In this document: positions 1 to 41,076 of the stretch, one piece after another
Layout of the letters: the number at the start of each line of letters is the position of its first letter
Numbering within the stretch: position 1 is the stretch's first letter
NCBI RefSeq assembly: GCF_017551775.1
Contig: NZ_JAFZKX010000099.1
Coordinates: forward strand, 1 to 41,076
From: Fibrobacter sp.
GTDB taxonomy: Bacteria > Fibrobacterota > Fibrobacteria > Fibrobacterales > Fibrobacteraceae
Reading direction: 5' to 3'
Length of the DNA: 41,076 bases
Made by a program: the position numbers and the translations under genes
Notes under the pieces: generated by a model
Database searches by the model: none
What the model was told of the DNA's origin: nothing
Seen by the model: only the letters and a program-made list of their open reading frames with translations

Positions 1-747
1 ACCCGTAGCGTTACCACCGGCTTCGGTCATGAGCATAACTTCGGTCACGTTACCGAACTTGAGCGAAGCAGAAGCACCACCCTTCGAACCGCGGAGCTGC
101 TTGTTCTGACCGGTGAAGAGTTCATCCCACTTCTTGAAGTGAGCGGAAATGTCGATGTGGCCGCACTGACGCGGAGTCTCGCGGATGCTGAAGAACTGCA
201 CGAACGTGGAGGTACCCGACTTGGAGGGTTCCTGCTGGCGGAGGAAGGCGTGAATGGTGTACTTGGCACCGTCAACGGTGATTTCGCCAAACTTTTCACC
301 CACGTACTGTTCGCTCGGCTTGCTGTACCAGTCGTCCACGATGTAGTATTCGGTTTCGGGGTTCTTGGTCCAGCCGTAAACACCGATGTAACCGTACTGG
401 GCGTTGCCAGTCTTGGTGTACTTGTAATCGACCGCGAATTTCTTGGTCGTGTGGCTAATGCCGTTACCATTGTACTGGTAACCCACACGGGTCAAGTAGT
501 CGCTGGAACCGCTCCAGTTTGCCTTGAACGTTCCATTGTCATAGTAGGTCATGGAAGCATTGCCACCCTGGTACCACTGTTCGTAACCCCAAGGGGTTCC
601 GCTAATGGATCCGACCTGGTTGCCAGAAACTTGGCGACCATTTCCAGAGTGACCCATGTTATCGTTACAAGCGTCAGCCGCAAAGGCAGACGTTGCAAAA
701 CCCATCATAACGGTTAGGCCCATAACAGCCAAATATCTTGTTTTCAT
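1..747 (-). CDS. GH11 endo-1,4-beta-xylanase, 3' end outside window
   Basis: Secreted xylanase that cuts the beta-1,4-xylan backbone. I translated it from the ATG at 747, which has an AAGGAG ribosome binding site at 753-758, five bases upstream. Residues 1-23 form a signal peptide ending AFA. The rest is a GH11 jelly roll. Glu133, in the strand reading TEYYIVDDW, fits the nucleophile, and Glu242, in MTEAGG, fits the acid/base. The reading frame is still open at position 1, residue 249, so the end of the catalytic domain and any linker, second domain or sorting tail lie outside the window. Two more GH11 genes precede it on the same strand. Fibrobacter xylanases can carry two GH11 domains, so this could be the first half of such a protein. 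Confidence 0.93.
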   Translation of the reverse strand, partial: MKTRYLAVMGLTVMMGFATSAFAADACNDNMGHSGNGRQVSGNQVGSISGTPWGYEQWYQGGNASMTYYDNGTFKANWSGSSDYLTRVGYQYNGNGISHTTKKFAVDYKYTKTGNAQYGYIGVYGWTKNPETEYYIVDDWYSKPSEQYVGEKFGEITVDGAKYTIHAFLRQQEPSKSGTSTFVQFFSIRETPRQCGHIDISAHFKKWDELFTGQNKQLRGSKGGASASLKFGNVTEVMLMTEAGGNATG

Positions 748-846
748 AATAACTCCTTATAATATCCCGTATTACCAAATCTATATTTAAAAAATATTCG
801 GCTGTCTTATATAATACAACAAAGCGTTGTTGTAAACATCAACGTC

Positions 847-873
847 AAAAACGCCCCAAAAAGGGCGTTTTTT
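847..873 (-). terminator. Rho-independent terminator after the second GH11 gene
   Basis: On the minus strand a stem ACGCCC / GGGCGT with a T-rich loop is followed by a run of T. It lies about 33 bases past the stop of the xylanase gene at 906. The A-run on the other side would also give a T-run on the plus strand, so it could work in both directions. Confidence 0.8.
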
Positions 874-905
874 GTAAACTTTTCATAAAATCAATAAGAT
901 GGATT

Positions 906-1994
906 CTATTTGCTCACGGAAAGCATGCCTAATTTTCCGTCAACCTTCACCATGTAGACGCCGGCGACACCGAACCTCGCGAGGATGGCACTGCCGATGG
1001 TCGAACCCGCAGGTACGAACACCTTACCGAGCACGCGGCCCTGCACGTCGAAAACCAGCAAATTGCGATCGGACATGCTAATGTGAGCGGTCGCAGGCAA
1101 GGCGTGCGTCGAGCTGGAGGACTCCGCCACAGAGCTAGAAGACTCGGCGACAGAACTCGATTCCGGAGCCGCAGAACTGGAGGATTCGTCCGCATACAAA
1201 TCGCCAAAGCGCATATAGGCATAGTCGATAGAGCCCTTGCCGTTGTCAAAGACCTCGACCGTGGCCATCAAGTCGGTCAAATTGCCGAATTTAAGCACGG
1301 AGTTCTTACGGATCCCGCGAGCATTCGGAATGGTGTCGGTTTGGCCCGTAAAGAGTTCGTCAAACTTGTTAAAATGGGCCGTAATATCCATATAACCGCA
1401 CTCCCGCGGAGTCTCACGGACGCTAGTGAAGCGCACGCGGTGGGTGTATCCCCTCCAGGACTCCCCTTCATCGGTCATGAGGGCGTAAACGGCGTATTTC
1501 GAGCCGTCGACCTCATATTCACCAAATTTCCGCCCAACGTAGGCTTCATCAATCTGGGCAATCCAGTCATCTATAATAAAGAACTCGCCTGCCGGATCCA
1601 CCGTCCAGCCATTGACTCCGATAAAGACAGATCCGGACTCCACGGTCTTTGTATAATTGTATTCCAAGGACAATTTCTTGTAATTGTGGGGCATTCCTTT
1701 GGTCGCCTCGTAGGTCAGCCCAACCCTAGCCCAGTAGTCCTGGGTATTTTGCCACTCGGCCTTGAAAAAGCCATTATCATAGTAGGTCAGGGAGTTGTTA
1801 GGGACACTGCCCTCGGCAAGCCACAGTTGGTATCCCATCGAGGTTCCAGAGATGGCCCCCGTCTGGTTGCCAGTCACAAGGTGTGCTTCCCCCCGAAGGA
1901 GCGTATCTCGGATAGAGCACCCATCGGAAGCATGGACAGAGGCAGCTAGCCCTAACGCGAAGGCAAGGCCCAATTTCATCATTTTATCTTTCAT
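906..1994 (-). CDS. GH11 endo-1,4-beta-xylanase with Ser-rich linker and C-terminal sorting-like domain
   Basis: Secreted xylanase of 362 residues. A signal peptide (about 1-22) is followed by a GH11 domain (about 35-265) with nucleophile Glu137 in GEFFIIDDW and acid/base Glu247 in the ATVEVF strand. A linker of poly-serine blocks (about 270-297) leads to a C-terminal module of about 60 residues ending in GVYMVKVDGK. That module resembles the T9SS type A sorting domains used by Fibrobacter and Bacteroidetes to move enzymes to the surface; the similarity is by eye. The start at 1994 has only a weak GGTG ribosome site; Met5 or Met6 are possible alternatives. It is the middle gene of three GH11 genes on this strand, with terminators on both sides, so probably transcribed alone. 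Confidence 0.93.
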   Translation of the reverse strand: MKDKMMKLGLAFALGLAASVHASDGCSIRDTLLRGEAHLVTGNQTGAISGTSMGYQLWLAEGSVPNNSLTYYDNGFFKAEWQNTQDYWARVGLTYEATKGMPHNYKKLSLEYNYTKTVESGSVFIGVNGWTVDPAGEFFIIDDWIAQIDEAYVGRKFGEYEVDGSKYAVYALMTDEGESWRGYTHRVRFTSVRETPRECGYMDITAHFNKFDELFTGQTDTIPNARGIRKNSVLKFGNLTDLMATVEVFDNGKGSIDYAYMRFGDLYADESSSSAAPESSSVAESSSSVAESSSSTHALPATAHISMSDRNLLVFDVQGRVLGKVFVPAGSTIGSAILARFGVAGVYMVKVDGKLGMLSVSK

Positions 1995-2059
1995 ATTTCA
2001 CCAGTTATTATTTTTTACATACATAATATACAACATCATGTTCCCTAAGTGGAGGCGCA

Positions 2060-2093
2060 AAAGAAAATGACGTTGTTCTTTAAAACAACGTCA
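2060..2093 (-). terminator. Rho-independent terminator after the third GH11 gene
   Basis: A perfect 10-bp stem (2068-2077 with 2084-2093, TGACGTTGTT / AACAACGTCA) has a 6-base loop and is followed on the minus strand by a T-rich tract. It starts 24 bases past the stop of the xylanase gene ending at 2117. Confidence 0.85.
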
Positions 2094-2116
2094 CAAAACT
2101 GCGTTTTCCGCAAAAA

Positions 2117-3232
2117 TTACTTCGTTACAGTGAGTATCTGGACCTTTCCGCCGTACTTCACCATATAGACGCCAGCCTTGCCATACTTGGCGAGAAGGGC
2201 GCTATTGACGCTCGTCCCTGCCGGAACAAACACCTGACCTAGCGAATTGCCAAGCATATCGAAGACCATCATGTTGCGGTCCTGCGTGGCCATGCGGGCA
2301 ACCATTGGCAGAGCGATGGTCGAGCTGGAGGATTCAGCAGGCTTGATCGCGCTGGAAGACGGAGGCGCAACCGCACTGGAGGCCGGAGCGACAGAGCTAG
2401 AAGACGGGGCAACCGCGCTGGAAGAAACCGCAGCAGAGCTAGAGCTCTTGGGCGGGTCGTTCTGGACGTACACCTTGGCGTAGTTAAAATCGATCTTGCC
2501 AGAGGCACCCTGCTGTTCGGGGTACTGGCCGGCTTCACCCAGAATCTTGGCTTCGTACAGGGAGGAACCAAGGGCAATACCCTTTTCCTTCCAGGCCTTG
2601 AAATGTTCCGTAATGCTGATGGTACCACATTTACGGGCCGTACTTCTCAAGCTGTAAATCTGGTCGAAAGCCTTGTAACCTTCGATGGTAGCCCTGTTCG
2701 CACTCGCCGTAAAGACTTCGTATTCGGCACCGTCAACAGTAATCTTGCCCTTCGACGTTCCAAGCCAGTTCGGTCTGGAGGCCGGCCCCCAGTTGTCCAC
2801 GATGTACCATTCAATCAGCGGGTTCTGCATCCATCCGTAAATACCGGCATAGGCATACGAAATGGACTTGTCGTTGCTAAAGGTCTTCATGCTATAATCG
2901 GCAACGAGGTTGCCCACCCCGAGCGGATCCTTGCCGCTGTTCTGCCCGTAGAAAAGGCCCTCACGGCACAGGAAGTCGTCCGTGTTGGTGAACGAGCACG
3001 AGAAAGAGCCGTCGGTATAGAAATCCGTAGTAGCGCTGCCGCTCTTGGTCCACTGTTCATAGTGGTAATCACCGATATTGCCGGTTTCGCCCTTGTCCGA
3101 GCCTGCACCGACACTGAAAGACACCGTCTTTTTCGAGCCACCATGGCTCGCATTGCAGAAGTCCTGTGCAAAAGCACCAGAAGCAGCGAAAGCCACGCAA
3201 AGAGCCGAAGCCCCCAAAATCCTTACATTCAT
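2117..3232 (-). CDS. GH11 endo-1,4-beta-xylanase with Ser-rich linker and C-terminal sorting-like domain
   Basis: Secreted xylanase, 371 residues from the ATG at 3232. That start is chosen over an upstream in-frame ATG (3316) because GGAGGG sits five bases before it and a normal signal peptide ending AFA follows directly. The GH11 domain spans about 25-260, with nucleophile Glu141 in PLIEWYIVDNW and acid/base Glu233 in KILGEAG. A proline/alanine/serine linker follows. The C-terminal module of about 55 residues is clearly homologous to that of the xylanase at 906-1994: both contain DRN, VFD, VFVPAG and AGVYMVK. The catalytic domains of the three GH11 genes differ a lot, so this is an old duplication, probably giving enzymes for different xylans. 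Confidence 0.94.
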   Translation of the reverse strand: MNVRILGASALCVAFAASGAFAQDFCNASHGGSKKTVSFSVGAGSDKGETGNIGDYHYEQWTKSGSATTDFYTDGSFSCSFTNTDDFLCREGLFYGQNSGKDPLGVGNLVADYSMKTFSNDKSISYAYAGIYGWMQNPLIEWYIVDNWGPASRPNWLGTSKGKITVDGAEYEVFTASANRATIEGYKAFDQIYSLRSTARKCGTISITEHFKAWKEKGIALGSSLYEAKILGEAGQYPEQQGASGKIDFNYAKVYVQNDPPKSSSSAAVSSSAVAPSSSSVAPASSAVAPPSSSAIKPAESSSSTIALPMVARMATQDRNMMVFDMLGNSLGQVFVPAGTSVNSALLAKYGKAGVYMVKYGGKVQILTVTK

Positions 3233-3333
3233 TTTTCCCTCCGATTTGTAAGTTTTTTTACATATATATATTTTATTTTCGACAATTTCAACTTTTTTTA
3301 CTTTCCCTGCAATCATTTTCAGGACAAAAAAAC

Positions 3334-3371
3334 AAAAAAAAGGCGTTTCCGGAGTGGAAAACGCCTTTTTT
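3334..3371 (-). terminator. Rho-independent terminator after gyrA
   Basis: Stem AGGCGTTT / AAACGCCT (3341-3348 with 3359-3366) has T-runs on both strands, so it is potentially bidirectional. It lies 22 bases past the gyrA stop and just upstream of the third GH11 gene, insulating the two. Confidence 0.85.
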
Positions 3372-3392
3372 GCACGCTATATAATACGCAGG

Positions 3393-6062
3393 CTATTCTT
3401 CGACAGGTGTTTCCGGTGCGGATTTTTCGACGGAGTCATCGTCAACCTCGACACCCTGTACATGGTCGAAGGTTTCCTTCGCCTCGGCGCTATCGTGCTC
3501 GATATCCTCGACGCTCGGGAGCGCGGTGGCATCCTGCACCATGTCGCCGTCACGCAGGCTAATCGCCTTCACGCCCTGGGCATTGCGGCCCGTAAGGCGG
3601 ATGGAATCGGCCTTGATGCGGATGACCTGGCCTTCCTTGCTCGTGATGATCAGGTCGTAATCGTCGGCAACGCTGTCGACAAACACGGCCGGGCCGATCT
3701 TGTCGGTAACGTTCAGGTTCTTCACGCCCTTGCTGCCACGCTTGGTAACGCGGTAGGTCGAAGGTTCACTGCGCTTGCCGTAACCCTTCTCGGTAATGGT
3801 AAGCACCTTGTTGCCTTCCTTGAGCCACAGGAGCGAAATGACCTCGTCGCCTTCGGCAAGCTTGATACCGCGAACGCCGTGCGTGCCGCGGCCCATCGGG
3901 CGGAAGCAGGTAATCGGGAACGTGACCGCCTGGCCATTGCGGGTGGCGAGCATAAGCAGGTCCTTCGCAATCGGGCGTCCTTCGACATCGTCGGCATCAT
4001 CGCCTTCGACTTCCGGCGCATCGGCAGCATCGGTTTCGGGCGCATTGTCGTCGCCTTCACCGGCGTTCAGGGAGGCCTTGTATTCTTCTTCGGTCATGCC
4101 CACGAGCTGCACCTTCACAAGTTCATCGCCCTCGTCGAGGGTAATGGCGTTCACGCCGGCCTTGCGCGGGCGGCTGAACAGCGTGAGGTCCATCTTGTTG
4201 ATGATGCCCTTCTTGGTCGCAAACACGAGGCAGAAGTAGCCGCCGAACTTGCGCACGGGTACGATAGCCTGAACCTTTTCGCCTTCGGTAAGGCCCACGA
4301 AGTTCACAATCGGGCGGCCCTTGCCGTTGCGCGTGCCTTCGGGCAGGCGATAAACCTTCGTCCAGTAGGCGCGACCCTTGTTGGTAAACACGAGCAGGTA
4401 GCTGTGCGTGCTTGCCGTGAAAATCTGGTCCACGTCGTCTTCTTCCTTGAGGCCAGCACCGATAATGCCCTTGCCGCCACGGCTCTGGGTCTTGAAGGTG
4501 TCAATCGGGAGGCGCTTGATGTAGCCTTCCTTGCTCAAGGTAATCACCTGTTCCTCTTCGGCAATCAGGTCTTCGTAATCGCTGTCATCGACGGATTCAC
4601 CGATGGTGGTGCGGCGATCGTCGCCGAACTTGTCGACGATTTCGTCGAGGCGCTTGAGGATAATCGCAATGCGGCGTTCGCGCTTCGCGAGGATATCTTC
4701 CAAGTCGGCGACAGTCACGATGAGCTCGTTGTACTCGGCTTCCAACTTTTCGAGGTTGAGGCCCGTGAGCTGGGAGAGTCGCATGTCGACAATCGCCTGC
4801 GACTGGATTTCGTCGAGGCTGAAGCGATCCTGCAAGTTCTGCTTCGCGATTTCGGTCGTCTTGCTCGACTTGATAATCTGCACGACTTCGTCGATGTTCT
4901 GGGTCGCGATGCGCAGGCCTTCGATAATGTGGAGGCGAGCCTTCGCCTTCTTCAAGTCGAACTGCGTAGCGCGAGTCACCACGTCCATACGGTGGTCGAT
5001 GTAAATCTGCACCAAGTCCTTGAGGGTCAAGAGCTTAGGCAGGTTGTTCACGAGCGCCAGGTTGTAGATGCTGAACGTCGTCTGTAACTGCGTGTACTTG
5101 AACAAATTATTCAGGACAACTTCACCCACGGCGTCGCGGCGAAGTTCAATCACGATGCGGATATCCTTGGCCGATTCATCGCGGATATCGGTGATGCCGT
5201 CCACGCGCTTTTCGCGCACGAGTTCCGCAATCTTCTTGCAGAGTTCAGACTTGTTCACCATGTACGGAATTTCGGTCACGATGATGCGCGGCTTGCCCTT
5301 GGAGTCGACTTCGATGTCGGTACGGGCGCGCACGCGGACGCGGCCGTGGCCCGTGAGGTAAGCATCGCGGATGCCCGCACGCCCGCAGATGATGGCGCCC
5401 GTCGGGAAGTCAGGGCCCTTCACATACTGCAAGAGTTCTTCGTCCGGAAGCTCGGGATTTTCGGCAACCGCATGGATGGCGGCGGCAATTTCGCGAAGGT
5501 TGTGCGGAGCCATCGAGGTCGCCATACCCACGGCGATACCCGTAGTACCGTTCACCAGCATGTTCGGGAGCGCGGAAGGCAGCACCAGCGGTTCGTCGAG
5601 GGTCTCGTCGAAGTTCGGGCCCATGTTGACGGTATCCTTCTCGAGGTCCTCGAGCATCAGGGCGCCCACATTGTTCATCTTCGCTTCGGTGTAACGCATT
5701 GCGGCGGCACCGTCACCGTCGATATTGCCGAAGTTGCCCTGGCCGAACACCAGCGGGTAACGCAGCGAGAAGTCCTGCGCCATGCGGACGAGGGTCTCGT
5801 AAACGGCGGAGTCGCCATGCGGGTGGTACTTACCAATCACGTCGCCCACGATACGGGCGCTCTTCACGGTAGACTTGTTGGGAACCACGCCCAACTTGTG
5901 CATACTGAACATCACGCGACGATGCACCGGCTTGAAACCGTCGCGCGCATCAGGGAGTGCACGGGCGACAATCACGCTCATGGAATAGCGGAGGTAGCTA
6001 TCCTGCATGTCCTGTTCGATCAGGCTCTTGAACTGCGATCCTGGTACCAATTCTTCTGACAT
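3393..6062 (-). CDS. gyrA: DNA gyrase subunit A
   Basis: Cytoplasmic type II topoisomerase subunit that breaks and rejoins DNA and works with GyrB to introduce negative supercoils. The protein has 889 residues. The quinolone-determining region lies around 80-90 in [11 protein letters not shown]; Ser85 and Glu89 match the E. coli positions Ser83 and Asp87. The catalytic tyrosine is Tyr124 in AMRYTE. A GyrA-box variant, QSRGGKG, supports gyrase over topoisomerase IV. The C-terminal pinwheel contains an unusual Asp/Glu/Ala-rich insertion, seen in the DNA around 3975-4080, and the protein ends in an acidic tail. The ATG overlaps the stop of surE by one base (TAATG), so the two are co-transcribed and translation is probably coupled. 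Confidence 0.98.
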
Positions 6063-6853
6063 TATTTTTCCTCTAGTAATGCATTTATTTCTTTAAAACT
6101 TTCTTCGTCCGTCTGGTCGATACGGTGCGGCGTAATGGTCGCATAGCCCTTATCGAGCAGGTAATCGTCACTGTCGGCGGGCTGCTCGTTCCACAGCTTG
6201 TCGCCGTCGAGCTGCCACATTTCGCCATCGTGCGCATAATGGTCGGTAAACATCCCGAGCGCCATACGGGTCGCGCGAAATCCCTTGAACGATTCTCCGG
6301 CAGATTTCGGGAAATTCACATTCCAGAACACGCCGGCAGGAATCTTTTCGAACAAGCGCCTTTCGACTACCTTCGCGGCAAAATCGATTGCGACCTGGAG
6401 CATGCCTTCGCCCGAACCGCGCAGAGAAAGCGCGATTCCCGGGACGCCCCAGAGGGCGGCTTCGCGGGCTCCCGCGACCGTGCCCGAGTAAAGCGACGAG
6501 ACGCCGGAATTTTCCCCCGCGTTTATGCCCGAAAAACACACGTCGAAAGGACCCGAACCAAGCCCCGAGGTATCTCCCAATCCATAGGCTGCATAATGCC
6601 CTAGGGCAAACTTTGTGCAATCGGCGGGGGTTCCATCCAGAGTGAACGCCTTGTAGCCCTCGGAAGGTACTTCCTGGACGCGCAGCGCGCGACGGACCGT
6701 AAAGGCATGCGAAACCCCGCTCTGTTCCACTTCGGGAGCAAACACGAAAACCTCCCCCAATTGGGAGAGAGCGCCTGCGAGGGCGTGCATTTTTTCGCTT
6801 TTTACCCCATCGTCATTCGTAATGAGGATACGCGGTTTCCGTGCGTTTTGCAT
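6062..6853 (-). CDS. surE: 5'/3'-nucleotidase SurE
   Basis: Metal-dependent nucleoside-monophosphate phosphatase acting in the cytoplasm. The N-terminus reads PRILITNDDGV, the SurE metal-binding signature. APEVEQSG and a later SGINAGENSG (Asn/Gly-rich active-site loop) also fit the family, as does the length of 263 residues. I place the start at the ATG at 6853; a GTG two codons upstream (6859) keeps the same frame. The ATG is favoured because a TATATTTC element at 6861-6868 lies only seven bases before it, leaving no room for a leader. It is the first gene of the surE-gyrA pair. Confidence 0.95.
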   Translation of the reverse strand: MQNARKPRILITNDDGVKSEKMHALAGALSQLGEVFVFAPEVEQSGVSHAFTVRRALRVQEVPSEGYKAFTLDGTPADCTKFALGHYAAYGLGDTSGLGSGPFDVCFSGINAGENSGVSSLYSGTVAGAREAALWGVPGIALSLRGSGEGMLQVAIDFAAKVVERRLFEKIPAGVFWNVNFPKSAGESFKGFRATRMALGMFTDHYAHDGEMWQLDGDKLWNEQPADSDDYLLDKGYATITPHRIDQTDEESFKEINALLEEK

Positions 6854-6860
6854 GTGCACA

Positions 6861-6868
6861 GAAATATA
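6861..6868 (-). promoter_or_regulatory. Candidate TAnnTTTG-type -10 element for surE-gyrA
   Basis: TATATTTC on the minus strand, seven bases before the surE ATG. It resembles the Bacteroidetes promoter box TAnnTTTG. If it acts like that box, transcription would start at or next to the start codon. No matching upstream TTTG box is visible. Confidence 0.45.
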
Positions 6869-6939
6869 GAAAAACCCTTAAAATTTTAAGTAAAATGAAA
6901 GTAATTTTTGCCCTAAAACAGCCAAATTCCGCAATCCGT

Positions 6940-8028
6940 TTACCGGCCAATCCACAAATCGGGATGCCACAGGGAAACGCTGTCCGAACGAACCAAATAG
7001 TGCACTTCGGACTGGGGATAATCTATAAGAATAACGTCGTAGTAAGCCAGGTCCATGGACGACAAAATACCCACCTGCACCGGAATACCGGACAACCATT
7101 CCACATGGTCGAAAACCGTCATTTCGGGCGATATGATGGCCTTCACAATCTTTCCGGTTTCATCTTCGTAAAAGACGTACCGATGCCAGATACCCGATGT
7201 ATCCTGGGTGAATTCCCTGCCCATTTGTCCGGCCGTTTCCAGGAAGGAGACGAGCTTCGAAGTATCCTTGGAAACGGACACATTGCAAACCTGCTGCTCG
7301 TTGTAGCGTTCATCGACGACATCGTCTTCGTCTTTGGCCCAATGAAAATACAGGCGCGACGCTCCGGTAGCCGCAAAGCTGAAATCGTAAGCAAATCCCC
7401 CATTATAGCTGCGTCCAAACAACTTTTGCGGAGTACCGAACTTATTTCCCTTGTACGAAACCCGCCATGTTGCCGACGAAAACCATTCCAGTTTCTGGTC
7501 GTCTCCGTTAAAGTCGATATAGGTGATAACGGTATCGCCATCGGGCATCACAAACCATCTGGGAATCGCCGCGTTATCGACCTTCAAGGTGTCTATGTCT
7601 TCGGGATGTTCCAGGTTTATAACGTAAAGGCCGGAACCGAACGGTGCGCCTTCGTAGGCAGTGCAAAAAGCGATTTTCTTGCCATCGGGTGAAAACGTCG
7701 GATGATACGCATTGAAATCGTCCGCCAATTTCATCATCTTCACGGAATCGCCCGTGTAATCCAGCAGAATGAGGTATTCCTCATCGTTGTTGCGGAACAC
7801 GAGCTTAAACCGGTCACTCCCCAACAGCGCCTTTATCGAATCACGATCCATCTGCAACGAGAAATCCTTTTCAGAAAGATCCCTAGGGGCAATCTGCTTG
7901 TGGCTCGTATCCGGATCCAGCACAGAACCAGGATCCCCCTCATCGCCTGTAGACGTCCCCGACGTGGTATCGGGCCCGCACGCAACAAGCATAAGCAAGG
8001 CAAAAGGTAAGATCCATCTGAACGACAT
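6940..8028 (-). CDS. Lipoprotein with stand-alone TolB/PD40-like propeller, related to the middle of TIGR02171 proteins
   Basis: Predicted lipoprotein of 362 residues; signal peptide with lipobox LVAC and lipidated Cys17, then a low-complexity tether rich in Ser, Thr, Gly, Asp and Pro. The rest is a beta-propeller with a PD40-type repeat reading HPTFSPDGKKIAF. It shares many landmarks with the middle part of the three TIGR02171 proteins in this window: an IPRW motif, STWRV, KLF followed by a Tyr/Gly-rich loop, EQ(Q/A)CNVS, FDH.EW near the end and the closing WHPD.WIG. It lacks both the FGE-like N-terminal domain and the SGNH C-terminal domain. It could be a reduced paralogue or an ancestral propeller. 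An AAGGA ribosome site precedes the ATG at 8028. Function unknown; binding to a cell-surface or polysaccharide partner is a guess. Confidence 0.85.
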   Translation of the reverse strand: MSFRWILPFALLMLVACGPDTTSGTSTGDEGDPGSVLDPDTSHKQIAPRDLSEKDFSLQMDRDSIKALLGSDRFKLVFRNNDEEYLILLDYTGDSVKMMKLADDFNAYHPTFSPDGKKIAFCTAYEGAPFGSGLYVINLEHPEDIDTLKVDNAAIPRWFVMPDGDTVITYIDFNGDDQKLEWFSSATWRVSYKGNKFGTPQKLFGRSYNGGFAYDFSFAATGASRLYFHWAKDEDDVVDERYNEQQVCNVSVSKDTSKLVSFLETAGQMGREFTQDTSGIWHRYVFYEDETGKIVKAIISPEMTVFDHVEWLSGIPVQVGILSSMDLAYYDVILIDYPQSEVHYLVRSDSVSLWHPDLWIGR

Positions 8029-8071
8029 CCGGGTTCCTTCTTAAAAGGTCATGTTTTTATAATATAGCATT

Positions 8072-8103
8072 TTTGAAAAAAGAAAACCATATTTGTATAT
8101 TTG
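8072..8103 (+). promoter_or_regulatory. Bacteroidetes-type promoter (TTTG - 20 bp - TATATTTG) for the SpoU methyltransferase gene
   Basis: TTTG at 8072-8075 and TATATTTG at 8096-8103 are separated by 20 bases, the spacing of the -33/-7 promoter described in Bacteroides. The ATG at 8111 follows after only seven bases, so the transcript would begin at the start codon. Confidence 0.5.
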
Positions 8104-8110
8104 TCGTACA

Positions 8111-8866
8111 ATGTACACCGAACCGAAATTTCTCGCGATGAAGGAGAAATCCAAGGCCAAGCGCATGGCCGAGCTCCTGCGTGTCATCATTTTGCAACTG
8201 GGCGACGACGTGCCCCGCGCAAGGCGTGAATTCGAGACCTACGCCGGATGGATGAAGCTCCCCGAAGAGGAACGCCTTACGGGCAAAAACCAGGCCCAAA
8301 TGATAGACCTGTACAAGACTTTCCGTACACGCGCAGGCCTCGGGTTCGAACGCGACGTGTACCTGGAACAGGAACCCGGTGACCGCGAAATCGCCAACGA
8401 GAAGCCGATTCCGTTTGCCGTGCTCGTTCACAACCTGCGAAGCGCCTTCAACGTCGGTTCCATCATCAGGAGTACAGACTGTTTCGGACTCGAAGGGGTC
8501 CACCTGAGCGGATACAGCACGGGGCCCGACCACGTTACAGTCAAGAGCGCCGCCCGCGGCTGCCAGGAATGGATTCCCATCAAGCGGTGGGAAAGCCCGT
8601 TCGACTGCGTCAAATGGCACAAGGAAAACGGCTACGAGATTATCGCACTTGAAACAGGCGAAGACATTCCCGCCATCAATGAAGTTTCCTGGCCCAAGAA
8701 AGGGCTTATCATCCTCGGGAACGAGGAATTGGGAATCGCACCCGAACTCATGGCGGAAGCGACCATGAAAGTGACCATCCCCATGGCCGGACGCAAGGCA
8801 AGCATGAATGTCGCAGGTGCATTCGCCATCATGGCTTTCAAGATCCGCAGCGACTACACCCCGTAA
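8111..8866 (+). CDS. SpoU/TrmH family RNA 2'-O-methyltransferase
   Basis: SAM-dependent methyltransferase of the SPOUT class that methylates a ribose 2'-OH in tRNA or rRNA. All three SpoU motifs are present: motif 1 NLRSAFNVGSIIRS, motif 2 IILGNEELGI and motif 3 IPMAGRKASMNVAGAF. The protein has 251 residues from the ATG at 8111; an in-frame TTG upstream (8093) is rejected because it lies before the -10-like box. The N-terminal ~90 residues are charged and helical, unlike a minimal TrmL, so the exact target cannot be named. The next gene starts 11 bases after its stop, so the two may share a transcript, although their functions look unrelated. Confidence 0.92.
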   Translation: MYTEPKFLAMKEKSKAKRMAELLRVIILQLGDDVPRARREFETYAGWMKLPEEERLTGKNQAQMIDLYKTFRTRAGLGFERDVYLEQEPGDREIANEKPIPFAVLVHNLRSAFNVGSIIRSTDCFGLEGVHLSGYSTGPDHVTVKSAARGCQEWIPIKRWESPFDCVKWHKENGYEIIALETGEDIPAINEVSWPKKGLIILGNEELGIAPELMAEATMKVTIPMAGRKASMNVAGAFAIMAFKIRSDYTP

Positions 8867-8877
8867 CGAAAACACCA

Positions 8878-11589
8878 ATGAATATCCGCCTACTCCTATT
8901 CACATCATTGTGTTTTTCACTATTCATCGGCTGTTCCAACAGCGAACTTTACGCCTTTGCGGAAAACCAGTCCATCACGGGAAACTTCCCCGTCGAATTC
9001 AACAAGGTCAGCGCCACCGGCAAGAGCGTAAAAATAAAGGACACAAAGCAGGAGAACGATTCCGACAAGGAACTCTCGCTAATCGTGAATTTTACTTACG
9101 ACTTCTACATAGAAAAACATGAAGTCACATGCAAGGAATACTCGGTCTACCGTAAGACCAAATCCTGCGACAACGATTCCCTGCCCGTCACCAACGTCAC
9201 CTACATAGACGCCATTCTGTTCGCGAACGAAAAAAGCAAGGACCATGGCCTGGATACAGCCTATTCCTACACGTCCGTCACGTGCGACGAATACAACTGC
9301 ACCAAGATAGAGGGACTCTCCTTCCAGCCCAACGCCAATGCATACCGCCTTCCCACCGAAGCCGAATGGGTTTTCGTGGCAAAACAGGGCTGGAACACGA
9401 ACCACAGTTGGCATGCGGGCAATGCCAAGTCCACACCCCATCCCGTCTGCAGCAACGGGCAGAATAAAATCAGCATCTGCGACATGGAAGGCAACGTGAC
9501 GGAATGGGTCAACGACTGGCTCAACACCATCAAGGATACCACCATCACCAACTATATCGGCGCAGGCACCCCAAACGCGCTCGGTGAACGAGTCATCAAG
9601 GGCGGGAACTACCGCACCGCTGAAAAGAGCATAGACAGCCGCCGCGACGTCTATACAGTCACTTCGTCCACGACCAGCGATTATCTGGGCTTTAGACTCG
9701 CATATGGCCAGATAAGCGAAGCCGAATATTTCCAGAGCGAGCTAACCGCAGCGGACCTTCCCACCAACCTTACCATCAGCGCAGCCACCATACGCAAAAA
9801 GACCGGGACATTCAAGACAAAGATTGCATTCCGCCACGACATTAGCGGAAGTCTCGCCTTCGTAGATTTCTCCAGCGGAGACATTTCGCCCCTCGCCGTC
9901 ATAGATACCATAAATACGTTCCACCCGAGCATTTCTCCCGATGGCAAACGAGTCGCCTTCTGCACCAGTCCCGAGGGCGTCAACGGACAATCGCAGGTAT
10001 ACGTCCGCGATTTAAACATCAAGGGCTCCAACCTGGTAAAGCTCGATGTCGAAAACGCCTCCATCCCCCGCTGGAAAGTTCTTGACTCCAAGGACACCGT
10101 CATCATCTACGTGACATCGGCCGCCAACAACAAGTACGAACCTTCGTTCATGAGCAAGTCCACATGGATGGTTCCGTTTTCCGATGGAAAATTCGGCGAA
10201 CCCAAAAAACTCTTTGACGGAGCATACCATGGCGGTGTCGCCGACGACCTGAAATTCGCGGTAACGGGCTCCACGCTCCTGCGCGCAAGGACATCCGATT
10301 CCAAGGATACCATCTGGTACAACTCCGAGCAAGCGTGCAACGTCAGCCTGGCCAAAGACGGAAGCAAGCGCACCCTCTTCCTCGACTTCGGAGGAAAAAC
10401 GGGACGCAAATTCGTCGGCAAGGATTACGATGTCCACGAACAGATTCTCATCGCGGACAGCACCGGGAAACTCATCCAAGCCATCCCCGCCCCCAAGGGT
10501 TACACATTCGACCATACCGAATGGGTTACCGGGAACCTGATTGCCACAATGCTTACCGACCAGGAAGGCTCGCACAAAAAAATCGCCCTGGTGGATATTA
10601 CCGATTCCTCCATCCTGGAAATCGTCAAGGGAGACGAACTCTGGCACCCCGATATCTGGATTGGCGAAGCCAGCAAGACCGATTCCCCGCTCGACCAGGA
10701 CAGTGCCTCCGCTTACTGGCTCGGCAACGACGACGAACTGCTCGCCTCCAAAATGAGTGCCTTCTGGGCTATAACGGATTCCGTAGAAATCGTCGCCCTC
10801 GGATCTTCTCGAGTAAGCCTCGGATTCACGCCCATCGCCTTGACCTACGGAGTCTCGTTCAACATGGCCACGATTCCAAACGACATGGACGTCATACTCT
10901 ACCTGGCCGAGAACTACGTATTCCCCCACTGCAAGAAACTCGAATACCTCGTGGTTTCCCTCGATCTGGACTTGTGGTCCGAAGAACCCGGAATCAACGT
11001 CAAGAGGAACATCCTTTCGATACCGGGATTCATATACGACATAAACCACAATTTCTGGAAAAAAGAAAACGCGTCGTACATAATAGAAGCGAGCAACCTG
11101 CGGCTCTCGGAACAGGACTACCTAATGGGATACCTGAGAACAAAGGGCGCCGTAAAAGTTTCCGAAGAGAATTCCTGGACTTTCAACGGGCATAATCCCA
11201 ATGTCGTCGTGGGTGATTCCGTCTGGAGTGACAACAATATATACGAAACGGCCCTCCAGCAGTTCAAAGAGCTCCTCGACATGGCCAAGGAAAGGGACAT
11301 CAAGGTCCTAGGCGTGGTCTACCCGCAAAGTCCCGAATTTGCAAAGACCGGAGCCTTCGGCAGGCACGGCATGAGGCGCAGCACTGCGACCAAGGTTCTT
11401 GAAAGGATAGCCAATCTTCAGTCCACCTACCCGAACTTCATATTCATGGACGAGAACAAGATGGGCGATCACGACTACCCCGACAGGCTCGCCTACGACT
11501 ACGACCACCTGAACGTGTACGGCGGGTACAAGATTACCGCCCGCATCGACGCCATCTTGTGGAAGCACGGGAAAAAAGAAGAAGAATAA
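8878..11589 (+). CDS. TIGR02171-type lipoprotein: FGE-like domain, TolB-like propeller, SGNH hydrolase domain (copy 1)
   Basis: Predicted lipoprotein of 903 residues (lipobox FIGC, Cys19) of the Fibrobacter paralogous family TIGR02171, whose function is unknown. I see three modules. Residues ~70-285 are formylglycine-generating-enzyme-like: RLPTEAEWVF, GNVTEWVNDW, IKGGNYR and LGFRLAYG. Residues ~300-600 are a PD40/TolB-like propeller with HPSISPDGKRVAF and the closing WHPDIWIG. Residues ~630-890 look like an SGNH/GDSL hydrolase: GSSR at 642-645 and a Asp874-x-x-His877 dyad in DYDHLN followed by a Gly-containing helix start. The FGE-like part lacks the Cys pair of true FGE, so it is probably a binding domain. 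Here the SGNH dyad is intact, so this copy could be an active esterase; inference only. A terminator-like hairpin follows the stop. Confidence 0.9.
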   Translation: MNIRLLLFTSLCFSLFIGCSNSELYAFAENQSITGNFPVEFNKVSATGKSVKIKDTKQENDSDKELSLIVNFTYDFYIEKHEVTCKEYSVYRKTKSCDNDSLPVTNVTYIDAILFANEKSKDHGLDTAYSYTSVTCDEYNCTKIEGLSFQPNANAYRLPTEAEWVFVAKQGWNTNHSWHAGNAKSTPHPVCSNGQNKISICDMEGNVTEWVNDWLNTIKDTTITNYIGAGTPNALGERVIKGGNYRTAEKSIDSRRDVYTVTSSTTSDYLGFRLAYGQISEAEYFQSELTAADLPTNLTISAATIRKKTGTFKTKIAFRHDISGSLAFVDFSSGDISPLAVIDTINTFHPSISPDGKRVAFCTSPEGVNGQSQVYVRDLNIKGSNLVKLDVENASIPRWKVLDSKDTVIIYVTSAANNKYEPSFMSKSTWMVPFSDGKFGEPKKLFDGAYHGGVADDLKFAVTGSTLLRARTSDSKDTIWYNSEQACNVSLAKDGSKRTLFLDFGGKTGRKFVGKDYDVHEQILIADSTGKLIQAIPAPKGYTFDHTEWVTGNLIATMLTDQEGSHKKIALVDITDSSILEIVKGDELWHPDIWIGEASKTDSPLDQDSASAYWLGNDDELLASKMSAFWAITDSVEIVALGSSRVSLGFTPIALTYGVSFNMATIPNDMDVILYLAENYVFPHCKKLEYLVVSLDLDLWSEEPGINVKRNILSIPGFIYDINHNFWKKENASYIIEASNLRLSEQDYLMGYLRTKGAVKVSEENSWTFNGHNPNVVVGDSVWSDNNIYETALQQFKELLDMAKERDIKVLGVVYPQSPEFAKTGAFGRHGMRRSTATKVLERIANLQSTYPNFIFMDENKMGDHDYPDRLAYDYDHLNVYGGYKITARIDAILWKHGKKEEE

Positions 11590-11593
11590 ACAA

Positions 11594-11620
11594 AAACGCA
11601 CAGGTTTTCCCTGCGCGTTT
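11594..11620. terminator. Hairpin between convergent genes, likely bidirectional terminator
   Basis: AAACGCACAGG pairs with CCTGCGCGTTT over 10 of 11 positions around a 5-base loop. It lies 4 bases after the plus-strand TIGR02171 gene and 25 bases before the end of the convergent minus-strand gene. The T-run is short. Confidence 0.6.
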
Positions 11621-11645
11621 CTTCTGAATCATTACTCAAAAGCGG

Positions 11646-12845
11646 TTACTTGGAGAGCGCCTTCACTGCTTCGGTCAGGCGGTCAATGGCCTGGATGAGT
11701 TCGTCCATCTTGGCTTCGCTCACGCCACCTGCGACAGCGGCGGTAGCAGCCTGAGCTGCGGTTTCAACAGCCTTCGCGGGAGCTTCCTTCACGGGGAGCT
11801 TGCCGAACCAGATATCGGGCCAGCGGTCGTTGCCCGTATGGTACGTAATGCGGGCCGCGCTTTCCACCGGTTCGCCAATCTTCCAGATGTAAAGTTCGTA
11901 GTCGAAGATATCGTGGTCGTGACCCTTGTCGGTTGCGCCCCACACGAGCCACTTGCCATCGGGCGAGAGGCGCGGGAAGTATTCATGACTGCGGCGTCCG
12001 GGCAGGTCCATGAGCTTCACGTTTTTCGGGATGCCGAAGAAGCCAACCTTCTCGATTTGCTTGCCGTCTTTAGCGGAGAACCAGAGGATTTCACTCGGGG
12101 CAGCAGTGCCGCCGTTACCCGTCGGATTCACGCGGTAAATCTTGCTGCCGTCGAAATTCCAGTCAATCTGGCAACCATCGCCGGACTTGGTCCACTGGGA
12201 CTTTTCCAAATCCCACACGCCCGTTTCGCGCATGGAACCGCGAAGCGTAATCGCGACATGCTTGCCGTCGGGGCTCATGTTCGGTTCCTGCAAAATCACG
12301 CCGGACTTGTTGAAGGCCTTCTCGCCATCGAGAATCATCTTCTCGGTCTTGCTTGCGAGATCCATCGTAAACACCTTGCCCGCACGGCTGAACACGATGG
12401 ACTTGCCGTCGGGCCTCCAGGTGCCCCACGTGGCGTTGTCCACCACCTTGCGTGCATTCTCGCCCGAAATGTCGACCATCCACAGGTCCCACTTTTCAGG
12501 ATAGTTTGCATCGTTCTCGGGAACCCAGCCGCCCTTGCTGCGGTTAAACAGCACCGTGGAGCCATCCGGAGAAATACGCGGGAACCAGTCCACATTGTCG
12601 CCGCTCGTGAGCGCACGCTGATTTGTTCCGTCGGCGTTCATGATCCAAATATCGTGATGGGAATTTGCACGGCTCGTCGCCCAGACAATCGCACCTTCGA
12701 GTTTTCCCTTGAGGGCCGAAAGCGCCTTCTGCTCGTCGGCAGTCGGGTCAACAGCTGCACCCGTGGGTGCACCCTGCTGGGCAAACACGGCAGACGCAGA
12801 AGCGACCAAAAACAGGCCAAACAACGGTTTAAGCAAATTCTTCAT
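11646..12845 (-). CDS. Exported TolB-like beta-propeller protein with C-terminal coiled coil
   Basis: Periplasmic or surface propeller of 399 residues. Signal peptide (about 1-22, ending VFA) is followed by TolB/PD40-type blades: HHDIWIMNADGTNQ, FPRISPDGSTVLF, DLWMVDISGENAR, TWRPDGKSIVFSR, EPNMSPDGKHVAI and FPRLSPDGKWLVW. The C-terminal ~25 residues, MDELIQAIDRLTEAV, are an amphipathic helix likely to oligomerise. I start at the ATG at 12845, which has GAGG six bases upstream, instead of an in-frame ATG four codons earlier without a site. It is a soluble protein, not a lipoprotein, and its blades are more TolB-like than those of the TIGR02171 group; WPDIWFG near the end recalls the WHPDIWIG of that group. 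Adjacent upstream gene is the GH8 glycanase. Ligand unknown. Confidence 0.85.
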   Translation of the reverse strand: MKNLLKPLFGLFLVASASAVFAQQGAPTGAAVDPTADEQKALSALKGKLEGAIVWATSRANSHHDIWIMNADGTNQRALTSGDNVDWFPRISPDGSTVLFNRSKGGWVPENDANYPEKWDLWMVDISGENARKVVDNATWGTWRPDGKSIVFSRAGKVFTMDLASKTEKMILDGEKAFNKSGVILQEPNMSPDGKHVAITLRGSMRETGVWDLEKSQWTKSGDGCQIDWNFDGSKIYRVNPTGNGGTAAPSEILWFSAKDGKQIEKVGFFGIPKNVKLMDLPGRRSHEYFPRLSPDGKWLVWGATDKGHDHDIFDYELYIWKIGEPVESAARITYHTGNDRWPDIWFGKLPVKEAPAKAVETAAQAATAAVAGGVSEAKMDELIQAIDRLTEAVKALSK

Positions 12846-12871
12846 AAAAATCCTCATTTGTTGATAACAAT

Positions 12872-12913
12872 ATAAAAAAAGTCCATGCGGCTAGCCCACA
12901 TAGACTTTTTTTT
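12872..12913 (-). terminator. Rho-independent terminator after the GH8 gene
   Basis: On the minus strand AAAAAGTCTATG pairs imperfectly with CATGGACTTTTT around a GC-rich loop region, ending in a run of T. It lies 22 bases past the GH8 stop. Confidence 0.8.
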
Positions 12914-12935
12914 GTATAAGCAATAAGCAGAATTT

Positions 12936-14420
12936 CTACCGCACGTTAATCTTACGCACAATAGTTTCGCCCGAAACTTTCGCCTTCACGACATAGAGCC
13001 CGCTCGGGATTCCCTCGAGAGAAACCTTCACGGAACCGCTGGCCTTGCCTTCCCACAGGGTACCGATGGTAGCACCGGACACGGAGAACAAGTCAATGCG
13101 GGCAATTTCGGAACCGGCAATTTCGAGAGTGCGCCCCTGCAAATGGATTGCAGATGCAATTTTGCGCTGGGCCGGAGCGATGGCGAATGTCGAACTGGAA
13201 CTTCCAGGACCGACAATGCCGCCGGAAGACTGCGGAGGCACTGCAGAAGAACTGCTGACCGGCACAGAACTGGAGCTCTGCGGGGCGGGAGGATTGGCGA
13301 AGTTCGGCATGTTGCCCGAAACCAGGAGGCCATTCAAAAGTTTGAGCGACTGGTTGAAGTAGTTCTCGTTGCCAAGCGCCACCGCCTCTTTCCAGTACTC
13401 GTCAAGCTTGCTCTGGTACTTGGCATCGGAGATGAGCGCAGTCATAAGCGACGTGACAAACGTGCTGTTGTGGTCATTGCCGAGGTCACCGGAAGCCCTG
13501 CGAACGGGGCCCTTCATGTTCGACGCACTGACCTTAGAAACAAATTCGGCCATCTTCTTGTCGATAGCGAGAGCGCGCTGGTCGCCATGCCAGCATACGG
13601 CCTTCGCATTGCGCCACGGGGCACGGGAAGCATCATAGTTGTAGTAGTCATCTTCACTCTTGCCGTTCTTGTCGGTCCAGTCATCAATAAGGCCCGTGCT
13701 GACTTCGGCAGAACTCGCTTCGTACAGTTTCATGTTCGCATCGTAAGCGGTAGTATTCCAGAACTCGGCATTCTCGGTATCGACCAAAGCAAACAACGGC
13801 ATATACGCGGGGTCAAAATAGCCTGGGTTCTTACGGTTATAACCAGCATCGCCCCACTTGTCGCCTGGCAAATGCAAGCCGTTGCTTTCGAACTCGGACT
13901 TTTTCATTGCTTGAATAAGCTTTTTCGCGTCTTCCTTGTACTTTTCGTCACCGAACTGGTAGTAGGCCATAATCAGCGCTGCGGCGGCATCGATATCGCC
14001 ATCAAGCGCAGCTCCCTGGTCATACTTCGTCGTAAGATTTCCGACCTTCCATACCATCAGGCCGTTCTCGTTCATCATCGACTTATAGAAGTTCCAGATC
14101 TTGTCGAACTGGCTCTGGTAACTCGTGGTGTTGTCACTGAAATAGACCATCAGGAGCATGCCATAGCCCACACCTTCCGAGAAGTATTCATTGGAACCCG
14201 GATTAGAACGGACACCGGCCACATCGCCCTGCTCGTTGTACATGTCCTTCATCCAAGCCTGGAACTGGCTTTTCAGTTGCTCCGAAGCAGCGGCCTTGTC
14301 GCTCAACAGCGTCGCATTTCCACCGTAGTCGGACATCTGCGGGAACGGAAAATTTACTGCGGCCTGAGCAAGGCCAAAAGCAAAGAGGCCTGCAAGCCCC
14401 ATTTTAACCAAACATTTCAT
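12936..14420 (-). CDS. GH8 glycoside hydrolase (endoglucanase or xylanase) with Ser-rich linker and T9SS-like tail
   Basis: Secreted inverting glycanase, 494 residues from the ATG at 14420. That start has AGGAG six bases upstream; in-frame ATGs further 5' lack one. Signal peptide ~1-21, GH8 catalytic domain ~22-375. Glu82 in SEGVGYGM fits the general acid, and ALDGDIDAAAALIMA matches the GH8 signature with Asp140/Asp142. A linker of SSSS blocks (~380-415) leads to a C-terminal module ending in GLYVVKAKVSGETIVRKINVR-like strands, a T9SS type A sorting domain by eye. GH8 includes cellulases, xylanases, chitosanases and licheninases; the sequence alone does not settle the substrate. Neighbouring GH11 genes and general context favour cellulose or xylan. 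Confidence 0.93.
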   Translation of the reverse strand: MKCLVKMGLAGLFAFGLAQAAVNFPFPQMSDYGGNATLLSDKAAASEQLKSQFQAWMKDMYNEQGDVAGVRSNPGSNEYFSEGVGYGMLLMVYFSDNTTSYQSQFDKIWNFYKSMMNENGLMVWKVGNLTTKYDQGAALDGDIDAAAALIMAYYQFGDEKYKEDAKKLIQAMKKSEFESNGLHLPGDKWGDAGYNRKNPGYFDPAYMPLFALVDTENAEFWNTTAYDANMKLYEASSAEVSTGLIDDWTDKNGKSEDDYYNYDASRAPWRNAKAVCWHGDQRALAIDKKMAEFVSKVSASNMKGPVRRASGDLGNDHNSTFVTSLMTALISDAKYQSKLDEYWKEAVALGNENYFNQSLKLLNGLLVSGNMPNFANPPAPQSSSSVPVSSSSAVPPQSSGGIVGPGSSSSTFAIAPAQRKIASAIHLQGRTLEIAGSEIARIDLFSVSGATIGTLWEGKASGSVKVSLEGIPSGLYVVKAKVSGETIVRKINVR

Positions 14421-14490
14421 ACACATCTCCTTGTGCCCAGTAGGCAAGTTCATCCAGGTAAAAGATAATTCATTACAGGCAGCATCAAAA

Positions 14491-17226
14491 TTATTTCAAC
14501 GATTCCAACACCGAAACCAAGCGCGAAGTCATCTGTATTGCCCCCTGGTAACTCAAATGATCACGGTTTTGCGCCATTTCATCGGTGTAATCGTGGTTTC
14601 CCATCTTATTTTCGTCCATCAGCACAAAATAGGGTTTTGCCTTGGCAAGCGAATCCAGGCGCGCGATTTTCTTGGGAGCCACGCTGCGCTGCAATCCGTA
14701 CAGGCCGAACGAACCCGTATTCTTGTATTGCGGAGCCTGCGGGAAAATAATCCCTATCACATAGATGCCTTTTTCCGATGCGATATCGACAATTTCCATC
14801 AGGTCTTCCATTCTGGCATCCAGGCAAGCGTTTTCCTTTTCCGAGAAAACGGAATCCATCAGGACTTCGATGGCATCGGCACCCCATCCACGCGACGGAG
14901 GATACAGACCTCCCCTGTCCGTGAAGCTGTTCGTCTCTTCCGCGGAAGCCGGGAAGGAATTCTCGACCGCATCAACAAAGCCCTTCGGAATGCTGTCCTT
15001 CCAGAAGTCGTGATTGGAATCGTATTGGTAGCCGGGCCCGCCAAGAAGCACCAGAGCCAGGTGATCTTCATAGCAGTGCCAACCATCCAGATCGATAGAA
15101 ACGGCAATCGCCTTCAAATTCTCCGAATGGTTCAAGGCATAGTTCTTGATAAAGTAATGGTCCCTGGCAGGGTCGATTCCCGTCACCCCGAAATTCAGCA
15201 TTTCCCATTCCGGATAAAGATCCGGATGGACGCCCATTTCCATCCTGGAGCTGCCCGAAAGGAACACCTTGGTCGTGCCGAGCCTCTTCCAGAACTTTTC
15301 CAGCTTGATACGGAAGCGGCCCTGTTCCAATTCGTGGTTTTCCATAAGGTACACACCCGCGCTATCCAGGTCGAGATCCGAATCGGCATCCGGTACGACA
15401 ATCGGTTTCGCCCACATGGACGGATGCCACAATTCGGTGCCTTCCAGAAGGTCCGTGAAGGAGCTATCCGAAAGGTTCACGAGGACTATCTTCTGGTGAG
15501 CGCCGCCCACGTTCGCAAGCGTGGCCACAATCTGGTTACGTCCCGGAACCCATTCGGTATGGTCGAAGGAATATCCGGCTGGAGCCGCGACAGACTGAAC
15601 CAGTTTTCCGGTGCTATCCACGACCAGCAGGCGTTCGTGCGTCCCATACTCCTCGCCCACGAACTTGCGACCCGCCTGCCCGCCGAAATCGAGGAACAGC
15701 GTACGCTTGCTTCCATCCTTCGCAATTGCGGCATTGCAGGCCTGTTCGCCATCATACCAGACAGTATCGCGGGCCTTTGACGCAACCGTGGAGCCGGAAT
15801 CCGCCACGCGGACGCGCAGGAGCCTCGCCCCCGAAACCGCAAGCGAATTGTCTTCGCTTATGCCGCCATGGTAGGCCCCGTCAAAAAGTTTTTCGGGCTT
15901 GCCGAACGCACCGTTCGCAAAGCGCACCTGCCATGTAGACGTAGACTTGAAGGCGGATTCATCGCTGTTGTTGCCCGCATCGGTCACGTACACGATTACC
16001 GTATCGCCGTTTTCAAGCACACGCCAGCGCGGAATGGCAGCGTTTTCCACATCGAGTTTTACAAGGTTCGTGCCTACCAAATTCAAATCGCGCACGTAAA
16101 GACTAGATTTTCCGCTGATTCCCTCATATCCCGTACTGAAGGCTACGCGCACTCCGTTCGGCGAAATTTCAGGATGGAACACTTCGAGCGTGTCCTCTAT
16201 TTCCTTGACCGACAACACGCCGCCGGAATAGTCGACAAAAGCCAAATTTCCGGACACATCATTCCTCAAAGCGAGTTTCACCTTGTAGGTTCCCGTAACA
16301 GCCCGGATGGTCGAGGCCTGCGCCTTCCCCAAAATTCTGCTTTCGCTGACATTCCCGTCGTCGCCCATCCATTGCGGATCGGGAATATGGCCGAACGCAA
16401 GACGGAAGCCCACATAATCCGTTCGAGTCGAAGTCACCGTGTAGACATCGCCGCGACCATAAAGCGTGATGGACGCAGCCTGGTTCCTGTAGCTGCCGCC
16501 TTTCACCACGCGCTGGCCAATAACACCCCCATCGGGAGCGCCCACATAGTTCTCAATCGTCTTATCACGGTAGTGACCCAGCCAGTCGTTCACCCACTCC
16601 AGCGCATTACCGGCCATATCGCAGAGATCTCCGGCTTCAGACTTGCCACAGACCGAATGCAGCCTATAGCCAGAATTTTCCGCCGTCCATGCCTTTTGCG
16701 GATTCCATTTCTGGCCCGCCGCCAAGACCCATTCCGCTTCTGTCGGGATGCGGTAAGCGTCAAACTCGGGGTGATATGCGAAACCCTCCAGATTCGTGCA
16801 ATGGCCTTCGCCATCGAATTTCATCGAATAATACGTGTAGGCCGTATCGAAGCCTTCGGATTTGCTCCGTTCATTCGCGAACAAGACGGCATCGTAGAAG
16901 GTCACGTTTGTCGCAGGAACATCATCGCTCCTGCAATCCAGAACCAGCCCAACCGATGGTTTCATGAGCGCATTGAACTCACCGCAGGTCACTTCGTGCC
17001 GGCCAATCGAGAAATCATAGCTGAAGGTGACCCTCATGCTCGGGCGCTCATCGGGGCGCGCCTGTTCAGCGTCCGTCCCAAGGACAACGAACGCATTGGT
17101 AGCGGAGACCCGCATCATTCCCGGAAGCGAGTCCTCCTTGATATCGGCTTCCGACTGCGTTATGTATTCAGAATTGGAGCAGGCGGCCAGTCCACACAAC
17201 AGCAGCAAAATTAAAAGTCTTCCCAT
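14491..17226 (-). CDS. TIGR02171-type lipoprotein: FGE-like, propeller, SGNH-like domains (copy 2)
   Basis: Lipoprotein of 911 residues (lipobox LAAC, Cys16). The ATG at 17226 is chosen because GGAGGG lies three bases upstream and a clean signal peptide follows; it overlaps the end of the preceding gene by 16 bases. Modules as in copy 1: FGE-like (~60-290, with IPTEAEWVLA, GNALEWVNDW, VKGGSYRNQ, GFRLAFG), propeller (~310-620) and SGNH-like (~645-905, with GSSR near residue 658). The C-terminal DENKMGNHDY block is conserved, but the acid position three before the final His is Asn (NRDH) where copy 1 has Asp. The propeller is very close to copy 3, while the SGNH-like part is much more diverged. 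Function unknown. Confidence 0.9.
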   Translation of the reverse strand: MGRLLILLLLCGLAACSNSEYITQSEADIKEDSLPGMMRVSATNAFVVLGTDAEQARPDERPSMRVTFSYDFSIGRHEVTCGEFNALMKPSVGLVLDCRSDDVPATNVTFYDAVLFANERSKSEGFDTAYTYYSMKFDGEGHCTNLEGFAYHPEFDAYRIPTEAEWVLAAGQKWNPQKAWTAENSGYRLHSVCGKSEAGDLCDMAGNALEWVNDWLGHYRDKTIENYVGAPDGGVIGQRVVKGGSYRNQAASITLYGRGDVYTVTSTRTDYVGFRLAFGHIPDPQWMGDDGNVSESRILGKAQASTIRAVTGTYKVKLALRNDVSGNLAFVDYSGGVLSVKEIEDTLEVFHPEISPNGVRVAFSTGYEGISGKSSLYVRDLNLVGTNLVKLDVENAAIPRWRVLENGDTVIVYVTDAGNNSDESAFKSTSTWQVRFANGAFGKPEKLFDGAYHGGISEDNSLAVSGARLLRVRVADSGSTVASKARDTVWYDGEQACNAAIAKDGSKRTLFLDFGGQAGRKFVGEEYGTHERLLVVDSTGKLVQSVAAPAGYSFDHTEWVPGRNQIVATLANVGGAHQKIVLVNLSDSSFTDLLEGTELWHPSMWAKPIVVPDADSDLDLDSAGVYLMENHELEQGRFRIKLEKFWKRLGTTKVFLSGSSRMEMGVHPDLYPEWEMLNFGVTGIDPARDHYFIKNYALNHSENLKAIAVSIDLDGWHCYEDHLALVLLGGPGYQYDSNHDFWKDSIPKGFVDAVENSFPASAEETNSFTDRGGLYPPSRGWGADAIEVLMDSVFSEKENACLDARMEDLMEIVDIASEKGIYVIGIIFPQAPQYKNTGSFGLYGLQRSVAPKKIARLDSLAKAKPYFVLMDENKMGNHDYTDEMAQNRDHLSYQGAIQMTSRLVSVLESLK

Positions 17227-20018
17227 TTTCCCTCCAACGACTTCAGAACCGAATCCAGCCGAGCAGTCATTTGCAGAGCACCAAGATAGCATAAATGATC
17301 CCTATTGCCAGCCATCTGGTCTTCGTAATCATGGTTTCCCATCTTGTTTTCGTCCATAAATATAAAATTATGGTAGGAATCTTGAAGTTCCTCGACCTTT
17401 TTCAGAAGGGCCGGAGCCTCGCTCCGCAAGATGCCATACTTTCCGAACGAACCCGTATTCTTGAAATTCGGGCTCTGCGGGAAAACAACTCCGATGACAT
17501 AAATTCCGTAGTTTTCCGAAATTTCAATAATTCTTCTTAAATGCGATAGCGATGCGTAGAAGTTGTCCGACGCATAGCTCATCCACGTGCTGTCAAACTC
17601 GACGGACGGATTTTCTTCCCAGCTTCCCGATTCGCCGTAGGTATAGCCACGCGTCATCTTGAGGTCTTTTACGTAATATTCCATGCCCAAGGATTCCGAT
17701 GTCCTTTCGGCAAGGCCCTCCGGGTAACCGTCCTTCCAGAAATTGTGATTCTCGTCGTAAACGTAGCCAGGAATCTTCTTGTAGTCCATGTAGAAGAAAT
17801 TGTAGTCGCTATTTTCGTCCTTATGCCACAAGTCTATATCGAGCGAGATGATGATATACTTCAGCTTCTTTACGTGGGGAATCAGATAGTTTTCCAAGAT
17901 AAATTCCGAGGAGATTACCATGTTGGGCACGTTAGACAAGTTCAACACAAAGAATTCTTCGCTGAACTTATCGGGAATAACACCCGTAAGGGTCCTCGAC
18001 GATCCGAGAATGGCCACGTTCGCCACATCCTTGTAGAGCCAAATCAACTCCATCTTGTAGCGCATGATAATTGAACCCACGTCACCGCCTTCCAGGTAAT
18101 ACACGCCGGCACTGTCCACGTCCAGATCAACAGCGCCCTGCACCACAGGGCCAGCATTCACCCACAGGCTCGGATGCCATAACTCGTCGCCTTCGACAAG
18201 ATTGACCACGGAACTGTCCGCAAGATTCACCAGCACAATCTTCTGGTGCGCGCCACCGGCATTCGCAAGCGTCGCAACGACCAAGTTCTTACCGCCCGAA
18301 ACCCACTCGCCATGATCGAACGAATAGCCAGCGGGAGCCGGAGCGCTTTGGACAAGCGACCCGGTACTATCCACGACAAGCAGGCGTTCATGCGTGCCGT
18401 ATTCCTCCCCCACAAATTCGCGACCGGTCTTGCCGCCAAAATCGAGGAACAGCGTACGCTTGCTGCTGTCTTTTGCGAGCGAAGCATTGCAGGCCTGTTC
18501 ACCGCCGTACCATACCGTATCGCGAGCATTCGCCGCGACAGTGGAACCGGAATCCGCAACGCGGGCGCGCAGGAGCCTCGCTCCCGAAACCGCAAGCGTA
18601 TTGTCTTCGCTTATGCCGCCATGGTAGGCGCCATCGAAAAGTTTCTCGGGCTTGCCGAACTTTCCATTCGACCATTTCACCTGCCAGGTAGAAGCGGACT
18701 TGAAAGAAGCCTCTTCCTTGTTGTTGCCGGCATCCGTCACATAGACTATCGCCGTATCACCGTTTTCAAGAACGCGCCACCGCGGGATTGCCGCACTTTC
18801 CACATCGAGCTTCACAAGGTCCGTCCCGTTCTCGTTCAGATTGCGAACATAAAGCGAGGACTTTCCCGCAGCGCCCTCGAGCCCCGTGCAGAACGCGACC
18901 TTCTTTCCATCGGGAGAAATCTCCGGATGGTAAACGTCCAGCGTATCGGGGATTTCAACCACCGACAGGATTCCGTTGGAATAGTCCATGTAGGCGAGAT
19001 TTCTAGTAACGTCGTTACGGAAAGCCAGTTTAGCCTTGTAGGTTCCGGTCAACGAGCGCAATGTCGACGAACTTGCAATCGGTACAATCCGCGTCATATT
19101 CGCACGGCCGTCGCGGCCGATCCACACCGCATCGGGAATCTGCCCAAAAGCAAGGCGGAAGCCGACGTAGTCCGCCCGCGTCGAAGACGTGACCGTATAG
19201 ATGTCGCCGCGCCCATAAAGCGTGATAGCCGAAGCCTGGTTGCGGTAGCTGCCGCCCTTTACCACGCGTTCTCCCAGCGAGCCCCCATCAGGAGCGCCCA
19301 CATAGTTCGAGACCGTCGTATCGCGGAACAGGCCCAGCCAATCGTTCACCCATTCCATCGCATTGCCGGCCATGTCGCAGGGGCCGTCACCCGCTTTCGG
19401 GAAAGTACAGACTTCGTGGAGCTTAAATCCGGAATTTTCGGCATTCCAGCCCTCGGAAGCATCCCAGTGCAATCCCGCGACAAGCACCCATTCGGCCTCC
19501 GTGGGCAAGCGGTACGCATCGACTTCCGGATGGAACATCAAGCCTTCCAAATTCGTGCAATGCTTTTGCGCATCCAGTACGACGCCGCTGTAAGTGTATG
19601 CGGTATCAAACTTTTCCGCCTTGCTACGGGCATTCGCAAAAAGAACCGCGTCGTAGTAGGTCACGCTCGTAGCCGGCAAATTGCCGCTGGAGCAGTCAAG
19701 TTCAAGCCCGGTTTCGTTTTTCATCAAGGCGCTGAATTCGCCACAAGTGACCTCGTGACGGCCCAGCGAAAACGAATAGTCCAGAACAGATTTCATCCGC
19801 GGGCGTTCATTCGACTTCGCCTGCGCATCATCGGTACCCAGGGCCACCTTGGCCTCGTAGGTCGTTATACGAAGCATGTCCGGGGACGACTCCCCCGCCG
19901 TTTCCACTACGACTCCGGTGTAACCATCCGCCGAATTCGAACACGAAGCGAAAAAGCACATACACGCCAAAACCCCCAACAGGGTCAGGACGGATTTGCT
20001 GTCTTGCAGCGGCTTCAT
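17211..20018 (-). CDS. TIGR02171-type lipoprotein: FGE-like, propeller, SGNH-like domains (copy 3)
   Basis: Lipoprotein of 935 residues from the ATG at 20018 (another in-frame ATG lies two codons upstream at 20024; neither has a ribosome site). The lipobox FASC gives Cys26. Modules: FGE-like (LPTEAEWVLVAG, GNAMEWVNDW, VKGGSYRNQ), propeller (HPEISPDGKKVAF and closing WHPSLW) and SGNH-like (GSSR, SLDIDLWH, NHNFWK, PQSPNFKNTGSFG, DENKMGNHDY). As in copy 2 the last block reads NRDHL, so the Asp of the DxxH dyad is replaced. It heads a two-gene unit with copy 2. TATATTGA at 20028-20035 is a possible -10 box. The many stretches nearly identical to copy 2 suggest recent duplication or gene conversion. 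Confidence 0.9.
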   Translation of the reverse strand: MKPLQDSKSVLTLLGVLACMCFFASCSNSADGYTGVVVETAGESSPDMLRITTYEAKVALGTDDAQAKSNERPRMKSVLDYSFSLGRHEVTCGEFSALMKNETGLELDCSSGNLPATSVTYYDAVLFANARSKAEKFDTAYTYSGVVLDAQKHCTNLEGLMFHPEVDAYRLPTEAEWVLVAGLHWDASEGWNAENSGFKLHEVCTFPKAGDGPCDMAGNAMEWVNDWLGLFRDTTVSNYVGAPDGGSLGERVVKGGSYRNQASAITLYGRGDIYTVTSSTRADYVGFRLAFGQIPDAVWIGRDGRANMTRIVPIASSSTLRSLTGTYKAKLAFRNDVTRNLAYMDYSNGILSVVEIPDTLDVYHPEISPDGKKVAFCTGLEGAAGKSSLYVRNLNENGTDLVKLDVESAAIPRWRVLENGDTAIVYVTDAGNNKEEASFKSASTWQVKWSNGKFGKPEKLFDGAYHGGISEDNTLAVSGARLLRARVADSGSTVAANARDTVWYGGEQACNASLAKDSSKRTLFLDFGGKTGREFVGEEYGTHERLLVVDSTGSLVQSAPAPAGYSFDHGEWVSGGKNLVVATLANAGGAHQKIVLVNLADSSVVNLVEGDELWHPSLWVNAGPVVQGAVDLDVDSAGVYYLEGGDVGSIIMRYKMELIWLYKDVANVAILGSSRTLTGVIPDKFSEEFFVLNLSNVPNMVISSEFILENYLIPHVKKLKYIIISLDIDLWHKDENSDYNFFYMDYKKIPGYVYDENHNFWKDGYPEGLAERTSESLGMEYYVKDLKMTRGYTYGESGSWEENPSVEFDSTWMSYASDNFYASLSHLRRIIEISENYGIYVIGVVFPQSPNFKNTGSFGKYGILRSEAPALLKKVEELQDSYHNFIFMDENKMGNHDYEDQMAGNRDHLCYLGALQMTARLDSVLKSLEGKWEDF

Positions 20019-20097
20019 AATCATGAATCAATATAGCAACATCGCAACAAAAAAACATATTTTTTCATCACGGAAATTTGCTAAATTCTCGCCAACA

Positions 20098-20322
20098 ATG
20101 ACAAAAAGCATTATAGATACAGGAGCCGCCATGCCAGCACAAGGTGAGCACAACAAATGGATAGCCCTCGCACTCTGCATTCTCCTGGGATACCTCGGTC
20201 TGCACCGCTTTTACGAAGGCAAGATTTGGACAGGTATTCTCTGGCTCTGCACCGGAGGACTTTGCGGGGTGGGCATCATCGTAGATGCCATCCTCATCGT
20301 CATGAAACCGGAACACTACTAA
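20098..20322 (+). CDS. TM2 domain membrane protein
   Basis: Small inner-membrane protein of 74 residues, starting at the ATG at 20098; a longer in-frame reading from 19996 overlaps the divergent lipoprotein gene and adds only low-quality sequence. After ~20 polar residues there are two membrane helices separated by a short loop. The TM2 signature is present: ALCILLGYLGLHRFYEG, a Lys/Trp/Thr turn, and a second Gly-rich helix ending VDAILIV. TM2 proteins are widespread and their bacterial function is not well defined. It is divergent from TIGR02171 copy 3 and precedes rdgB by 130 bases of repeat-rich DNA. Confidence 0.9.
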   Translation: MTKSIIDTGAAMPAQGEHNKWIALALCILLGYLGLHRFYEGKIWTGILWLCTGGLCGVGIIVDAILIVMKPEHY

Positions 20323-20452
20323 GGTGCCTTCGGCACAGTTCTGCGGCTTTCAGCCTAGTTACGAGTTCCGAGTTACTAGGCCCAGAGTAAAACATCCCGC
20401 AACCTAAAATTCTAGTAACTAAAAAATAAAAACAATCCCGTAGCACTAAATT
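20323..20452. repeat. Repeat-rich spacer with heptamer tandem repeats upstream of rdgB
   Basis: A GTGCC TTC GGCAC hairpin (about 20324-20336) is followed by three 7-base units at 20357-20377 (AGTTACG, AGTTCCG, AGTTACT) and one inverted unit AGTAACT at 20414-20420. The stretch ACATCCCG-AACC-AATTCTA (about 20392-20414) recurs upstream of hisC at 25363-25384. No coding sequence seen. Confidence 0.65.
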
Positions 20453-21079
20453 ATGAAGCACCTTTTCGTTATCGCGACGGCCAGCGCCGGAAAAATCAGG
20501 GATTTCGCCCACATCCTCGGCACGGACCATTACGAATTCAAGACCCTCAAGGACATCGGATTCGACGAAGAAATCATCGAAGACGGGAAATCGTTTGCCG
20601 AAAACGCGATTATCAAATCGAACACGACCGCCATGTGGCTTGCCAAGCGCGGCATCGAGGCCACGGTACTTGCCGACGACTCCGGCCTGGAAGTTTTCGC
20701 ACTCGGCGGTGCTCCCGGAATATACAGCGCCCGCTACAGCGGCGGCCACGGCAACGACGACGAGAACAACACGCTGCTTTTAAAGAACCTCACCGGCATT
20801 GAAGACCGCAAGGCGCGTTACTTTTGCGCACTCTCGTACCAGACCGTTTCGCCTGATGCCAGCGGCAAATTCGTCGTAAGCGAACCGCAGATTTTCGAAG
20901 GCGAATGCCGCGGACAAATCAACTTCGCACCCGTGGGCGACATGGGATTCGGTTACGACCCGCTGTTTGTTCCCGATGGCGAAACTCGCACCTTCGCGCA
21001 GATGGAACTCGAAGAGAAGAAGGCCATCAGCCACCGCGGAAACGCCATCCGCGCCTTGAAAAAAGCGCTGGGGAAATAA
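20453..21079 (+). CDS. rdgB: XTP/dITP diphosphatase (RdgB/HAM1 family)
   Basis: Cytoplasmic house-cleaning pyrophosphatase that hydrolyses non-canonical purine nucleotides (XTP, dITP) to monophosphates so they do not enter DNA or RNA. The 208-residue length fits. Motifs: N-terminal FVIATASAGKIRDF (TxxxxK substrate loop), FAENAIIKS, LADDSGLEVFALGGAPGIYSA-type active-site block, VGDMGFGYDPLFVPDG and KKAISHRGNAIRAL at the end. Start at the ATG at 20453; no Shine-Dalgarno is visible. The dus gene follows after 43 bases. Confidence 0.97.
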   Translation: MKHLFVIATASAGKIRDFAHILGTDHYEFKTLKDIGFDEEIIEDGKSFAENAIIKSNTTAMWLAKRGIEATVLADDSGLEVFALGGAPGIYSARYSGGHGNDDENNTLLLKNLTGIEDRKARYFCALSYQTVSPDASGKFVVSEPQIFEGECRGQINFAPVGDMGFGYDPLFVPDGETRTFAQMELEEKKAISHRGNAIRALKKALGK

Positions 21080-21122
21080 GTCTTTCGGCGTCATTCAACT
21101 GCGCCAATAACGGAACCGCACC

Positions 21123-22121
21123 ATGCAAGTCCTGTTCGCCCCGCTGCAAGGTTACACCACAGGCATCTACCGCAAGGTCCATGCCGAAATCTTCGGCGGT
21201 GTCGACGCTTATTATGCACCGTTCCTGCGGATAGAAAACGGGCGCCCCCGCGAAAAGGACCTGCGCGACATTGATGGTGATTGCAATTTAAGTGCCGGTG
21301 AACAAGATTCAGCAGCCGGTGATTGCAATTTGAATGCCGGTGCAAAAACCGTGCCGCAAATTATCGCGAACAGCGTCAACGAATTCAAAGTTCTCGCCGA
21401 CGCCATTTTGCAAAAAGGGTTCACGGAAATCGACTTCAACATGGGATGTCCCTTCCCGATGCAAGTCAGCCGCCATCGCGGAGCCGGCCTGCTGAGCGAC
21501 GTTCAGACGGTCAAGGCCATCATGGACGAAATCGAGAAGTTCACGGCCAAAGATTCCATAAAGTTTTCCGTCAAGATGCGGCTCGGGCAAAACACCCCCG
21601 ACGAAGCGTTCGCGCTGTTACCCATTTTGAACGACGCCCCGCTCGCCCACATCACGCTTCACCCGAGGCTCGGCAAGCAACAATACAAGGGCGCAATCGA
21701 CTTTACCGCTTTCAAGCGGTTCTACGAAGAATGTCGCCACCCGCTCGTCTACAACGGCGACATCACGAGCGTGAGCCAGATTCGCAAAATGGAATCAAAC
21801 TACCCCAAGCTGGCAGGCATCATGATTGGTCGCGGGTTGCTCGCCCGCCCAAGCCTCGCCGCCGAATACAAGGCCGCAGCCGACGTCGCTAGCGAAAAAG
21901 ACTTGTTGGGCAAAATCCTCGAGATGCACGGCAGGCTCTACGAACACGCGCGCAGCACCTACCAGGGCGACAGCCAGATTCTCTCGCACATCAAAAACTT
22001 CTGGGAATACCTGGAACCAAGCATTCCCAAGAAATCCTTCAAGAAAATCAAGAAAGCAGGAAACCTGGGCGAATACGATGCGGCCGTTCAGTCGCTCGAC
22101 ATGGAGCAGGCCGATGGATAA
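21123..22121 (+). CDS. tRNA-dihydrouridine synthase family protein (Dus)
   Basis: FMN-dependent enzyme that reduces uridine to dihydrouridine in tRNA. It has 332 residues in a TIM barrel: N-terminal LFAPLQGYTTGIYR, ITLHPRLGKQQYKG as the FMN/RNA region, VYNGDITS and GIMIGRGLLARP. The catalytic cysteine is Cys109 in NMGCPFPM. Around residues 53-73 it carries an insertion of three 7-residue repeats (21279-21341) in a variable loop, not expected in the family. The subclass (DusA/B/C-like) is uncertain. The stop overlaps the next gene by eight bases, so the radical SAM protein is co-translated. Confidence 0.93.
   Translation: MQVLFAPLQGYTTGIYRKVHAEIFGGVDAYYAPFLRIENGRPREKDLRDIDGDCNLSAGEQDSAAGDCNLNAGAKTVPQIIANSVNEFKVLADAILQKGFTEIDFNMGCPFPMQVSRHRGAGLLSDVQTVKAIMDEIEKFTAKDSIKFSVKMRLGQNTPDEAFALLPILNDAPLAHITLHPRLGKQQYKGAIDFTAFKRFYEECRHPLVYNGDITSVSQIRKMESNYPKLAGIMIGRGLLARPSLAAEYKAAADVASEKDLLGKILEMHGRLYEHARSTYQGDSQILSHIKNFWEYLEPSIPKKSFKKIKKAGNLGEYDAAVQSLDMEQADG
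21279..21341 (+). repeat. In-frame 3 x 21-bp minisatellite inside dus
   Basis: Three 21-base units end in GCCGGT and encode the heptads DCNLSAG, EQDSAAG and DCNLNAG. Units 1 and 3 are almost identical at DNA level. A fourth related unit lies in the next gene at 22180-22200. Confidence 0.85.
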
Positions 22122-23049
22122 CGTGTACATCGAAATAACGGATGCCTGCAACCTACGCTGCAGTTTCTGCCCCAGCAGTGATTGCAAATACGAGGCCGGT
22201 TCGGGCGAATCGCAGGGCACTCGGGATACAAACAAGCGCACCTTCATGCCGACCACACTTTTTGAAAGGTGCATTGCCGGGGCGCAAGAAATCGGCGCGA
22301 AGAACGTTTTTTTCCATGTTCTCGGCGAACCGACGCTGCACCCGGGATTCGCGCATTACCTAAAGAAACTGGAACAGACGCCGCTCAAGCTCACGCTGAC
22401 CACGAATGGCACCACCATCGCGCGGACAGCGCACCATATTTTAAACAGCCCCGCCGTGCGGCAAGTCAACTTCTCGACACACGCCTATGCGGAACTCCCG
22501 CCAAGCGACGCCCGCGAGCACCTTGAAAACGTTCTCGATTTTTGCAGGATTGCGCTGGCCGCGCGACCCGACATGTACATCAATTTGCGCTTGTGGAACA
22601 TCGGGGATATGACCGCCGGTGACTGGAATTCCTACGCGATTTCACGCATAAACGAAACGTTCGGCACGCAGGTATCCCCCGGAAACTTCTGCAGCAGGCA
22701 CAAGAGCTTCCCCGTTACCGGAAGGCTGTACATCCATGAGGACTCAAGATTTGAGTGGCCGGACGCAAATAAAGCCCGCGAACCTGCCGACAAATCCGCT
22801 AGCAAGTATCCCGCAGGTACCTGCCATGCCCTCGAAACGCATGCCGCCATATTGCACGACGGCCGGGTGGTCGCCTGCTGCCTCGACCACAGTGGGCAAA
22901 TCACCCTCGGAAACATCGCCGACCAGAGTCTCGCCGAAATTCTCAGCTCGCCCGCTGCCCGCAATATACGCGAAGGGTTCGAGAAGCACGAACTCCGGCA
23001 CCCGTTTTGCCAAAAATGCTCCTTCTGCAAGCGTTTTAAACATCCATAG
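22114..23049 (+). CDS. Radical SAM/SPASM domain protein
   Basis: Radical SAM enzyme of 311 residues; the [4Fe-4S] cluster cysteines are Cys12, Cys16 and Cys19 in CNLRCSFC. GEPTLHP and TLTTNGT are typical second and third barrel elements. The C-terminal part has a SPASM-like set of cysteines: GTCHALETHAAI, DGRVVACCLD, LGNI and a final CQKCSFC. The ATG at 22114 overlaps the dus stop by eight bases and has GGAG upstream; a much longer frame starting inside dus is not credible. The substrate is unknown. SPASM enzymes modify peptides or carry out anaerobic sulfatase-type maturation, but no precursor peptide is visible nearby. The insertion after the first cluster motif contains one DCKYEAG heptad related to the dus repeats. 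Confidence 0.9.
   Translation: MDNVYIEITDACNLRCSFCPSSDCKYEAGSGESQGTRDTNKRTFMPTTLFERCIAGAQEIGAKNVFFHVLGEPTLHPGFAHYLKKLEQTPLKLTLTTNGTTIARTAHHILNSPAVRQVNFSTHAYAELPPSDAREHLENVLDFCRIALAARPDMYINLRLWNIGDMTAGDWNSYAISRINETFGTQVSPGNFCSRHKSFPVTGRLYIHEDSRFEWPDANKAREPADKSASKYPAGTCHALETHAAILHDGRVVACCLDHSGQITLGNIADQSLAEILSSPAARNIREGFEKHELRHPFCQKCSFCKRFKHP
22180..22200 (+). repeat. Single 21-bp unit related to the dus minisatellite
   Basis: Encodes DCKYEAG in frame, directly after the radical SAM cluster motif. It matches the dus units at 15-16 of 21 bases, including the first eight (GATTGCAA) and the last six (GCCGGT). Confidence 0.7.
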
Positions 23050-23090
23050 CGGTCCACCGCAACTTCATACGAATTTTCTATAATAAGCGC

Positions 23091-23936
23091 ATGCAGCGCA
23101 AGCTTATCTCCGTACACGATTTCTCGGGCGTTTACGCCAAGCAGCCCTTTATGCAAGGGTTGCAGGAATCGGCTGCATCCAATCGCGAAATCCATTGGCT
23201 GGACTGCACACAAATCGCAGGCACGGACTGCTACTGCGACGACGAGGCGGTAAAGGCCATCCGCGGGCAAATCACTGACGCCGGTATTACCGACGCACGC
23301 GGAATCCACTTCATTGACGGCGGGAATTACCACTACATGAGCAAAATCTGGACGGACATGGTCCAGGAACCGTTTTCGCTTGTCGTTTTTGACCACCATC
23401 CCGACATGCAGGCCCCGAGATTCGGGGGCATCTTAAGTTGCGGGGGCTGGGTGCTCGAAGTCCTGAAAAGCAATTCCTTTGTGCAGGGCGTAACGCTTAT
23501 CGGGATCGCCGACCACCTCGTAGATGAAATCCGCACCGAGATTTCGCAAACGGAAAACGCGCGTGTTTTAGACAAAGTAACATTCATCAAAGAAAGCGAA
23601 CTACCCGCTGTCACCCTGGAGGGAGCCTTCAGACGACCGATAGGGTCCATGGATTCTATCGCCGCGCTGCGGCTCCAGAATGACATGCCGCTCTACATAT
23701 CCATCGACAAGGACGCTCTCGCGCCCGCCAACGCGGCAACGAACTGGGATCAGGGTTCTCTCAGCACCGAAATGTTGAAAAGCATTGTCGCAGATCTCGC
23801 CGCAAACCACAAGATTCTCGGCATCGACATCTGCGGGGAGCGCGCCCGCGACATCGAGGACTCTCGCGCCGACGCGCTGAACAGCGAACTCAACCGCGAA
23901 CTAGCCGAGTTTTTGGCTCCCTTCGCGGCATCCTAA
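23091..23936 (+). CDS. Arginase/agmatinase/formiminoglutamase superfamily protein
   Basis: Ureohydrolase-fold protein of 281 residues. Metal-binding positions of the family are visible: His81 in GGNYHYMS, Asp101/His103/Asp105 in VFDHHPDM, and Asp206/Asp208 in ISIDKDAL. These support a two-manganese enzyme that hydrolyses a guanidino group, as arginase does. The GGNYH and DKD contexts are divergent from textbook arginases (usually GGDHS and SxDxDxxDP), so the substrate could be agmatine, arginine or another guanidino compound. TATAAT lies six bases before the ATG at 23091, another example of a very short or absent leader. It follows the radical SAM gene by 41 bases. Confidence 0.85.
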   Translation: MQRKLISVHDFSGVYAKQPFMQGLQESAASNREIHWLDCTQIAGTDCYCDDEAVKAIRGQITDAGITDARGIHFIDGGNYHYMSKIWTDMVQEPFSLVVFDHHPDMQAPRFGGILSCGGWVLEVLKSNSFVQGVTLIGIADHLVDEIRTEISQTENARVLDKVTFIKESELPAVTLEGAFRRPIGSMDSIAALRLQNDMPLYISIDKDALAPANAATNWDQGSLSTEMLKSIVADLAANHKILGIDICGERARDIEDSRADALNSELNRELAEFLAPFAAS

Positions 23937-23939
23937 TTC

Positions 23940-24476
23940 TTACTTTACTTCCAGCCTTGTGAAAGTTTCGTAGTGGTCTGCGGTATAGTAGATTACGCAA
24001 TCCGGCTGATAGACAAGTCGCTTGGTTCCACGGTTCTTGGCAGAATACTCCACATCCGCCTCATGATATGAGCCTTCAGGCAATGTTTCGTGGTAATTAT
24101 CCGGATTCGAGGCAAAATTATCAAAATTGTCGCCGCCTATCATCACGCCAATCGTTGTCCACGGGTTAAAATTCCACTTTTCAAATGCCTTGCCTGTTTC
24201 GGATTCGTAAAGCTTTTTACCCTCGTTCTTGCCCACATAATTTGCAGGCAACTTGTCGAACTTGCACAAATACGCCGCCACGGAATCCCTGGTCGTATAC
24301 AGGCCGGATTCCTCCACCGCGTCATAGATGCTCCCGGCCTTTGCACCAGAGGACTCAACGCTGGACAAGGACTCCAGTTCGTCATCGCCGTCGACAGATT
24401 CCCCCGTCGCCGTACAGGCCACAAAGAAAGCCGAGACAAAAACGGCAAGGAGTATCTTTATAGAAACTTCCTTCAT
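23940..24476 (-). CDS. Barnase-family ribonuclease lipoprotein
   Basis: Predicted surface lipoprotein of 178 residues whose C-terminal ~110 residues match the barnase (microbial RNase N1/T1-type, Bacillus) fold. Signal peptide with lipobox FVAC gives Cys21; an acidic/serine tether follows to ~45. The barnase catalytic set is present with identical spacing: Lys83 (barnase Lys27, in KLPANYVGK), Glu139 (Glu73, in HEADVEY), Arg149 and Arg153 (Arg83, Arg87, in RGTKRLVY) and His168 (His102, in TADHYETFT). It should therefore cleave single-stranded RNA after guanine. The upstream gene is a TIGR02145 lipoprotein 15 bases away. No barstar-like gene is seen anywhere in the window. RNA scavenging or contact toxicity are both possible roles. 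Confidence 0.92.
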   Translation of the reverse strand: MKEVSIKILLAVFVSAFFVACTATGESVDGDDELESLSSVESSGAKAGSIYDAVEESGLYTTRDSVAAYLCKFDKLPANYVGKNEGKKLYESETGKAFEKWNFNPWTTIGVMIGGDNFDNFASNPDNYHETLPEGSYHEADVEYSAKNRGTKRLVYQPDCVIYYTADHYETFTRLEVK

Positions 24477-24491
24477 GCTAGAAACGCACCT

Positions 24492-25256
24492 TTAAAAACT
24501 GTTCCGCAGGCATCGGACAGAATACCCGTTGACCTTGTACCCGTATTCCAGAAACGCAGCGGTGTCGAAATGGCACAGATCCATGTAGTTCGCATTGATG
24601 CCTCCTATGCGATCGGTAGAACACCAGAAATACGCATATCGGCCATCCTCAAGAAATCCCTCATAAAAATGTCTGTAACCACCAGGCAACGCAGAAAAAG
24701 AAACAGAATCCGGTCCGTTGCCATTATTAAGCCAACCAGACTGGGACTTGAGCACCCTGCCAGCATAGATTTGTCCTCCCAACACCTTGAACAGGACTCT
24801 CCAATCTGTAGAATCAGGCAAGTGCCAGCCATCGGGACAGATCCCCTGAACCGGCGATTTCAGAGAACATTTCATATCATCCCCACAACCAGTCTTCACG
24901 GAATCCATTGCCGCAGCCCAGGTGTACAGGCGTCCCGTCACCTCGCAGTTGGCGGCAACATCCTTGAAGCACCAGCTCCTGCCCTTGAGGCTAGGAGTCG
25001 CGACACTGTCGGCATAGTTCAGGTTCTCCGCCATCCAGGTCTGTTCGCCTATGGTTACGGTCATATATGTCTTGTTGTCGCGAGTGTCAATCATTGTACC
25101 GTAGTCATAGTCAGGATTCATGCGGGCTTTCTTCGGCACGTTCCAGCTCCAGCCATCGGAAATTTCGTCATCTTCTACCGGGAGCGATGTCGTACAGGCC
25201 ACAAAGAAAAGAGCGGTGAGACCTGCGAGTAAAAGCTTGAAAACGGGTTTGTTCAT
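24492..25256 (-). CDS. Lipoprotein with Fibrobacter major paralogous domain (TIGR02145)
   Basis: Predicted surface lipoprotein of 254 residues. Signal peptide with lipobox FVAC, Cys21, almost the same as in the barnase-like gene next door. The domain shows the family landmarks: YGTMIDTRDNKTYMTVTIG, WMAENLNYAD, GRLYTWAAAM, GICPDGWHLP, FSALPGGYR and the ending GYSVRCLRN. TIGR02145 is a domain expanded in Fibrobacter and found elsewhere in Bacteroidetes as the related 'FISUMP' domain; it has no established enzymatic activity and is often thought to bind carbohydrate or protein, which is inference. The start at 25256 has a TATATTTC-like box four bases upstream. It likely shares a transcript with the barnase-like gene. 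Confidence 0.93.
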   Translation of the reverse strand: MNKPVFKLLLAGLTALFFVACTTSLPVEDDEISDGWSWNVPKKARMNPDYDYGTMIDTRDNKTYMTVTIGEQTWMAENLNYADSVATPSLKGRSWCFKDVAANCEVTGRLYTWAAAMDSVKTGCGDDMKCSLKSPVQGICPDGWHLPDSTDWRVLFKVLGGQIYAGRVLKSQSGWLNNGNGPDSVSFSALPGGYRHFYEGFLEDGRYAYFWCSTDRIGGINANYMDLCHFDTAAFLEYGYKVNGYSVRCLRNSF

Positions 25257-25320
25257 GCAAGAAATATATATTCTTTTCCACGCTTTTGCTATTTTTGCGG
25301 CATAAATAACCTCGGGACTA

Positions 25321-25362
25321 GATCCTTCGACTCCGAGCCTTCGGCTCTCCGCTCAGGATGAC
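25321..25362. repeat. REP-like palindrome
   Basis: Nested inverted repeat: ATCCT (25322-25326) with AGGAT (25355-25359), and GAGCC TTC GGCTC (25335-25347) inside. The right arm ends TCCGCTCAGGATGACA. A sister element with the same plan lies at 39043-39081. Confidence 0.7.
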
Positions 25363-25384
25363 ACATCCCGAAACCAGCAATTCT

Positions 25385-25412
25385 AATAACTAGTAACTAA
25401 TAACTAAGAACT
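25385..25412 (+). repeat. Heptamer tandem repeat upstream of hisC
   Basis: Four adjoining 7-base units AATAACT, AGTAACT, AATAACT, AAGAACT end six bases before the hisC ATG. The same heptamer family occurs upstream of rdgB (20357-20420). Confidence 0.8.
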
Positions 25413-25418
25413 AAAATC

Positions 25419-26528
25419 ATGGACATTAACGAACTCGCACAAAAGCACATCTTGAACCAGCCGCTCTACGTGACCGGCAAGCCTATCGCCTACACCGCCC
25501 GCGAATTCGGCCTCGACCCGAAAGACATCGACAAGCTCGCAAGCAACGAGAACCCGTTCGGCCCGAGCCCGAAGGGCATGGAAGAAGCTCGCAAGGCCCT
25601 CGAAGAAGTGAACCTCTACCCGGATGGCGGCAGCTATGACCTCATCGGAAAGATTGCTGAGTTCCGCGGCGTGAAGCGCGAACAGATTGCCGTCGGTAAC
25701 GGCAGCAACGAGCTCCTGGACATGATCGCCCAGGTGTTCCTCGGCCCCGGCACCGAAGCCGTGATGGGCAAGCACAGCTTCGCCGTCTACAAGCTCGCCA
25801 CCATGGCGATGAACGCCAAGATTATCGAAGTCGACATGCCGGCCCCGGCCTACAACTACGACCTCAAGGCCATGCGCACCGCCGTGAACGAGAAGACCCG
25901 CATCGTGTTCCTCGCTAACCCGAACAACCCGACCGGTTCCGACCTCACCGCCAAGGAAATCATTGACTTCGCCGATAGCCTCCCGGACACCTGCGTGCTC
26001 GTGATGGACGAAGCCTACACCGAATTTATCGAAGACACGCCGGAACTCGTTCCGGATTTCAACAGCCGCATCGCCGCGGGCAAGAACATCATCTGCTGCC
26101 GCACGTTCAGCAAGATCTACGGTCTCGCCGGCCTCCGCGTGGGCTACTGCATCACGCGCCCCGAAATCGTCGACCTCATCAACCGCGTGCGTGAACCGTT
26201 CAACGTGAACAGCATCGCCCAGGCCGCCGCCATCGGCGCCATCGACGATCAGGAATACGTGAACAAGGTCCGCGAGCTCAACAAGAAGGGCCTCGAACAG
26301 CTCAAGGCCGGCTTCAAGGAACTCGGCCTCGCTTATGTGGACAGCCACTCGAACTTCATCGCCGTGAGCGGTTTCAGCAACCCGATGGACGCGTTCAAGT
26401 TCCTGCAGGCGAAGGGCACCATCATCCGTCCGCAGCCCGCGATGGGTGACGTGCTCCGCATTACCGTGGGCACTGAAGCGCAGAACAAGAAATGCCTCGA
26501 AAACATCAAGGCATATCTCGGCAAGTAA
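25419..26528 (+). CDS. hisC: Histidinol-phosphate aminotransferase
   Basis: PLP-dependent class I/II aminotransferase that converts imidazole-acetol phosphate and glutamate to histidinol phosphate in histidine synthesis. It has 369 residues. Landmarks are KLASNENPFGPSPK near the N-terminus, GNGSNELLD (PLP phosphate), FLANPNNPTG, MDEAYTEF and the PLP-binding Lys232 in RTFSKIYGLAGLRVGY. The end reads DVLRITVGT. No other his genes are near. The ATG at 25419 lies directly after heptamer repeats and has no Shine-Dalgarno. The following pseudouridine synthase gene overlaps its 3' end by 37 bases. Confidence 0.96.
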   Translation: MDINELAQKHILNQPLYVTGKPIAYTAREFGLDPKDIDKLASNENPFGPSPKGMEEARKALEEVNLYPDGGSYDLIGKIAEFRGVKREQIAVGNGSNELLDMIAQVFLGPGTEAVMGKHSFAVYKLATMAMNAKIIEVDMPAPAYNYDLKAMRTAVNEKTRIVFLANPNNPTGSDLTAKEIIDFADSLPDTCVLVMDEAYTEFIEDTPELVPDFNSRIAAGKNIICCRTFSKIYGLAGLRVGYCITRPEIVDLINRVREPFNVNSIAQAAAIGAIDDQEYVNKVRELNKKGLEQLKAGFKELGLAYVDSHSNFIAVSGFSNPMDAFKFLQAKGTIIRPQPAMGDVLRITVGTEAQNKKCLENIKAYLGK

Positions 26529-27295
26529 ACCGAGAAACATTCGGTGCGAAATCCGTGCAAGGCGAAAAGCCTCACGGTGTCGCCCGCGTCATTTCCAAGC
26601 GCGGTTTTTGCAGCCGTAGCGTCGCAGAAAACCTGGTCCGCGAGGGCCGGGTTTCTTTGCGTGGTAAAATCGTGCGCGACCCCGATACGCCTGCCTACGA
26701 GAACGACGAAATCCTCGTGGATGGCACGCCCGTCACCGCAAGCGAGTTCGTCTACTTCGCGATGAACAAGCCGCGCGGAGCCGTGACCACCGCAAGCGAC
26801 GAGAAAGGCCGCACCACGGTCATGGACATCTTCCGCGAGCAGTACGGCAAGATGTTCCCCGGCAAGACGATGCCGCACATTGCGCCCGTGGGCCGCCTCG
26901 ACGCCGCGAGCGAAGGCCTGCTGCTGTTCACGAACGACACCAAATGGGCCGACGCCGTTTTGTGCAGCGCGGACCACCTCAAAGTTTACCGCGTGCAGGT
27001 CGCGGGCAAGCCCTCCACCGCCGAACTTGAGCAGATGGAAAAGGGCTTCAACGTTCCACCCAGAGTCTTCGGCGAAAGCGAAGAATTTATGCACGCCGAA
27101 CGCGCAGTCCTCCACAGCGAAGGCGAAAAGAACTGCTGGCTCGAAATTACGTTATCCGAAGGCAAGAACCGCGAAATCCGCCGCATGCTCGCCCACTTGG
27201 GCTACGAAGTCATGCGCCTCATCCGCATCCAATTTGACAAATACGTTCTCGGCGACCTAAAACCCGGCGAAATCCGCCCCCTGAATCTCCGCTAA
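26492..27295 (+). CDS. Pseudouridine synthase, RsuA/RluB/E/F family
   Basis: Isomerises uridine to pseudouridine in rRNA (possibly 16S or 23S; the target cannot be read from sequence). 267 residues: an S4 RNA-binding domain (~30-75, VARVISKRGFCSRSVAENLV) is followed by the catalytic domain with the invariant Asp in VGRLDAASEGLLLFTND and the late motif GKNREIRRMLAHLGY. From the ATG at 26492 the gene overlaps hisC by 37 bases and has a ~25-residue basic N-terminal extension before the S4 domain. An alternative GTG at 26555 would remove the overlap and give a more usual length. The 465-base region after it (27296-27760) holds a gene remnant. Confidence 0.93.
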   Translation: MPRKHQGISRQVNRETFGAKSVQGEKPHGVARVISKRGFCSRSVAENLVREGRVSLRGKIVRDPDTPAYENDEILVDGTPVTASEFVYFAMNKPRGAVTTASDEKGRTTVMDIFREQYGKMFPGKTMPHIAPVGRLDAASEGLLLFTNDTKWADAVLCSADHLKVYRVQVAGKPSTAELEQMEKGFNVPPRVFGESEEFMHAERAVLHSEGEKNCWLEITLSEGKNREIRRMLAHLGYEVMRLIRIQFDKYVLGDLKPGEIRPLNLR

Positions 27296-27380
27296 AATTC
27301 CAGCAACACCCCTTTGAAAAATAGACGAAGCAGATCAGGGTCCCACAAGCCAGCTGACTTACAGAAAAAAAGAAGGGGTT

Positions 27381-27753
27381 TTCTTCGGTAGCGCAGGCAC
27401 TCACGACCTGACAGACTGGGAAGGCATTTGCATCACCTATACATCAGATACCGTTGCAAATATTATTCTAGACCTTGGCGAAACAAAAAACCAAGAATTA
27501 AATAACAACCTGCCACAAGCTACAATCAGTAACAAAGTTCCTCTCCCCACAGAATTGTGCTTTTATTAGTCGGAGATTGGCAGGACACTACCGACAAAGC
27601 CGACGGCGGTTCGTCAACTGTAAATATGGACACTCGCGATTACGACATTTCTAAATGGAACGGAACTTCGTGTTTAGCGGAACTGCAGGAACTACAGGCT
27701 ATTTCGCTTTCTATTCCGTAGGAAGGTTGGGAACCTGCACAAAACAAAACTAG
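27381..27753 (+). pseudogene. Frame-broken remnant of a secreted Fibrobacter protein C-terminal region
   Basis: Three consecutive short coding-like stretches lie in three frames. 27381-27569 reads DLTDWEGICITYTSDT with a downstream LDLGE and a LPTELCF end; about 27563-27700 contains GDWQDTTD and YDISKWNG; 27664-27753 reads SGTAGTTGYFAFYSVG and stops at TAG. The order (WEGICITY, hydrophobic strand, then GTTGYF..YSVG) resembles a binding-domain tail I associate with Fibrobacter surface enzymes, but family identity is by impression only. At least two frameshifts and missing sequence between them make function unlikely. No start codon or ribosome site is seen. It fills most of the otherwise empty 27296-27760 interval. 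Confidence 0.55.
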
Positions 27754-27760
27754 GACAGCG

Positions 27761-29443
27761 CTAGTTTAGGCATTCAAAACAGAGCGCCGCTACCAGCGGG
27801 GCGTTCCAATTGATGGCGACCTCGTTGCTCGCAAAAGAGACGCGCTCGTCGGTATAAGAGAATCCCGGCTGCGGTCCCGGATAATGCGGGAACCTGTGCA
27901 GGTCCTGCCTGTCGGCGTTGATTCCGCCGGCGACAAGCCCGGGAATAGGTTCCTCGATACCGTCGGAATGGCTTATGCGATGATGAATGAACTTCGGGGA
28001 GCTCCAGGCGGAACCGGTCACGAAGCAGCAGTCCACAGGATTCTTGCCGAAAACGAAGTCCAGCATCTTTTTCGCGCAATCCACATAAACAGAAGACGGG
28101 AACCATTCATTCACCAAGAACAACGTAAGCGCATGGTTTGCAATTTCGCCGTTCGAACCCCAGATGAACCTGCGGATGGAAAGCCCGTACGGGTCTTCCG
28201 ACGCAAGCCGCACGATTTCGTCGGCAACGACCTTCAGCGTATTGCGGGCACGTACCTGCAAATCCGGGTCCACGGACTGCAAGGCTAGCGCAATCCACCC
28301 CAAGTTCTGCGTATCGCGCCAGTCCAGCCCGAACGAAGGCGGGCATTTTTCCATGTCCGAAAGCAGACGATTCCTGAAATGGTCGCAGCCTTCCCGGCCG
28401 CAGTCTACGCATACCTTGCCGCATACCTCGCGGAAAAGCATCGCGCGTACCCAGAAAAACTCGTCGTCATAGCGCTCGTCACCGTAGCCGCCGCTACCTT
28501 CGGTATTGTGCGGGTAGGTGACATCGGGATTCTCGATTGCCCAGCGATAGGCGCGAATCGACGCTTCCAAGCACTGTTTTGCAAAACCGGGATAAGCCTT
28601 CGCAAACACGCGGTGCGCCTGCGCAAGCGCCCCCGCAAAATTGAGCGTCGACGTGGTGGATTTGCCAAGAATCTGGCGCTTCTGAGCCTCGTCGGATTCC
28701 TTCGGTGTCACGAAGCCGTCCCAACGAACAGGCGACACCTTGAAGAACACGCCACCATCCGTATCCTGCATGCGGAGGAAAAACTCCAGTTCAAAACGGA
28801 TTTCTTCGAGCAGGTTCGCACGGAAAGATCCCGCATAAAACAATTCGGCATTGCCAAAAGCCACGCGCCGGTCATCCGCGAATTCGGCAGCTAGCAGGAG
28901 GGTTGCGACCGAGACCCCGCCGTTCACGAGATACTTGCCGTAATCACCGGCATCGTACCAGCCGCCATGGGCATTCCACGTGCCCTCGCGTTCCATGCTC
29001 GGGTGGAATTCTATGCAATCGTCCAGATGAGCCGCAGGCCTCGCCCATTTTCCCGCGCGGTCAGGAGTCAATTCCACGCCGCTACGCTGGAAATAAAAAG
29101 ACTTGAGCGTCGACGAAAGCTGTTCCAAGACAAGCCTGTCCGACACCTCGAAAAACTTGGATTCAACAAGGACATTTCCCTTCGTATCCACCACGGAAAT
29201 GCGGTAACGGCCCACGGCTTCAAGCGAAGTGAAACATCCTTCCCACACGAACTCATCCGTATACGAGCAGGAGCCCTTCTCGGCCATAGCCGCGCCAAAC
29301 ACGCGTTCACCGTTTTCTGCAAAGACTTCGAACCACGGCAACATCCCCTTCAGGGGATTGTCCGTCGAATCGCACGTAAGCAAAAACACCTTCGGCCCCT
29401 TGAGGGCGTAGCCGACATGGTTGTAGCGGACCGAAAACTTCAT
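27761..29443 (-). CDS. GH9 glycoside hydrolase with N-terminal Ig-like domain, no signal peptide
   Basis: Inverting cellulase-family enzyme of 560 residues. Residues ~1-100 form the CelD_N-type immunoglobulin-like domain; ~105-558 form the (alpha/alpha)6 GH9 barrel. Catalytic base candidates Asp164 and Asp167 lie in GGWYDAGDYGKY, the acid is Glu541 in SNEVAINWNAP, and the conserved His region reads FIHHRISHSDG. The N-terminus MKFSVRYNHVGY starts directly in the first Ig strand: no signal peptide, lipobox or sorting tail, unlike the GH11 and GH8 enzymes here. It may therefore act inside the cell on cello-oligosaccharides, or leave by another route. The ftsE stop is 74 bases upstream; an imperfect inverted repeat lies between. 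Confidence 0.94.
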   Translation of the reverse strand: MKFSVRYNHVGYALKGPKVFLLTCDSTDNPLKGMLPWFEVFAENGERVFGAAMAEKGSCSYTDEFVWEGCFTSLEAVGRYRISVVDTKGNVLVESKFFEVSDRLVLEQLSSTLKSFYFQRSGVELTPDRAGKWARPAAHLDDCIEFHPSMEREGTWNAHGGWYDAGDYGKYLVNGGVSVATLLLAAEFADDRRVAFGNAELFYAGSFRANLLEEIRFELEFFLRMQDTDGGVFFKVSPVRWDGFVTPKESDEAQKRQILGKSTTSTLNFAGALAQAHRVFAKAYPGFAKQCLEASIRAYRWAIENPDVTYPHNTEGSGGYGDERYDDEFFWVRAMLFREVCGKVCVDCGREGCDHFRNRLLSDMEKCPPSFGLDWRDTQNLGWIALALQSVDPDLQVRARNTLKVVADEIVRLASEDPYGLSIRRFIWGSNGEIANHALTLFLVNEWFPSSVYVDCAKKMLDFVFGKNPVDCCFVTGSAWSSPKFIHHRISHSDGIEEPIPGLVAGGINADRQDLHRFPHYPGPQPGFSYTDERVSFASNEVAINWNAPLVAALCFECLN

Positions 29444-29517
29444 GCCTTAATTTTAGATTTTTGCGCCTGTGAAAGTTCCCTATTTCGAGTACTTTCTGTA
29501 CACAGGAATAACCAACG

Positions 29518-30207
29518 CTAGATCAAATCTCTCGTCAAAAGTTCACCGTGATCGAGGACCAAACGGCGGAACGGACTATTCAAGTAAAAGTCCGGGTTAT
29601 GGGTCGCCATCACGACGGTCGTGCCGCGGGCATTGATTTCCTTGAAGATGCTGAAGACTTCTTCGGCGTTTTTCGGGTCGAGGTTACCGGTCGGTTCGTC
29701 GGCCAGGAGCACATAGGGATTGTGGACCATCGCGCGCGCAATCGCCACGCGCTGCTGCTCACCGCCCGAAAGCGTGTAAGGCATCGCAAAACGCTTCTGG
29801 CTGATTCCCACCAGGGCAAGCGCATCGAACACGGCCGCATTAATCTTGCTGCTCGGAGTTCCCACAATACGCAGCGCCAAGGCCACGTTCTCAAACACGT
29901 TCCTGTCCGGCAAGAGCTTAAAATCCTGGAAAATGATGCCCATCTTGCGGCGGAATGCTTGAATCTTGCCGTCGGGAGTGCTCTTGCTGTCGTACACGCA
30001 GTCGCCGGTAAACTTCACCATCACCTGGCCGCCACGTTCCGCATCCGGGCGCTCGTCCATATAAATTAACTTCAGCACGGTCGACTTGCCCGCGCCGGAA
30101 TGTCCCGTCAAGAAAACAAACTCACCCTTGTTTATACGGAAGGTGATGTTGTTCAGCGCCTTCCAGTTGTCCTCGTAGGACTTCGTCACGTGGGTGAAGT
30201 GAATCAT
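29518..30207 (-). CDS. ftsE: Cell division ATP-binding protein FtsE
   Basis: ABC-type ATPase of 229 residues which, with the membrane protein FtsX, regulates peptidoglycan hydrolases at the septum. Walker A is GHSGAGKST (35-43), the signature LSGGEQQRVAIARAM, Walker B VLLADEPTGN, and MATHNPDF supplies the switch His. The start at 30207 begins MIHFTHVTKSYED, typical of FtsE. It lies 19 bases after the SurA-like gene on the same strand. No ftsX follows: the next gene is the GH9 enzyme. LolD-type lipoprotein exporters have a similar ATPase, so a LolD role cannot be ruled out, but the overall sequence reads as FtsE. Confidence 0.88.
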   Translation of the reverse strand: MIHFTHVTKSYEDNWKALNNITFRINKGEFVFLTGHSGAGKSTVLKLIYMDERPDAERGGQVMVKFTGDCVYDSKSTPDGKIQAFRRKMGIIFQDFKLLPDRNVFENVALALRIVGTPSSKINAAVFDALALVGISQKRFAMPYTLSGGEQQRVAIARAMVHNPYVLLADEPTGNLDPKNAEEVFSIFKEINARGTTVVMATHNPDFYLNSPFRRLVLDHGELLTRDLI

Positions 30208-30226
30208 GGCAAGCGCCTTCCCGAAA

Positions 30227-31513
30227 CTACTCCGTCATGCGGATTTCGATGTGGACCTCTTCGCGCCACTTCTTGAGGAGCGCGTTCAACTTTTCGTTCT
30301 CGAGGTGGTTCGCCGCCATGGCCTCGATCTTGCCGTAGTCCTCTTCGAGCGTAAACTCGCGGATTTGGCGGGAATCGTCCAGGCGGAACAGGTGGTACGA
30401 GCCGTCAATTTCGACAGGTTCAGAAACCTCGCCCACTTCAAGGTTCGCAACAGGGTCGACGTAAGCGGGTTCCATCTCGTTCTTCTGGAACCAACCGAGC
30501 AGGCCGCCAGCAAAGTTGCTCGACTTGTCGATACTGAACTTCTTGGCAGCAGCGGCAAAATCATCCTTCGTCTTGATGGTAGCACGGAGCGAATCCGCAA
30601 TACGCAGCACGCGGGCAGAGTCCGCCGACGTCGGAATCGTGCGGAGCAAGATATGGGCAGAGCGCACACCGTCTTCCTTGCGGCCGATTACACGCACAAT
30701 GTGCCAGCCGCGGTCCGTCTTTACCGGAGTAGACGCATACTGGCCGTTCTTCAGCTGGTCGAGCGTCCTCTCGAAGGCCGGGTCCAGAAGGCCGCGCCTG
30801 AAGTAGCCGAGGTCACCGCCTTTCGCCGCCGAAGAATCCTGCGAATGGTTCTTGGCGAGCAGTTCGAACTTGACACCGAAATTGAGGCTGTCCACCAAAG
30901 TTTCGGCAACGCGTCTCACGGAATCCACAATGGCGGAATCCGGTTCAATCTTCAACTGGATGTGGCTGAGTTGCACGCAGTTGTACTGGCGCGGGAGCGA
31001 ATCCTTGAACGCCTTGTAGAACGCGTCGACCTCTTTCTTGGTCGGGCTCACCATACCCACGTGGCGCTGGCGGACACGCTGGACTTCCACATGGCTGCGA
31101 ATCTGCTTCGCAAGCTGGTCACGGTACTGTGCCATGCTCACGCCGAGCTGCGAGCGGATAGCCTTCTCGAGCGTCGCGAGGTTCACGTTTTGGCTCGCCG
31201 CAAGTTGGGTCAGGTGCGCCGTCACGCGCTGGTCGATTTCGGCATCACTAACCACGATGGAATCGCGGTCGATGCGGCTCAGGAGAACCTTCTCCTCGAT
31301 AAGCTTGTCGAGCACATACTGCTTCTGCTGCTCTTCGCTCATCGCGGAGCCTTCGGGAGTTTCCTGGAAATGGTAGAGATTGTTCAGGAATTCCGAACGC
31401 ATGATGGGCTTGCCGTCGACAATCGCGGCAATGCCTTCCATCAGCACCGGCGCAGCAAACGCCGTGGAAATCAGGGAACCCAGAGCAAAAAACAACAATC
31501 CAAACTTCTTCAT
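30227..31513 (-). CDS. surA: Periplasmic peptidyl-prolyl isomerase, SurA-like, two parvulin domains
   Basis: Periplasmic chaperone that helps outer-membrane proteins fold. 428 residues: signal peptide ~1-20 ending AFA, SurA N-terminal helical region (~25-165, starting AAIVDGKPIMRSEF), and two PpiC rotamase domains (~175-280 with QLSHIQLK, GGDLGYF and ~285-400 with SAHILLRT, GGLLGWF). A short C-terminal helix follows. Its ATG overlaps the stop of the upstream lipoprotein gene by four bases (ATGA), a sign of translational coupling. ftsE follows 19 bases downstream. The two-domain plan and context support the SurA name; PpiD- or PrsA-like roles are alternatives. Confidence 0.88.
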   Translation of the reverse strand: MKKFGLLFFALGSLISTAFAAPVLMEGIAAIVDGKPIMRSEFLNNLYHFQETPEGSAMSEEQQKQYVLDKLIEEKVLLSRIDRDSIVVSDAEIDQRVTAHLTQLAASQNVNLATLEKAIRSQLGVSMAQYRDQLAKQIRSHVEVQRVRQRHVGMVSPTKKEVDAFYKAFKDSLPRQYNCVQLSHIQLKIEPDSAIVDSVRRVAETLVDSLNFGVKFELLAKNHSQDSSAAKGGDLGYFRRGLLDPAFERTLDQLKNGQYASTPVKTDRGWHIVRVIGRKEDGVRSAHILLRTIPTSADSARVLRIADSLRATIKTKDDFAAAAKKFSIDKSSNFAGGLLGWFQKNEMEPAYVDPVANLEVGEVSEPVEIDGSYHLFRLDDSRQIREFTLEEDYGKIEAMAANHLENEKLNALLKKWREEVHIEIRMTE

Positions 31514-32331
31514 TGATTTTCCTTTTCAGTAAACACGGTCGACTTGGAGAAAATGGGACGTTTCATCTTCCATTCCTTCTTGAGTCGTTCCATAACCATA
31601 TTCTTGTGTTCAAGCCAGACCAAGTTCGACACATCCTCGGCGACTTCCTTGTACGGGCGCACTTCGGCGGAATCGAGCCTTTCCGTAACCACAGCAATCT
31701 TCATGGCGCCATTGCAATAGCGCGGAGAAGAAAGTTTCCCCACAGGGAACGTCACGAGATCTTGGATAACGCAAGAATCAGGCGAAACATCGACCGTATC
31801 GAACGGAATGATTTCGACAATGAGCGCATGTTCCGTCGGAATCTTGTTGAAAACGCGCGACTTCATCTCGCGGTAATAGGCATCCGCATTCGCCCAAGAC
31901 TTGAATCGAAGCATCGCACCCGTAATGGTAGTCTTCCCGCGGAGGTAGGAATCCCGATGTTCCTGATAGTAACGGAGCTTTTCGGCATCGCCCACCATCA
32001 TGGTATCGGCAAACGTCTGCAGGTAGTAATCTACGACCATCTTACGCACGGTACTTTCGATTTGCTGCGACAGGACGGTATCGTTAGTTATTTTCGCATC
32101 CATGGCTTCCTGGTAAATGACTTCCTCTTCCATCCAGTGTTCCAGGAACGAGAGCTTGGAACGGTCATCCAGGGAATCCCACTGCGGTACAAGCTTATGC
32201 ACCATCGACTGCGTGAGCTTGGTAGACCCGACCGAAACGATAACGGGGTCATCACTGCCAAAAAAGGGAACGTTACACGCGACTAAGAAAAGGAGCGATA
32301 ACGAGCACAAAATGCGAACTAAAGAATTCAT
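31510..32331 (-). CDS. SurA-coupled lipoprotein, parvulin-chaperone N-terminal-like
   Basis: Lipoprotein of 273 residues starting at the ATG at 32331 (MNSLVRILCSLS, lipobox LVAC, Cys19). A longer frame extending into the hrpA region is rejected since it has no signal peptide. After the lipid anchor it reads like a SurA/PrsA helical region: VSVGSTKLTQSMVHKLV, EEEVIYQEAM and a KLRYYQEHRDSY segment. I do not see the parvulin rotamase motifs (HIL, GGDLG). It overlaps surA by four bases, so the two proteins are made together and probably work together on outer-membrane proteins; that partnership is inferred. Such lipoprotein-SurA pairs have no name that I recognise. Confidence 0.85.
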   Translation of the reverse strand: MNSLVRILCSLSLLFLVACNVPFFGSDDPVIVSVGSTKLTQSMVHKLVPQWDSLDDRSKLSFLEHWMEEEVIYQEAMDAKITNDTVLSQQIESTVRKMVVDYYLQTFADTMMVGDAEKLRYYQEHRDSYLRGKTTITGAMLRFKSWANADAYYREMKSRVFNKIPTEHALIVEIIPFDTVDVSPDSCVIQDLVTFPVGKLSSPRYCNGAMKIAVVTERLDSAEVRPYKEVAEDVSNLVWLEHKNMVMERLKKEWKMKRPIFSKSTVFTEKENQ

Positions 32332-32398
32332 CGCCCCATAATTTAGAAAATTCGCGACAGTCAGCCCACAAAAAGTCCCCGAAAAAGGGCGGGAGCGC

Positions 32399-35300
32399 CT
32401 ATCGCAGGCGGCCGAAGCGGCCCTTGAGCTTTGCCAGGGAATCTTCCTCGACAACCTCTTCGGCATCGTCGCCCTTGCGCTTGAACTTGAGAATTTCGAA
32501 GTCCTCGAGCATAGCGGAAGCCAGCAAGTAGAGTTCCGGATATTCAGAATCGTCCTGCTGCATGCGCTCCATTTTCGAGAGGGCGTCACGTGCGTTTTTG
32601 AGCTCGTGATCCTTCATGAAGCGCGCCTTGAGGAAGGGGCGAAACTTTTCGCGGAGGTCGCGAACCGACAGTTCGGGGCGGGCGGGTTTGTCGCCGACAA
32701 CAAGGTGCATTTGTTTGTCACCGGCCGCAAGATGCGCGCCGATGATTTCGGAAAGCACTGCGAGCCTTTCAAACAAAGTAGCATCCCTGTTCAGGCTGTA
32801 AAGCGAGAGAATTTGCGTCAGCTTGCTTTTGAAAGAAGATGCAGCCAGCGTATCACGGGCATGGTCAGCCCCCTGGCGCATGGCCACGGAGAATTCCTTC
32901 AGCATGCTCCAGAATTTCACGAAGGCTTCGGCCCCGAGAAGAGCGGATTCATACGTGGCTCGCACCAGCGCCAGCCGGATTTCTTCGTCCTCGCTGCGGG
33001 TACTTGCAGCAAGGTTCCTGAAGTCGCGAATTTTTTTACCGCGGGAATATTCAAGACCAGAAAAACGCACGCAACGGTTCGCATCCAGTTTATCGGCGGT
33101 AAGCGATTTAAGGACCCACGACTTGAGCGCGGTCTTGAAACCGTCGGAGTACAGGCCACCCGTTTCGAGCATGTTCAAGCGATCGACAATGAGCGAAGAG
33201 TCGGCATCGGGCTGGGTGCGGTCTCCGGCATTGGACTGCGCAGCATTTCCAGTATTAGACTGCGCGCGGCCTTCGACGCGTTTGCGGAAATCCTGCCAGA
33301 AGGCGGATTCCTGCGGGGCCATCAGCGCGGAATCCCCGAGGCGCCAGCCAAAGCGCATATCCTCTAGCGAGAAATCGATACCGAAGGTCACTACCACAGG
33401 GCGCACCGCCAAGAACAGGCGGTAACTTCCCCATTCTGGATTCAATTCAACAGCAAATTTCTCCGGAAAGCCGGGCTTGAACACCTTCATGTGCAGGCGC
33501 AGGTGATTTTCCTTTTCGGGCGTCACCGTCGGGATGTCGCAATCGAGCTGTTTGATGCCCGCAAAGACTTCGTACAAAAGCAAAAGCGGCGCCTTGTGCG
33601 GATTTTCCTTGAGTTTGTCGCAGAAAGCGTCATCGATAAACGTGCGGCGGCCTTCCAATTGCTTTTTCGCAGTCTTGGGCATCTCGCGAATGACGGATTC
33701 TTCCATCCATTCACGCCACTGGTGAATCGAAAGTGCAAGCGTCGCGGGCGTCGTATCGGGCAAAAGGTCGTACGGGAAATCGAGCGTAATGCCGTCGCAG
33801 TCACGCATCGCATCGAAGACCATCTCACCCGTCACCATGCGGCTGGCGCCATTCAAACCTTCAAAGCGGAACTGTTCAATGGAGCCGCCGAGAGTGGGTT
33901 CCGGAGCCTTGACGGAGTTTTTCTTCTTGTCGCCCTTCGCCAAAACATCGAAAGCGCGGTTGCTAAATCCGGAATCCGTATAGCTTACGCCCGTTTCGCT
34001 CTGGTCCAGCCAGAATTTTGCATCGAATTTCAGGAACTGGTCCGTATGTTCGCGGATGTAGTCCTTGAGCGTCTTGATGGAATTGACGTTGTGCGCGATA
34101 CGCGTGTAGTAATCCACCAGCGCATCTTCGCTCGGGGCGAGGCCAAACTGGCGCTTGCGAGCTTCCAGCGCATGCAAATCCTCGACCACACGCTCGTTGT
34201 GCGTCATGAAAGAGAACGGACGCGCCATCTGGCCAAGCACTACGGCCTCGCGCCAGAAAATCTCGGCACATTCCTCAGGATTCACGCGGGCATAATCCAC
34301 GCGGTGGCCGCGGCTAATCACAAGCCCGCGGAAGCTCACTTCCTCCACCGCTTCCACGAAACCGCGTTCCTGGTTCCATGTGGGAGCAAACCAGCGACGC
34401 GTGCAGAAAGGTTCCGCCACCTGCAAAATCCATTCGGGCTTGATTTCAGCGCCCTTGTTGAGGAATATGCGGCTCGTCTCGCGAACTTCGGCGCTAAACA
34501 TCCATTCCGCGCTCTTGCCGTAAAGGTCACTGCCCGGGAATACATGCGTCTCGCGGCCGCTCACCAGGCGGTAGCAGCCGTTCTCGATATCGCGGCGCGC
34601 AATGCCGCCCAAAAATCCCGAAAGGAGCGCAATGTGCAAGTTGTCGCGGTGGAAACTGTCCAGCGGGCACACGCGATTCTCAAATTTCACGTCGAGGATG
34701 CGCCCGAACTGTTCGTACAAATCGATCCATTCACGGCACCGCAAAAAGTGCAGGCTGTTCTTGTCGCAGAACTTGCGCAACTTATTCCAGGTCTTGCCAT
34801 CCCATTCGGCGCAGAAAGCGTTCCACATGCAGATGAACGTGATGAAATCGCTCTTGTGGCCCGCAAACTTGCGGTGCAATTGCCTGATGCGGGTACGTTC
34901 GGGTTCTTCGCTCGGCACCACGCGCGGGTCCTGAATGCTCAAGGCCGAGCAGACAATCAATGCGGGTTGCAAGACGCCGGCATCGCGCGCCCGCAGGAGC
35001 ACTGCCGAAAGCGCCACGTCCATCGGGAGGCGGGTCATTTCACGCCCGAGCTTGGTCACATGCCCGCTGGAGTTATCGGCGGTCAACGCGCCGAGTTCAA
35101 AAAGCGTCTTGTACGCGCCGCGGAACGCCGAATGCGGCGGTGACTGCAAAAACGGGAAGTTTTCGAGTTCCAGCCCGAGGCTTCTCAATTGCAGGACAAC
35201 GTTCGCGAGATTACTCCGCCGGATTTCCGGCTCCGTAAACTCGTCACGCTTCTCGAAATCTTCGGGAGAATAAAGCCTGATGCAAACACCGGGTTTCACG

Positions 35301-36367
35301 CGCCCCGCACGCCCAGTGCGCTGCCGGGCACTTGCCTTCGAGATGTCCTCGACAGGCAATCCCTGGATTCGCGACTGCGCATTATACCGCGAGATGCGGG
35401 CCGTACCCGTATCGACCACATAGGCGATTCCCGGAATCGTAAGCGACGTTTCCGCGATGTTCGTCGCGAGCACCACGCGGGTCTTTCCCGTATGCCTGAA
35501 AATGCGGCGCTGTTCATCCGGGCTCATGCGCCCGTACAGCGGGAGGATATCGAACGTCGCGGAATCCAGTTCGTGCGCCAACTCGCCCGCCAAATCCTGG
35601 ATATCGCGTTCCGTCGGCAAAAAACAAAGCAGGTGGTCGCGGTGGCGCGTTTCCAAATCGAGAATCGCATCGCGCGCCTCATCGAGCAAGCCGGAATCGC
35701 CCTTGCCGCTGGTATCGAGTGCCGCCCGCGCCGACGAGCCGCCATCAAAGAAATACTCCACATCCACCGGGAAGGTGCGGCCTTCGGCCTCCATCACGCA
35801 GCTGTTGTCGTAAAATTCCTCAAAGAGTTTCGCATCCAGCGTCGCCGACGCCACAATCAGCTTGAAATCCGGGCGTTCGTGCAATACCGTCTTGAAAATG
35901 CCGAGCAGAATGTCGATGTTCAGCGAGCGTTCATGCGCTTCGTCAATCACGATGGCAGAATACTGGCGAAAAAGCCTGTCGCGACGGAATTCCTGCAACA
36001 GGATGCCGTCCGTCATCACCTTGATGGGAGCGTCGCTCTGGCCCTGCTCCCAAAAACGGATTTTGGTAGAGACGAGCGTTTCGTCTTTCAGTTCTTCACG
36101 CAGACGGTCTGCAATGGAAATCGCCGCCAAACGCCGCGGTTCCGTGACACCGATTTTGAAAGGCCGCGCATTCCCGCCACCATCGACTGCGCCCGCATCC
36201 TTGCAAAACCATTCCAGCAAAAATTTCGGCAACTGCGTCGACTTGCCGGAACCCGTGTCCGCCTTGACAATCACCACCTGGTGTTTTTCGAGCAGCTCAA
36301 AAAACTCTTCCCGATGTTCGACAACGGGAAGCTCGGGGTACTCGATTTTCAAAGCGGACAAGTCCAC
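32399..36367 (-). CDS. hrpA: ATP-dependent RNA helicase HrpA
   Basis: DEAH-box RNA helicase of 1322 residues, cytoplasmic, acting in mRNA handling and in ribosome rescue by analogy with E. coli HrpA. Motif I is ADTGSGKST (Lys42), motif II DEAH at 142-145, motif III SATLDA, and motif VI RQRTGRAGRV. HA2 and OB-fold regions follow, then the long C-terminal DUF3418-type region. Around residues 1035-1058 (DNA 33194-33265) there is an in-frame 3 x 8-residue repeat not expected in the family. The start at 36367 lies nine bases after the zinc-ribbon stop. A weak C-rich/G-rich hairpin followed by five T (about 32368-32392) may terminate it. Confidence 0.95.
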   Translation of the reverse strand: MDLSALKIEYPELPVVEHREEFFELLEKHQVVIVKADTGSGKSTQLPKFLLEWFCKDAGAVDGGGNARPFKIGVTEPRRLAAISIADRLREELKDETLVSTKIRFWEQGQSDAPIKVMTDGILLQEFRRDRLFRQYSAIVIDEAHERSLNIDILLGIFKTVLHERPDFKLIVASATLDAKLFEEFYDNSCVMEAEGRTFPVDVEYFFDGGSSARAALDTSGKGDSGLLDEARDAILDLETRHRDHLLCFLPTERDIQDLAGELAHELDSATFDILPLYGRMSPDEQRRIFRHTGKTRVVLATNIAETSLTIPGIAYVVDTGTARISRYNAQSRIQGLPVEDISKASARQRTGRAGRVKPGVCIRLYSPEDFEKRDEFTEPEIRRSNLANVVLQLRSLGLELENFPFLQSPPHSAFRGAYKTLFELGALTADNSSGHVTKLGREMTRLPMDVALSAVLLRARDAGVLQPALIVCSALSIQDPRVVPSEEPERTRIRQLHRKFAGHKSDFITFICMWNAFCAEWDGKTWNKLRKFCDKNSLHFLRCREWIDLYEQFGRILDVKFENRVCPLDSFHRDNLHIALLSGFLGGIARRDIENGCYRLVSGRETHVFPGSDLYGKSAEWMFSAEVRETSRIFLNKGAEIKPEWILQVAEPFCTRRWFAPTWNQERGFVEAVEEVSFRGLVISRGHRVDYARVNPEECAEIFWREAVVLGQMARPFSFMTHNERVVEDLHALEARKRQFGLAPSEDALVDYYTRIAHNVNSIKTLKDYIREHTDQFLKFDAKFWLDQSETGVSYTDSGFSNRAFDVLAKGDKKKNSVKAPEPTLGGSIEQFRFEGLNGASRMVTGEMVFDAMRDCDGITLDFPYDLLPDTTPATLALSIHQWREWMEESVIREMPKTAKKQLEGRRTFIDDAFCDKLKENPHKAPLLLLYEVFAGIKQLDCDIPTVTPEKENHLRLHMKVFKPGFPEKFAVELNPEWGSYRLFLAVRPVVVTFGIDFSLEDMRFGWRLGDSALMAPQESAFWQDFRKRVEGRAQSNTGNAAQSNAGDRTQPDADSSLIVDRLNMLETGGLYSDGFKTALKSWVLKSLTADKLDANRCVRFSGLEYSRGKKIRDFRNLAASTRSEDEEIRLALVRATYESALLGAEAFVKFWSMLKEFSVAMRQGADHARDTLAASSFKSKLTQILSLYSLNRDATLFERLAVLSEIIGAHLAAGDKQMHLVVGDKPARPELSVRDLREKFRPFLKARFMKDHELKNARDALSKMERMQQDDSEYPELYLLASAMLEDFEILKFKRKGDDAEEVVEEDSLAKLKGRFGRLR
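33194..33265 (-). repeat. In-frame 3 x 24-bp repeat inside hrpA
   Basis: Units encode AQSNTGNA, AQSNAGDR and TQPDADSS in the C-terminal region of HrpA. The first two are near-identical in DNA; the third has decayed. The AATGCCGG core resembles the dus minisatellite units. Confidence 0.75.
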
Positions 36368-36376
36368 CGCCTGCCA

Positions 36377-36520
36377 CTACTCCTTAATATGCCCGCACTT
36401 GTCGCAGGTGAGTTTGTAGCTGTTGTCCGGGTCGACGACCATCACGCCGTCGCATTCCGGCACTTCGCACGGGAGCTCGCCCGGCATCACTTCACGGTAA
36501 GTTTTTTTTTCTTCCATCAT
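36377..36520 (-). CDS. Small zinc-ribbon protein
   Basis: Protein of 47 residues with four cysteines in two pairs: CEVPEC and CDKC, spaced for a zinc ribbon. The rest is short strands (GVMVVDPDNSYKLT) typical of such knuckles. The ATG at 36520 overlaps the rfbD stop by one base (TAATG); a second ATG follows directly at 36517 and has better spacing to the GGGGG upstream. A longer in-frame reading into rfbD is not credible. hrpA starts nine bases downstream. Its role is unknown; it could bind nucleic acid or modulate HrpA, given its position, but this is a guess. Confidence 0.8.
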   Translation of the reverse strand: MMEEKKTYREVMPGELPCEVPECDGVMVVDPDNSYKLTCDKCGHIKE

Positions 36521-37434
36521 TAACCCCCTATTTCCTTGAGGTAGCGAGACAAGGCATCTTGCCATGTGGGGAGCGGTTTGAACCCGCATTCCACCAGTTT
36601 GCTCTTGTCGAGCCTGCTGTTGAACGGGCGTGCCGCTTTGGAAAGTCCATATTCCGCAGTCGTTACCGGCACCACCTTCGTAGTGAGTCCCGCCTGCTTG
36701 TAAATTTCACAGGTAAAATCGTACCAGCTGATAAATCCGCCTTCGTTTGTCGCATGGTAATAGCCGTACTTTTCGGTCTCATTCATGTCGATTAGCAGAC
36801 GCGAAAGGTCGAGCGTGTAAGTCGGCGTACCGATCTGGTCGTTCACCACGCGCACGGTATCGTGAGTCTTGCCCACATTCAGCATGGTCTTGATAAAGTT
36901 CTTTCCATTGAGGCCGAACACCCATGCGATTCGCACGATGAAATACTTTTCGAGAGTCCCGCTCACGGCGAGTTCGCCCTCGAGCTTGGTCTGGCCGTAA
37001 ACATTGAGTGGCTTGTAATCCTTGCAATCAGGTTTCCAGGGTTCCGTACCCTGACCGTCGAACACGTAGTCGGTGCTGATGTAGGTCATCTTGCAGCCGA
37101 GCTTTTTACAGGCGTTCGCGATGTTCTGCGTGCCGCCGGCATTCACCGCGCGCACCTTCGCCACGTTTGCGTCGTCTTCAGCCATATCCACGGCGGTCCA
37201 TGCCGCACAATGAATCACCGCATCCGGGTTCACCTCCGAAATTGCCTTCTCGACAGCCGCAGCATCCGTAATGTCGAGCTGCACATAAGGCATCGTCGTT
37301 ACGGCAGACCCGTCAGCGACTCCGCTGTAAGCGGGAGCCATGTCCGAGCCCACGCCCGTGTGGCCACGCTTCGCCAATTCGTTCATCACATCATGGCCCA
37401 GTTGGCCACCTACACCCGTCACAAAGAATTTCAT
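36520..37434 (-). CDS. rfbD: dTDP-4-dehydrorhamnose reductase (RmlD/RfbD)
   Basis: Short-chain dehydrogenase that performs the last step of dTDP-L-rhamnose synthesis, using NAD(P)H, for surface polysaccharide. 304 residues. Nucleotide-binding GVGGQLGHDV (7-16), DITDAAAVEKAI, catalytic Thr/Tyr/Lys set in STDYVFDG and YGQTKLEGE, and RIAWVFG plus NDQIGTPTYT are family signatures. AGAGG lies seven bases before the ATG at 37434. The rmlA, rmlB and rmlC genes are not in this window. It begins the rfbD - zinc-ribbon - hrpA unit. Confidence 0.95.
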   Translation of the reverse strand: MKFFVTGVGGQLGHDVMNELAKRGHTGVGSDMAPAYSGVADGSAVTTMPYVQLDITDAAAVEKAISEVNPDAVIHCAAWTAVDMAEDDANVAKVRAVNAGGTQNIANACKKLGCKMTYISTDYVFDGQGTEPWKPDCKDYKPLNVYGQTKLEGELAVSGTLEKYFIVRIAWVFGLNGKNFIKTMLNVGKTHDTVRVVNDQIGTPTYTLDLSRLLIDMNETEKYGYYHATNEGGFISWYDFTCEIYKQAGLTTKVVPVTTAEYGLSKAARPFNSRLDKSKLVECGFKPLPTWQDALSRYLKEIGG

Positions 37435-37465
37435 AGAAAAACCTCTAGCGCAAAAAATAGAAAAA

Positions 37466-38077
37466 CTACTTCTTCCGTATTTCTGCTTGTTTCACACAAC
37501 GGACTTGATCGTGCCATTCTTCAGCTTCTTGCGCAAGTCGTTCCGGAGGAATTCCATCTGGTTCGTCCTGAGGAGTATTCGACAACAGACGAGATACAGC
37601 CAACAGTCGGCGACTCGCCACCACAGACCCCTCAAGCGTCATTATGGATACACTACATTTTGTTTTATCATCAAAACTGTCGCTAATATACACCCTAAAG
37701 CCATCAGATGTAAAGAAGCGCAGGTAGCAATCTTGCGTAAACGCACCTATCATCCCCTTCGGAACATAAAATTCAATGCGTGACGATTGTGCATCCTTAC
37801 CTCCGCCGTCATTACCCAGCAAGGACATCGTCTCCGCCAAAGTCGGAAGCCGCCACCCATCAGGGCAAGCATTTTTCGCATCCTTGTACATATATGCAGT
37901 GTCACCGCCCAAGGGTTCGGCCATCCATGTCAAAGGAGCATCACCCGTCTTTTGGGAAATCACAGTCCCGTACATCTTTCCATCGCGGGGGTCCTTCATC
38001 TTGCCTTTCTGGGGAGCAGCCACAGCAATTGCGACACAGGCAAGTACAGCAAGAACAATCCTATAAGTGTTTGGCAT
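37466..38077 (-). CDS. Exported protein with shortened TIGR02145-like domain
   Basis: Protein of 203 residues with an ordinary signal peptide (about 1-20, ending AVAA). It contains landmarks of the Fibrobacter major paralogous domain: KDPRDGKMYGTV, TWMAEPL, ACPDGWRLPTLAE and, near the end, QVRCVKQ. Compared with the full domain, the middle part with the GRLYTW and FSALPGG blocks is missing or changed and replaced by a charged stretch (PQDEPDG.. to EAEEWHDQ). It has no lipobox cysteine, unlike the other TIGR02145 proteins here. It may be a divergent member or a decaying one. The HAD phosphatase gene ends 12 bases upstream. Confidence 0.75.
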   Translation of the reverse strand: MPNTYRIVLAVLACVAIAVAAPQKGKMKDPRDGKMYGTVISQKTGDAPLTWMAEPLGGDTAYMYKDAKNACPDGWRLPTLAETMSLLGNDGGGKDAQSSRIEFYVPKGMIGAFTQDCYLRFFTSDGFRVYISDSFDDKTKCSVSIMTLEGSVVASRRLLAVSRLLSNTPQDEPDGIPPERLAQEAEEWHDQVRCVKQAEIRKK

Positions 38078-38089
38078 ATTTTTCTATTT

Positions 38090-38920
38090 CTAGCCAAGCA
38101 CGAACTTCTCGATAACCTCGGTGATACCCGAGTGGTTATTGTCGCTTACCGTTATGTAGTCGGCGCAGTCCTTCACTATCTGCGAAGCATTCGCCATGGC
38201 AACCCCGACACCGGCCGCTTTGATCATGGGGCAATCGTTCTCTTCGTCGCCCACGGCAATCGTATCTTCGATGCCCACCTTGTAATAGTCGGCCATAAAG
38301 CGCACTGCGTCACCCTTGTTGCTCTGCATGTGCGAAAATTCGAGCATCTCGGGCTTACTGAACACGTCAAAAAGCTTGCCCGCCGTAGTCTTGCGCATTT
38401 CAGCACGGAAATCTACAAGGCTCGAATGTTCGAAGGGCGTTATGATATTCACCTTGATGGGCGGTTTAACAACAACATTGACAAACTCGCCGTAATACTC
38501 GCGGATATCCTTCACGACCACATAATCCATCTTCATCAGGCGGCAGTACGTCTTGAGCTGTTCCGTTTCGTATTCCGAAACCACCAGGTCGCCCGAGTAG
38601 GTATGCGCATGCATGCCGTTTGCGTGTGCGGCATCCATGATGGCCTTTACCTCACTAACGGGAATGTAGCGAGTGAGAATTGGCTTCTGTGCGCCGCAAT
38701 CGTAAATGAGCCCGCCGTTGAAACTCACGAGCAGAAAGCCCGGTTCCAGAAAGCCGTACTGCTCCGCCAACTTCTTGGCGCTCGTGAGCGGACGGCCCGT
38801 ACAGATGACGAACTTGTGGCCCGCATCGATCATCGAGCGGATAGAGCGCATGTCGGTATCCGAGATGCGCTTATCGTCGGTCAGGAGCGTGCCGTCAAGG
38901 TCTGTGAACAGAATTTTCAT
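38090..38920 (-). CDS. Cof-type HAD-superfamily phosphatase
   Basis: Cytoplasmic HAD hydrolase of 276 residues, type IIB cap (Cof/YidA group), acting on small phosphorylated metabolites such as sugar phosphates or FMN; substrate not readable. Motif I is the nucleophile pair Asp7/Asp9 in LFTDLDGTLL, motif II ICTGRP, and motif IV AVGDEENDCPMI, with VAMANAS following. The start is set at the ATG at 38920; a TTG three codons upstream is rejected because a TATATTTG box occupies 38927-38934 only six bases before the ATG. The TIGR02145-like gene follows 12 bases after its stop. Confidence 0.93.
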   Translation of the reverse strand: MKILFTDLDGTLLTDDKRISDTDMRSIRSMIDAGHKFVICTGRPLTSAKKLAEQYGFLEPGFLLVSFNGGLIYDCGAQKPILTRYIPVSEVKAIMDAAHANGMHAHTYSGDLVVSEYETEQLKTYCRLMKMDYVVVKDIREYYGEFVNVVVKPPIKVNIITPFEHSSLVDFRAEMRKTTAGKLFDVFSKPEMLEFSHMQSNKGDAVRFMADYYKVGIEDTIAVGDEENDCPMIKAAGVGVAMANASQIVKDCADYITVSDNNHSGITEVIEKFVLG

Positions 38921-38926
38921 CGCGGG

Positions 38927-38934
38927 CAAATATA
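38927..38934 (-). promoter_or_regulatory. TATATTTG -10 element of the HAD phosphatase gene
   Basis: Exact match to the Bacteroidetes TAnnTTTG box on the minus strand, six bases before the ATG. A transcript starting about seven bases downstream would begin at the start codon. No clear TTTG at -33. Confidence 0.5.
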
Positions 38935-38937
38935 GAA

Positions 38938-39081
38938 TTATTCCTTTACACAGCGGACAGTAGACGGTTCATCATCTGGAGCCCGCGTCGCAAAGTCACC
39001 ATCATCGTTACAGGCGGCAAGTATCATTAAGACAAACAAAATGGACCCTATCGCGGCGCTCCGCTTGCTCCAGGGTGACAT
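38938..39081 (-). pseudogene. 47-codon lipoprotein ORF: TIGR02145 lipoprotein reduced to signal peptide and C-terminus
   Basis: The frame starts MSPWSKRSAA, continues with a lipoprotein signal (SILFVLMILAAC, Cys24), a short acidic stretch and the ending STVRCVKE, which is the typical C-terminus of TIGR02145 domains. The whole domain between them is gone. The first ~13 codons are encoded by the REP-like element at 39043-39081. A well-placed AGGAG precedes a different ATG (39092), 11 bases upstream and out of frame, whose 14-codon frame stops inside the element. The likeliest reading is a gene broken by the element and by an internal deletion. A functional 47-residue lipoprotein remains possible. 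Confidence 0.6.
39043..39081. repeat. REP-like palindrome at the start of the reduced lipoprotein gene
   Basis: ACCCT (39045-39049) pairs with AGGGT (39072-39076), with GCGG CGCT CCGC (39053-39064) inside. The right arm TCCGCTTGCTCCAGGGTGACA-like end parallels the element at 25321-25362. Confidence 0.6.
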
Positions 39082-39140
39082 ACAAGGCACATTTTCTCCT
39101 ATCATCTGCGGTAAATATAGTAAGCCCTATTTATTACAAG

Positions 39141-39171
39141 CAAAATATCCTCCCAAAGGGAGGACATTTTA
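39141..39171 (-). terminator. Terminator after the double TIGR02145 lipoprotein gene
   Basis: Perfect hairpin TCCTCCC AAA GGGAGGA (39148-39164) flanked by T-rich sequence on the minus strand, 27 bases past the stop at 39191. Confidence 0.75.
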
Positions 39172-39190
39172 GTTGCTATCTGAAATTAGC

Positions 39191-40810
39191 CTAGTTCTTC
39201 ACGCAGCGGACAGAGAAACCGAACGCCTTACTATCTTCATCAGCAAGCAGACCCGCACTATTGAGGTCCTTATCCAAGTTCATGTCGTACACTTCGCCGT
39301 TTTCCTCTGTAGAACTCCAGAAGTGTGCGTTAGATACATCCATATCATCATCGAAGGCAGGATTATCCCTACTACCAAACATGTGGCCACCAGGAAGCGC
39401 AGAGAAGCCGGACTCATTCGCGCCATAGATTCCAGAATAACTAGGATACCCACCATACCAACCAAACGCAGACTTGAGTGCCGTACCGGCCTTTGATTTT
39501 CCACCGACGGCAGTCAATAGCGCATCCCATTCCGTATAACTCGGCAAATGCCACCCATCCGGGCAAACGCCCTGAATATTCCCCGACGGCAAGGAGCACG
39601 TTTTCCCATAGCCGCATTCCTCTTCAGATTTGCCAACCGCATCCGCCCACCAGTAAAGCCGGCCATACTTTTTGCAAAATTTCGCAGAATCGTTATAGCA
39701 GTAACTAGATTCCGTTTCAAAATTGAGATTTTCCGCCATCCATACCTGGTCGCCAATTTCCACAGTCTTGTACGTTTGACCATCGCGGGAATCTGTCAAC
39801 TCACCATATTCAGCATTCGGGTTGAACGGGCTCTCACTAGACGGGGATGACTGTTTTTCACCCTGGAGACAACGGACGGAATATGCATATTCCTTGGACA
39901 CACGTTTCCAAGACACATTCGTATCATCATAGTACAGGTTCGTCGTGTACGCATCATTGTCAGTGAACTCCGAAGAATTCCAAAAGAAAGCCGCTTGGCC
40001 TGAGCGGCCCTCATACAAATCGGCGGTCTTACCACCGGCAGGTAACGCAGAGAATCCAGACTCATTCGAAGATTCATAGACTTCAGAGTTGAAGTCGGTT
40101 TCATGGACCCAATCAGCTCCAGACTTAAGTTTCATGCCTGCGTATCCGTTGCCTTTACCAACGACTGTAATCAGCGTATCCCATTCGGCCCAACTTGGCA
40201 GATGCCACCCGCTCGGGCAGGATTCCAGAGCAGCAGACCAAGTGTAAAGGCGGCCATACATGGATTCGTAACTATTGGCCGATTCGTAGTTCAGGTTCTC
40301 CGCCATCCACACCTGATTGCCGATCTTTACCGTTCTATAGGTATGGCTATCGCGGGAATCGGTCATTTCCCCATACGAAATTTTCGGGTTAAAAATACTT
40401 ACACTACTGCTAGACTCACTCGTCTCGCTTGAACTTGACTCCGGCTTAACGCTGGAGGAGGACTTCGCCGAACTGCTACTGGACTTTGCACTGCTGCTCG
40501 AGACACTTGTCTCGCTATCGCTCGACTGCGGTGTGACGCTGGAAGAAGATTTTGCAGAACTGCTGCTTGACGATACAGCAGAACTATTCCCCTCCTTAAT
40601 CCATTTTTTATCTACGCACACATAAGTGGCAGCATTCTCTACCACATAAGCCTCCGCCCCATCCCACTGGTCGGTACATTCGGGAAGTTCATCAAAAGTC
40701 TCCGTTTCCAGGAAGGGAGGGGGGCTTACTAAGGGATCCGATGCACTCTTGTCGTCACAGGCGACGAACATCGCCGCACAAAGAAGAATGTATAGCCAAT
40801 GGGAACGCAT
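39191..40810 (-). CDS. Lipoprotein with two TIGR02145 (Fibrobacter major paralogous) domains
   Basis: Predicted surface lipoprotein of 539 residues (lipobox FVAC, Cys18). Residues ~40-72 form a small Cys-containing segment (ECTDQW ... TYVCVDKKW). A long poly-serine linker (~75-138) leads to two TIGR02145 domains: ~143-323 (YGEMTDSRDSHTYRTVKIG, WMAENLNYES, FSALPAGGK, YSVRCLQG) and ~333-539 (YGELTDSRDGQTYKTVEIG, WMAENLNFET, GVCPDGWHLP, FSALPGGH, FSVRCVKN). The first copy lacks the ~30-residue Cys-rich block present in the second between the GRLY.W and CPDGWHLP motifs. AGGAGG lies four bases before the ATG and TATATTTG at 40830-40837. Binding role inferred only. Confidence 0.93.
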   Translation of the reverse strand: MRSHWLYILLCAAMFVACDDKSASDPLVSPPPFLETETFDELPECTDQWDGAEAYVVENAATYVCVDKKWIKEGNSSAVSSSSSSAKSSSSVTPQSSDSETSVSSSSAKSSSSSAKSSSSVKPESSSSETSESSSSVSIFNPKISYGEMTDSRDSHTYRTVKIGNQVWMAENLNYESANSYESMYGRLYTWSAALESCPSGWHLPSWAEWDTLITVVGKGNGYAGMKLKSGADWVHETDFNSEVYESSNESGFSALPAGGKTADLYEGRSGQAAFFWNSSEFTDNDAYTTNLYYDDTNVSWKRVSKEYAYSVRCLQGEKQSSPSSESPFNPNAEYGELTDSRDGQTYKTVEIGDQVWMAENLNFETESSYCYNDSAKFCKKYGRLYWWADAVGKSEEECGYGKTCSLPSGNIQGVCPDGWHLPSYTEWDALLTAVGGKSKAGTALKSAFGWYGGYPSYSGIYGANESGFSALPGGHMFGSRDNPAFDDDMDVSNAHFWSSTEENGEVYDMNLDKDLNSAGLLADEDSKAFGFSVRCVKN

Positions 40811-40829
40811 ATATCCTCCTACTATAATT

Positions 40830-40837
40830 CAAATATA
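40830..40837 (-). promoter_or_regulatory. TATATTTG -10 element of the double TIGR02145 gene
   Basis: Exact TAnnTTTG match on the minus strand, 19 bases before the ATG. This leaves a leader of about a dozen bases holding a full AGGAGG ribosome site, in contrast to the leaderless-looking genes. Confidence 0.5.
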
Positions 40838-40870
40838 ACAACATCCCGAGCATCGAATCAAGGTTGCCAC

Positions 40871-40987
40871 TCAGTCTTCGTCATTAACCTTTGCCGACGA
40901 GATAATTTTTTCGCAAAGGGTTGAATCAGAATATTTTGGGTAGTACTCAAATTCAGCATAGGTTATAAATTCTACAGACTCCGCAAG
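40871..40987 (-). pseudogene. Orphan 38-codon coding-like tail directly after the hppA stop
   Basis: In the same frame as hppA, right after its TAG, 38 codons read LAESVEFITY ... KVNDED before a TGA. Composition (aromatic and acidic residues, FEYYPKYSDS) looks like protein. There is no ATG, GTG or TTG start in the frame and no ribosome site. It may be the 3' remnant of a lost gene, or an extension made only if the hppA stop is read through. Similarity to any family not recognised. Confidence 0.35.
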
Positions 40988-41076
40988 CTAGAAGAACACT
41001 CCGCCGAAGCGGACGATGACACCGGCGAACACGACGCTCACCATGGTCATGAGCTTGATGAGGATGTTGAGCGATG
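40988..41076 (-). CDS. hppA: Membrane-bound proton/sodium pyrophosphatase, C-terminal end only
   Basis: Only the last 28 residues are in the window: SLNILIKLMTMVSVVFAGV followed by IVRFGGVFF and TAG. The SLNILIKLM motif followed by a hydrophobic helix is the conserved C-terminus of H+/Na+-translocating pyrophosphatases (HppA), which pump ions using PPi hydrolysis. The 5' part lies beyond the window edge. Whether the full protein is of the Na+ or H+ type cannot be told from this piece. Confidence 0.75.
   Translation of the reverse strand, partial: SLNILIKLMTMVSVVFAGVIVRFGGVFF

Follow-up and report, generated by a model that had tools for sequence, protein, structure and literature searches.

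What do the three large, modular lipoproteins encoded in this 41,076-nucleotide stretch of Fibrobacter sp. DNA (the window) do? Fibrobacter are major rumen fibre degraders, and a sequence-only reading of the locus had seen an island of lipoproteins and stand-alone propellers from which a surface esterase working with xylanases was proposed. The proteins belong to the NCBIfam family TIGR02171 (Fb_sc_TIGR02171, 'TIGR02171 family lipoprotein'), whose entry carries no stated function, and a literature search found no mention of TIGR02171 and nothing on these Fibrobacter proteins. Relative to that entry, the assignment of a C-terminal SGNH domain, the phylum-wide spread of the family and its link to an acylation gene cluster are new.

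Architecture and spread of the TIGR02171 lipoproteins

The three lipoproteins match the NCBIfam profile end to end with scores above its cut-off of 544 bits, and are thus full members of the family (Table 1). Their common order of FGE-like domain, TolB-like propeller and SGNH domain, as read earlier from the sequence, is borne out by these scores, by Pfam (an FGE-sulfatase domain in all three, E 2e-23 to 5e-25, plus, in one of them, a weak PD40 repeat) and by an AlphaFold2 model of the whole of lipoprotein 1 (pLDDT 90.6, pTM 0.87, 51 alignment rows), in which Foldseek matched FGE/TvpA and TolB structures. The start of lipoprotein 2 was moved from 17292 to 17226 because the lipoprotein signal MGRLLILLLLCGLAACSNS sits there; this is the most likely start, and it gives a 16 nt overlap with the upstream neighbour gene.

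Table 1. Features of the window discussed in the text, with the basis of each assignment
Feature	Coordinates	Strand	Basis or details
TIGR02171 lipoprotein 1, 937 aa	17211..20024	-	1297 bits to TIGR02171; AF2 model and Foldseek
Parts of lipoprotein 1			lipobox Cys28; FGE-like ~59-292; propeller ~300-622; SGNH ~640-937
SGNH domain, lipoprotein 1	17214..18107	-	Ser676 in GSSR, His910 in DHL; AF2, Foldseek, residue census
TIGR02171 lipoprotein 2	14491..17226	-	1222 bits; longest ORF from 17292
SGNH domain, lipoprotein 2	14494..15387	-	GSSR ... DHL; in alignment A2
TIGR02171 lipoprotein 3, 903 aa	8878..11589	+	1077 bits
SGNH domain, lipoprotein 3	10711..11586	+	GSSR ... DYDHL; in alignment A2
Propeller-only TIGR02171 relative, putative lipoprotein (LMLVACG)	6940..8028	-	262 bits over TIGR02171 303-607
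Exported PD40 propeller, core gene 'c2' of the phylum-wide cluster	11646..12845	-	PD40 1.1e-14; longest ORF to 12857
GH8 glycanase with T9SS sorting tail	12936..14453	-	PF01270 3.7e-31; TIGR04183 24.9 bits
SpoU-type RNA methyltransferase, unrelated	8093..8866	+	PF00588 5.9e-31

Both structural and profile comparisons match the N-terminal domain best to TvpA, the Treponema denticola variable protein (2y3c). Like other FGE-fold binding proteins, TvpA has the FGE fold without FGE chemistry; TIGR02171 differs in that this domain is fused with a propeller and with an SGNH domain. In the window proteins and their relatives, the positions aligned with cysteines 336 and 341 of the FGE active site (numbered as in the human enzyme) are occupied by other residues, and because these cysteines are absent the suggestion of a built-in binding fold stays plausible. 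For the central domain the top structural match is the TolB propeller (1crz, E 8e-9), from which TIGR02171 proteins differ in having no TolB N-terminal domain and in that their propeller constitutes a TIGR02171-specific sequence family.

The gene at 6940-8028 is indeed the propeller alone, as had been suggested, and falls below the family cut-off; in a quick tree such propeller-only genes form one group with an SH-aLRT of 90, and two other genomes have orthologues. One further gene encodes an FGE-like domain and propeller without the SGNH domain. An apparent 'SGNH-only' gene on contig C33 was considered as a stand-alone module and rejected, since it is a deletion relic without the Ser region. 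The island as first described holds for the three lipoproteins and the propeller-only gene, but is broken by the methyltransferase gene, and the exported propeller at 11646-12845, while it is a PD40 propeller, has no TIGR02171 match and belongs to a separate family. That family is 64–92% identical across species and in deep Fibrobacterota adjoins AlgX-like, c1 and MBOAT genes. The 2015 membrane proteome includes a 44 kDa WD40 protein, Fisuc_0369 (PMC4619616), similar to this gene product in size, by which alone the two were compared.

Described earlier as known only from Fibrobacter, the family in fact extends beyond that genus: full-length members, or pieces of them at contig ends, are present in 101 of 168 Fibrobacterota genomes from several families. 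The window's own genome has eight full copies.

The SGNH domain and its relatives

Structure prediction and Foldseek identify the C-terminal region as an SGNH fold, in agreement with the earlier proposal. When modelled alone, the C-terminal 298 residues gave a pLDDT of 96.5 and a pTM of 0.94, with a Foldseek probability of 1.00 against SGNH acylhydrolases (TM to target 0.53–0.66, the main matches being 4iyj, 3p94 and 2hsj, with a further match to PatB, 7tlv, at TM 0.52). A sequence search of solved structures with the C-terminal profile returned nothing significant, and the assignment of the fold therefore rests on the model. The anticipated Ser-His arrangement is present and, with the exception of one gap, Ser676 and His910 are kept in all 142 sequences of the residue census, including those from deep branches; in the model and census, Ser676 lies in block I after strand 1 and His910 in block V before the last helix. 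Asp757 and His898 are also essentially invariant across the phylum. The acid position three residues before the histidine (907) is Asp in 68 sequences and Asn in 70, with Asn in about half of the Fibrobacter members. As for the oxyanion hole, for which SGNH hydrolases use a block II Gly and a block III Asn, Asn695 after strand 2 is invariant in all but one sequence, and no Asn stands out clearly in block III.

Judged by profile matches, DltD and DUF1574 are the named families closest in sequence. DltD (PF04914 / TIGR04092) is the SGNH D-alanyl transferase that partners the MBOAT protein DltB. Among 81 C-terminal domains, Pfam DltD matches seven (best 2.4e-6) and none from the window, DUF1574 matches three, SGNH (AT3-fused) three, and NCBIfam DltD six; most members match no DltD profile, and two members score 14.3 and 14.5 bits to DltD against a Pfam gathering score of 22.7. 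The resemblance to DltD also extends to the canonical S...H order, the block V Asp/Asn-x-x-His-Leu and the association with an MBOAT protein. TIGR02171 proteins differ from DltD in that they are fused to FGE-like and propeller domains, are lipid-anchored and are Gram-negative, and no DltA/B/C/X operon was seen around them, their partners being AlgX-like, transglutaminase-like and polytopic protein genes. AlgX and AlgJ (PF16822) have the permuted H...S order, in contrast to the S...H of TIGR02171, and PF16822 does not match TIGR02171 proteins but does match their operon partner.

Genomic partners across the Fibrobacterota

In the Fibrobacteraceae, TIGR02171 genes lie in an operon in the order AlgX-like SGNH lipoprotein (PF16822, 6.8e-20), Transglut_core2, one to four TIGR02171 genes, and a polytopic protein; in many genomes most of the gaps between these genes measure about -20 to +40 nt. 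In the genome from which the window comes, this operon lies on contig C93 of the draft assembly, and the copies in the window are not beside the AlgX, transglutaminase and polytopic genes. In deep Fibrobacterota, genes for an MBOAT protein, two AlgX-like proteins, in some cases a transglutaminase, a polytopic protein and a PD40 propeller follow one another on one strand. The TIGR02171 genes are within the operon only in the Fibrobacteraceae; those of the deep branches are unlinked to the cluster, and their neighbourhoods have no common gene context.

The C-terminal sequence FLYFQF was found in 10 of 10 MBOAT proteins checked, including the copy on contig C86 of the window's own genome, which is 52% identical to one from deep Fibrobacterota. 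It fits FxYxxF, the acyl-shuttle motif of MBOAT-SGNH systems (PMC12148441). An AlgI-like MBOAT with such a tail is common to this cluster and to the AlgI/AlgJ/AlgX acetylation of alginate (and WssH/I of cellulose), as is the presence of two AlgX-type SGNH proteins, of which one is apparently membrane-anchored and one a lipoprotein. The Fibrobacterota cluster goes beyond these systems in its transglutaminase-like protein, polytopic protein, PD40 propeller and multi-copy TIGR02171 lipoproteins, and no polymer synthase was identified in it. The polytopic partner has no informative match to a Pfam family or PDB chain; from a DxD motif we would guess at a GT-C type glycosyltransferase.

The co-occurrence of these genes is pronounced. 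Taking genomes and genera as independent and ignoring kinship, TIGR02171 is associated with three partner genes at phi 0.83, 0.84 and 0.83 over 168 genomes (genus-level p of 7e-7, 1e-7 and 3e-5), compared with phi 0.23 for the control gene, a GH10 xylanase (0.11 outside the genus Fibrobacter), and a xylanase link as the main driver was rejected on this comparison. Within Fibrobacter, the three partners are absent from all 13 genomes without TIGR02171 and GH10 is kept in all 13, though these losses may represent a single clade. There is also a within-genus contrast between two genomes, both 99% complete, of which G016 has TIGR02171 and all partners and G017 has none. Exceptions are two genomes with TIGR02171 and no partners (G132 and G150, about 95% complete) and about five that have the cluster and no full-length TIGR02171.

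A candidate role in envelope acylation

We propose, with a probability of roughly 0.6, that TIGR02171 proteins are lipid-anchored, DltD-like SGNH proteins of a Fibrobacterota-wide MBOAT/AlgX-type envelope O-acylation system. An inner-membrane MBOAT protein would charge the tyrosine of its FLYFQF tail with an acyl group, which is probably acetyl. AlgJ/AlgX-like SGNH proteins would pass this group on or use it themselves, and the TIGR02171 SGNH domain, through Ser676 and His910, would transfer it to an envelope polymer, its removal being less likely. Holding the polymer or partner proteins may fall to the non-catalytic FGE/C-type-lectin-like domain and to the TolB-like propeller, and acceptor specificity could come from the presence of several paralogues. 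Several observations count against this proposal. They include the unlinked deep-branch genes, the separation of the window's copies from the operon, the genomes that have the family or the cluster alone, the frequent Asn at the acid position, co-occurrence statistics that ignore kinship, and DltD matches that are weak or missing in most members. In addition, TIGR02171 proteins carry serine at +2 after the lipidated cysteine, which in the E. coli lipoprotein rule directs a protein to the outer membrane; this suggests an outer-membrane location, which would be beyond the direct reach of an inner-membrane MBOAT protein.

An outer-membrane-type signal also speaks for an alternative in which the lipoproteins are deacylases of this envelope system, trimming acyl groups placed by the MBOAT and AlgX proteins. 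The operon, cluster and co-occurrence evidence would apply equally, and SGNH acyltransferases and esterases have fold and catalytic residues in common (PMC9487903), but the resemblance to DltD and DUF1574 points to transfer rather than hydrolysis, and we consider this unlikely. The earlier proposal of a surface carbohydrate esterase that deacetylates xylan or other plant polysaccharides alongside nearby glycanases draws on the SGNH fold, for which Foldseek matches include the carbohydrate esterase PbeAcXE and a sialic acid esterase, and on gene context: TIGR02171 genes adjoin GH8 at 14 loci and GH5 at six, and GH11 genes lie upstream in the window. Set against this, the genes track the acylation cluster and not GH10, the operon partners are of the acylation type, the sequence matches are not to known xylan esterase families, and profile searches reported no carbohydrate-binding module or T9SS tail in the three lipoproteins. 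We regard that role as quite unlikely. The GH8 glycanase is a recurrent neighbour and probably lies outside the mechanism.

A non-catalytic scaffold or adhesin, in which the FGE-like domain and propeller serve for ligand binding and the SGNH domain survives as a structural relic, would account for the conservation of propeller-only genes across species, the FGE-propeller gene that has no SGNH domain, the missing FGE cysteines and the frequent D-to-N change at the acid position. It is nonetheless very unlikely, because a relic would not retain Ser676, His910, Asp757 and His898 throughout the phylum. The likeness of the FGE-like domain to PorK (profile match 6e-12), with weak matches to GldK, could indicate a component of type IX secretion or gliding, but the best GldK score is 37 bits against an NCBIfam cut-off of 350, and TvpA and CarF match better; kinship to PorK/GldK was rejected on these grounds. 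To our knowledge there is no GldK with an SGNH domain, and we find such a role scarcely credible.

Because TIGR02171 travels phylum-wide with envelope-acylation genes, these proteins are more likely to be envelope-modifying enzymes than helpers in plant-fibre digestion. It is possible, and we suggest this more tentatively, that they form part of an undescribed phylum-wide machine in which an AlgI-like MBOAT protein feeds a set of modular, lipid-anchored TIGR02171 transferases. Every transferase would bring its own lectin-like and propeller modules for recognition, allowing a single source of acyl groups to supply many acceptor polymers or proteins. For a large paralogous family of no known function, the link to the acylation cluster offers a direct functional test. 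It suggests a Fibrobacter envelope polymer that is modified by many interchangeable SGNH lipoproteins, and moves the focus from plant-fibre esterases to the surface of the bacterium itself, with possible relevance to how it adheres to cellulose.

Window genes and domain architecture

The draft genome to which the window belongs (Fibrobacterota, with relatives that put it within or near the genus Fibrobacter; 3.2 Mb in 114 contigs, the window being C99) encodes eight full-length copies of TIGR02171. The three window ORFs reach 1297, 1222 and 1077 bits, the family cut-off being 544. These scores, a structural model and Foldseek comparisons bear out the sequence-only reading of three lipoproteins composed of an FGE-like domain, a propeller and an SGNH domain, and a further gene encodes, as proposed, the TIGR02171 propeller alone. 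Two minus-strand TIGR02171 genes lead into the GH8 and PD40 propeller genes, and the third is on the plus strand. The proposed island is interrupted by an unrelated methyltransferase.

Features of the window
Feature	Position	Strand	Remarks
GH11 xylanases, two neighbouring genes	906-1994, 2117-3316	-	first has weak T9SS sorting tail match
TIGR02171 propeller only	6940-8028
SpoU-type methyltransferase	8093-8866		inside claimed island
Terminator-like hairpin	11622-11592	-	after PD40 propeller
Exported PD40 propeller (c2)	11646-12845	-	distinct from TIGR02171 propeller
Terminator-like hairpin	12912-12874	-	after GH8
GH8 glycanase	12936-14453	-	type IX sorting tail
Promoter-like site	20137-20110		upstream of first lipoprotein gene
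GH9 cellulase	27761-29443	-	outside island
Protein with two Fib_succ_major domains	39191-40810	-	outside island

The model of the 937-residue lipoprotein (51-row alignment; mean pLDDT 90.6, pTM 0.87) has an N-terminal domain that matches TvpA (2y3c) at E 7.5e-13 and human FGE at 3.6e-11; its middle domain matches TolB (1crz, 8e-9). The first domain is not a formylglycine-generating enzyme, because the FGE cysteines are absent, with Asn and Ile at those positions when the window protein is aligned to human FGE. The C-terminal 298 residues, modelled separately (81 rows; pLDDT 96.5, pTM 0.94), have the predicted SGNH fold, matching SGNH acylhydrolases with probability 1.00 and target TM of 0.53-0.66 for the main matches; PatB is a further match. 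Query-normalised TM is lower because these targets are shorter by about 90 residues.

The anticipated Ser-His arrangement is also present. Neither Ser676 nor His910 varies among 142 sequences (122 from Fibrobacter, 20 deep-branch), one gapped row apart, and Gly674, Asn695, Asp757 and His898 are almost as constant; the position three before His910 is Asp in 68 and Asn in 70. As in canonical SGNH enzymes, the Ser comes after strand 1 and the His before the last helix. The window C-terminal domains have no meaningful Pfam match, and among 81 relatives Pfam matches are to DltD (7/81, best 2.4e-6), DUF1574 (3/81) and the AT3-fused SGNH family (3/81), with six matching NCBIfam DltD; in the two DltD matches inspected closely, the aligned region is the profile's C-terminal portion, block V included. 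These weak matches make kinship with those families, rather than membership, likely.

Several variants were seen. Propeller-only relatives (the window gene, one on contig C29 of the same genome, and L047, L048, L075 and L093) cluster together (SH-aLRT 90, quick tree). A relic on this genome's contig C33 (L118:12425-13219), in which a signal peptide is fused to the part of the C-terminal domain lying downstream of the catalytic Ser, is an internal deletion. Open frames of ~1843 aa (G097:C2, G119:C59, G095:C14) apparently hold two copies head-to-tail and are perhaps natural tandem fusions; a TIGR02171 tandem (L049, JAEEUY010000111.1) comes from a 4.4 kb contig that bears a Bacteroidales label and is probably mis-binned. 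The window PD40 propeller, with ≤92% identity between Fibrobacter species, is better conserved than TIGR02171; it is similar in size to Fisuc_0369, a 44 kDa WD40 envelope protein present on all substrates (PMC4619616).

Partner genes and co-occurrence

Clustering of ORFs from loci of 58 relatives reveals a tight order (gaps mostly about -20 to +40 nt) of an AlgX-domain lipoprotein (c6; PF16822, 6.8e-20), a Transglut_core2 protein (c5), one to four TIGR02171 genes and a polytopic protein without a Pfam match (c1), often followed by GH8 (c3) and c2. This genome's own c6-c5-TIGR02171-c1 operon is on C93.

Profiles of c1, c6 and c2 were searched over 168 Fibrobacterota genomes, with TIGR02171 counted as present on a full-length match or pieces at contig ends; four candidates per genome were scored initially, and 33 genomes then rescored. 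TIGR02171 is not confined to Fibrobacter but phylum-wide in range. Uncorrected for phylogeny, counts (both, TIGR02171 only, partner only, neither) are 93/8/6/61 for c1 (phi 0.83), 92/9/4/63 for c6 and 93/8/6/61 for c2, with genus-level p of 7e-7, 1e-7 and 3e-5, against 96/5/54/13 (phi 0.23) for the GH10 xylanase control. The 13 of 80 Fibrobacter genomes without TIGR02171 all lack c1, c6 and c2 and all keep GH10; two searched for MBOAT keep only a different 620-residue type. G016 and G017, two genomes from a single genus that are each 99% complete, differ in TIGR02171, c1, c6 and c2 together.

In deep families, which have TIGR02171 but away from these genes, the order is small exported protein, AlgI-like MBOAT, second AlgX-like gene, c6, (c5), c1, c2; some genomes have the whole cluster, others a partial or split one. 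In the window's genome the MBOAT ortholog (52% identity to a deep MBOAT) and its small partner are on C86, whereas C7 carries the second AlgX-like gene. The small protein (~150 aa, 30-57% identity) precedes the MBOAT in every cluster compared (L121:6786-7187; L177, L178, L179, L182, L185, L186), lacks a Pfam match in the two scanned, and is possibly an AlgF-like partner. All ten MBOATs checked end in FLYFQF, which fits FxYxxF, the acyl-shuttle hexapeptide by which, in PatAB and Dlt systems, the MBOAT was shown to hand its acyl group to the SGNH protein (PMC12148441).

A candidate envelope acylation system

The sequence-only reading had proposed a surface esterase partnering xylanases. As c1, c6 and c2 track TIGR02171 and GH10 scarcely does, we replace this, with moderate confidence, by envelope acylation. 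We infer the acyl chemistry, relay order and acceptor by analogy with alginate acetylation (AlgI, AlgJ, AlgX) and with Dlt and PatAB (PMC9487903, PMC12148441). The MBOAT would load its own C-terminal Tyr and pass the acyl group to the membrane-anchored AlgX-like protein; lipid-anchored c6 and TIGR02171 would then hand it to an envelope polymer or remove it from there. The FGE-like domain and the propeller would hold the acceptor or partners. The lipid-anchor rule points to an outer membrane location for TIGR02171, and a relay would therefore be needed were it a transferase; the main alternative is that TIGR02171 is a deacylase within the same system. TIGR02171 was already a family name, with no function attached; to it we add the SGNH assignment, the phylum-wide range and the partners.
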